Positions 1 to 64,000 of a DNA stretch of 64,000 nucleotides are shown here, one piece after another (position 1 is the first letter of the stretch; each line of letters begins with the position of its first letter). The stretch is taken from positions 18,691,456 to 18,755,455 of the forward strand of contig CM022671.1 in the NCBI GenBank assembly GCA_012295275.1. Reading direction: 5' to 3'. This stretch comes from Chrysomallon squamiferum (lineage: Eukaryota; Mollusca; Gastropoda; Neomphalida; Peltospiridae). The position numbers and the translations under genes are program-made. The notes below the pieces were generated by a model that was given only the letters and a program-made list of their open reading frames with translations, made no database searches and was not told the origin of the DNA.

Positions 1-390
1 TGATGCAGAAACAAAGCAGATATGGTAAAACTAAACGAATGACGATTCATTCGCCTATTCCTCTATGGAACAAGAAAAGAGCCATTGCTCGGTGATCTGT
101 TCTAATTAGATTGTCTACGAGTGACCAATACGCTAATGGAAATAAGCCATTTCTCATTTTGCCGTTTTCATGCTAGCGATAATGATAATGCACGTGGCAA
201 AGTGAAACCGACTGACGGCCTTGACCCGAAACCCGAGCAACTCTAGCAAGTCGTCAACAGTGCGTAGGATTGCAGAATATCAAAACGTTTCCTGTTAATA
301 GCGATCGTTTATCGTTGTTTAATCCCACCGGCTGAAAGTATAAGAAGCAGTAATTGTATTACGTTTAATTTCATTTATGATAGAGTGAGA
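1..390. other. non-coding flank, nothing recognised
   Basis: No open frame, RNA gene or clear repeat was seen here. It precedes the inverted-repeat element. Confidence 0.5.
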
Positions 391-1890
391 CATGATTTCG
401 CTGCCACCTCTCTATGAAAACCAGTTTTTGAACATCCTTAATTGGCCGCCATTATATGTTCGACTGTTTATCCATTTTAAAAAACAAAAAACTTTTGATC
501 ACCTTACATGGTAATTCATGTTAATTTAAAGGCAGTAATTAGAGGAAATAATCACTGCATACATCCTCATAAACAGGTATTTATGAATATATATATACAA
601 GAACCCTAAAAAAGTAAATGAAAACAACTAGATGTGAGAATTAAATTTTTTCATACTGTTACCTTCATGTATACATAGATGCATGTTTATGTAGATGCAT
701 GCTGTCGTTATCTGAGCATCTGAGAAATCTTAATAGGGGAAGTGTATGTATATCGAACCTCTGGCATGTCTCAGACTCTGATTGTCTGAAAGGTGTTTTG
801 CCACAACTGTGTGATATCTCGGTCGACATTGTGCATTTTCTGATATTAAAGATAGCAGAAGTCAACCGAGGCGAAAAAGGTGAGATAAAATCTTATTTCG
901 CCCCTGTAAACGTAACTTTTGCTGTTTTTGGAAGGGTGCAATGCTGGTGGGTATATAGGTGCATATTTGTAGGTTAGGCCAGAATTTGAATATGAGGATC
1001 GAAGATGTTGAATTTCACGCCGCGTCCGAAAAATTACATGCGGGTATTTTTATGTCTAGTGCCCTATTTTGAACCATCTGTCAAAATGTTGCGGCATTTG
1101 GCTCAGCAACTCATATGTGTGGTGGGGTGCTGATTATGCAGATGCAGCCCGATTTGAAGTGTCAGATACAGTGTCCAAACAACAGAATTCCTCGTTACAG
1201 ATACGTCCTAATCGTGGCGACAGCAACAAAATACCAAATCTGAGAATCAACCCGAGCCTGAACAGCTCTGTGCTCCGTCCGAATGCGTAAATTAAGATTC
1301 CGAACCTGGAAATGTAAACTATGAGTCGTAGTCCCGGAAAGAAGAGCACCGTGCGCCACAAGGACCTGACACTAGCACCATTCTTTGAAACTAATTCTAA
1401 GGTGCAGCAGTCTCAATTAGGCGAAAGATTATATATTGAAAATGGAATTTACAAAGGATACTCGGAAATCCCTAGACTGAATTACTTTGTCCTTATATTG
1501 AACCCCGGTCCAATATAAGAAAAGACAGGCTTAAATATAACTCACGGGGGCCCTAAACTGATATTTTGTTAATACTTTTTAATTGGTCCATAACTTGGAG
1601 TTTATAAGTTAAAGTGTGTTTACATTACGAGGGTCTTGTGGCATCTAGCGTCTATCATCTACGACTAAACTGATCGTCGATTCCATCAGGACTGATCAAT
1701 GAAGATCAGAAGTTAGGGGGTTACGTATACTTCCTCTAATTACTGCCTTTAAATTAACATGAATTACCCAGGAAGAGATGATCAAAAGTTTTTTTCTTTT
1801 GAAAATGGATAAACAGTCGAACTCATCCATGGCGGCTAATCAAAGGGTGTTACAAAATTGGTTTTCATATAGAAGTGGCCGCGAAATCAT
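391..1890. repeat. 1.5-kb element bounded by ~160-bp inverted repeats
   Basis: Bases 391-547 reappear in reverse complement at 1731-1890 with roughly 80% identity by eye. Shared landmarks are the stretch around CATGATTTCG at the outer ends, the run reading GGATAAACAGTCGAA, and TTCCTCTAATTACTGCC at the inner ends. The ~1.18 kb between the arms is less AT-rich than its surroundings and has only short ORFs (699-977, 1069-1290, 1321-1518) that match nothing I recognise. This looks like a non-autonomous DNA transposon or foldback element, or an inverted duplication of an older repeat. No clear target-site duplication was found at the outer ends. Confidence 0.6.
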
Positions 1891-2473
1891 GTGTGTTATT
1901 GTGTGTGTGTGTTATGTTGTGTGTGTGTGAGTGTGTGTGTGAAAAAACATCTTTATATGTTTATATACAAATACAAACAAACATGAGGCAAACATATCCT
2001 CCGGAATAAAATTATAATTTGATATGTCTAGAAGGTCTGTTTAATACATAACTATACACATAAAAACACACACACATATACACAATTCACACACACATAA
2101 TATATAAATATATATATACATACATACACACATACATACACAATCATTATGATTCACTTTTTACTATGTTCTTATTTGGTTCTATTCGTTTATTTCTAAA
2201 TCTGCTTTTTATATTTAATCATATCACTAGACAATCAATATCCTATATAAATCTTCCTACAGTTTCATGTTAATTAAAAAAAACGGTTCTATCACGGTTT
2301 CAGTTTAGAAACTCGTACATTCCTGAAATCTAAGATCCAAGGGCTGACGAATAACCAATTAAATCCACATTTGTTCAGAGCCTGTGGTTTGAAATGAACC
2401 AATCAGTATATAGGTATCACGTGACTGCTACGAGCAATTTACCTTTCCCTTTGTTTTAGTCAGTCGTGTCGAA

Positions 2474-2646
2474 ATGGACAAGTTACTACTATGTCAGTTT
2501 TGCTGTGTTTTGCTGGTAAAAGGTAAGAATATTGGAATAGTAATATATCTGGAAAGTAAATGTAATTGTACTGTTGTAAAAAATTAACTGCTGACAAAAC
2601 AAGTGTTTCCATGCATCTAATGATTCCGAGTAACAGAGACAGTGAG

Positions 2647-2728
<82 letters not shown>

Positions 2729-3349
2729 GATATGATTATTTTCAGATTTACAAAAAAGAAACAACAGAAAAAAAATTTAATAATAATAATAAATAAATAA
2801 ATAAATATAGGCATGCATATTACCACATGCAAACAAACAGTATATTTATAAAATCTACTCTACATGCGCTCAGTTCTTAACATTTGCTCAGTGTTGTTGC
2901 GAAATGTGTCGATGCCTTTTTCGTTTGTATTTTTCTGCTCTCGTAGCTGAGGCTACCAGTTGCGACCGATGTTTTGTTTTGTGTTTTTTTTTTTCAACTG
3001 CCATTAAAATATTGTAATTTCTCTTTCCAAATGGACTTTTACAGGTGTAATTCTATATTTTGTTTTGATAAAAGATTTCCATGCAGAAACACATTGATTT
3101 GAAAGTATAAGAAGAACACGAAGAACACGAAGCGTCGACTCAATCTAAAAACGTTAAAACATTTTATGGATTGATACACGATTTCCTGTCACAAACGAAT
3201 GCGTTATTAACGTCTTTTCCGAGGTTATGTGCGTGTTGTTTGGTTATAATGGTGATAGTAACGCTAGTGATAATTCGGTAGTTTTAGTACTAGTTTTAGT
3301 AAAAGTAGTAGTAACAGTTATTAGTATTAGAATGAATAGCAGTAGTAGC

Positions 3350-3410
<61 letters not shown>

Positions 3411-6400
3411 ATGGCAGAAACAGAAAAAGAAGAAAGCAATTTTAATATAAAAATATAGGATTTTAACTTTTTCAATTATTGTGTTAGTCTCCGTATATGT
3501 GTCTGAGTACATGTGTGTGTGTGTGATTTTATTGATGTATTAGAATAAAAAAAGACACTCTTGCCCATTATATCTGGAGTATTTAACTTACTGCAATTGC
3601 ATATAATTACTAATTAACTAATGCAAGCGTACATTAATGTGTATATCTAATCAGTAATTTGAGATACATAATGTTCGTTATATATATATATAATTGTATA
3701 TGGGAAAATGGGTAGGTGTATAGGTGAGTCTGTGCTGTTATGTCCGATGCAGGTAAAAAGCTCAAGAAAGACAAATAGATGAAAGAGAATATTTGTGAAA
3801 TTAAATCATAAGATTTTAACATCGGCATACCTCTGTTCAGTCAGACTAATCCAACAATATGAAACATATTTATATCGACATCCACAGTCTTAGATTTAGT
3901 CAACAATTTGAAAGGTTTTTGGACTGAAGACCCAGATTTGTTCAAACCAGGTCAACAGTTCGATTTATGTTTACAACGACAGATCGAAACTTACTCAAAC
4001 TAAAACAGTTATTTGTTACTTGTTTACATCGACATGTTGACATCTGTATTTAGTCAACAATTTAAAACATGTTTAAACTGACATACTTTGACTAGGTCAA
4101 GCCAAGTCAATAATAATTTGAAATATGTTTACATGGACATTCTGAGATTCTGTCATGTTAAGAGTTACCAATTTGAAACTTATTTTCATCAATACTTAGA
4201 ATCGGTCAAACAAAGTCAATGTCAGAAAGCGTGCCCGTTGCAGACGTCTCGCACAACGGCTTGCTCTGATTAGCACGTTAATTTTTTTCAAGGTTCAAGG
4301 TTCAAGTCAATGATGGTAATAATTTAAAACATGTTTATATCAGAATAATCTTATGTGTGTATGTATTTGTGTGTGTATATGTGTATATGTGTGTGTCTAT
4401 GTCTTATGCGTAAACCGAGAAATAAAATCCTAAATGGCTGGCATCGAAATGGTAAAAAAGTTAGATCACTGCTACATATACATAAAGTGAAGACAGTATT
4501 TATCAGTATATTTTCCTATGTTTTCATGGCGTTGGTTCTACTAAAACATTTCAGTGCTTGATAGAAAATCAGGTGCTGAAGAATTTTATTCTATTTTGAC
4601 TCATTTGTGAACAATAAAACAGTTGATTAAGATGGTGTCATTTACGTATGCACGTACATACATAAATATGCATTTAAATCTATATATACACATTCAGAGG
4701 CAAGTGCAAACACAAACACTTATTCTCTGCTGGAGAAAAATGCCAGCTTAACATGAGTTAGTCATTATAATTAAATCCACCAATGATATGCCAACCTCTC
4801 AGTCGAATCTAATTATATAAATAATGGGCGCTTTGTGACTACGACAGTTAATTCAAATCGTGGAAGTGATAAATGCAGTTATAGTACCAGAAATCATAAC
4901 GTCTTTTGACAATACTTTTTAATGATGTAGATACCGTATTCAGTCGTAGTAGTTGTCATAATAAGTGTTATCACACTAGCAATCACTGATATTTAACCAA
5001 ATAAAAATCATAATTAAGACATTTGTTTAATTTATGCACTGTGAGGTTAGTGTATAGGATGCATTTCATACATTTATATGATATTTGTTATATTGCCTTT
5101 GTATTATTTACGACAAACCTCCAAGTACGCAACAAAATCTTATTTTATTAAACTCACATTAGCAAATATCCCCAATAAACTATTCGGAATTAACGATTGT
5201 ATTAGAATATTATAATACATACATACATACCAGTAAACATTATTATTTATAAATGAAATATACACAAAATATGTACATATATATATATATATATACACAC
5301 AAACACAAAATATGTACATGTATCAAATATATGAAGTATTACAAATAAGAGAATTTATAACTGCGATGGATTTTGGTATGCTACCTATTTTGAGCTTACT
5401 GGAATCCAAATGGTTCTATTTATTTTAACCATTGTCTTCGTTCTATATGAAACCTGCCTATTTTGTTATGAACTCATAACAGAGATCTCATAACAGTAGT
5501 CATTACCTCAGACCTCATCTTACCATTACGCAATAACAATTTTAACCACTATTTAGCTATTACTAATGGCAGTGAAACCCCAGTAATAATTGTAGACCTA
5601 AATTTTTATAGATTCGGTTTTTCTTCCAGTGAGTCTGGTTTATGGATACTGTGACTCAAACAATCTCAACTCTGAGGTACAGAAATGCCTCTTTATGTCG
5701 CCAATCTTCTCTGGTGGGCTTACTAATGTCGAGAAGGTACAAACATTCTGCAGGTAATTTTAATATATCTTTCGGTCATATTTAATACCTGTATATTTAT
5801 ACATAACTTATCTTTAAGTAAACAGTCACTATATAAATGAATGAATATAAAAAAAAGAAAATATTATTGAACTATAAACAACAATGCTTAATACTTCTGG
5901 AAATTATTATTATTATTATTTTTTATTGGACATTCATAGACATATAAAGACATTAGCGTTGCTGTTACTGATTAAAACTACATAACTATTTTTTTCTTTC
6001 AGATCATCACTGAACTCTATAGTTGACTGCATGGAAGTGCCTATTAAGGAATGTCATAATCATCCAACACAGAGAAAACTGCTAGACCTCCTCATAAACA
6101 TGACCAAACTGCGAGAAAGTCTACAGTATCTATGTAACAACATTAACGGTATCGAATACAAGATATACTGTTTATATCGCTGAGATAACAAATACGATTT
6201 TATACATTTTTAACAGTAACAGTACACACAAAGGAAACTTCTGTTAACTGAATGTTATCTTTACCACTAAATCTTCCATCAGCATTCCTCTGTATGTTAA
6301 CCATACCATTAAATATTTTCTACTTATCTCTTTATATATTAAGAAAAGCAATCATTTCTCACTAAATATTTTTTCTGTGCATTAGCTATACCAATCATTC

Positions 6401-6587
6401 CTGTATTTCTAATCTACTATCAAGTCTTCACTAAACATTCCCCTGTTTGTTAACCATACTGCTAAGTCCTCACTAACATTTTCCTCTATGTTAACTATAT
6501 CACTCAGTCCTCAGTTCTTTATGTTAATAATACTAATCCGTTCTCGCAAATATTCTTCTTCTTCTTCTTCTTCTTCTTCTTCTTCTT

Positions 6588-6648
<61 letters not shown>

Positions 6649-8453
6649 CCTTTATCAACTTCAGTGCATTTTAAATAATAATTATGATTTTCTCTCTGCT
6701 AATCAAACTTGCTATAATATGGTTCCTTTCTGTGAATTGACGATTTGTGTTGGTCTGAAATTCATTTTGAGTTCATAATCCACACGAATGTCACTGATAC
6801 TTCAACAAACTTGATTAACCTCTTTTTGACGATTCAGCTGTCATCACTAATCTGTCATCATTATAAAATCTGTATGTTTCATTATATCTACGTGTCGACA
6901 AAAGCACAAACACAATACACCTGTTAGGTGCTAAGCTGACATGGAACCGAAGTCCATTTAGTACATATTTTTCTTTCCGACTTATATAAATATTTCCGAT
7001 TATGTATTATTTATTAGCATTTCAACTTGAACGACAAATTTTGCATATATTTGTTTTTTCAGAACTTTCGTGTTTTATGTGATTGTTGTATATAAAACAG
7101 AGTAGAATGACTAGTTGTATTCTTCTGTGTTTAGTATTAGTAATATATCTAAAACTGTGTTTTTTCTTATAGAAGTTGGGTGACTTTGTAAATAGGTTCA
7201 TTAGTTTCAGAGATTTTGCGAGTGTCTGTTTGTATTTGTGTACATAATTACACACTTTATTTAACAATGCGCTAAAAAATAAAAATTTAATCTACGATTA
7301 CATGGTATAAATCGTTATAGCCAAATATGGATACGTAACTCCTGAAATATGTCACCATGTAGCTTCCTATTTTCTTACCGATTTTTCTGTATGCATGTTA
7401 CTGTTTGTTTATTTATTTATTTATGTATTTATTAATGTACTAATGTCGAACTAATTTGTCTTCTAATACAGAATTTTCTGGAAGGAGTAAATGCATGGAC
7501 AGCATCGTTAGTACGGCATCTTTCTGCATGAGCAACGCAATGAATGACCTCACCCTTCACATGCAATCAGTAAACAAATTTAAGGATGTATTTGACGTAC
7601 TTTGCACGTGAGTAACAACCTAGCAATTCAACATTGGCGTTTTTCTTTTTTGTGTGTTTGTTTTGCATTTGTATGTTTCTGTATTTGTTTTGTGTTTTGG
7701 TGCTTCAGTATTACTAATTTTCGAATAACATATATATTTTTTTTAATTATAACTGAGTGAATGTTTTAAAACCATCGCACACGTTGTAATTAAGTGGCAT
7801 CATTTGTTTAAGTTACATCCCGCAGTGGAATGTCTTCGTTCCAGGAAGTACCAGGAAAGAAACAAGACGTTATCCCGAACCGTTTGTAAAAGGTTAAATA
7901 TTGAATAAACACTGTAGCTTTCATTCAGATTACAGTTCATTTTATCTGCATCATATTCCATTAGTGACAGGTGAGTCATTTGGAATAAGATTTATTATAC
8001 AACACGGTATTATCTACAGCTGCACATCTGTAATGTGATTCCTGTTTTAAAGTCTGTTTCGATGTAAGATGAAATAGATCTTATCTAATCAATCTATAAA
8101 GTTTGATAATAGTTACGTCTGTGGTGGAAAATAATGTTAGAAAAGAAATCCATTTGTTATAATTACAAACTGAACGTAAAACTTTTGAAACAAATTTTTT
8201 TTTCAGGTTTTTTGATCGGCTCTTGAAATGCTATGTGGAACCTTTCAAAGGCGATTGCGAATCTGTTGGAACTATTTTCAGAAAGGTCTTCAATGGAATC
8301 AAATATCCATACTGCAGTTTACCGGAGTACGAGAAGAAAGCTCGGATTGCTGAAATAGAAACTAGTATGGCTGTCAGTTCATCGGCTGTTATGGTTCAGA
8401 ACGTCTTCTTGCCTCTGCTGTCTCTCTTTGCAGTTGCTGTTTATAACATTTGA
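2474..8453 (+). CDS. secreted 12-cysteine, predicted GPI-anchored protein (family member 1)
   Basis: Five coding exons: 2474-2522, 5630-5753, 6003-6148, 7472-7607 and 8207-8453. They total 702 nt (233 aa), and all introns are GT/AG with phases 1-2-1-2. Residues 1-16 plus the start of exon 2 form a signal peptide (MDKLLLCQFCCVLLVK). Each of exons 2-5 encodes exactly three cysteines, 12 in the mature chain. Exons 2-3 and exons 4-5 look like two copies of one six-Cys module (compare VDCMEVPIKEC with LKCYVEPFKGDC). An N-glycosylation motif (NMT) lies in exon 3. The protein ends in a small-residue region and a hydrophobic tail ending AVAVYNI, as in GPI-attachment signals. Function is unknown. The cysteine-rich helical look recalls DUF19-type secreted proteins, but I cannot assign a family. 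It is tail to tail with, and clearly homologous to, the minus-strand copy at 12186-16839, and the similarity runs into the 3'UTR. Confidence 0.82.
2650..2725. repeat. (GA)n microsatellite
   Basis: An essentially perfect AG/GA run in intron 1 of family member 1. ORFs across it on either strand (poly-RE, poly-SL) are artefacts. Confidence 0.95.
3340..3411. repeat. (AGT)n microsatellite
   Basis: Trinucleotide run in intron 1 of family member 1. It accounts for the poly-Ser and poly-Tyr reading frames here. Confidence 0.95.
3850..4345. repeat. degenerate tandem repeat, period about 50-60 bp
   Basis: Successive segments each start with a variant of AACAATTTGAAAC, continue with a variant of ATGTTTACATCGACAT and end with TAGTC or GGTCAA. 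Starts lie near 3855, 3902, 3954, 4006, 4056, 4110, 4170 and 4312. The copies are strongly diverged, so this is an old minisatellite inside intron 1. Confidence 0.55.
6554..6645. repeat. compound (TTC)n-(GA)n microsatellite
   Basis: A TTC run (6554-6589) is followed directly by a GA run (6590-6645) in intron 3 of family member 1. Confidence 0.95.
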
Positions 8454-9708
8454 TAAACTGTGGATATCTCGTTCCCCAGAACTCGATCATTTATTTTGTG
8501 TGTAAATATGAAGAATACTAATGCATATGCACCCACACATTAAAAAACAAATTTTACATTCAACTATACATACAAATGTAAATTTAATAATGACATTAAA
8601 CACAAATGCACATAAATATTTATACCCAGTCTATTTAATCGGCTTTATGTTATATTATTTTTAATTATTTAGTCTTATTATTCTTTCCTTTTCTTTCGAT
8701 TATTTTATTCTCTCGTCTGTGTACGCTATACTTCTTTTTTTTTTAAACCACGCTTCCAAAGCCTAGATCCTCTCAGATGTATTACATCAAATCATCTATC
8801 ATCATTAGCTATTTGTCAAGCAGTGCAAGAATGTTTTCCTTTATGCGATTCTTCGTCGAATACCATTAACCTCCATGGAAATAGTAACACAGAAACTAGC
8901 CACAACACCAACAACAAAAACTGAAACTAATGTTTTAAAAGTTTAAAGACTGTTTAATACTGATTAATTGTGCGCGCATGCAACAGCCATTGGTAGATAT
9001 AATTTACCGTTTACTACAATATTCTGTACTATTGGTACTATTCTGAACACGAGAAAGGAAAACCGATTACAAATTTGCTATATAAAACGTCACGTCAAAC
9101 AAATTATGTTTATTATTTCTATATATTACTACTGGCTTTGTTATTTGTATTATCAGTGTTTATCATAATTCGTCATCATTATCATAATGCAGTACTATGT
9201 CAAAGATAAGACCAAATATTCAAAGATGTTGTACAAAAATAGTTTTTACAATTAAAGTACAACTAAAAAATAAATAAATATATAAATAAATAAATAAATA
9301 AATAAATCACAAGGTTTATAAATGATGCCGTAGTAAGATAAAAAAATATATATAACATTGGCAAGGAGTCGGCAGCTTAAAGACAAACTGTTTTAGCGAA
9401 AATTTGTTTGTTTGTTTGTTTTAGAAATTTCGCTATGTAGCTGTGCTTTTAAATATTATAAAAATGATCTGTATTATTTTAACTGCAGCCGTATCTGCGT
9501 TGAGAGGATGTAAACTGCTAAACTGCAATAAACATATCTATAAACATTTTCGTATTTTGAGTATTTTTACTTTTTTTTTTTTTTTTTTTTTTTAAATTTT
9601 CAAAATTATTGCTGCTACTGTTTGTCCTCCACTGTGAAACAGCCATGTTGTAATACAAATTTCGTTAAACAAATAGCAGAACTGTATTACCCCGAGAAAT
9701 ACAAAAAT

Positions 9709-9712
<4 letters not shown>

Positions 9713-9794
<82 letters not shown>
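9713..9794. repeat. (GA)n microsatellite
   Basis: About 41 GA units without interruption. Confidence 0.95.
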
Positions 9795-9796
<2 letters not shown>

Positions 9797-10659
9797 ATAA
9801 AAGAAAATCTGCTGCTAAACGTAGTGAGTTACTCTTTTTCAATGACAGACAGGAAACAATAAATATGACTTATCAAGGGTCACTCATTGGAATGGGAAAT
9901 AATCCAGAAGGAGCACTGAAAAGAACCAGTTCCGCGACTAACCAGCTTAAAGGAGATGCTGAAAAATATAAGGCCAAGAGGAAGAGCCTGGGTACATTAT
10001 AACTCATCTTAAAATGTTGTTCTTACATAATCCATAAACTGTATTTGAAAAACCTCATAACTTTAACTCCACAACTACTTTACGTAATAACATTATACAG
10101 AGATTCCAGCATGTGCGGTTGAATATATATATTGATAATCGATAGCAATCCAGTTATACAGTGTCAAGACTCACAACAGGGTACTTTTAATGAATCTATA
10201 AGGTGTCGTATGAACGAGTAAGTCTATTATTTCATATATCGATTGCCACAAAACTGTTCTGTACACTATTCTGAGATAATGAGACACTAAGAGTAATACA
10301 CTTGAATGCCAAAAATCTAAGTAAATATCTTTTTAATTATATTCACCATAGCAACAATTCTTCAGAATTACAAGACTGTTCAGGTCAAAGTTGCTATATT
10401 AATTTGTTATGTTTGTTTGTTGTGGTGGGTATTGTTTTTTTTTTTTTTTTTTTCGTACATTCATTCATATAAAAATATTTACATATGTAAATATATTCAC
10501 TGGTATACACAAACACACATGCAGCACAGACGCACACACGCATAGACACACTCACATAGACATAAATACTTTCATGTAGAGTGACAAGTTTCCCACAAAA
10601 ACAAATGCATGCCAAAAAGGACAAAAGGTGAAGAATGGTGTGCTTCATTTGAACATTAC

Positions 10660-10714
<55 letters not shown>
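10660..10714. repeat. (ATT)n microsatellite
   Basis: Perfect trinucleotide run. Confidence 0.95.
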
Positions 10715-10716
<2 letters not shown>

Positions 10717-11140
10717 AGTTATCTCGGTACCTGAACTGTATCATCGTTCAACTCGATTCCTTCAATTCACGTTAACGGCATCTGACCTTTGACAGGTCAT
10801 GTCAGAATTGTCTGTGTTCTGGTACAAACAAACACAAAAGGACGAATGTGCCCCATGCACATTAGTCACAGGACTAATATTTTTTACCGTAGTTGTAACA
10901 TTATCCTTACATATCGCAAACATTTACAGATTACCTGCACGTAGGCCCGCACGCACATATACACACATACAGATATACATACAGACACACACACACATCC
11001 TTAAATACATATATACATATATACATATAAACACACACACACATGTTCACACCCTTAAATATATACGTACATACACACATACATACACACACACTTAATA
11101 ACACACCACATTCAAATTATTTTTAATATCTTCTCTTCCC

Positions 11141-11494
11141 ATCATGAGTTAACAAATAAATTACGCACCTAAAAGAAATGACCCAAATACGAAGCGAATC
11201 CATACGGTTCAGTTCCCTTTGTCGATGTACCAAGACACACGTCATGTTGTGATATGATTGCGAAATAAATGTAGACCAGGAAGAACAGTTCAGTGATCCG
11301 TAACCTGTTATAAGAAACCTTCAACTTGTCAGCCGAGGTACGTGCTAAACACCGCGTTTGAGAAATACTCAAGCGAGTAAAAAGGCAGACATGAACATTG
11401 TTTTTTTATTTGTGTTTTATTGTTGTTGTTTTTTTATTATCTGTTATAATCATTATTATCATCATTATAATCATTATCATCATCATCATCATCA

Positions 11495-11544
<50 letters not shown>

Positions 11545-11640
11545 GCACAGACGGGTAAATAAAGATAAATTATGACCCGTCGTCTCATAAATTATTTCAC
11601 CCTACCCCGTGTGATACATAAAGCAGTGGGTGCTGCTTGA
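11141..11640. repeat. low-copy boundary repeat, copy 1
   Basis: About 500 bp matching 22943-23462 directly (~93% by eye). It includes an (ATC)n(ATT)n tract at about 11476-11544 and a conserved stretch around the palindromic TGACGTCA at about 11639. It marks the left end of units 1 and 2 and is absent from the left end of unit 3. A 66-aa minus-strand frame is open in both copies but resembles no known protein. Confidence 0.7.
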
Positions 11641-11806
11641 CGTCACTAGGCAACGTCCTGCTAATCTAGTTTCAAGCTGAAATTTCTTAGAAGCTTTATA
11701 TGCGAAACAGACGTTTTTATATTTTCTATGAAAACTCAAGATCTAATGAAATATGTTTCTAGTGAAAGAGAGTGAGATCTGTTCAGAAGAAGAGAAAATA
11801 CAACAG

Positions 11807-11810
<4 letters not shown>

Positions 11811-11892
<82 letters not shown>
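11811..11892. repeat. (GA)n microsatellite downstream of family member 2
   Basis: The same position relative to the gene carries (GA)n in unit 2 (23639-23688) and unit 3 (35725-35836), with differing lengths. Confidence 0.95.
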
Positions 11893-11893
<1 letters not shown>

Positions 11894-12185
11894 AATACTA
11901 AATAAATAAACAGGAAATACACAGGAAAAAACCAACTTCACATTTTATTGAAAACATTTGTTTATTAAGAAAATTAAAATTCCCGTGTATGGTTATTTTG
12001 TGTATATTTCAGTTTATGCGCATTTGTACATGGTTTTGATTGAGGACCTTATTAAATTTACATTTGTGTGTATGGTTGAATGCAAAATTATTTGTTAGCA
12101 TGTCTGAATATAAAATATTATATTATATTCTTCATATGAATATACAGAATAAATGATCGCGCTCTGGGTAGATATCCAGAATTTG

Positions 12186-15100
12186 TTAAATGTTATAAAG
12201 AGTAACTGCAAACACAGAAAACAGAGGCAGTAAGACATTCGGAAACATAGCTGGTGATGAATTGATGCTTCTTTCTATTTCTGCCATCCGAGCTCTCTTC
12301 TCGTACTCCGGTAAACTGCAGTATGGATATTTGATTCCACTGAAGAACTTTCCGTAAATAGTTTGAACAGATTTGCAATCGCCTGTGACAGGTTCCACAT
12401 AGCATTTGATGAGCCGATCAAAAAAACTGAAAACAAATTTGGTTTGAAAGATGATAAATTCAGTTCATTGTTATAACAAATGGATTATTTTTCTAATATT
12501 AGTTAGTTATTACCCGCCGCAACCATAACATTTCTCAGACGTTACCCATTGTCCAAATCTGTTTCTTATTTACATCATACATCAAACCAATTATACAAAG
12601 ACACCGATATTATTTTTACAATGTGAACAGCATGCATCGTAATAAAACTCCTTCCAATGAGACATGGTCCACTTATGGAATATAACACAAATACAATTAA
12701 ATATTACTGAATAAAATAACATGAAAACAATAATGTGTGATGGTATATTTCAATATTTAACCTTTTGTAAAATGTATTTCTTTCCTGTAAAACATTCCAT
12801 GTAGTGGAACGGGATATAACATGCAATTGAAGTCAGAATGTGTAAGATGATTTTAAAATATTCACTTAGTAAAACCTATTATAACTGAAAAACAGCATTC
12901 GAAAATTAGTAAATTTTGAAGGACTAAAATACAAAACAAATACAAAAAGGTAAAAGGAAAAAAAAAGATAATGTTGAAATGCAAGGTAGTAACTCACGTG
13001 CAAAGTGCATCAAATGTGTACTTAACACTGTGGTAGGAGTTCTGCTGAAGGCTCCGCATGATGTCAGACTTGGCACGGTTTAAGCAGGACGGTGCCGTAC
13101 TAAATAAACTCTTCAGACATGTACTCTTTTCAGAAAATTCTGCATTAGAAGATAAGTTAGTTTCATAGTATAATAAAGTATTGCATTAATATATGTGTAA
13201 ATAATTAACTAACTAAACTGATTAACTCACTAACTAACTAACTAAATAAATAGATAAATAAGTAAATTAACAATAACAGACGTACAGAAAGATCGCTTAT
13301 TGTCTTTAACGACATATAATTATCAGTTAAAACTATATTTACTATTCTGATAAATTTTGCTATCAAACACACATGCGCATGTGCACCATTTTCCTAGAAA
13401 CTAATGAACCTATTTACAACACAAACCTATGCCTGTCCACGTACCATAAGAAGAATTACATATATTACCAATACTAAATTCAGTCATTGTATACAGTTTT
13501 ATCAACAGTAATCATTCAAAACAAGAAACCTCTGAAATACAGTCATCAAAGTCATTCAAGTTGAAATGTTAGCTAGTTCATACAGTCTAACGCTGTCTTT
13601 GTCTATCTCTGTCTTTGTCTATCTCTCTCTCTGTCTCTCTGTTTCTCTCTTTGTGTTTTAATATTCAAGAAAATATGGTTTGGTGCCAAATATTTCCAGT
13701 GTACAATTGTTAAAAATGTATAAAATTATATTTGTTACTTTGGCGATATAAACAGAATATTTTGTAATCGGTACCTTTACTATTGTCACATAAATACTGA
13801 AGACTCTCTCGCCATTTAGTTACGTTAAAGATGAGGTCTAGCAGTTTTCTCTCTGTTGGATTATCACGACATTCGTTAATAGGCCCCTGCATGCAGTCAA
13901 CCACAGACTTCATTGATGATCTCAAATACAAAATATTTACGTTCATTAAATACAAAACACAGACACAGTGTCTGTAATGGATGTACATATATATATGGTA
14001 CGACAAGAACGCGCCATGACAAAACAGTACTGAAATAATGAGTGTTTGTGAAAACATATAGAAAAACCGAAGAAGGATGAATGTAAATTCGGTTTTACCA
14101 AGTAATTTCAAAATAATACTGTTAATAATTAAGATTGTTTTCTGGGTTTTTTAAATTATAAGCTTAACTGTAAGAAATATATAAAGTTTATGAACAATTA
14201 AGAACAATCAACTTTTGAGTAATGTACTTTTAAAAACAGGCACTTTTTGACAAATTTGCTGTTATATTTAACATTGTTACATTTCACATACTGTTGTAGT
14301 CACCTATTTCATTCATATATTCATTCATGTATTTAAGGACTGTTCGCTTAAGAATTACTTACGTCTAACAATTTTCCCGAAAGCTATAATTATTAGAATT
14401 ACCTGCAGAATGTCATGTTATCGTAAAGAGAAAGCTCATTAGAGTAGAGTGGCGATTTGTACATGCAGTTCTGTGTCTCAGAGTTGGCACTGGTGACGTC
14501 ACAGTAGCCATAAACCAGACTCACTGGAAGAAAAACCAATAAATTGAAAGAATGTATAAAAATTTACATCTACGGTTGTTACTGTGGTTTCAGCTGAGAT
14601 TGCCACAGCGATTAATAATAGTTATATAATGGTTGCATAATAGAAAGATACAGATTTGAGGAAAATGACAGCTGCTAAGACTATGGTTGTTGCAAAATAG
14701 TTAGAAATTACGACATTAGTTCTAAAGTAAATAAAACTTGTAAAGCAGTGGTCAGAAATTATGTAGTTAGTTCAGAAGTGGTTAAACTCGTAATGCCGTG
14801 GATAGAATGTACAAAGTTAGTTCAAAAGAGGTTAAAAGTGGTAACGCAATGAATGATGAGAAATTATGACGTTAATTTTAAGAATGATTAAATCTAGTGG
14901 TAAATCGTCTCCCTGGGCTCTTTAGTCTTTTACTTAAACACGTCGCGGACATCCCTGAAGTCAGCAGAGTGTAGCTGACAAAAATTAATTAACAGGTTAA
15001 TTACGAAATGTTAAACTGTATTAAAGAAAGCTGTTTAGGTAAATATTAAATATGTTACGGATATTTTCAAAAACTGTACCTTAAAAGTAAAACAATATAA

Positions 15101-16162
15101 AATATTATAATAAGTAAAAAAAAAATAGCTACCAGCAGATTCTAAAGAAGGTAGGTATAATGCGATCCGTTTCTTAGTGAATAAGTTAGGACCAATTTTC
15201 TAAGTTAAAGAAACACAGAAAACAGTAGGCCTACATCTAAATATCGCAGAGGAAACTGTCCACAGCTTGAGTGAGGTCCTATAAGGGTTTTGCGAAGGGC
15301 CCTACTACGTTTACCGTCATATATGTCCATAATTATTATAATGGGAAACAAAAAAAGAAGAAAATATCTATGAACACAAAAAGGATTTAACAAATGTGGA
15401 CCTAGCTACTGAAATCTGTAACAGAATGTGATAAATAAATTCTTAAGAAAAATAAAATAAAGAAATAAAAAAAGAACCGAGTAATGACATTTAACACTAT
15501 CTTCACTAATTTGTCCGATAAAATTAACATCGATTTTTAATAATGTTGGATTATGATGATCATTAGTACCGATGTTGATAATTTACATTTCATGAGACTA
15601 ATAGGTGAGATTTACTTAAATAAAAAAAAAATTCTTTGTATGAAAAAATAATTTTAGATCTAATGACTTATATTGTCTTTTTGTCTTTTTCTCCCCAGAG
15701 TCAAAATTTGACATGGTTATAGTAAAATAAACCGTCAATTTAAATGCCGTCGTTTTGGCATCGATCTTGGAATAAATGACCCCAACAGGCAAAGGAGCAG
15801 TTTATACTGCTTGTAATAGCCAGTGCGTATTTAATATCGGATTATTCATTTATATTAAGCGCAAAAATCAGCCCGACTTCCGGAAACCAGGGCATCCAGA
15901 GTGAACAAGTGTTAAGTTCATTAAACATTTCTCTCAATGACAACTTTATGTCTTGGTTCTCAAACATTCATCTGATATGCACACACGCGCACACCCGCAC
16001 ACAAACTGCGATAACACTAAGAATTTTTGTCAGTATAATTATATTGTTTGCGAAATCCATGTAACACCCTGGCTGAAAATCACCTCTGTACAGCATAACA
16101 ACTACTAGCAAAGGAAGTATTGTTAGGCTGTATTAAAATATAAATAAATAAATAAATACATA

Positions 16163-16203
<41 letters not shown>

Positions 16204-16638
16204 GTGTACACGGAATACTTAAATAATAACAATGCATTAAAAATATCGGACAACCGAGTTTGTTTCTCTTGCTCGTCTAAACCATTGTACGTATAGGAGT
16301 ACCTTTTCTGAAAACCAGAGTTGGATAGTACCTTTTCTGAAAACCTACTCGTCGAACACAGTTAACTTATTTTAAAGATTTATCATTACTACTTTTTTCA
16401 AAATGAAATTTGATATACTTGTATATTTCAGATCTTAAGTGATATGACCTTTTGAGAATTAATCAATCAGTTTCAGATTTTTTGGACCTCAAAAGGCGAA
16501 CGAAATAGACTGTCATGTTTTTATTCCGGGTATGCATTTTTGATTTAAAGCTGCTCTTTAACCAGCTAGAAGTTGGTCATTTTATTTATTAAGAAATACA
16601 TATATATTTCTTAGTAAATAAAATTGCGAACTTCTAGG

Positions 16639-16681
<43 letters not shown>

Positions 16682-16839
16682 CCAGTATCTACATTTTTAA
16701 CTATTTGAATTTTCTTAAACACGCTAAAATAAGAAAGATTAATTTGAACCAAAATATATATTTTCAAAACTTTAAGCTATTATTTACCTGTCGCCAAAGG
16801 AATAACAAATAGCACTGTTACGATCGTGACTCTTCCCAT
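12186..16839 (-). CDS. secreted 12-cysteine, predicted GPI-anchored protein (family member 2)
   Basis: Coding exons in transcription order: 16839-16788, 14523-14403, 13920-13775, 13139-12998 and 12426-12186. They total 702 nt (233 aa) with intron phases 1-2-1-2, the same as the plus-strand member. The signal peptide is MGRVTIVTVLFVIPLAT. All 12 mature cysteines are present, three per exon. N-glycosylation motifs are NMT (exon 2), NVT (exon 3) and NSS (exon 5). The C-terminal hydrophobic tail ends AVTLYNI after a serine-rich stretch, consistent with GPI attachment. All splice sites are canonical, so this copy looks functional. Against the 24-29 kb copy it differs at 29 coding nucleotides, 28 of them in amino-acid-changing codons. 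Exon 2 is the most divergent part. The receptor or ligand it serves is not evident from sequence. Confidence 0.82.
14905..14982 (+). pseudogene. 3' remnant of the 44-codon transmembrane ORF of units 2/3
   Basis: This matches the last ~26 codons of the ORFs at 27166-27300 and 39246-39380 (phase-preserved end, stop TGA). Here the upstream ~520 bp, including the start, is missing, and one arginine codon has become cysteine. Confidence 0.6.
15746..16117. other. ~370-bp segment present only in unit 1
   Basis: Units 2 and 3 read straight from TTTAAATG into GAAGTATTGTTAGG, whereas unit 1 has ~370 bp between these points. It includes a CA-rich tract near 15980-16003. It is either an insertion in unit 1 or a deletion shared by units 2 and 3. 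No clear target-site duplication was identified. Confidence 0.6.
16163..16203. repeat. (AAT)n microsatellite
   Basis: An orthologous tract occurs in unit 3 (about 40369-40422) and a much shorter one in unit 2 (about 28297-28309). Confidence 0.9.
16291..16343. repeat. 32-bp tandem repeat, unit 1 (about 2 copies)
   Basis: The repeat core is GGAGTACCTTTTCTGAAAAC, followed by a segment ending GTTGGATA. Unit 2 has four copies (28618-28734) and unit 3 has two (40723-40775). It lies in intron 1 of the 12-Cys genes. Confidence 0.8.
16645..16679. repeat. (GT)n microsatellite
   Basis: In intron 1 of family member 2, close to exon 1. Equivalents lie at 29040-29077 and 40985-41029. Confidence 0.9.
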
Positions 16840-17595
16840 ATTAAATACTTTATTATGAGTTAATTCCTGTATGGTCTCGATGAATTGCAAGCCCTCTCCG
16901 AAATGCAAATATTTGTCGTCCTTGTGGAATTTAATTTAAAAATAAAAAAGTCACGTACTTTTCCAAAAATAGTTCGGCCTAAGTCACTCCTCCATGAACG
17001 ATTGATTTACATTTAAACTCTTTAACAAAATTATGGTTAATTTACATCAGCATTCACACGTATGTTTTACTTTATAAGAGGATAAATTCATCCTTTCGTT
17101 TTTGGATAATGTTTGTTCAATGCATCAAAATGTGATTTCAATACACGCGTTCGATATGACAAATGGTGTTCTTTTCATTACTCAAAGCGACAGGGCGTTT
17201 GCAACTAAAACATTACCCAGTTTTATCACTTTATTTTAATTTATTTGGAAGCAACAGTCATTTACAAAAACGTGCTAAACTTTTTTTCGTTAAGTATCTG
17301 GATCGGTCCCACTGGCTCGACCCGTTTGGATTACGGTGAATTTTTTGGTATTGCGCAATTGTACTCCATCCTGGATTAACTTGGAAAAACCGGTTTATAC
17401 AGGATTATATGTTCTTTTGTAACGTGTTTTTTAATAAGAAAAACGTATTTATAAATGACAAATATTGTAAAATACAAAATAAAAGAGAATGCAAAGAAAT
17501 TGTTTTGTAAAGTGTATTTATCTTGGAGATCAGACAAATCATTTTAATGCCTTTGGCTGGAGTTACAGCCTTTATCGACTCCTTTAGCTTAAATG

Positions 17596-17680
<85 letters not shown>

Positions 17681-18683
17681 CGAGAGAGAGAGAGAATGTC
17701 TTTGTTTCGCTCAGTTGTGCATAATCTTTATAATAATTCTTTCGTATTATTACTATTCTTATTCTATGATGACCATCATGATGATAATGATTAAGAAGGG
17801 TAACTTAAAAGAGACAACTATCACTATTTTTATTAATATGTGATATAATTTTAGTAATTATCATCTCTGAACATTCCAAAAATGTTTTTATCATTAAACA
17901 GAACACAGATTATCAGCCAAGGGTACGTGAACTCAACAGTCATGTTCAAACTTGTTACAGGAATTTAGTGGTAAAAGAAAAACAGCAGAAAGACACAAGC
18001 ACTGACATACACTGTTCTCCTTTGTAATAAATGTTGACTTTTCTGATGACAAAGCCCTTCTGTCTCATACTCTCAGTGACATCAACAAACAATTAGGGCT
18101 GAAAATATACACAAGTGACAAACAGACAAAAAACAAAAAAAATATGTTCAGAAAAAATTTATGTCAATCTATTTTGATAAAAAAAGAAAAAAAAAAGAAA
18201 AAAAGAACTGCATTTATCTTACAAACATATCTGCAGACATAGAGGAAATAACTTCAGTATCAACAATCCCATAACAAATCCAGGTCCACATTCTCTTTGG
18301 AGATCGACATTTTATTCAAGAAAATAAAACTGAAGCTGCATCCTATCAACTCTCCTTTATAGCTCCCAGTAATGGTGGTCAACAGAAAATGATTTAAAAC
18401 TCACAAAGCTTTCAAAACATAATGAGAATATTCCTACGAGAGAAAATATTAAAACACAGATAAATAAAATAAAAAAATTAATGAGTTTGAAATTACCAAA
18501 CAAAACAAAATGAACAACATGAATCACCATTATGCAAAGCATAACATTAACTTTTGATATTCAAAAGTTGCCACTTTGTACAGATTCTAAAATAAACTTT
18601 CTCAATTTAATTCAAATTACATGATCATACCTTTTATGAGCAGTAGTTATAACAATATTAGGCTGGTTAATTTTTTGCTTATA
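16840..18683. other. divergent intergenic region of unit 1, 5' part
   Basis: Upstream of family member 2 there is no gene. It contains a compound (TA)n-(GA)n microsatellite (about 17599-17695) that also occurs in unit 2 (30036-30150). The GA part is absent from unit 3. The region between family member 2 and the TMEM243 fragment must hold the promoters of both, but no core promoter motif could be fixed. Confidence 0.5.
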
Positions 18684-19017
18684 CAGGTACCGGAACAATT
18701 ATCCGGACTCCTTGGGTCCTGAGGCATTCCGGATTTCTGGGTTTTCCGGTTTTGTGGTACCAAGGCATCTAAATACGTAAATAATTAGGCATAAACATTT
18801 TAAAATTAAAAACATAAAGAAAATTGAAAATACTGTGGCGATTCGACAGGTAAACAGTGCGGCGAGTGAATGAACGCCACGCGGCTTGAAAGAGTAGTTC
18901 CGGTCTGGTGAAGACAACACCCGCGCGCGCGAGAACTATGAAAATAGCGTCGGGAAAAAACTTCAGGTTTTCTGGTCTTTCCGGATTTAGGACGCCGGAT
19001 AATTGGTCCAGGACCTG
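18684..19017. mobile_element. 334-bp MITE, pogo/Tigger-like TIRs, TA target duplication (unit 1)
   Basis: The left end CAGGTACCGGAACAATTATC and right end GATAATTGGTCCAGGACCTG are imperfect inverted repeats of ~24 bp or more. The element is flanked by TA on both sides (18682-18683, 19018-19019), the target preference of Tc1/mariner-pogo elements. It has no transposase. The ORFs at 18769-19110 are incidental. A same-length copy lies at the matching place in unit 2 (31117-31450). Unit 3 has a ~1.7-kb deletion here. Assignment to pogo/Tigger rests on the CAGG-type end and TA duplication only. Confidence 0.65.
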
Positions 19018-20190
19018 TAGGGTACCTGTAGTGTACTTAATTAAATGGCCAGTCATGACCGACTTCACACTGGCTTCACCGATGTACAGTGGAAGATCTG
19101 GATAATTCATCTGGATAATTCAACACACATTTGGTTTCAGTTTTTAGAATACATGTGAGCAGTAATTTCTTGAAATGAAATCTGAAAAGAGGATGAATAA
19201 ACACATATTTTTGCAGTTTTTTGACTGTTGCATTTGGAAACACAGGGTCAAGAATGGCTACGAATTGTGATAGGTCACAAAGTGGTCAACAGAAAGAAGT
19301 GATGGTCCCCTCTTTTGCACCCTAAGAGTTATTTTGCAAGAATAGGATTACCTAACTAAATTATTAGCCTTTTACAAGTCTTTTATGTTATAAAGATGCA
19401 TGACTTTAACATTAATATACATTGTCCATTTCAAAATAATAATAATAAAAAAAAATAAAAATAAAAATATATCTCACAAAGAAAACTTTGGAGACAGAGA
19501 ATTTGTATTTATTTGGTATATTCTAAAATGGCTATTAACTGTTCTATTAATTAAACATTAATGTACTTGTAAAATTAAATTATACTGTAAAGAATACATA
19601 ATTGTTGGAGTTTTTGTTGTTGTTTTTCTTTTTTATTATTAGTGTTTCAGAGGTCCTTCACAAAATGTCCTATTTGAAATGTTAATGATTTAACAGATGC
19701 TATAAATTTTCTTAAATGTTTGAAACAAGATCATCAGTTTTTATTTGCATATATTTAGAATCAGACTGTTTTTGCAATCACATCATCAAACTCTTTGGTG
19801 TATTAAACATATAGACCTAAATAATGTAAAATAAAATGTACATTCACCATTCAAATACGTAAACGTGCATTACTTATCTGCATGTGATGAGATAGAAACA
19901 GACATACTTATGTAAGTATAGACTACATAGTACACACAGATAAATATATACATATGTATGTATATCACTATTTAGGATGGAAGTAGCATTGATGTACGAA
20001 TAAAAATGAACTTTTTTAAATAAAACAAATTAATAATGAAAATTAATGACAAACTGAAATAAACTATATTGCGATGAGAGTTTTATTCTTGTAGCTGCCG
20101 TTTCGTTTCTTGCAGATATACTTTTATAACCTATATCCTATTATGCATTACGCCAAAATATTCATATAATTGACTGGTATCACTGCGGAT

Positions 20191-20316
20191 ATGGCGCTAC
20201 ATCGAATGGAAATCCCTGAAAGGAAGTTGATTTTGGGCATTTTAATTTTCCCGATGATTCTATATACATTAGTGAAAATGGTTGAGTGTTGTGAGAACGC
20301 CATAACGAAGAAGTGA
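20191..20316 (+). CDS. 41-aa predicted single-pass membrane protein ORF (unit 1 copy)
   Basis: ATG to TGA, 42 codons. A charged N-terminus (MALHRMEIPERK) is followed by ~15 hydrophobic residues (LILGILIFPMILYTL) and a short tail with CC and KK. The same ORF is intact at 32648-32773 and 42837-42962, with only one conservative change in the last. A good 3' splice-site sequence (TTTCGTTTCTTGCAG) lies ~90 bases upstream of the ATG. It could be a micropeptide gene or an upstream ORF in the TMEM243 leader. No known small membrane protein was recognised. Flanking DNA is equally conserved between units, so conservation alone does not prove coding. Confidence 0.35.
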   Translation: MALHRMEIPERKLILGILIFPMILYTLVKMVECCENAITKK

Positions 20317-20858
20317 CAGTAAAGACAGATTATAATTACGAATAATAATTGTTATCATGTGATAAATTTAAAATAGAAATGATGAAACAGACATGAAATT
20401 AAAATATGTGCAAATCTATTCAAATAATCATTTATAATAAAATGTTTTAATAATTAAACAATGCAAACCTCACATGAGACGATAATTGTTATTAACAAGT
20501 TCTTTTTTTTTTTTATTATTTATTTAGTTATTAAATTTATTATTATTATTTTTGTTATTATTAATCTTGTTTTGTTTCTTTTCCACTAAAACTGCTTATC
20601 AGTTTCAAATGTTTGTCACATAATGCTTTAATTCACATATGAATGTCGCCAATCTCATTTTTGCAAGGTAAATATCTTCTGATAGAAAGGATTTTTAGTT
20701 TTATTATTATTAACACGTACACACATTCATAAAATTTTAAATTTTATCATTGTAGCATCAATATTCAAAATAAAAATACATTTGACTAGATTCTTACAAG
20801 CTATAATTATAAATGTATAATATATTATATTTATGATATGATTTTTCTCCTCTTACAG

Positions 20859-21777
20859 CATATACCTGGATTGAATAAATTTGAATGTGATGAATTAAAT
20901 CAAAACATACTTGAGTAGATCATTGTATGTGGTGAACCATGAATACCAGACAGTATGATGACCCGGCAGAAATGCCACTCTTTGGTGAACGAAGACCAAT
21001 AGTTAGCTCATAAAGATACTGTCACATGAACATTCAATTTTTGTTGCAGTGGCTTCACGGATCATGAAGTTGTTTGAGACACATGTTTATACATGCATCA
21101 GAATTTATGACAGTTATGTAAAAATGGCAGCAGAAATGGTTATTTATCTTTATGCTATAGAATGAGACAATTAAAAGACAACCAGTAAAGCAGCTCTTAA
21201 AACACCACAGATGATATTTATAAAATTCAAATAAAGATTCAAATATTAATTCTTATTTTCACAACTGTACACTTTGGACTTTGGTGCTGTTTGTAATAAG
21301 ACTTGGTTAAGTGACTGTAATTATTTGTTCCTATTACATACAACACTGCTAGTTATATTATTCAGTACAACACTGATAATAATTAAAGTACACTAATGTA
21401 ATTGCAGCTATTATGAATCAGAATATGTGTATGCTGTGACAACAGTAACATAAAGGATTTAAAATTATATTTTTTTATCAAGATTGAGTTTATTCAGTTT
21501 TTTCCTAATTTACAAAACAGGTTAGTGTTATAACTGAAGTTTACATTTTATAAAAGGATAGGTATTAAGGATGATTTTGATAATTAACCTTTTTAACAAG
21601 CTTTAAAAAAACTATTGAGTCGTAAATAATTATAACCGCACATACACATACACACACACACACTGCTAAAGTATAATTTATTCCATTCCACATATATATA
21701 TATATTAAAAAAAATTGTTTTTGTAGGACCGTCTTATAAATCTGGTTGTTGGTGCTTTTACTGCAGTAGTTGTGCTG
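20859..21777 (+). pseudogene. TMEM243 5' fragment, unit 1 (coding exons 1 and 2 only)
   Basis: A duplicate of the first two TMEM243 coding exons. Exon 1 starts at an AG acceptor at 20858, has its ATG at 20939 and ends at 21001 before GTTAGC. Exon 2 is 21727-21777. Both exons are open and splice-compatible and encode MNTRQYDDPAEMPLFGERRP, then DRLINLVVGAFTAVVVL. The exon 1 donor context is slightly weaker (ATA|GT) than in unit 3 (ATG|GT). The remaining exons exist only at 45824-46491. This fragment can make full-length protein only by splicing over ~24 kb across units 2 and 3. Confidence 0.75.
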
Positions 21778-22942
21778 GTAAGTAATGTCTTGAATATTTA
21801 CTAGATTCTTTCTGTCATTTCATGCAAATCATCAATAATAAAAATAAAAAAACAACAACACAAGAACAATCTGCTCATACATTAACATTTCGGTACCTAA
21901 CACAAAAGCTTGTAAAATGATTGTGCTAATTATCACATTTTTAAACCAGAACAAATTTATCTTATTATTTTATATGGAAAATGACCCTCCTTTTAAGACT
22001 GCTGTTTTAGATTATAATCAGTAAAATATTTTCCAGTGATTGTTTTTAACCTTTTAAAAAATTACAGTATTAGCAAACTTCAATTTTCTGTTTAAAAGTT
22101 AAGCCATAATTAGTTATTTTATTATGACTGATCACCGTCATTTAATCTGTAGAAATCTACAACAATGCATTTAAAATAAATAACCATGCAGGTACATTCA
22201 GTTTTCAGCAAAATAAGGTCAGCTAGATAAAATTAATGAAACAATGTGAGGTAACATAGAGTTAGCATAAATTAATGAGTCTTTTTAAGAAAAAATAAGA
22301 TGCCTCAACATTTGCTCATTAATTATTCATTTTTAGTTAGAAAGCGTTCATTCACATAATCTCAAGTAGATAAAATTTTGCTAATTGTTAGTTCAGATAA
22401 AATTGCAATCATAATAAAGAAATGTTAAAGTAAATAGGCCACATAAACAGACATTTTGAAGCCTGCTGAATAAAAAATAAATATAAATCTCAAACTTGTA
22501 CTTCTGTCATTATTTAAAAATAGAGGCAACAGGATTGTTAGAAATGGGAATGCCAGAAAAAGGGAAACATAATAATAGAGTTTAAGAAAAATCAAAGCTT
22601 ACTTGCAGGTAAACACACACGAACAGCATTTCACATTTTCATTATTGTGTAAAATGCATGCATTCGTTTATGAAACAACATAAACATTATCATTTAAATT
22701 AATATCCTATGAATATGTTAATGAATTATCCATTAATGATGATGATGGTGATCATGATGATCATGACAAATAAATAAAATAAAATTATAGTAGATGAGGT
22801 TGGAACCTCTCTTGATGACAAATTTTAATCAGGACCATAAAAGGTCTTAATTATAATGGCATTTTTCATAAACATAATAATAACAGTTGTACTTAATGAT
22901 GTCATTATAAAACATGTCAGTGTGAACTGGAAATTTTAGAAA

Positions 22943-23255
22943 ATCATAAGTTAACAAATAAATTACACACCCAAAAGAAATGACCCAAATACGAAGCTAA
23001 TCCACACGGTTCAGTTTCCTTTGTCAATGTACCAAGACACACGTCATGTTGTGATATGATTGCGAAATAAATGTAGACCAGGAAGAACAGTTCAGTGATC
23101 CGTAACCTGTTATAAGATACCTCCAACCTGTCAGCCAACGTGCGTGTTAAACACCACGTTTGAGAAATACGTAAGCGAAATAAAAATGCAGACATGAACA
23201 TTTTTTATATTTTTTTTTATTGTTTTTTTAAAAAATTTTATTATCTATTATTATT

Positions 23256-23290
<35 letters not shown>

Positions 23291-23462
23291 TATTATTACT
23301 ATTATTATTATTATTATTATTATTGTTATTATTGTTATTATTGTTATTATTGTTATTACACAGACGGGTAAATAAAGATAAATTATGACCCGACGTCTCA
23401 TAAATTATTTCACCCTACCCCGTTTGATACATAAAGCAGTGGGTGCTGCTTGACGTCACTAG
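22943..23462. repeat. low-copy boundary repeat, copy 2
   Basis: Direct copy of 11141-11640, including the (ATC)n(ATT)n tract (about 23259-23356). It sits exactly at the unit 1/unit 2 junction. Confidence 0.7.
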
Positions 23463-23632
23463 GCAACGTCGTGCTTAATCTAGTGGTTTCGTCTTCTCCT
23501 ACAGCAACAACAGAAATCAGTAACTGTCACATTCCGCTGGTGTGTTTGCACGGTTTCAAGCTTGAATATCTTAAAAGCCTTTAAATAAGTGCATGCGTGA
23601 GTTGTAGTAGACGTATATACATATACACACAC

Positions 23633-23638
<6 letters not shown>

Positions 23639-23688
<50 letters not shown>
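23639..23688. repeat. (GA)n microsatellite downstream of family member 3
   Basis: Shorter than the equivalent tracts in units 1 and 3. Confidence 0.95.
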
Positions 23689-23689
<1 letters not shown>

Positions 23690-23976
23690 AATACTAAATA
23701 AATAAACAGGAAATACACAGGAAAAAACCAACTTCACTTTTTATTGAAAATATTTGTTTATTAAGAAAATTAAAATTCCCGTGTCTGGTTATTTGTGTAT
23801 ATTTCAGTTTATGCGCATTTGTACATGGTTTTGATTGAGGACCTTATTAAATTTACATTTGTGTGTTTGGTTGAATGCAAAATTATTTGTTAGCATGTCT
23901 GAATATAAAATATTATATTATATTCTTCATATATACAGAATAAATGATCAACCTCTGGGTAGATATCCAGAATTTG

Positions 23977-26900
23977 TTAAATGTTATAAAGAGTAACTGC
24001 AAACAGAGAAAACAGAGGCAGTAAGACATTCGGAAACATAGCTGGTGATGAATTGATGCTTCTTTCTATTTCTGCCATCCGAGCTCTCTTCTCGTAGTCC
24101 GGTAAACTGCAGTATGGATATTTGATTCCACTGAAGAACTTTCCGTAAATAGTTTGAACAGATTTGCAATCGCCTGTGACAGGTTCCACATAGCATTTGA
24201 TGAGCCGATCAAAAAAACTGAAAACAAATTTGACAAACTTCAGTTCATTGTTATAACAAACGGATTACTTTTCTAATATTAGTTAGTTATTACCCGCCGC
24301 AAACATAACTTTTCTCAGACGTTACCCATTGTCCAAATCTGTCTCTTATTTACATCATACATCAAATCGATTATACAAATATTCCGATATTATTTTTACA
24401 GTGTGATTGTATAATGTACAGATAACAGCATGCAGCGTAATAAAACTCCTTCCAAATGAGGCATGGTCCACTTATGGAATATAACACAAATACAATTACA
24501 TATTACTGAATAAAATAACATGAAAACTATAATGTGTGATGGTATATTTCAATATTTAACCTTCTGTAAAATTTATTTCTTTCCTGTAAAACATTCCATG
24601 TAGTGGAACGGGATATAACATGCAACTGAAGTCAGTTAAAATGTGTCAGATGATTTTAAAATATTCACTTAGTTAAACCTATTATAACTGAAAAACAGCA
24701 TTCGAAAATTAGTAAATTTTGAAGGACTAAAATACAAAACAAGTACAAAAAGGTAAAAGGAAAAAAAAAGATAATGTTGAAATGCAGGGTAGTAACTCAT
24801 GTGCAAAGTACGTCATATGTGTACTTAACACTGTGGTAGGAGTTCTGCTGAAGGCTCCGGATCATGTCAGACTTGGCACTGTATACGCAGGACGGTGCCG
24901 TACTAAATAAACTCTTCAGACATGTACTCTTTTCAGAAAATTCTGCATTAGAAGATAAGTTAATTTCATAGTATAAGAAAGTATTGCATTAATATATGTG
25001 TAAATAATTAACTAACTAAACTGATTAACTTACTAACTAAATAACTAAATAAATAAATAAGTAAATTAATAATAAAAGACGTACAGAAAGATTGTTTATT
25101 GTCTTTAACGACATATAATCATCAATTAAAACTATATTTACTATTCTGATAAGTAAATCACGTTTTCCTTTCACTGCTATCAAACATACACGCGCATGTG
25201 CACAATTTTCCTAGAAACTAATGAACCTATTTACAACACAAACCTATGCCTGTCCACGTACCATAAGAAGAATTACATATATTACTAATACTAAATACAG
25301 TCATTGTACACAATTTTATCAACAGCAATCATACAAAACAAAAAACCTCTGAAATACAAAGTCATTCAAGTTGAAATGTTAGCTAGTTCATACAGTCTAA
25401 CGCTGTCTTTGTCTATCTCTGTTTCTGTCTGTCTCTGTCTTTGTCTATCTCTGTCTGTGTCTATCTCTGTCTCTGTCTATCTCTGTCTCTGTCTCTCTGT
25501 TTCTCTCTTTGTGTTTTAATATTCAAGAAAATATTGTCTGGTGTCAAATATTTCCAGTGTACACTTGTTAAAAATGTATAAAATTATATTTGTTACTTTG
25601 GCGATATAAACAGAATATTTTGTAATCAGTACCTTTACTATTGTCACATAAATACTGAAGACTCTCTCGCCATTTAGTTACGTTTAAGAGGAGGTCTAGC
25701 AGTTTTCTCTCTTTTGGATTATCACGACATTCGTTAATAGGCCCCTCCATGCAGTCAACACCAGACTTCATTGATGATCTCAAATACAAAATATTTACGT
25801 TCATTAAATACAAAACACAGACACAGTGTCTGTAATGGATGTACATATATATATATGGTACGACAAGAACGCGCCATGACAAAACAGTACTGAGACAATG
25901 TGTGTTTGTGAAAACATATAGAAAAACCGAAGAAGGATGAATGTAAATTCGGTTTTACCAAGTAATTTCAAAACAATACTATTAATAATTAAGATTGTTT
26001 TCTGGGTTTTTTAAATTATAAGCTTAACTGTAAGAAATATATAAAGTTTATGAACAATTAAGAACAATCAGCTTTTGAGTAATACACTTTTAAAAACACG
26101 CAAATTTGCTGTTACATTTCACATACTGTTGTAGTCACCTATTTCATTCATATATTCATTCATGTATTTAATGACTGTTCGCTTAAGAATTACTTACGTC
26201 TAACATATTTCCCAAAAGCTATAATTATTAGAATTACCTGCACAATGTCATGCTATCGTAAAGAGAAAGCTCGTGAGAGTAGAGTGGCGAGTTGGACATG
26301 CATTTCTGTATCTCAGAGTTGGCACTGCTGAAGTCATAGTAGCCATAAACCAGACTCACTGGAAGAAACACCAATAAATTGAAAGAATCTATAAAAATTT
26401 ACATCTACGGTTGTTACTGTGGTGTCAGCTGACATTGCCACAGCGATTAATAATAGTTATATAATGGTTGCATAATAGAAAGATACAGATTTGAGGAAAA
26501 TGATAGCTGCTAAGACTATGGTTGTTGCAAAATAGTTAGAAATTACGACATTAGTTCTAAAGTAAATAAAACCTTTAAAGCAGTGGTCAGAAATTATGTA
26601 GTTATACCGTGGATAGAATGTACAAAGTTAGTTCAAAAGAGGTTAAAAGTGGTAACGCAATGATGAGAAATTACGAAGTTAATTTTAAGAATGATTAAAT
26701 CTAGTGGTACAACTATTAAAAATTACGGAAACTTCTCTTTATGACCAACACGTTCATGATTATAATGGAAGGTTTCATATATACCGATGATTAAAATGTA
26801 CAGAACCTCTTGGATTGCAGTAAGCTCGAAATCACCACTGTTAGTATTATGCATTTTCTAATGAACTAGAGTATATTACATTTATATGTGCTGAAATTCA

Positions 26901-27953
26901 TATTAGTTTACATATGTGACTATCATTTTCCAAAGAGCGTGAGCAAAAATAAAGGTGCTTCGGATTTATTCTTATAACACATGTGTTATGAATAAGTATG
27001 TTTGTTTTCAGCTAACTCGGAACTTATCAGTCCAAACGACACATAACATATCTACCCCGTAGATTTGACCACTAAGTGAAACAGAAATTGTCGTCCAGCC
27101 AAAATAATAAGCTTATATTTGTATATGAGCAACAGCATTTAATTATTGAACACAGTTGCCTAATAATGGCCACCAACTCCACAGTCCCACCCGTGTCTTA
27201 CTCCTCTTTGTTCTTTGTTGTCTCCTTCGTCTCGCTGGGCTCTTTAGTCTTTTACTTAAACACGTCGCGGACATCCCTGAAGTCAGCAGAGCGTAGCTGA
27301 CAAAAATTCCGTATGTCTCTCGCTAATGACCGTTAATTGTTAGGCCATTTCAGTTACTGGATTACTGTTAACTAACAGTAGATATTTAATTAATACATAC
27401 TGTTAGGTATATTTATAGAAATGAATGGTTAACATATTTACTTACTTTAATGATGCATACAGGTTAATTACGGAATGTTAAACTGTATTAAAGAAAGGTG
27501 TTTAGGTAAATATTAAATATAATATGTTACGGATATTTTTAAAAACTGTACCTTAAAAGTAAAACAATATAAAATATTATAATAAGTTAAAAAAATAGCT
27601 ACCACCAGATTCTGCAAGTGGGTAAGTATAAACTAAACTGCGATCCGTTTCTTAGTAAATAAGTTAGGATCAATTTTCTAAGTTAAAGAAACACAGAAAA
27701 CAGTAGGCCTACTACATCTAAATATCGCTGAGGAAACTGTCCACAGCTTGAACGAGGTCCTATTAGGGTTTTGCTAAGGGCCGTACTACGTAAGTTAAGA
27801 AAAAAACAAAAACTGTTTAACGTCATATATGTCCATAATTATTATAATGGGAAACAAAAAAAGAAGAAAATATCTATGAACACAAAACGGATTTTACAAA
27901 TGTGGACCTAGCTACTGAAATCTGTAACAGAATGTGATAAATAAATTCTTAAG

Positions 27954-27987
<34 letters not shown>

Positions 27988-28278
27988 CGAGTAAAGACAT
28001 TTAACACTATCTTCACTAATTTGTCCGATAAAATTAACATCAATTTTTAATAATGTTGGATTATGATGATCATTAGTACCGATGTTGATAATTTACATTT
28101 CATGAGACTAATAGGTGAGATTTACTTAAATAAAAAATCTTGTTTGTATGAAAAAATAATTTTAGATTTAATGACTTATATTGTCTTTTTCTTCTCAGAG
28201 TCAAAAGTTGACATGGTAAATAAAAAAATAAACCGTCAGTTTAAATGGAAATATTGTTAGGCTGTATTAAAATATAAA

Positions 28279-28309
<31 letters not shown>

Positions 28310-29039
28310 GTGTACACGGAATATTAAATAATAACAATGCATTACATCTATTTACCGAAATTATCAACTTCTACAGTGAAAACGAGAAATGTTCGGTAAT
28401 GAAAATAGTCTTTAAATCTCGTTTCTAAGAAAGAATGAAAAGTGCCAAAGCTGGAACATTTTGTGTATGTGATTCCTTTTAGTGATAGAATCAAATCTTT
28501 GTAAGGAAAAAACTAAAATTAAAAATAAAAACAGCTGAGCTAGATAAGATCCGAGTAGTTTGAAAATATCGGACAACCGAGTTTGTTTCTCTGCTCGTCT
28601 AAACCATTGTTCATATAGGAGTACCTTTTCTGAAAACCACAGTTGGATAGGAGTACCTTTTCTGAAAACCACAGTTGGATAGGAGTACCTTTTCTGAAAA
28701 CCACAGTTGGATAGGAGTACCTTTTCTGAAAACCTTCTTGTCGAAAACAACTTATTTTAAAGATTTATCATTGCTACTTTTTTCAAAATGAAATTTGATA
28801 TACTTGTATATTTCAGATCTTAAGTGATATGACCTTTTGAGAATTAATCAATCAGTTTCAGATCTTTTGGTCCTCAAAAGGCGAACGAAATAGACTGTCA
28901 TATTTTTATTCCGGGTATGCATTTTTGATTTAAAGCTGCTGTATAAACAGCTAAAAGTTGGTCATTTTATTTATTAAGAAATACATATATATTTCTTAGT
29001 AAATAAAATTGCCAACTTCTAGCTGTACATATATATATA

Positions 29040-29074
<35 letters not shown>

Positions 29075-29237
29075 TGTTTCCAGTATCTACATTTTTAACT
29101 ATTTGAATTTTCTTAAACACGCTAAAATAAGAAAGATTAATTTGAACCAAAATATATATTTTCCAAACTTTAAGCTATTATTTACCTGTCGCCAAAGGAA
29201 TAACAAATAGCACTGTTAAGATCGTGAATCTTCCCAT
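23977..29237 (-). CDS. 12-cysteine family member 3, with defective exon 4 donor and a lost cysteine
   Basis: Expected exons: 29237-29186, 26358-26238, 25778-25633, 24942-24801 and 24217-23977 (702 nt, same phases as its paralogues). All exons are open, but two defects stand out. The exon 4 donor reads ATGAGT instead of GTGAGT, because the plus-strand base at 24800 is T rather than C. The first mature cysteine in exon 2 is tyrosine (TAC TAT GAC against TAC TGT GAC). If intron 4 is retained, translation stops at once (TGC ACA TGA). That would leave a protein ending after exon 4, without the last three cysteines and the GPI tail. The gene is therefore a young pseudogene, a soluble truncated form, or uses another donor. 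The signal peptide is MGRFTILTVLFVIPLAT. Confidence 0.7.
25405..25515. repeat. TCTCTG/TCTATC-type tandem repeat
   Basis: Interrupted hexa/dodecanucleotide repeat in intron 3 of family member 3. The counterparts are 37500-37612 in unit 3 and a much shorter tract at about 13593-13650 in unit 1. ORFs across it are artefacts. Confidence 0.85.
27012..27300 (+). CDS. 44-aa predicted single-pass membrane protein, nested antisense in intron 1 of family member 3
   Basis: The likely start is ATG 27166 (context ATAATGG), giving 44 residues. The in-frame ATG at 27076 would give 74. The N-terminus has an N-glycosylation motif (NST), then a hydrophobic segment LFFVVSFVSLGSLVFYL and a polar tail ending KSAERS. 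Codons are markedly GC-richer than the surrounding intron, which hints at real coding. A clean acceptor (TTTGTTTTCAG) ends at 27011, so this may be the last exon of a small gene. The plus-strand ORF is duplicated intact at 39246-39380 and truncated in unit 1. The product is not recognised. Confidence 0.4.
28618..28734. repeat. 32-bp tandem repeat, unit 2 (about 3.7 copies)
   Basis: Copies start at 28618, 28650, 28682 and 28714 and are almost identical. Units 1 and 3 have two copies each at the matching place. The 112-codon minus-strand ORF here reads through the repeat and is not a gene. Confidence 0.9.
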
Positions 29238-30033
29238 ATTAAATACTTTATTATGAGTTAATTCCTGTATGGTCTCGATGAATTGCAAGCCCTCTCCGAA
29301 ATGCAAATATCTGTCGTCCTTGTGGAATATAATTTTACTGTTATTATGCGCAGGTGTTATTTCATACTTAAATGTGTGCAGCATGAAATGACAGATAACG
29401 AGGAACTTGAATACAAAAAATGCATTCTTGACATCTAAAAAGTCACGTTCTTTCCCCAAAATATAAGTCCCTCCTCCAAGGATCGATTTACGTTTAAACT
29501 GTTTAACAAAATTATGGTTAATTTACTTCAGTATTCATACGTATATTTTACTTTGTTTTTGGATAATGTTGGTTCAATGCATCAAAATGTGATTTCAATA
29601 CACGCGTGCAATATGACAAATGGTGTTCTTTTCATTACTCAAAGAGACAGGGCATATGCAACTAAAACTTTATTTTAATTTATTTGTAAGCAACAGTCAT
29701 TTACAAAAACGTGCTAAACGTTTTTCGTTAAGTATCTAGATCGGCCTCTCTCGCTCGACCCGTTTGGATTACAGTGAATTATTTGTTTTTGCGTAGTTGT
29801 ACTCCATCCTGGATTAACTTGGAAAAACCGGTTTATACAGGATTATATGTTCTTTTGTAACGTGTTTTTTAATAAGAAAAACGTATTTATAAATGACAAA
29901 TATTGTAAAATACAAAATAAAAGAGAATGCAAAGAAATTGTTTTGTAAAGTGTATTTATCTTGGAGATCAGACAAATCATTTTAATGCCTTTGGCTGGAG
30001 GTACAGCCTTTATCGACTCCTTTAGCTTAAATG

Positions 30034-30035
<2 letters not shown>

Positions 30036-30118
<83 letters not shown>

Positions 30119-30150
30119 GAGAGAGAGAGTGAGAAAGAAAGAGAGAGAGA
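30036..30150. repeat. compound (TA)n-(GA)n microsatellite
   Basis: A TA run, then an interrupted GA run, in the divergent intergenic region of unit 2. Confidence 0.9.
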
Positions 30151-31116
30151 TGTCTTTGTTTCGCTTAGTTGTGCATAATCTTTATAATAATTCTTTCTTA
30201 CTATTACTATTCTTATTCTATGATGACCATCATGATGATAATGATTAAGAAGGGTAACTTAAAAGAGACAACTATCACTATTTTTATTAATATGTGATAT
30301 AATTTCAGTAATTATCATCTCTGAACATTCCAAAAATGTTTTTATCATTCAACAGAACACAGTTTACGTGAACTCAACAGTCATGTTCAAACTTGTTACA
30401 GGAATTTTGTGATAAAAGAAAAACAGCAGAAAGACACAAGCAGTGACATACACTGTTCTCCTTTGTAATAAATGTTGACTTTTCTGATGACAAAGCCCTT
30501 CTGTCTAATTCTCTCAGTGACATCAACAAACAATTAGGGCTGAAAATATACACAAATGACAAACAGACAAAAAGAAACATAAATAAGTTCAGAAAAAATT
30601 TATGTCAATCTATTTGAATAAAAAAAAAAAAAAAAAAAAAAAAGAACTGCATTTATCTTACAAACATATTTGCAGACACAGAGGAAATTGTTTCATAACA
30701 ATCCCATAACATGTCCAGGTCCACATTCTCTTTGGAGAACAACATTTTATTCAAGAAAATAAATCTGAAGCTGCCTCCTATCAACTCTCTTTTATAGTTC
30801 CCAGTAATGGTGGTCAACAGAAAATGATCTAAAACTCACAAAGCTTTCAAAACATAAGAATATTCCTACGAGAGAAAATATTAAAACAGTTAAATAATAA
30901 AAAAAAAAATGAATGACAGTTTGAAATTACCAAACAAAACAATATGAACAACATAATCACCATTATGCAAAGCATAACATTAACTTTTGATATTCAAAAG
31001 TTGCCAATTTATTCAGATTCTAAAATAAACTTTCTCAATTTAATTCAAATTACATGATCATACCTTTTATGAGCAGTAGTTATAACAATATTAGGCTGGT
31101 TGATTTTTTGCTTATG

Positions 31117-31450
31117 CAGGTACCGGACCAATTATCAGGACTCCTTGGGACTTGAGGTATTCCGGATTTCTGGATTTTCCGGTTTTCCGGTACCAAGGCA
31201 TCTAAATACGTAAATAATTTGACATAAACATTTTAAAATTAAAAACATAAAGAAAATTGAAAATACTGTGGCGATTCGACACGTAAACAGTGCGGCGAGT
31301 GAATGAACGCCATGCGGCTTGAAAGAGTAGTTCCAATCTGGTGAAGACAACACCCGCACGCGCGAGAACTATGAAAATAGCGTCGGGAAAAAACTTCAGG
31401 TTTTCTGGTCTTTCCGGATTTAGGACGCCGGATAATTGGTCCGGGACCTA
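31117..31450. mobile_element. 334-bp MITE, pogo/Tigger-like TIRs (unit 2 copy)
   Basis: Same element and same length as 18684-19017, with ends CAGGTACCGGACCAATTATC and GATAATTGGTCCGGGACCTA. The left TA target base pair has decayed to TG here. It was inherited through the unit duplication rather than by independent insertion. Confidence 0.65.
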
Positions 31451-32647
31451 TAGTGTACCGGTAGTGTACTTGTGCATTCTGTTTCATGAAATTAAATGGC
31501 CAGTCGTGACCGACTTCACACTGGCTTCACCGATGTACAGTGGAAGATCTTGATAATTCATTCGGTGATTGGCAACACGCATTTGGTTTCAGTTTTTAGA
31601 ATACATGTGAGCAGTAATTTCTTGAAATGAAATCTGAAAAGAGGATGAATAAACACATATTTTTGCAGTTTTTTGACTGTTGCATTCTGAAACTCAGGGT
31701 CAAGAATGGCTACAAATTCAGATAGGTCACAAAGTGGTCAACAGAAAGAAGTGATGGTCCCTTCTTTTGCACCCTAAGAGTTATTTTGCAAGAATAGGAT
31801 TACCTAACTAAATTATTAGCCTTTTACAAGTCTTTTGTGTTATAAAGATGCATGACTTTAACATTAATATACATTGTCCATTTCAAAATAATAATAATAA
31901 AAAAGTAATAATAAAAATAAAAATAAAAATGTATCTCACATAGAAAACTTTGGACTAGAGAATGTGTATTTATTTGGCATATTCTAAAATGGCTATTAAC
32001 TGTTCTATTAATTAAACATTAATGTACTTGTACAATTAAATTATACTGTAAAGAATACATAATTTTTGGAGTTTTTGTTGTGGTTTTTCTTTTTTATTAT
32101 TAGTGTTTCAGAGGTCCTTCACAAAATGTCTTATTTGAAATGTTAATGATTTAACAGATGCTATAAAGTTTCTTAAATGTTTGAAACAAGATCATCAGTT
32201 TTTATTTGCATATATTTAGAATCAGACTGTTTTTGCAATCACATCATCAAATTGTTTGTTGTATTAAACATATAGACCTAAATAATGTAAAATAGAATGT
32301 ATTCACCATTCAAATACGTAAACGTGCATGACTTATCTGCATGTGATGAGATAGAAATAGACATGTTTATGTAAGTATAGACTACATAGTACACACATAA
32401 ATATATACATATGTATGTATATCACTATTTAGGATGGAAGTAGCATTGATGTACGAATAAAAATGAACTTTTTTAAATAAAACAAATTAATAATGAAAAT
32501 TAATGACAAACTGAAATAAACTATATTGCGATGAGAGTTTTATTCTTGTAGCTGCCGTTTCGTTTCTTGCAGATATACTTTTATAACCTATATCCTATTA
32601 TGCATTACGCCAAAATATTCATATAATTGACTGGTATCACTGCGGAT

Positions 32648-32773
32648 ATGGCGCTACATCGAATGGAAATCCCTGAAAGGAAGTTGATTTTGGGCATTTT
32701 AATTTTCCCGATGATTCTATATACATTAGTGAAAATGGTTGAGTGTTGTGAGAACGCCATAACGAAGAAGTGA
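32648..32773 (+). CDS. 41-aa predicted single-pass membrane protein ORF (unit 2 copy)
   Basis: Identical at the protein level to the ORF at 20191-20316. Just after the stop, a GTAAAG present in units 1 and 3 is ATAAAG here, so a possible donor downstream of the ORF is lost in this unit. Confidence 0.35.
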   Translation: MALHRMEIPERKLILGILIFPMILYTLVKMVECCENAITKK

Positions 32774-33307
32774 CAATAAAGACAGATTATAATTACGAAT
32801 AATAATTGTTATCATGTGATAAATTTAAAATAGAAATGATGAAACAGACATGAAATTAAAATATGTGCAAATCTATTCGAATAATCATTTATAATAAAAT
32901 GTTTTAATAATTAAACAATGCAAACCTCACATGAGACGATAATTGTTATTAACAAGTTTGTTTTTTTTTTGTTTTTTTTAATACATTTATTTAGTTATTA
33001 AATTTATTATTAATCTTGTTTTGTTTCTTTTCCACTAAAACTGCTTATCAGTTTCAAATGTTTGTCACATAATGCTTTAATTCACATATGAATGTCGCCA
33101 ATCTCATTTTTGCAAGGTAAATATCTTCTGATAGAAAGGATTTTTAGTTTTATTATTATTAACAAGTACACACATTCATAACATTTTAAATTTTATCATT
33201 GTAGCATCAATATTCAAAATAAAAATACATTTGACTAGATTCTTACAAGCTATAATTATAAATGTATAATATATTATATTTATGATATGATTTTTCTCCT
33301 CTTACAG

Positions 33308-34020
33308 CATATACCTGGATTGAATAAATTTGAATGTGATGAATTAAATCAAAACATACTTGAGTAGATCATTGTATGTGGTGAACCATGAATACCAGAC
33401 AGTATGACGACCCGGCAGAAATGCCACACTTTCGTGAACGAAGACGATCATGAAGTTGTTTGAGACACATGTTTATACAAGCATCAGAATTTATGACAGT
33501 TATGTAAAAATGGCAGCAGAAATGGTTATTTATCTTTATGCTATAGAATGAGACAATTAAAAGACAACCAGTAAAGCAACTCTTAAAACACCACAGATGA
33601 TATTTATAAAATTCAAATAAAGATTCAAATATTAATTCTTATTTTCACAACTGTACACTTTGGACTTTGGTGCTGTTTGTAATAAGACTTGGTTAAGTGA
33701 CTGTAATTATTTGTTCCTATTACATACAACACTGCTAGTCATATTATTCAGTACAACACTGACAATAATTAAAGTGCACTAATGTAATTGCAGCTTTTAT
33801 GAATCAGAATATGTGTATGCTGTGACAACAGTAACATAAAGGATTTAAAATTATATTTTTTTATCAAGATTGAGTTGATTCATTTTTTTCTAATTTAAAA
33901 AACAGGTTAGTGTTATAACTGAAGTTTACATTTTATAAAACGATAGGTATTAAAGATGATTTTGATAATTAACCTTTTTAACAAGCTTTAAAATACTATT
34001 GAGTCGTAAATAATTATAAC

Positions 34021-34066
<46 letters not shown>

Positions 34067-34173
34067 TAAAGTATAATTTATTCCATTCCACATATATATA
34101 TACAAAAATTTAATTTTTGTAGGACCGTGTTATAAATCTGGTTGTTGGTGCTTTTACTGCAGTAGTTGTGCTG
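33308..34173 (+). pseudogene. TMEM243 5' fragment, unit 2 (exon 1 damaged)
   Basis: Exon 1 starts after an AG acceptor at 33307 and has its ATG at 33388. A ~63-bp deletion removes its end and the splice donor, so the frame runs into TGA after 21 codons. The conserved PLFGE motif is also changed to PHFRE. Exon 2 (34123-34173) is intact. This copy cannot encode TMEM243 from its own exon 1. Confidence 0.75.
34024..34063. repeat. (CA)n microsatellite
   Basis: Perfect run just upstream of the duplicated TMEM243 exon 2. Unit 3 has a shorter tract (about 44293-44312). Confidence 0.95.
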
Positions 34174-35720
34174 GTAAGTAATGTCTTGAATATTTACTAG
34201 ATTCTTTCTGTTATTTCATGCAAATCATCTATAATAAATAAAAAAAAAAAAAAAAAAAACATGACAAAAACATTATACATGCTCATACATTAACATTTCA
34301 GTACCTAACACAAATGCTTGTAAAATGATTGTGCTAATTATCACATTTTTAAACCAAAACAAATTTATCTTATTATTTTATATGGAAAATGACCCTCGTT
34401 TTAAGACTGCTGTTTTAGATTATAATCAGTAAAATATTTTCCAGTGATTGTTTTAACCTTTTAAAAATTACAGTATTAGCAAACTTCAATTTTCTGTTTA
34501 AAAGTTAAGCCATAATTAGTTATTTTATTATGACTGATCACCTTCATTTAATCTGTAGAAATCTACAACAATGCATTTAAAATAAATAACCATGCAGGTA
34601 CATTCAGTTTTCAGCAAAATAAGGTCAGCTAGATAAAATTAATGAAATAATGTGAGGTAACATAGAGTTAGCATAAATTAATCGGTCTTTTTATGAAAAA
34701 ATAAGATGCCTCAATATTTTCTCATTAATTATTCATTTTTAGTTAGAAAGCGTTCATTCACATAATCTCAAGTAGATAAAATTTTGCTAATTGTTAGTTC
34801 AGATAAAATTGCAATCATAATAAAGAAATGTTAAAGTAAATAGGCCACATAAACAGACATTTTGAAGCCTGCTGAATAAAAAATAAATATAAATCTCAAA
34901 CTTGTACTTCTGTCATTATTTCAAAATAGAGGCAACAGGATTGTTAGAAATGGGAATGCCAGAAAAAGGGAAACATAATAATAGAGTTTAAGAAAAATCA
35001 AAGCTTACTTGCAGGTAAACACACACGAACAGCATTTCACATTTTCATTATTGTGTAAAATGCATGCATTCATTTATGAAACAACATAAACATTATCATT
35101 TAAATTAATATCCTATGAATATGTTAATGAATTATCCATTAATGATGATGATGGTGATCATGATGATCATGACAGATAAATAAAATAAAATTATAGTAGA
35201 TGAGGTTGGAACATATCTTTATGAAAATTTTTAATTAGTACCATAAAAGGTCTTAATTATAATGGCATTTTTCATAAACATAATAATAAAAGTTGTACTT
35301 AATGATATCATTATAAAACATGTCAGTGTGAACTGAAAATTTTAGTATTGGCTTTAAAACCAATAATAATGTTAACTTTTATTAAATTGTTTCTGTTAAC
35401 TATTATTATTATTGTTATTATCTTATTCATGTTGCTGTTTCTTACTGTTTTTAAAAATAATGCCTTATCTGTGTTTACTTAAGAATCAGCTCTTCTGAAA
35501 ATATAGCATTTAGGGCTTTTTAAATTAACTTTCAGATTTGGTAATAACGTCGTGCTTAATCTGTTGGTTTCGTCTTTTCCTACAGCAACAACAGAAATCA
35601 GTAACTGTCACATTCCGCTGAAATGTTTGCACGTTTTCAAGCTTGAATATCTTAGAAGTCTTGGGGGAGTGGAAACGTTTAAATATTTGCGTGCGTGAGT
35701 TGTAGTAAACGTGTCTACAT

Positions 35721-35837
<117 letters not shown>

Positions 35838-36076
35838 AATACTAAATAAAAAAAACAGGAAATACACAGGAAAAAACCAACTTCACTTTTTATTGAAAAC
35901 ATTTGTTTATTGTGTATATTTCAGTTTATGCACACTTGTACATGATTTTGATTGTCGACCTTATTAAATTTACATTTGTATGTATGGTTGAATGTATGGA
36001 CCTTATTAAATTTTCATTTGTTAGCATGTCTGAATATAAAATAAATGATCGACCTCTGGGTAGATATCCAGAATTT

Positions 36077-39000
36077 TTAAATGTTATAAAGAATAACTGC
36101 AAACAGAGAAAACAGAGGCAGTAAGACATTCGGAAACATAGCTGGTGATGAATTGATGCTTCTTTCTATTTCTGCCATCCGAGCTCTCTTCTCGTAGTCC
36201 GGTAAACTGCAGTATGGATATTTGATTCCACTCATGAACTTTCCGTAAATAGTTTGAACAGATTTGCAATCGCCTGTGACAGGTTCCACATAGCATTTGA
36301 TGAGCCGATCAAAAAAACTGAAAACAAATTTGACAAACTTCAGTTCATTGTTATAACAAACGGATTACTTTTCTAATATTAGTTAGTTATTACCCGCCGC
36401 AAACATAACTTTTCTCAGACGTTACCCATTGTCCAAATCTGTCTCTTATTTACATCATACATCAAATCGATTATACAAATACACCGATATTATTTTTACA
36501 ATGTGATTGTATAATGTACAGATAACAGCATGCAGCGTAATAAAACTCCTTCCAAATGAGGCATGGTCCACTTATGGAATATAACACAAATACAATTAAA
36601 TATTACTGAATAAAATAACATGAAAACTATAATGTGTGATGGTATATTTCAATATTTAACCTTTTATAAAATTTGTTTCTTTTCTGTAAAACATTCCATG
36701 TAGTGGAACGGGATATAACATGCAAATGAAGTCAGTTAAAATGTGTCAGATGATTTTAAAATATTCACTTAGTTAAACCTATTATAACTGAAAAACAGCA
36801 TTCGAAAATTAGTAAATTTTGAAGGACTAAAATACAAAACAAATACAAAAAGGTAAAAGGAAAAAAAAGATAATGTTGAAATGCAAGGTAGTAACTCACG
36901 TACAAAGTACGTCATATGTGTACTTAACACTGTGGTAGGAGTTCTGCTGAAGGGTCCGGATCATGTCAGAGTTGGCACTGTATACGCAGGACGGTGCCGT
37001 ACTAAATAAACTCTTCAGACATGTACTCTTTTCAGAAAATTCTGCATTAGAAGATAAGTTAGTTTCATAGTATAAGAAAGTATTGCATTAATATATGTGT
37101 AAATAATTAACTAACTAAACTGATTAACTCACTAACTAACTAACTAAATAAATAAATAAGTAAATTAATAATAAAAGACGTACAGAAAGATTGTTTATTG
37201 TCTTTAACGACATATAATCATCAATTAAAACTATATTTACTATTCTGATAAGTAAATCACGTTTTCCTTTCACTGCTATCAAACATACACGCGCATGTGC
37301 ACCATTTTCCTAGAAACTAATGAACCTATTTACAACACAAACCTATGCCTGTCCACGTATCATAAGAAGTATTACATATATTACTAATACTAAATACAGT
37401 CATTGTACACAGTTTTATCACCAGTAATCATACAAAACAAGAAACATCTGAAATACAAAGTCATTCAAGTTGAAATGTTAGCTAGTTCATACAGTCTAAC
37501 GCTGTCTTTGTCTATCTCTGTCTCTGTCTGTCTCTGTCTTTGTCTATCTCTGTCTGTGTATATCTCTGTCTCTGTCTATCTCTGTCTCTGTCTCTCTGTT
37601 TCTCTCTTTGTGTCTTAATATTCAAGAAAATATTGTCTGGTGTCAAATATTTCCAGTGTACACTTGTTAAAAATGTATAAAATTATATTTTTTACTTTGG
37701 CGATATAAACAGAATATTTTGTAATCAGTACCTTTACTATTGTCACATAAATACTGTAGACTCTCTCGCCATTTAGTTACGTTTAAGAGGAGGTCTAGCA
37801 GTTTTCTCTCTTTTGGATTATCACGACATTCGTTAATAGGCCCCTCCATGCAGTCAACTACAGACTTCATTGATGATCTCAAATACAAAATATTTACGTT
37901 CATTAAATACAAAACACAGACACAGTGTCTGTAATGGATGTACATATATATATGGTACGACAAAAACGAGCCATGACTAAACAGTACTGAAATAATGTGT
38001 GTTTGTGAAAACATATAGAAAAACCGAAGAAGGATGAATGTAAATTCGGTTTTACCAAGTAATTTCAAAATAATACTATTAATAATTAAGATTGTTTTCT
38101 GGGTTTTTTAAATTATAAGCTTAACTGTAAGAAATATATAAAGTTTATGAACAATTAAGAACAATCAGCTTTTGAGTAATACACTTTTAAAAACAGGCAA
38201 ATTTGCTGTTACATTTCACATACTGTTGTAGTCACCTATTTTATTCATATATTCATTCATGTATTTAATGACTGTTCGTCTAACATATTTCCCAAAAGCT
38301 ATAATTATTAGAATTACCTGCACAATGTCATGCTATCGTAAAGAGAAAGCTCGTGAGAGTAGAGTGGCGAGTTGGACATGCATTTCTGTATCTCAGAGTT
38401 GGCACTGCTGAAGTCACAGTAGCCATAAACCAGACTCACTGGAAGAAAAACCAATAAATTGAAAGAATGTATAAAAATTTACATCTACGGTTGTTACTGT
38501 GGTTTCAGCTGACATTGCCACAGCGATTAATAATAGTTATATAATGGTTGCATAATAGAAAGATACAGATTTGAGGAAAATGACAGCTGCTAAGACTATG
38601 GTTGTTGCAAAATAGTTAGAAATTACGACATTAGTTCTAAAGTAAATAAAACCTTTAAAGCAGTGGTCAGAAATTATTGTGTTATACCGTGGATAGAATG
38701 TACAAAGTTAGTTCAAAAGAGGTTAAAAGTGGTAACGCAATGATGAGAAATTACGAAGTTAATTTTAAGAATGATTAAATCTAGTGGTACAACTATTAAA
38801 AATTACGGAAACTTCTCTTTATGACCAACACGTTCATGATTATAATGGAAGGTTTCATATATACCGATGATTAAAATGTACAGAACCTCTTGGATTGCAG
38901 TAAGCTCGAAATCACCACTGTTAGTATTATGCATTTTCTAATGAACTAGAGTATATTACATTTATATGTGCTGAAATTCATATTAGTTTACATATGTGAC

Positions 39001-40353
39001 TATCATTTTCCAAAGAGCGTGAGCAAAAATAAAGGTGCTTCGGATTTATTCTTATAACACATGTGTTATGAATAAGTATGTTTGTTTTCAGCTAACTCGG
39101 AACTTATCAGTCCAAACGACACATAACATATCTATCCTGTAGATTTGACCACCAAGTGAAACAGAAATTGTCGTCCAGCCAAAATAATAAGCTTATATTT
39201 GTATATGAGCAACAGTATTTAATTATTGAACACAGTTGCCTAATAATGGCCACCAACTCCACAGTCCCACCCGTGTCTTACTCCTCTTTGTTCTTTGTTG
39301 TCTCCTTCGTCTCCCTGGGCTCTTTAGTCTTTTACTTAAACACGTCGCGGACATCCCTGAAGTCAGCCGAGCGTAGCTGACAAAAATACTTTATGTCTCT
39401 CGCTAATGATCGTTAATTGTTAGGCCATTTCAGTTACTGGATTACTGTTAACTAACAGTAGATATTTAATTAATACATATTGTTAGGTACATTTATAGAA
39501 ATGAATGGTTAACATATTTACTTACTTTAATGATGCATACAGGTTAATTACGGAATGTTAAACTGTATTAAAGAAAGGTGTTTAGGTAAATATTAAATAT
39601 GTTACGGATATTTTTAAAAACTGTACCTTAAAAGTAAAACAATATAAAATATTATAATAAGTTAAAAAAATAGCTACCAGCAGATTCTACAAGTGGGTAG
39701 GTATAAACTAAACTGCGATCCGTTTCTTAGTAAATAAGTTAGGATCAATTTTCTAAATTAAAGAAACACAGAAAACAGTAGGCCTACTACATCTAAATAT
39801 CGCTGAGGAAACTGTCCACAGCTTGAACGAGGTCCTATTAGGGTTTTGCTAAGGGCCGTACTACGTAAGTTAAGAAAAAAACAAAAACTGTTTAACGTCA
39901 TATATATCCATAATTATTATAATGGGAAACAAAAAAAGAAGAAAATATCTATGAACACAAAACGGATTTTACAAATGTGGACCTAGCTACTGAAATCTGT
40001 AACAGAATGTGATAAATAAATTCTTAAGAAAAAAAAAAAAAAAAAAAAAAAAAAGAACAGAGTAAAGACATTTAACACTATCTTCACTAATTTGTCCGAT
40101 AAAATTAACATCAATTTTTAATAATGTTGGATTATGATGATCATTAGTACCGATGTTGATAATTTACATTTCATGAGACTAATAGGTGAGATTTACTTAA
40201 ATAAAAAATCTTGTTTGTATGAAAAAATAATTTTAGATTTAATGACTTATATTGTCTTTTTCTTCTCAGAGTCAAAATTTGACATGGTAAATAACTAAAT
40301 AAAAAAATAAACCGTCAGTTTAAATGGAAGTATTGTTAGGCTGTATTAAAATA

Positions 40354-40423
<70 letters not shown>

Positions 40424-40985
40424 GTGTACACGGAATACTTAAATAATAACAATCTATTTACCGAAATTATCAACTTCTACAGTGAAAACGAGAAATGTTC
40501 GGTAATGAAAATAGTCTTTAAATCTCGTTTCTAAGAAAGAATGAAAAGTGCCAAAGCTGGAACATTTTGTGTATGTGATTCCTTTTAGTAATGGAATCAA
40601 ATCTTTGTAAGGAAAAAACTAAAACTAAAACTAAAAACAGCTGAGCTAGATAAGATCCGAGTAGTTTGAAAATATCGGACAACCGAGTTTGTTTCTCTGC
40701 TCGTCTAAACCATTGTTCATATAGGAGTACCTTTTCTGAAAACCACAGTTGGATAGGAGTACCTTTTCTGAAAATCTACTCGTGGAACACAATTAACTTA
40801 TTTTAAAGATTTATCATTACTACTTTTTTCAAAATGAAATTTTATATACTTGTATATTTCAGATCTTAAGTGATATGACCTTTTGAGAATTAATCAATCA
40901 GTTTCAGATCTTTTGGTCCTCAAAAGGCGAACGAAATAGACTGTCATGTTTTTATTCCGGGTATGCATTTTTGATTATATATATA

Positions 40986-41017
<32 letters not shown>

Positions 41018-41190
41018 GTGTGTGTGTGAGTTTCCAGTATCTACATATTTAACTATTTGAATTTTCATAAACACGCTAAAACGTAAAAGATTAATTTGAA
41101 CCAAAAGAATATTTTCAAAACATTAAGCTATTATTTACCTGTTGCCAAAGGAATAACAAATAGCACTGTTAAGATCGTGAATCTTCCCAT
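36077..41190 (-). CDS. secreted 12-cysteine, predicted GPI-anchored protein (family member 4)
   Basis: Coding exons: 41190-41139, 38438-38318, 37877-37732, 37041-36900 and 36317-36077 (702 nt, 233 aa). Phases 1-2-1-2, all splice sites canonical, all 12 cysteines present. The signal peptide matches member 3. Relative to member 3, I count about eight amino-acid-changing codons and three synonymous ones. The changes include FFSG to FMSG near the last cysteine and a Thr-to-Ile change in the GPI tail (AVILYNI). Exon 3 carries the NVT glycosylation motif. Its 5' end faces TMEM243, so the two may share the 41.2-43.5 kb interval for regulation. The copy looks functional, but its role is unknown. Confidence 0.82.
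39246..39380 (+). CDS. 44-aa predicted single-pass membrane protein, nested antisense in intron 1 of family member 4
   Basis: Protein identical to that of 27166-27300. The upstream acceptor TTTGTTTTCAG (ending 39091) is also conserved. Same reservations apply as for the unit 2 copy. Confidence 0.4.
   Translation: MATNSTVPPVSYSSLFFVVSFVSLGSLVFYLNTSRTSLKSAERS
40369..40422. repeat. (AAT)n microsatellite
   Basis: Perfect trinucleotide run in intron 1 of family member 4. Confidence 0.9.
40723..40775. repeat. 32-bp tandem repeat, unit 3 (about 2 copies)
   Basis: Same repeat as 28618-28734. Confidence 0.8.
40985..41029. repeat. (GT)n microsatellite
   Basis: Near exon 1 of family member 4. The ~60 bp preceding the equivalent tract in units 1 and 2 are missing here. 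Confidence 0.9.
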
Positions 41191-42836
41191 ATTAAATAGA
41201 TTATTATGAGTTAATTCCTGTATGGTCTCGATGAATTGCAAGCCCTCTCCGAAATGCAAATATTTGTCTTCCTTGTGGAATATAATTTCACTCTAATTAT
41301 GCGCCGGTGTTATTTCATACTTAAATGTGTGCAGCATGAAATGCCGGATAACGAGGAACTTGAATACAAAACATGATTGGCTTAACTTTAAAAATGCATC
41401 CTTGACATCTAAGAATTTTTCCAAAAATAGTTCGGCAAGAGTCACTCCTCCACGAAGGTTCCATTTACGTTTAAACTGTTTAACAAAATTATGGTTAATT
41501 TCCTTCAGTATTCATACGTATGTTTTACTTTATAACAGGATAAATTTATCCTTTTGTTTTTGGATTATGTTTGTTCAATGCATCAAAATGTGATTTCAAA
41601 TAGTGTTGTTTTCATTACAAAGCGACAGGGCATATGCAACTAAAACATGTCCCAGGTTTATCACTTTATTTTAATTTATTTGTAAGCAACAGTCATTTAC
41701 AAAAACGTGCTAAACTTTTTTCGTTAAGTATCTAGATCGGCCTCTCTCGCTCGACCCGTTTGGATTACAGTCAATTCTTTGTTTCTGCGCAGTTGTACTC
41801 TATACTGGATTATCTTGGAAAAACTGGTTTATACATGATTATATGTTTTTTTTTTGTAACGTGTTTTTTAATAAGAAAAACGTATTTATAAATGACAAAT
41901 ATTGTAAAATACAAAATAAAAGAGAATGCAAAGAAATTGTTTTGTAAAGTGTATTTATCTTGGAGATCAGACAATTACTTTAATGCCTTTGGCTTGAGTT
42001 ACAGCCTTTATCGACTCCTTTAGCTTAAATGCTTATATATATCTATATATATATATTTCTTCGTTTCGCTCAGTTTTGCATAATCTTTATAATACTTCTT
42101 TCTTATTATTACTATTGTTATTCTATGATGACCATCATGATGATAATGATTAAGAAGGGTAACGTAAAAGACACAACTATCACTATTTTTATTAATATGT
42201 GATATAATATCAGTAATTATCATCTCTGAACATTCCAAAGATGTTTTTATCATTAAACAGAACACAATTTATCAGCCAAGGGTACGTGAACTCAACAGTC
42301 ATGTTCAAACTTGTTACAGGAATTTAGTGGTAAAAGAAAAACAGCAGAAAGACACAAGCACTGACATACACTGTTCTCCTTTGTACTAAATGTTGACTTT
42401 TCTGATGACAAAGCCCTTCTGTCTCATACTCTCAGTGACATCAACAAACAGTTAGGGCTGAAAATATACACAAGTCACAAACAGACAAAAAAGAAAAAAA
42501 ATATGTTTAGAAAAAATTTATGTCAATCTATTTTGATAATAGACATAGACATGTTTATGTAAGTATAGACTACATAGTACACACATAAATATATACATAT
42601 GTATGTATATCACTATTTAGGATGGAAGTAGCATTGATGTACGAATAAAAATGAACTTTTTTAAATAAAAAAAAATTAATAATGAAAATTAATGACAAAC
42701 TGAAATAAACTATATTGCGATGAGAGTTTTATTCTTGTAGCTGCCGTTTCGTTTCTTGCAGATATACTTTTATAACCTATATCCTATTATGCATTACGCC
42801 AAAATATTCATATAATTGACTGGTATCACTGCGGAT

Positions 42837-42962
42837 ATGGCGCTGCATCGAATGGAAATCCCTGAAAGGAAGTTCATTTTGGGCATTTTAATTTTCCCGA
42901 TGATTCTATATACATTAGTGAAAATGGTTGAGTGTTGTGAGAACGCCATAACGAAGAAGTGA
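42837..42962 (+). CDS. 41-aa predicted single-pass membrane protein ORF (unit 3 copy)
   Basis: Same ORF as 20191-20316 with one Leu-to-Phe change in the hydrophobic segment. Being upstream of the complete TMEM243 gene, this copy could be an upstream ORF in its 5' leader or a separate small gene. Confidence 0.35.
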   Translation: MALHRMEIPERKFILGILIFPMILYTLVKMVECCENAITKK

Positions 42963-43587
42963 CAGTAAAGACAGATTATAATTACGAATAATAAGTGTTA
43001 TCATGTGATAAATTTAAAATAGAAATGATGAAACAAACATGAAATTAAAATATGTGCAAATCTATTCGAATAATCATTTATAATAAAATGTTTTAATAAT
43101 TAAACAATGCAAACCTCACATGAGACGATAATTGTTATTAACAAGTTTTTTTTAATTTTTTTTTTTAATATTATTTATTTAGTTATTAAATTTATTATTA
43201 TTATTTTTTTATTATTAATCTTGTTTTGTTTCTTTTCCACTAAAACTGCTTATCAGTTTCAAATGTTTGTCACATAATGCTTTAATTCACATATGAATGT
43301 CGCCAATCTCATTTTTGCAAGGTAAATATCTTCTGATAGAAAGGATTTTTAGTTTTATTATTATTAACACGTACACACATTCATAAAATTTTATATTTTA
43401 TCATTGTAGCATCAGTATTCAAAATAAAAATACATTTGACTAGATTCTTACAAGCTATAATTATAAATGTATATTATATTTATGATATGATTTTTCTCAT
43501 TTTACAGCATATACCTGGATTGAATAAATTTGAATGTGATGAATTAAATCAAAACATACTTGAGTAGATCATTGTATGTGGTGAACC

Positions 43588-46491
43588 ATGAATACCAGAC
43601 AGTATGATGACCCGTCAGAAATGCCACTCTTTGGTGAACGAAGACCAATGGTTAGCTCATAAAGATACTGTCACATGAACATTCAATTTTTGTTGCAGTG
43701 TCTTAACGGATCATGAAGTTGTTTGAGACACATGTTTATACATGCATCAGAATTTATGACAGTTATGTAAAAATGGCAGCAGAAATGGTTATTTATCTTT
43801 ATGCTATAGAATGAGACAATTAAAAGACAACCAGTAAAGCAACTCTTAAAACACCACAGATGATATTTATAAAATTCAAATAAAGATTCAAATATTAATT
43901 CTTATTTTCACAACTGTACACTTTGGACTTTGGTGCTGTTTGTAATAAGACTTGGTTAAGTGACTGTAATTATTTGTTCCTATTACATACAACACTGCTA
44001 GTCATATTATTCAGTACAACACTGACAATAATTAAAGTGCACTAATGTAATTGCATTTATGACTCAGAATATGTGTATGCTGTGACAACAGTAACATAAA
44101 GGATTTAAAATTATATTTTTTTATCAAGATTGAGTTGATTCATTTTTTTTCTAATTTAAAAAACAGGTTAGTGTTATAACTGAAGTTTACATTTTATAAA
44201 AGGATAGGTATTAAAGATGATTTTGATAATTAACCTTTTTAACAAGCTTTAAAAAACTATTGAGTCGTAAATAATTATAACCGCACATACACCCACACAC
44301 ACACACACACACTAAAGTATAATTTATTCCATTCCACATATATATAGAAAAATTTTGTTTTTGTAGGACCGTGTTATAAATCTGGTTGTTGGTGCTTTTA
44401 CTGCAGTAGTTGTGCTGGTAAGTAATGTCTTGAATATTTACTAGATTCTTTCTGTTATTTCATGCAAATCATCTATAATAAAAAAAAAAAAAAAAAAAAC
44501 AAGAACAATCTGCTCATACATTAACATTTCAGTACCTAACACAAAAGCTTGTAAAATGATTGTGCTAATTATCACATTTTTAAACCAAAACAAATTTATC
44601 TTATTATTTTATATGGAAAATGACTGCTGTTTTAGATTATAATCAGTAAAATATTTTCCAGTGATTGTTTTTAACCTTTTAAAACATCACAGTATTAGCA
44701 AACTTCAATTTTCTGTTTAAAAGTTAAGCCATAATTAGTTATTTTTATTATGACTGATCACCTTAATTTAATCTGTAGAAACCTACAACAATGCATTTAA
44801 AATAAATAACCATGCAGGTACAGTTTTCAGCAAAATAAGGTCAGCTAGATAAAATTAATGAAATAATGTGAGGTAACATAGAGTTAGCACAAATTAATCG
44901 GTCTTTTTATGAAAAAATAAGATGCCTCAATATTTTCTTATTAATTATTCATTTTTAGTTAGAAAGCGTTCATTCACATAATCTCAAGTAGATAAAATTT
45001 TGCTAATTGTTAGTTCAGATAAAATTGCAATCATAATAAAGAAATGTTAAAGTAAATAGGCCACATAAACAGACATTTTGAAGCCTGCTGAATAAAAAAT
45101 AAATATAAATCTCAAACTTGTACTTCTGTCATTATTTCAAAATAGAGGCAACAGGATTGTTAGAAATGGGAATGCCAGAAAAAGGGAAACATAATAATAG
45201 AGTTTAAGAAAAATCAAAGCTTACTTGCAGGTAAACACACACGAACAGCATTTCACATTTTCATTATTGTGTAAAATGCATGCATTTGTTTATGAAACAA
45301 CATAAACATTATCATTTAAATTAATATCCTATGAATATGATAATGAATTATCCATTAATGATGATGATGGTGATCATGATGATCATGACAAATAAATAAA
45401 ATAAAATTATAGTAGATGAGTTTGGAACATCTCTTGATGACAAATTTTAATCAGGACCATAAAAGGTCTTAATATATAATGGCGTTTTTCATAAACATAA
45501 TAATAACAGTTGTATTTAATGATATCATTATAAAACATGTCAGTGTGAACTGAAAATTTTAGTATTGGCTTTAAAACCAATAATAATGTTACGAGTTTTA
45601 TTAAATTGTTTCTGTTAACTATTATTATTATTGTTATTATCTTATTCATGTCGCTGTTTCTTACTGTTTTTAAAAATAATGCCTTATCTGTGTTTACTTA
45701 AGAATCAGCTCTTCTGAAAATATAGCATTTAGGGCTTGTTAAATTAACTTTCAGATTTGGTAATAACATGGTAGACTGATACTTTAAAATTCAGAAATTC
45801 TAATAAACTGTGTCTCTTTACAGGTAACCCTGATCAGTGCAATTGCTTTTCAGTGGCCACCAAATGGAGTTGACATCTTCTTTGCTTGTGTTATTGTCCT
45901 TACATGTGCATCTCATTTGTTTTTGGTAATTTTATCTTTTATAACAGTTACAATATCAAGTAAACTGGAATCAGTTTCAGAAGATCTAAAGTTAATGTGT
46001 TAGTCAGAGCAAGGGGTTGAGAGGCACACCTGTCCTCTCTGACCAGTTCTGTTGTTATACATTATTATTAATTAAGTTTGAACAGCAAAACCAAGAATAT
46101 ATTTTGACTTTAATGAGATTCAGATTTACTTTAGAAATAATCAGTTATATATATTCAAAATTCCTATTAAGGATTTATGCTTCCTGATCAATGGCCAAGA
46201 ATTGCTTGGCTAGTTTATTACAATAGGAAAACATGTAATAGTATTATAAATGTTTTTGGTTTTTTTTTTTTTAAAGTAATTATTAGACAGATACATTTTA
46301 ATTTAATTTAGGCTTGATTTATTTTACTGATATTAGATATATTATGTTTATTTTTACAGATTTACTGGTATCGTCAAGGAGATTTAGAGCCAAGGTTTCG
46401 AACTATGATTTTCTACAATGCTTTTACAATTATTCTTCTTTGTGTTTGTGGAAATTTGTATATCCATGGTCTAGGCTGTCCAAGTACATAG
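43588..46491 (+). CDS. TMEM243: transmembrane protein 243 (complete gene)
   Basis: Four coding exons: 43588-43650 (exon begins after the AG at 43507, so a further 5' leader exon is implied), 44367-44417, 45824-45925 and 46360-46491. All coding introns are phase 0. The 115-aa product matches TMEM243 (human ~118 aa) in the N-terminal PLFGE motif, the INLVVG..T start of the first membrane segment, VTLISA, the NGVDIFFA loop-to-helix region and the hallmark IYWYRQGDLEPRFR. Three hydrophobic segments lie at about residues 23-45, 55-75 and 89-109. It is a small multi-pass membrane protein whose molecular role is poorly defined in any animal. It is convergent with DMTF1. The 5' half lies inside duplication unit 3 and the 3' half in unique DNA. 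Confidence 0.92.
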
Positions 46492-46610
46492 GCAGATTTG
46501 TTTATTTAACTTAGAAATGGATTGAAATTATTAAATACTTTCTGTAAAAGATTTGTCGGTGAAGTTGAGTTTCACAAGAAAGGATTTCTTTACAAAACCT
46601 GACTTGACAA

Positions 46611-46616
46611 AATAAA
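46611..46616 (+). terminator. polyadenylation signal of TMEM243
   Basis: AATAAA lies 120 bases after the TMEM243 stop codon, the first such hexamer downstream. Confidence 0.6.
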
Positions 46617-46619
46617 GTC

Positions 46620-48290
46620 AGTTAATAATTACTTTGGCCATTTCCATTTTGACTGTCTATAAACACATACTTGATAATATATTTTAGAAACAGAAAAATT
46701 GTTGAGCAAAACGATTGCTGTCTACATTAAATGTGATTTTGATTTAAGTGTCTGTGAACTCCATAAATTCTGATAAATTTTCTATCCTCAAAATTCAGAC
46801 TTTGGATGGCCCGATATGTTTGATTTCACTTTCTGTGTGGAAAACTTGTCATATATCTTCCAAGAACACACTGACAAGATGTGAGTGCAAATATTAGTAT
46901 ACAGACCTTACCACTGAGTATTTAACTAATTACCTCTCAAAAATAATTTTGTTTTCAATTTCATTAACAATTTTCTTTTTTATTGTGATTATTTCCATTG
47001 CAATGTATTATTTATTACTAGTCTTGGGAAATATTTGAAAGGAACAAAACATTTGTACAGAAATTAATGGGATAGATAGCTTTATTGTCCTTTATTTATT
47101 GATATTAAAATATTTCACGATTGAAATTCATATATTTAATTAAATTTTTACATTATTGTTTGTTGTTTAAATCTTATTTTTAAATTTTATTCACATATTT
47201 TTATTAAAAAAACTTTGTTTGGTTTTTTTTTTTTTTTTTTTTTAATTTAAATTTCACATATATTTCACACTGTTCTGTATTTGTGACTTGTCCTGTGGAG
47301 GTAATTAAATTTTCTCCTGATATTTATTTCTGTCTTGTTCGATATTTCTCAAGAACAGTTACATATATTGTAAATTTCATTTCAACCAGTATTAAATTTA
47401 GCAAAATGTTACAAGCAATAACTAAACAAAAAACAACAACACTTTTTAATGACAACAAACCAGTAACATTTATTTGTGTGCATTCATTTAAAATACACTT
47501 AATCAAAAATCTCTTTCCTTGTGTGCTTTTGCATAACTTGGAAAGGTGTACATCTAGATTTAGTTTCTGATAACAACTATAAATCATTTATCCATCTTCA
47601 GAATAGTAGGACCACCAATTTAACAACTTCAAATATTAATGTAACTTTTATCACAGTTAAATGTTTATCATTGACGGTGTTTAATCAAGTACTAAAAAAC
47701 ATTCTCCAACTTCACTGTACATGTTCTAAGGTATAAATTTTATTATTTATTTATTTTTATACTGTATTCCCAGCATGTGTAATTACACTGAATTTATTTT
47801 TATTTAGCTCACCTTTTAGAACTGGTAGAAAGGAGAAAAAATAAATAAAGACAACAAATGTCTTTTTTATTATTATTAAACATTTTTTAGATTGTACTTT
47901 TTCAAGAAGAATCTTGAAAAAGACTCAGAGATATTTGCTTTATGTAAGTCGATTTGTTGATTTGATAATTTATGAAAAATAAATGTTATTCTTTAACATA
48001 AATTTACCCTTTTTACATGTTGAATTAAACATTAAAGAAAACAAACATGTTAATCAATAACCAAGAAAAATTATTCACCCTACCCCTTCATTTTTCTAAT
48101 ATATAAATTTGTTGGTAAAAGACTAATACAGATATAGCACAGACTTAATTAACAGGATATGCAAAATGCCCCTAAAATAAAAATAAATTATGTGCAGGAA
48201 CATGCTCAAACACTATAATATTAAAGCCCATAAGAGAACTAAAGCAGGAGATGCTCTCAAGCTGTACAGCTAATGCTTATTGCAGAGATA
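46620..48290. other. intergenic between convergent TMEM243 and DMTF1
   Basis: No gene recognised. It is A/T-rich with T-tracts (e.g. 47223-47243). The open frames at 47283-47736 lack protein-like features. A minus-strand AATAAA near 47866-47871 could end the DMTF1 transcript. Confidence 0.5.
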
Positions 48291-48299
48291 ATTTCCAAT

Positions 48300-48925
48300 G
48301 CAAAAACAGTTGTTATCTTCAACTGTGAACACAAGATAGATCCTGAAAACTACAGACCCATATGCTTACTGTCAAACATATACAAATTACTAATTCAGTG
48401 AAAACCAGTGTAGAGAGTAAGCTGGATTCAGAAGCAAGTACTCGGTTACTAACTCTATCGTTGTCATAAACACTGAAAGCTTCATCTATCTGGGACAGAT
48501 ATTCAACAAGACAAGGAAATTTAAATAATTCTTTGCTGGCTAGATTGTATTTGCAAAGCAATTAAATATCTTTGAACCTGCTTGAAAAGACATGCTACTC
48601 ATGTACTTCCAGAAATGACATATGGTGTAGAGTTATGGTCACCAACTAATTGGGCATAGAAGAAACCAGCAGCCACAAACAAGAAAAGAAATATATTAGA
48701 CATCACATGTCAGGACTGAAAACCAGATAAGAAGACAAAAGTGGACCTGGCAAGGCTATATCACCAGTTCAAAACCATTCAAAGGGAAATCTATTGAGAA
48801 AATGACCAATAAGGTGATGAAGGTATAAACTATATAACGACAGGAGAGGAATGACGTGGCAGGAGGTAGCACAAAAAAGAGGTGGAAATAACTTGAATGA
48901 CACTACCACTGCTCACTGATGACAA
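48300..48925 (+). mobile_element. decayed non-LTR retrotransposon (RTE-like) reverse-transcriptase fragment
   Basis: Translated in shifting frames, the plus strand shows ENYRPICLLSNIYKL (RT motif), then AGFRSKYSVTNSI, then FIYLGQIFNK. Later come WTWQGYITSSK and a last stretch recalling the GRP..RW..D........A..R tail common in RTE-type elements. The usual catalytic (F/Y)xDD stretch is missing between the AGFR and YLGQ motifs, so there is an internal deletion. Stops and frameshifts are frequent. It lies antisense within the 3' end of DMTF1, directly after its last codon. Confidence 0.7.
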
Positions 48926-48936
48926 TGATTAACAAG

Positions 48937-51645
48937 TCAGTTTTTCTCCATCTCTGTATCAGAAACTGAACACATTAAATCTCCTCCTTCTGAAGTTAGT
49001 ATTGGATCTGAAAAATTTAATAAAAAAATCATTACAATAAAATTTGTTTTTAAAAGTCATAGTTTATCAGTACTGAAGTTAGATCAAATGCTAAGAAGTT
49101 ATATATGCATATATATATAGATGCATGTACACACCTACAGTGATATAACATGGGCCTCCTCATTAAAGGTGGCATTTGATTTTTAATTTGCGTGCACAAG
49201 ATTTATATAAAGGCATTGATGAAGGCTAAATAAATCAGTGATTTCCAGTTGAGTGACAATAGAGGAGTTTGTCTCTCAAACTGCCATTATTATGCCAAAA
49301 ATATAAATTAGTAACTAAAAGGTTTTCTGATTCATATGGCCATTGTTATTTATAAAAAATAAATAAATAAACAAATAAATAAAAATTAAAAAAAGCTAAG
49401 TGTATGCTAGATGTATAATATTAAAAATAAGTTCAAGTGTTGTTAATATTCATTATGGTACATTCTGTGAATACAGAGATTGGTTTTGAGACTCAGTTCT
49501 TTATAAACAGTAGTATCTAATTATAAATTTAACATTAGTAGTAAACAAATGATAATAATATGTCTTACATTTATGATGCCAGATTAATATACAATGCTCT
49601 AATTACAATTTTGGACATTTTAGAAATTAAAATAACTATAGTTAGATTATGTACTTGATGTGAGTTAAAATCAAATCACTGGAAAGCAATCATTTTATTT
49701 CTCAAAGCTAATGTACCTGAAAATGCACTCATGAGTTCACCATCGTTGCTGTTGGACTGAGAGAAATGAGGAGGAGATGTAGAAGACACTCGGACTAGGA
49801 CCTCATCATTGCAGTTGGACTGTGAGAAATTCGTAGGTGAAGCTGAACAAGACATCACCAGCACCTCATCATTGCTGTTTGACTGGGAGAAATGTGGTGA
49901 TGGTGACGATGATCCAATCACAATTCCTGATGTGTGAGGATGGTTAACTTCATCACTGAGAACAGAGTCTGAAACTGGCTAGAAAGTGAAAACAATCATT
50001 AGAAACAAGGTGGTGGAAAAAAAATATATATGTTGATCTAATGATTGAATTGTGAAGTACTAGAAATATATCAAAATTAAACTCATCTGCAAACCATTAA
50101 TAAGAATACGAAATTTCTTTTATTCACAAGTCTCGATATTAGACAGACATTAACAACAATTAATTAAATTTTCTGAACTTCCTGTTTCTAGGTAGATACA
50201 TTTCTGTCTTTTTATTATTTGTCATACATTATTGCAATTTATTTTCAGAAAGAAATATGTTTTAGCTGAAGTATTTGCACATAAAAGATATTAGTAACTA
50301 ATTCATGTACTAAACTTTATCAAATGAATCCTAAGAATTTCTTAATATTCTACAGTAGTAACAATATTTTAATTCTTTCTACTGAGAACACAGCTATGTA
50401 CAGTAATGACTGTTACCTCAAAACTTTCTATTATTTCTTCCTGCTGATGTGCATGTAACAATTCACAGCCATCTGTGGTCAACTGGTCAGAGTGGGAACC
50501 AAGAGAATGCAGCTCTGGAAAAAAAAAACAACATTTTTTTGATTTCAATGAATTTTATTCTTCTTTCATTTCACAATATCTGTTTTCTTAAACAATATTA
50601 ATAGTTAAAAAGAAACAAAGACACTGGATTTTTTAAGAAGAGGAATATATTAAGACTTCATATCTGAACCTGAGGAAAGTGAGCATTAAAATAAAAGAAA
50701 TGCTAATTTTAAAATAATTTCATCATGCGAAATAATACCTTGATCAGAGTTTTCCAGTCCGTCATTGAGATGTATGGAAGTTTCAAGACCTGAGCCATCT
50801 AAAGATGATTCATCTGCTGAAGTTGTGATGATTACCCGTGGCTGATTGTTCAGTTGAACCATGACATTTTCATTTACTTCTATTGAATCTTCTGACTGCG
50901 ATTAAAAAAAAAGACATAACTATTTTTGGTAGGAAGTATGTATCTTATATAAAGTTAGAAAATGCTGCCATAATTCATTATGTGGTTATGAGAGGGAAGC
51001 TTACACTTTACAAACTTGAAAAAGTTGCCCGAACTGATTATTTACCTGTGAGATAGGCAAAGCTTGTACAATGATGTGATCTGTTGCCATTGTGGTTGCC
51101 AGGGATACTGCTGGCCCATTTTGAGGCTGTGCAATAAGCAAAGCTGCAGTGCTGGTTGGTGTTAAATGATGTAACACTTCATAAGCTTGGAAACCTTCAA
51201 CATCTTCAGCTTCTCCTAGTAAATCAAGACAATAAAATATTATCTTCATCTTTCCTGTCATATTATCTTCAGATAAAAAATAAAAATGTTGATTCGTAAG
51301 TATTGTGTGTGTGTGTTACAGGTATTATATGTTTATGCATGTAGATAAGATAGATAGACAGATAGACAGACAGACAGACAGATAGTTCTATCAATTAAAT
51401 ATTGAGATAAATTCCTTTGTTTTATTTTTCTGAACAGAAATAGTAAAGTAGATAGTGTATCAAAATTAACTGAAAGCTGGAGTAAACTGAAAATAAACTG
51501 TTTGAAAATGAAGAATGACACTAAATAATTTATCAGGATATTGATAATTAAATTATTTTAGTATCTATTGCTCTAAACTATGAAAAAGATTGAAAAAGTC
51601 TGAATTTTTGACAATGTAAAAATTTAAAATGCCTTTGAATAATAC

Positions 51646-51693
<48 letters not shown>

Positions 51694-52399
51694 CAATAAT
51701 TATATATGTATGTATGTATGTTAATTTAGTCTTTTTCTCAATTCAAAATCTTTTACAAATTAATCATGATATTTTGGAAAAACAAAACCTGTCACATGAA
51801 AAACATACCTTGAGAAAGACTTTGCAGGTCTAAATTAGTAGCAGTTCGTGAATTCTGACCCAGAACTCTAGGCTTTTGATATGAGGTATAATGATGAATA
51901 TTTTTCAAATAGCTGATGACATCTAGAGGTAAACAACATTAAGATACAAAAATATAATACTACATAATAAAAATATAGTGAACAAATTTCTTAATATATT
52001 AAAGCATTTTATTTTATTTTTTAAACCAAAACATCCATGACAATACAATGTAACTGTTAGCATAACATTGAATAGACACATTATTATTTCAAATCATTCT
52101 TGTTGCATTGTGCTTACTATTATTATTATTGTTTTGTTGTTTTCTTTTTCCTTTTTTGTTTTTTAATTAAATGGTATTTAATTAAATGAAATAATTTTCT
52201 TCTAATTGACAGTTAAACGATAATTTTATGTGTAAACTTTGCTATAAATAAACTTCACAAGGATTCGTGTTATTTAACAGAAATGCTTCACAGAATCCAG
52301 TTTAGGGAAATTAAGAGAGAATCTTGTTATTTGTCATCTGTTTTTTTATTGCTGTTATTGGTACATTAAAGATTAAGTTTTTTATGTCTGTATGTAGGT

Positions 52400-52457
<58 letters not shown>

Positions 52458-52470
52458 CAACAACAACAAG

Positions 52471-52518
<48 letters not shown>

Positions 52519-55500
52519 AATAATAATAATAATAATAACAATAACAATAACAAAACAAACCTTCAAAAGGAAGTGTCTGGTAGTTAGGAACATGGCGTTT
52601 CAATGACCACCATTTTCCACGAAGCCACTGGGGAGACCGCACACTGGTAAATTTAAAATATATATATATATATATACAAGCACACAGATTATATATATGT
52701 ATATGTATATGTATATGATTATAAATGAATATTAGATGAGGAATGGTTTAACTATTAAATATTGCTACAATTATAAAGTTATGAATTATACAATTATGCA
52801 ACTCTTTTGTTTCATATTTGTGTTAGGAGGTCAAAGCAGACTTAGTATGTTTTCATTGATTACTTGCATATAAAGAATGATATATTAAATACCTGAAATA
52901 ATAAAAAATTAATATAATGCACCATTATAGTTGTTTCTTCAGCTAATAATTTGACTGAGATTCCCAATTAATTGTGTGAGACTGAAAAGCCAGTAATTGC
53001 TATTCACAATTTATCACTATTAGGGGAAAACACAACAATGTGGTTCAGAATCATTTATTACGATTTAGATAAAATGTGCCCATTTTCATTTCTTTATGTA
53101 ATCCATGCAGTTAAACTGTGTATGGATAAGTATAGATAACATCTTCACGATGTCCATATTACAAATTCAAATATTTTTCATAAGTCAAACACTTTGCAGT
53201 GACTGCATTAATAATGCTAAGGATCAATAAGAACCTACCATCCAATGTTAATTAACATTATTCAGTTTAGATGCAAAGAATTTTTTTTATTTTAGTTGTA
53301 ACTTGACACTTAAATAAAATTAAGTAATAGATATTTTCAATTAATATACATAAAAATACATTTTTTTCTCATTCATTTCTGTCTTTCTTTGTAAATATTT
53401 TAAAAATAAACCATTCTTATAATGAAATGGAAATTGTTCTTTGTAATTTCTTTTTTTGTTTTAGTAATAAAATGAACAGAATCAATTCACTTAATAAAAT
53501 GCATTGACTATCAAGAATTTTAATTTAGCTTATTATTTCAAGACTCTCTCTCTTTTTGAAACTAAAGTTTGTAAAAATATTAAGTCAACTAATGAAAATA
53601 ATCGGCCATTGTTCTGTTGATATATATCTGAATACACATACACACCTTGCCCAGTTTTGTGCCAGCTCATTCCAGTCTATCTCAGTATCCTCTTTAACAC
53701 CCAGACTATCAATTCTGTACAAAACAAAAACATTACAGAAATTATTAAATGTCGGTAAATGGGAAAATAAAGGAAAGAAATTAAGTTAACAAAAAAAAGT
53801 AAAAAAAAGTAAATAAAACCTATTATATTAAATTGTAAATATAAGAAATGGTGAGAGATATATGCTGATTAATTCTATCTGTTATTTGTTATATTCTTGG
53901 AAGGAAATTTTAAAATATTTTATAATAAACAGAACATCTATGATTCTAACAGAGCTTTATGGTTAATGTATAAATGCTAATGTTATATGTTATTTATACA
54001 GAACTGTAGCACTTTGTAATACAATTAACTGTAATGTTGTAGTACTTTGTTATATAATTAACTGTAGTATCATAGCATTTTGTTTTATGTCTTATTTGTA
54101 ATATTGTGGTATTTTGTTATATGTCATTTGTAATGTTGCAGTACTTTATTTTATAGTTATTTGCAGGGTTGTAGCACTTCATAATATATTATTTGTAGTA
54201 TTGTAATGTTACATTATTCCTTACACTTTGCATAACAGTTATGAATAAAATTATTAAAATTCTATCAAACAAGTTAAGTTTTAGTTAAATAATTTGTTTA
54301 ATATAAGCTAATGATTTTATTACACTTCTTAATTTATAAATCTCATTAAATTTATATTCTGCTAAACTGTTTTAATGCTTTCATTTTCACATTACGACAA
54401 AATTAATCTTATGTCATCATAATTAAATGGATTTTAATTATTTACCAGACATTGTTATGGTTCTTATGTCACTTGCTGACTTGATTCCAATAATAATTAA
54501 GATATGATTTATGTTTAGCATTATAATTATTGCACTCCTCAAAATGATATACCTTGTTTTTGTTAATCATTATGATACAGATGCATTATGTTCAATATAT
54601 CATAACTTAATAATCCTTCCAAATCATTATTTTCACTATGAAATAATCTCCTTTTTAATATTCTATGGGTTAAAATAGCTTCTCCAGTGTTTGAGTTGGA
54701 ATAATTAAAAGACTGATACCATTTTACTGAAGCCATTCGTAAACATTACATTATCATTAGAATTATTTTTTTAGTATCACTTTCATGAGATGATGAATGG
54801 TTTAACTATTAAATATTGCTAAAATTTAAAAAGTTATTAATTAGAATTATCTTTCATGAAAGTTACCTACTTTAACACAAGGTTGATATCATCTTGTCGT
54901 AACCATTCAGGACCACCCTGCTGTTTCCAGTTGAGATAATTCAGCCATTTGGTTCGACATTGTTTCTCTGATCTCGTTCCTACTCGCTCTGCAACAGCTG
55001 CCCATGAAAGCCCATGAGTGATATTCTCACCTAGAAATGACAAATACGATACATGTCACAGTTGTTGTTGTTTGTCATGTTTTTAATATAAAAGAGAGGT
55101 TGAATTTTTAAAAAATATTACCTACTTTCATTCCAGTTTGAATCCATATTCCAAACTGGACTATAATGGAGAATGTATTCGAAGAATATGGCAGGAGTCA
55201 GACAAAGTAAAGCTACAGTTTGTCAGTGTTATGATAAAATCTAAAACAAACTAGGTTTTGTATGGTTGTTTTTTCCTTAAACACCCTTCTGTTTCTCATC
55301 ATATGATGTTTTATCATTTGCAATAATCAGGTTAACAGAAAAAATGAACCAGCGTTTGCTAGTATACACTTTATGATTATATTGTTTTCTGATCAGTCAG
55401 TTATGATACCCATTACAAGTGAGTTATTTCTACTCTAAAATGTTTCTGCTGCAGTTACCTGACTGAGCTCCAGCTAGATCATACACAGCACCAGATAATC

Positions 55501-58500
55501 GCTGTTCTTCTTCTGTGAGCCATTTCCCTGTCAGTATTAAAACAGTCATGAAAAATGGTAATAAAACTAAAATGCTAAATTATTAAATTATAATAAAGTA
55601 ATATGACAAAATAAATTATGATATAATGTGATTCTTTTTTGCAGCATAAGACTGATACTACAAATTGACAAGGTGACAAAACACAAAGCCAAACCCTACA
55701 ACCAGTTAAAAAAGTTACCAGATACTGGAATAATAACAGGTAGTGATGTTTTTAAAGAAACATTTAAAAGTGTTTGACATCAAAAAGTGAATTTGTCTTT
55801 CTGGACAGAAATATAATTCAGACTTTGATTGCTTCAGAAAATATAATCTAACATTAAAAATCTATATTTTACTTAAGAAGGTTGGAACTCTCAGTATGAA
55901 AACATACTTCTTATGTTTCCACTATTGCAGACATCTTTCAGCTGATATTGTTTATTATGTAGCTGCTGTGCAGAAATATAATAAATTCCTGTAATAATAA
56001 ATCTAGATTCTAGATATGATATAATTATGATGCTATGCTATGTCATGATATTATAAAAATGACAAATGAGAATTAATACCTGAGTTACAAGAATCTTTCA
56101 TCAAACGACATTTGTCTTTCACAGATGAAGCACTGCGGCCTAGAACTGCACCAATAGCAGCCCAGTCATTACCATGTTTTGTACGTAACCTAATATAAAA
56201 AAAAACACTGTACTGTACTGGGATAAATAACAGGTATATATACACCTAATTTCTTCCAAATTATGTATTCTTTTTACCTTTTAAAAAAAAAAAAACACAC
56301 ACATATAATATAAACAGTTTAATCTTGACATTTAAATAGGAGTTAAAATGTTTCAAGGAAAATTGATCAAATCTTTGCTAACAAAGAGAAAGAATAGACC
56401 TTTATCTGTTTCAACAAGTTTTGCTGTATTTGCCATGCAATAAAAATGTTAGATATTTTACAGAAAGCACAGAAATAATCTGGAACTATTAATTATTAAA
56501 TTATAAATTAATTGTACTTACTCTCTTAGTTTGTCCATCTCTTCAGGAGTGTATTTCCCCATGTGGTTTTTCTGGTCGTACAATCGAGTTACTCGACGAT
56601 AAACTGAAAAAAGAGGTCGCTGCAGTCCTCTAGCAATGGATCTGTAAAAGTCTTTTCTTTCATCTTTTGACATTTCAAATATTATTTCTGTTGGATTTAA
56701 TATATCATTTTCCTGAGAGAATAAAAAAATACAAATTGAAAAAAATACAAATTTGTTTTTTACTCAAATTAAATATCCTTAAATGCACATTTTGTATTTT
56801 CTTGATAATTTTTAAAATATGAAAAACAATTCTATTAATTACTACATAACCTATGAAACAGTTTTATCAAAAATATATACCCCAGAGTCAGTTTTACTAA
56901 TGAACAAAATTACAATAAACTTTATATTTCTCATGAATTTGAAAATTAGATTACAATAATTACTAATTTCCCACTCTCACTGTTGAAAGACAGATATAAA
57001 TGCACATGTGTTTTGAATCATGTTATTAGAAATTCCATGATGTTTTGATAGAATAAAAAAAAAAAGAAGAGAGAGTGAACTTACATGAAAGAGCAAATAA
57101 AAACAAACCCAGAGATTAGATTAATTACAAACCTTGCAGTAATCATTGATATTTGCTTGAAGTAATTCTGTTTCTTCCTTTGTCCACTGTCCTTGACGCC
57201 ATCGATGACCTGAAAAAAAAAGTCATCAATAAACTGAAAGTGTTAAATAAACTGGATCACAGGCTATAACAGGATTAATCCTTTGTTCTGTCAATCTCAG
57301 ATTACTATTCAACATTATGCTGATGAGGAAAATGTAACAAAATATTTAAAAAATTAAACAGAGAATACAAATATAATATCCCATAACAGTCTGACAATCA
57401 AGTATATATAAAGCTATTAGGAAAAGGCAGCAGAAGATTAAATTACCTTTACTTTGGAATGTAGCCTTATCATCTCGTGTGGTGAACCAGGCTTGGGTGA
57501 AATCATTAGTAGATGATATTTTTTTTCCACTGCCACCAGATACTGCAGGTCGTTTGTGTAACCCTGCAGGCTGCAAATAAAGCTCTACTTAAAATCTATG
57601 AAGAAGAATCTGATATAAATGAACAGTTTGCAGAATTTTGATGTCAGTCACTCATTCACACACACATGTATACCCAGGCACACAATATTATATTATGAAT
57701 CTCATTCTAAAGTAATTTAGAAAATATCAGAAACTGAACTGCTGTTACTTAATTGTATACCTGTGATATGTCTATTTCAGCTTTCATGCTTAGCTCTCCA
57801 CTTCCATCACCTGTAATGTAATATAAAGTAATAAATATAATATATCATATACTGAATCTAACTACATGCCACAAGTAATAACAATACATTTCTTTAAAAA
57901 TGTTGTTTTGTAGGTCATATACAATAAAAAAGTTATTGTTTTTATAATTAAATAATTACAATTAAGAAAATGGCGTAATGTGATAATCCAGACAAAATGG
58001 TGTCTGAAAATACCTGATACAGACAGGACATATGTCTGCCCATCTTCTCCTTCCAGACGAATCAACTTTGACATTGGTTCAGAACCATCAGCACCACTTG
58101 CTTGTCCACCATCCAGAGAAAATGGAACTGAATCATTTAAAAAATAAAAATTACTCACTGATCAATGAAGAGAATTGTGTGGTAAAAAAATATTATTAAT
58201 ATTTAACATCGGATTTCAAATTCAACTATATATGTAACATGAATGAATGTGTGCATGTGTTTGTGTGCATTTATACTTGTAATGAATATATAGCATGGCT
58301 CATTAATACCATTGAATTCTTTAAATACAAACTGAACAATATATTCTTCATGTAATGTTTTAGCTTAGGATGCAAAAGCCAGGTAATATATAAACAAACA
58401 AAAAGTCACAAAATCCATGTGTAGAATCTAACCTGTTATGTGAGTGCTGTTAATTGTTGTTTGTGGAAGTATGATAAACTGATGAGGAACACATGTTGTT

Positions 58501-58631
58501 GGTAAGTCAATTAGTGTTGGTTTGATATCCTCTTTTAAACTGCTGTCATCCACACTTACTGCCTGGACCTTGTCCATTTCCTCTCTCGTAGTGACACTTT
58601 CATCTTGTGTCAAAACACCATCATCATCCAT
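48937..58631 (-). CDS. DMTF1: cyclin-D-binding Myb-like transcription factor 1
   Basis: Seventeen coding exons: 58631-58433, 58127-58014, 57810-57761, 57570-57447, 57209-57133, 56712-56522, 56189-56080, 55527-55459, 55030-54871, 53714-53646, 52643-52561, 51922-51809, 51215-51046, 50895-50739, 50514-50417, 49978-49717 and 49007-48937. They sum to 2118 nt (705 aa, human 760), with phases continuous throughout. The start has context ACCATGG, with an in-frame TAA upstream after an acceptor. The nuclear DNA-binding core (residues ~145-415) is strongly conserved: QAWFTT, TEIIFEMSKDERKDFYR, then Myb-like repeats with KYTPEEMDKLRE/KHGNDWAAIG/GRSASSVKD, WAAVAERVGTRSEKQCR.KWLNYLNWKQ, and SVRSPQWLRGKWW. 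Further matches are IIVQAL, QPRVIIT and, in the last exon, DPIL. Vertebrate DMTF1 activates ARF and binds D-type cyclins. A shorter end is possible if exon 16 reads on to the TGA at 49676-49678. Confidence 0.92.
49723..49906 (-). repeat. three in-frame 63-bp repeats inside DMTF1 exon 16
   Basis: The 21-residue unit SP..FSQSN.ND..L occurs three times (phenylalanines at about residues 625, 646 and 667). The DNA copies are still similar, so this is a fairly recent coding minisatellite in the acidic C-terminal region. Confidence 0.85.
51345..51384. repeat. (GATA)n/(GACA)n microsatellite
   Basis: Interrupted tetranucleotide repeat in an intron of DMTF1. Confidence 0.85.
51651..51691. repeat. (TA)n microsatellite
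   Basis: Perfect TA run in a DMTF1 intron. Confidence 0.9.
52402..52552. repeat. (AAT)n-(AAC)n-(AAT)n compound microsatellite beside a DMTF1 splice donor
   Basis: About 150 bp of trinucleotide repeats lie in the intron after DMTF1 exon 11. The tract begins within ~10 bases of the donor (GT at 52560-52559). All long ORFs here (poly-N, L, I, V, Y, C) are repeat artefacts. Confidence 0.95.
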
Positions 58632-58646
58632 GGTATGAGCTTACAA

Positions 58647-61600
58647 CTAAAAATCAAGAGTTAAAAATATTTGCAAATATCAAGAAATAATTAATAATAA
58701 ACAGTTCAGTTTGTGAGACCTATCTAAAAGTGAAAAAGTTGTTCTGTCAAGCAGAGATCAACTTGGTAAAATAAATATGTATGTGCGTGTGTGTGTGTGT
58801 GTAAGAAGAAATAGAAAAATGCTAAACAATTCTTACAAACTTTATAATCCTTCATATCTAGACATTATTGTAACAGGATAATAAAAGAAATTTATTGTAA
58901 TATATTTTATGTCTTAATGTAAGAGATGGTAGATTGATTTAATTCTTTTTCACATTTTCAGAAACTGTTTCCAGTTTGAATTAAACTTCTGAATGTCAGG
59001 ATTCAAAATGTCCTGTTAGCAATATCTGTTTTGTGAATCAGGCAGGAGTGAAAAAAAGTAAAGATAACTGATGCTCAATACAGAATTTTTTATTTTTAAT
59101 AGTTAATATTACTATGCAGATCAGAACTAAAATAAATTGTTTAATGATAAACATTTGCAATTATTGCTTCAACAATTGTAAACTCATCATTTGCAATAAA
59201 AAAGTGATGCATAAAATGAACAAGATGGCAGTATGCACTAAATTAAATGTAAATTAACAAAGTATTTGAAAACATTGTTAGTATCAATACTTGATGTAAT
59301 TAACTTATTCGTCAGATACTTAAAAACTGCTTAATCATATGCTAATATTCTTCTTTAACGCTGATTTCAATGAGAAAACCCACCGTTTAGGAGATTATGC
59401 TTTAAGTGTTGTGTATTTAACCCTATATTTTATGAGTATTCCTACATGTTAACTGCATGAGATTATTCAGTTATGATTAAAATAAAAAATAAATAATTTT
59501 TTTTAAGGAATACAAATCTGAAATGATTCACTGGTTATTTTGTCAAGTCAACAAAAGTAATCATCATAATCTGATTCCAATCGGAAGCAATGCCAAAAGT
59601 ATGTGTCCAATATATTCAAAGTGATCACTGCACTAAGGATGAACGTAACTACTATCCTATCAGTCTGTTCAGTTAGTTGGCAATTTTTTCTTTTCCCTCA
59701 AATATATTTAAAATATGTGAAAAAGTGTATTGTGAACGCTGCTACTGATATGAAATTAATGACAAAATTTTATCATTCCAGATCCAAATGGTTGTCAAAT
59801 GAAATTTGGTTGATATATGTATAGAGACTTGATGTACAGCTATCATACTTATTTTTAGCTCAGAGTATTTCCATTTTACATAAGAATTTATCATAAGACA
59901 GAGAAAAATAACAAATTTGTTGTATAGCCTAATCCTACCAAGCCAAACTGTTAGGATATAATTTTCTGATATTCTGAGGCAGAAGAAAACCACATGGGAA
60001 GAAACAGAAAAATATGTTTGTAATAATAAAGTTGTAGGTTGTGAAATATTCAGATTTTATATGCAGACAGTTCACTTTGACTCTACAAATAGTATAAATT
60101 ATTTTTATTATGTATGTATGTTATTCAGTAAAATTTTATATATATATGCAAAATACAATATTACTTTATAGGAACCATATCAGGTTTAGAGAATTTTATA
60201 CAGAAAATATTAATTTTTAATTCAGGTAAATGAAGAAGGAAACTCAAAATAAATGTGTATACAAACATTCAAAGCAAGTTATTTTTTTTATTTTTTTACA
60301 AATTATTATTTTCATAAATTAGACATTTGTTCTTTTATTTTTGGATTATTTGTTAATTTGAGTTTTTTAAACACTTTTAAAAGGAAATTTTCACAGATAC
60401 ATTAAAAATTATTTTACTAACAAACACCACTGTAAGAAAATATGTTGTGCATTAATTATAATGAAAAGAAATTTATCTTAAACTGTTATCAATGAGATAT
60501 CTAATTATTATTCCTTTGGTGGGATAAGAAATTATTTTTATTCAATTGAATGATAAATAAGATTTCATTTCAACTCTTAGTGTGATATATAATAGTATAT
60601 CCAATACCATCCTCAATAGGTTATTTTATATGGGACTTTCAAAACTATCCCCAAATTTCTGCTGGAAAATGAAGTCCTTCATTTATCATACTTTCATTTT
60701 CAACACTTAATACATTTTTGTTATCCTTTTTCTAAAATTTTCTAGTTCTTCATTTCTTGACTCAGTGAAAAACAAATACGATTCATTCATATTTTCTCAT
60801 TTAATTATTAATATTTAAAACACAACGTAAAATTATAACTGTCCCTTTATAAAAAATATTCAAATCATATAAAGAGAAATATTCCAAACAGACCTTTTTT
60901 TAATATCAAACCACAAATGACGTTTTAACATTTTTTTAATTTTTTTTTTAACTGCAGTAGAATAGGGTGGCCATTTTCGGTTTTAAATAACTAGTTTTCA
61001 AATAATGTTCAGTAAAGACATTCACAAATAAATAAAAACAGCCGAACAAACCAAACAAGCAAAACAAGCCAAATCATAAATGATCATTATTAATTATCAT
61101 CATTAACTATTAAATGACGCTATTGCATATCATGAAATCATGTTTTAATTCAAATAAATAATATCACAAACAGACTTTGGTAAGGAAACAACTCGTCGCC
61201 ATTTTGTTTTATGCAAAAAGTGTAAGATTCTGGACAATAATACAAAATATGACGTCTTTTATTCAGATCCCATATAATTTAGAATTCATGAGCAAAGCCC
61301 TTTTTCGTTTGACAGCAACCACGTGTGAGCCACTGACCTTGTTTAATGTTTTCGTCCGGGTAGTTTCTAAAGAACCAGGATGACAGAGAACCAGGATGGA
61401 GCGTGATTACAACGCGGAATGATATTTTGAAAGATTGATTCATGTCGCTCGTTTCCGGAAATTTAATTATAAGTTTTGATCTGGTCCAAAACGTTAATAC
61501 TGTAATTATTTGATGTCGAAAGATATTAATTTTATTTAATTTAAATATTATACACATATAAAATATGTTAGCGCCATGAAATTCAAAATTAAGTTGAAAT

Positions 61601-61826
61601 ATAAGGCCTACATACGCATAAATACAGACATATTTCAGAATATATAATTATAATAATATATATTTTTTTAAAGGTTGAATCCATTAACTAATAACAACAA
61701 CAATATTTTATAACTGTCATAGAATAAACAAATATTTTGAAGCAAAATATATTAACGCACTTATTTGTTGTGCGCTTCATTAGTTTCTGAAGCAAACTGT
61801 CTCGTGTTAAAAAGTAAATAGCGACC
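58647..61826. promoter_or_regulatory. head-to-head intergenic region of DMTF1 and SUCLG2
   Basis: No coding exon is visible. The DMTF1 exon 1 acceptor (AG at 58648-58647, read on the minus strand) implies an untranslated upstream exon here. The least AT-rich part is about 61180-61450. It contains AAAATGGCGA on the minus strand (YY1-like, around 61197-61206) and an E-box CACGTG (61320-61325), both common near housekeeping start sites. This is the best candidate for the DMTF1 promoter, with SUCLG2 starting ~0.4 kb further right. Placement is inference, and no start site can be read directly. Confidence 0.35.
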
Positions 61827-64000
61827 ATGTTCCCCATTGCAAGAAGTCGTTGTGTTGATACAGTGCGACTTTTGCAGAAACAGGTGAAAATAATATATGG
61901 TTTGGAGCAAAGAATAATTAGGTTTTTTCTCCATTAATAATTACTTTACAAACTAAAGGTCGTGAATTATTATAATATATACTGAGAAACGTGTCATTCG
62001 GGAAGCACCTTAACTTGCGGCTTAAGTTGACCGATATTGTACTGATTGAGTCGCTTCTGTGAAGTTCAATTAGATCATCAATGATCATGTAGATAAGTGT
62101 GGAACCAGTTAATGTGTAATCGACTTTCACTTTACCAGTACTAAGTATATCAATCCTAATTGTGACAGCAATTACTAAACAGAATTAAATTTTTCATCGG
62201 CTAAATAAAACATACTTACATGATCAGCATTTATGTCCAGTAGTTGGTTTTAACTAATTTGACTTTTAAGGATTATTCATTTATTGAAGTCGAGCAATTG
62301 AACCACATAGAATAGATAATCAGATATTGTTAATATTCTACCAGATTTGACAGTTCTTGATGTTGTTAGTAAAACATTCTCGTTAAATGCCAGATTTAGT
62401 ATAATACTAAGTCAGGTGACAAATTACATCAAAATTCTGTAAAAACTAGAATGACAAATAACCTAATGAAGGATATGAACATGTAAACTCATGATAATCG
62501 AATGTAACTTGATTATTATTTCCAGAGCATGATGATAAATGATAAATTTGTTAAATCATAGCCACATGTTTTGGATGTCACTAAGATCTGATTTAGTTTA
62601 AAATTTTGTTTGGCAGCTGTGATCATCTAATTAGCAAATAAATGTTTACCATGAAGATAGCTGATTCTCTTTGTTATATATTAATACATTTTATTTCACC
62701 TCGAGGTATGTTTATGTGCTGCACCAGTACGATGTCTGAACTTGCAAGAGTACCAGAGCAAACGCCTCATGGCAGAGAACAATATTGCTGTCCAGAAGTT
62801 CGAAGTTGCTTCTTCAGTAGCAGAAGTATCTTCTATTACTGAAAGATTAAGTAAGTACCTTGCACTGCTGAGTAAGCCAAAGCAACAACATATTATTGTC
62901 AGAGTATACAAACTGTACAGTTACAATTATTATATTAAAAATAATTGTGATAATTTTTCTTCTTGTTCACAACAAAGTATTTACTGAATCAATTAAACAG
63001 AAGTAATTATTAATTAATATATTTCCAGAGGTACCAGAATATGTTATTAAAGCTCAAATTCTTGCTGGAGGTCGTGGAAAAGGTGTTTTTAGCAATGGTT
63101 TCAAGGGAGGTGTACATCTCACAAAAAAGTAAGTTATAATTGCAGATACTTCAATTCAGGATAATCTGAAAATTGCATTAATGTTAAAGATACAGTGAAA
63201 CTGTTTGCAAAAGCTGTATTAGTAAATGTTTTTTCAATTATTAAAATATTGCTGTTGAAAATAGTTATGTTTAAATTAATTTTAAACAATTAAAGTAATG
63301 TATTAAGTAATATTTTACTGTAACATGAAGTAGCATTCATGTTGTCAAAACATTTTATTGTTAGACCTAATGACGTGTCAAAGTTGGTGGAGAATATGCT
63401 GGGACACAGGTTAATCACAAAACAAACAAGTGAAGATGGAGTCAAAGTGAACCAAGTAAATGTTTCTATTTCAGATTAATTTTTAAACATTTTAGTTTTT
63501 GTGTGTGGGACTGCATTTGTATGTACATGTGCATGACAAACACAGCTACCATTCCATCCAGTCAAAATATATTTGGTTATTTCCAAATCTGTTTTCTGTG
63601 TTATTTTGTTTGATTTGATGATAAACAGTGCAGGTATTTCTGAAAGCTATACTTTTTAATGAGCACTGCATTTTTTAATTCTGCTTTTTGTGAGAGTTGC
63701 TGTAACTCAGCAGGGTTACAGATCAGCTTGATATATGCTTTCCTTTCTTTAGAGAATCTGTGTTAACATAAATATTCTATCTCATAATAAAGATAATTCC
63801 ATAGCCAGGCAAAGGCTGATTTTTTAAATCATCATCATTAAAAAATCCCTACCATGTAATAGTAACATATGTTGAGGTGTAGCTAAATACTGTTTTGGTT
63901 TTACAATTTATGGATTTGTTTCACAGGATAAAAAATGTTGTTATTTTACAGGTAATGGTGGCTGAAGCTTTAGATATTGCTAGGGAAACATATTTTGCTA
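61827..64000 (+). CDS. SUCLG2: succinyl-CoA ligase [GDP-forming] beta subunit, mitochondrial (partial, 5' part)
   Basis: Exons visible: 61827-61883, 62706-62850, 63029-63128, 63365-63455, and 63952 running past the window end. Phases are continuous (0-1-2-0). The first exon encodes a mitochondrial presequence ([19 protein letters not shown]). The mature start NLQEYQSK is followed by the ATP-grasp region with [32 protein letters not shown] and [16 protein letters not shown]. These fit the GTP-specific subunit SUCLG2 better than SUCLA2 from memory. The enzyme joins the alpha subunit in the matrix and converts succinyl-CoA to succinate with GTP formation in the TCA cycle. About 147 residues are present, and the C-terminal two thirds lie outside. 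The acceptor at 62705 is only moderate, but it is the one that keeps frame. Confidence 0.9.

Follow-up and report, generated by a model that had tools for sequence, protein, structure and literature searches.

Background

Several duplicated families of cysteine-rich secreted proteins provide a framework for the locus described here. In the phospholipase A2 and three-finger toxin families of snake venoms, the subject of the ASSET paper on snake venom multigene families, the genes occur as tandem or other duplicates and coding change exceeds intron change while the fold is kept (PMC2711939). The small serum protein (SSP) genes of the habu snake form a tandem array of small cysteine-rich genes for which the ORF ratio and the divergence of introns were compared, and their authors propose that amino acid changes arise soon after duplication and are later masked by neutral change (PMC7150969). 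Among gastropods, conotoxin genes encode secreted cysteine-rich products with conserved introns and very unequal exon rates (PMC3862624).

The locus analyzed here, four tandem copies of an unnamed gene of Chrysomallon squamiferum, each with five exons and an open 702-nt frame, resembles each of these systems in part. Relative to the snake venom families as presented in PMC2711939, the effect is weaker and limited to one branch and two exons, whole-segment switching was not seen, the sequences are unrelated, and the product is probably membrane-anchored rather than a free toxin. The SSP proposal matches the stem-versus-tips pattern of the snail array, although the SSP genes have 10 cysteines, four exons and an unrelated sequence, and a GPI-type tail is not described in the available text of PMC7150969. 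Conotoxins, as characterized in PMC3862624, are short venom peptides, whereas the snail protein has 233 residues and an anchor-type C-terminal tail. Searches of Pfam, the PDB and the protein database returned no sequence match between the snail family and the conotoxin or snake venom families. The closest counterpart is LOC121369239 of Gigantopelta aegis, a member of the same family and the only such protein found for that species in the database searched.

Organization of the locus

The window, the whole stretch of 64,000 nucleotides analyzed, contains all four members, with member 1 inverted beside members 2–4 (Table 1). The gene model of member 2 has GT-AG boundaries throughout. Members 2, 3 and 4 derive from the copying of a unit of ~12 kb that contains a single gene together with the beginning of the neighboring TMEM243 gene; the joined exons of the complete TMEM243 match Pfam PF10856 (E = 4.6e-34).

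Table 1. Coordinates of the genes, repeat units and sites within the window
Feature	Position	Strand	Details
Member 1	2474..8453	+	exons 2474-2522, 5630-5753, 6003-6148, 7472-7607, 8207-8453
Member 2	12186..16839	-	exons 16788-16839, 14403-14523, 13775-13920, 12998-13139, 12186-12426
Exon 2 of member 2	14403..14523	-	fastest exon: 11/121 vs member 3, 10/121 vs member 4
Exon 4 of member 2	12998..13139	-	second fastest: 8/142 vs member 3, 11/142 vs member 4
Member 3	23977..29237	-	exons 29186-29237, 26238-26358, 25633-25778, 24801-24942, 23977-24217
Exon-4 donor of member 3	24799..24800	-	AT; GT in members 1, 2, 4
Member 4	36077..41190	-	exons 41139-41190, 38318-38438, 37732-37877, 36900-37041, 36077-36317; intact, 12 Cys
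Repeat unit 1	11141..22939		member 2 and 5' fragment of TMEM243 gene (self-comparison)
Repeat unit 2	22943..35345		member 3 and 5' TMEM243 fragment (self-comparison)
Repeat unit 3	35546..46500		member 4; runs into complete TMEM243 (DUF2678) gene

An assembly or haplotype artefact, in which two alleles were placed in tandem as units 2 and 3 or polishing errors account for the exon and splice differences, is very improbable. Intron divergence between members 3 and 4 is 1.9%, which is near the published heterozygosity of 1.38% for this species (PMC7142155), and the genome assembly combined noisy long reads with short-read data. Against this, member 2 is ~3.5% apart from members 3 and 4, which have coding changes in common, and the units carry different insertions and have different endpoints with respect to TMEM243.

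Protein features and the wider family

The member 2 protein has 233 residues, with a signal peptide, 12 cysteines and a hydrophobic C-terminal tail. Judged by hydropathy only, the N-terminus is hydrophobic, as in a signal peptide, in all five sequences compared (mean 1.96–2.1), as are the last 17 residues (mean 1.64–1.95), a candidate for a cleaved tail with an attachment site. The proteins are probably secreted and, because of the hydrophobic tail, probably GPI-anchored. Pfam contained no family above its curated cut-off, the best for member 2 being Colipase-like (13.2 bits against 27), and nothing convincing for the further family sequences (sets A1 and A6); the PDB sequence search gave no relevant match, and the AlphaFold model (mean pLDDT 36.6) was too poor for a fold search. 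The halves formed by exons 2+3 and exons 4+5 agree in cysteine spacing and intron phases. In sequence comparisons for an internal duplication that would make this a two-module protein, hhalign found no similarity between the halves and 35–192 of 1000 shuffles scored at least as high as the observed cysteine-anchored comparison.

Relatives on the same chromosome, all with 12 cysteines and five exons, make up another tandem array and one additional locus. The 12 cysteines are invariant and the layout is alike in these two distant loci and in the protein of Gigantopelta. In the family of the Chrysomallon genome the cysteines are in register, the intron phases are 1-2-1-2, and introns 2 and 4 directly follow the third and ninth cysteines. 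LOC121369239 (P0001), which is uncharacterised, is 61.5% identical to member 1, the copy most similar to it, retains all 12 cysteines and is the only full-length match outside the Chrysomallon genome in the database searched. A further open reading frame (P0002) has only an exon-2 stretch in common with P0001 (31/44 residues), followed by unrelated repeats. Full-text searches, which covered few subscription journals, found no paper on LOC121369239 and nothing on GPI-anchored cysteine proteins in gastropods or other molluscs. Apparently, this wider family, which occupies three or more loci of a single chromosome, is undescribed so far.

Exon and intron divergence

A preliminary description, made by eye, reported 29 differences in 702 nt between members 2 and 3, and the recount returned the same total and the same distribution over exons 1–5 (2, 11, 6, 8 and 2). 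Nearly all of the changes do alter amino acids, with 26 of the 27 differing codons specifying another residue, but the single synonymous change that had been counted becomes three, alongside 26 nonsynonymous changes, when paths through codons with two changes are considered. The further claim that exons diverge faster than introns holds for exon 2 and for exons 1–4 pooled, but fails for the coding sequence as a whole, and exon 5 shows the opposite. Intron counts were filtered for gap-adjacent columns, simple repeats and mismatch-rich windows, the last of these largely a single poorly aligned block in intron 1. The filtered introns differ by 3.5% (101/2898), and the whole coding sequence (29/702, 4.1%) is therefore not significantly faster (p = 0.43); unfiltered introns 2–4 differ by 4.5% (74/1641). 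Relative to the filtered introns, exon 2 (11/121, p = 0.005) and exons 1–4 (27/461, p = 0.018) are faster and exon 5 (2/241, p = 0.022) is slower. When this poorly aligned portion is retained, the values for exons 1–4 and exon 2 become p = 1.0 and p = 0.17.

Strong diversifying selection throughout the coding sequence, as originally proposed, was not borne out by codon-based estimates. Omega is 2.38 for members 2 and 3 (binomial P = 0.11), 1.31 for members 2 and 4, 0.46 for members 3 and 4, and 0.88 for members 1 and 2. Codon models for members 1–4 (238 columns) gave an M0 tree omega of 0.98 and a branch omega of 2.31 (2dlnL 2.09), and with M1a versus M2a at 2dlnL 3.93, omega = 1 was not rejected. 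Members 3 and 4, the youngest pair, have no excess of amino acid change and look neutral or constrained.

The tree omega of 0.98 is what nearly free drift would produce, with little constraint beyond the cysteines, amino acid changes accruing at the neutral rate and any excess between member 2 and members 3/4 due to chance or the choice of baseline, an explanation that we consider quite possible although somewhat improbable. Between members 1 and 2, the exons (138/644, 21.4%) differ about as much as the aligned non-coding sequence (290/1221, 23.8%), and dN is near both dS and intron divergence elsewhere in the family as well, the second array (dN/dS 0.81, 0.87 and 0.84) among it. Drift is harder to reconcile with members 1, 2 and 4 retaining 12 cysteines and open frames over a long time, and with the distribution of changes on one branch.

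A proposed burst of change after duplication

On the branch that links member 2 to the common ancestor of members 3/4 there are 24 nonsynonymous and two synonymous changes, with 66 changes at 2738 intron sites. Five neutral baselines predict 10.7–18.4 nonsynonymous changes (P 0.0038–0.134), and the excess over the whole CDS loses significance when the intron baselines are left unfiltered (P 0.11 and 0.13), as drift would have it. Under all five baselines, however, exons 2 and 4, a choice made with the data already in view, exceed expectation (16 observed, 4.1–7.0 expected, P 0.0001–0.0033), and there is no surplus of synonymous changes (2 observed, 3.9–6.8 expected). Amino acid changes relative to neutral changes differ between the stem and the tips (p = 0.039). 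When polarised with member 1, 10 changes are derived in member 2, eight in the 3/4 ancestor and eight are ambiguous, thus both lineages changed.

The emphasis on exons 2 and 4 extends to members 1 and 2 (62.2/203.7 nonsynonymous, compared to 44.5/301.7 for exons 3 and 5, p = 2e-5). It is absent when member 1 is compared with the protein of Gigantopelta (54/86 and 81/129 identical, p = 1), exon 4 is not accelerated in the second array, and exon 2 over three comparisons has an odds ratio of 1.73 (p = 0.16).

A local mutational process, error-prone or clustered, that raised exon transversions and thereby mimicked selection is also highly unlikely. Transitions make up only 3 of the 24 nonsynonymous branch changes (0.50–0.56 expected, P = 4e-5 at 0.53), exons have five transitions and 21 transversions where introns have 38 and 28 (p = 0.001), and special polymerases have been proposed for the variable exon of cone-snail toxin genes (PMC3862624). 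The skew was, however, spotted after the fact, is missing in the second array and is weaker in members 1 and 2 (transitions in 19 of 56 single-change nonsynonymous codons); such a process is further opposed by the unraised synonymous count and by exon changes not clustered beyond chance (9/26 within 3 nt, 6.8 expected, p = 0.26).

It should be noted that two forms of gene conversion were set aside. Conversion from unlinked close copies was rejected because, in the 40 candidates scored out of 1023, the member 2 exons recur only at their own locus, and the other matches of the gene fall within short repeats or a dispersed repeat located in intron 1. GC-biased conversion cannot favor C-G or A-T changes, which account for 10 of the 26 exon changes on the branch.

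Interpretation

Because amino acid changes on the member 2–3/4 branch exceeded neutral expectation, chiefly in exons 2 and 4, positive selection may have acted in a burst after duplication and later ceased, a step with moderate support. The 12-cysteine scaffold is conserved while the remainder of the protein evolves at close to the neutral rate. Overall, this is a lineage-restricted, probably GPI-anchored family with a near-neutral coding rate, and the evidence for one burst of positive selection is moderate. The preliminary picture of a young duplicated family, secreted, probably GPI-anchored and with unusually fast protein change, is upheld; proper counting corrects the claim made by eye and places the signal in one branch and two exons. 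The complete explanation that fits best, and which we favor with reservations, is a young 12-cysteine array with near-neutral protein change, one burst of selection after duplication and a role in surface recognition.

That role is most likely recognition at the cell surface through residues that vary around a constant disulfide frame, with microbes, symbionts, gametes or other partners as candidates. A more specific account, which we regard as unlikely, would have unnamed 12-cysteine GPI-anchored receptors restricted to symbiont-bearing vent snails and their kin, in which tandem duplication is followed by short selected bursts in those exons that span cysteines one to three of either half, perhaps for symbiont or microbe recognition. 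With the disulfide frame kept and the rest nearly free, the array is a convenient case for questions of binding in a vent snail that houses bacteria.

Damage in member 3

The loss of the exon-4 splice donor and of one cysteine suggests that member 3 is probably now decaying and a possible pseudogene. Unspliced past exon 4, its next codon is TGA; the first conserved cysteine has become tyrosine, leaving 11 of 12, and the frame is still open. The AT donor and the Cys to Tyr change were overlooked in the preliminary description, whose chosen pair, members 2 and 3, includes this copy with a damaged splice site.

Layout and relatives of the tandem genes

The four members, each with five exons and a 702-nt frame, all lie within the window's first 41 kb. 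Their proteins are hydrophobic at the N-terminus and over the last 17 residues, and their 12 cysteines align in register; because such features match secreted GPI-anchored proteins, a secreted form with a putative anchor is predicted for them.

Outside this genome, protein searches recovered one full-length relative, P0001, the uncharacterised LOC121369239 protein of Gigantopelta aegis (identity 61.5% with member 1, 45% with member 2), together with P0002, an open frame matching the exon-2 stretch only; these searches rely on shared five-residue words, such that remote relatives may escape. Searching the genome with the member-2 protein at E up to 10 gave 19 matches, 17 of them in the cluster of members 1–4. 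The remaining two, weak and elsewhere on the same contig, are both full relatives, with exons 2–5 and intron phases as in members 1–4 and 20–21% identity to member 2. When these two are aligned with members 1 and 2 and P0001, the 12 cysteines are invariant. One of the two belongs to a second tandem array, in which three genes are intact across exons 2–5; in the fourth, no exon 2 was found and exon 5 is split into two separated pieces.

Positions of the genes, repeat-unit parts and neighbouring genes (C7, the contig that holds the window; window 43000-64000 is the stretch that contains all three neighbouring genes)
Feature	Position	Strand	Remark
Member 1	window 2474-8453	+	
Member 2	window 12186-16839	-	
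Member 3	window 23977-29237	-	
Member 4	window 36077-41190	-	
TMEM243-side unit parts	window 19900-22939, 32351-35345, 42539-45562		Block comparison of units
Complete TMEM243 (DUF2678)	window 43000-64000		Conserved neighbour
Myb-domain gene	window 43000-64000	-	Conserved neighbour
Succinyl-CoA ligase beta-type gene, start only	window 43000-64000		Conserved neighbour; ATP-grasp match
Third locus, L010	C7:15880000-15886500		One gene, same layout as members
Second tandem array, L011-L014	C7:34686000-34725999 (C7:34.687-34.725 Mb)		16 exon matches

Coding and intron divergence

As first counted, the coding sequences of members 2 and 3 show 29 differences in 702 bases (2, 11, 6, 8 and 2 in exons 1–5); their filtered introns differ at 101 of 2898 (3.5%). 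The proposal in the preliminary description that exons outpace introns held for exon 2 (p = 0.005) and for exons 1–4 pooled (p = 0.018) but not for the whole coding sequence (p = 0.43), with exon 5 slower than the introns (p = 0.022). The pooled difference disappears if a badly aligned part of intron 1 is kept (p = 1.0), and introns 2–4, unfiltered, differ at 74/1641 (4.5%). Where a single synonymous change had been reported, the Nei-Gojobori count is 3 synonymous and 26 nonsynonymous, for an omega (dN/dS) of 2.38 (P = 0.11). Corresponding values are 1.31 for members 2 and 4 (29 nonsynonymous, 6 synonymous), 0.46 for members 3 and 4 (7 and 4) and 0.88 for members 1 and 2. Under maximum likelihood, the four genes have an omega of 0.98; granting the stem, the branch joining member 2 and the ancestor of members 3 and 4, its own omega gives 2.31 with a 2dlnL of just 2.09. 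Exons 2–4 have an omega of 1.13 versus 0.76 for exons 1 and 5 (2dlnL 4.58), and M1a versus M2a across the four genes gives a 2dlnL of 3.93.

Possible excess of amino-acid change on the stem

Among the 37 variable coding sites of members 2–4, 26 changed on the stem, 2 in member 3 and 8 in member 4, and one has three states. The stem changes comprise 24 nonsynonymous and 2 synonymous, and the introns carry 66 stem changes in 2738 sites. From the intron spectrum, 13.0 nonsynonymous changes are expected (P = 0.008); four other baselines predict 17.6, 18.4, 10.7 and 12.3 (P = 0.113, 0.134, 0.004 and 0.004). Sequence comparison thereby lends moderate support to amino-acid change above the neutral expectation on the stem, a whole-sequence result that depends on the baseline. 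Support appears firmer for an excess in exons 2 and 4, with 16 changes versus 4.9, 6.7, 7.0, 4.1 and 4.7 expected (P from 0.0001 to 0.0033), though this grouping was made post hoc with the counts already known; exons 3 and 5 have 6, with 5.8–10.0 expected. Exons 2 and 4 taken together also change faster between members 1 and 2 (p = 2e-5) and members 2 and 3 (p = 0.0026), and show no acceleration between members 3 and 4 (p = 1) or between member 1 and P0001 (54/86 identical vs 81/129, p = 1).

Changes fell on both sides of the stem, since 10 are derived in member 2 and 8 in the 3/4 ancestor (8 are ambiguous). Adding P0001 as a third sequence leaves 49 residues unique to member 2 and 12 unique to member 1; the member-2 line is therefore the long one, irrespective of the root. 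Transversions make up 21/26 stem changes in exons versus 28/66 in introns (p = 0.001), a skew spotted afterwards and absent from the second tandem array. Transitions are strongly short among the amino-acid changes separating member 2 from members 3 and 4 (3/24).

Family-wide rates and probable copy loss

In the second array, dN/dS is 0.81, 0.87 and 0.84, and nonsynonymous divergence (0.14–0.19) is near that of filtered introns (0.13–0.14). By exon, values are 1.13, 1.91 and 1.46 for exon 2 and 0.66, 0.69 and 0.44 for exon 4; three comparisons combined give odds ratios of 1.73 for exon 2 (p = 0.16) and 0.88 for the whole coding sequence (p = 0.44). The family keeps its disulfide frame while the remainder changes at a roughly neutral rate, and, judging by form, its proteins would be surface recognition proteins. 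In snake venom genes (PMC2711939), snake serum protein genes (PMC7150969) and conotoxins (PMC3862624), coding sequence outpaces introns or exon rates differ strongly; these are evolutionary parallels and not kin.

Copies also arise and vanish, as member 3 and one second-array gene look damaged. The member 3 donor after exon 4 (window 24799-24800) reads AT, and codon 25 in exon 2 (26238-26358) turns the first conserved cysteine into tyrosine. Early decay or sequencing error likely accounts for both; member 3 may be a pseudogene, or a base error in the assembly may lie behind the two changes.

Repeat units and neighbouring genes

Members 2–4 each sit inside a repeat unit of ~12 kb that includes the start of the TMEM243 gene, which is complete only past the third unit (Pfam PF10856 match). 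The Myb-domain neighbour is presumably DMTF1, and we take the succinyl-CoA ligase gene to be SUCLG. In the TMEM243-side parts, many 500-column blocks are 0.4–4% diverged. Because this side is mostly less diverged than the gene side (unit 1, holding member 2, vs units 2 and 3), the comparison suggests that the units later exchanged sequence there. Window 14904-15746, in intron 1 of member 2, is a dispersed repeat with many copies genome-wide; it is common to all three units and was therefore inserted before the duplication.
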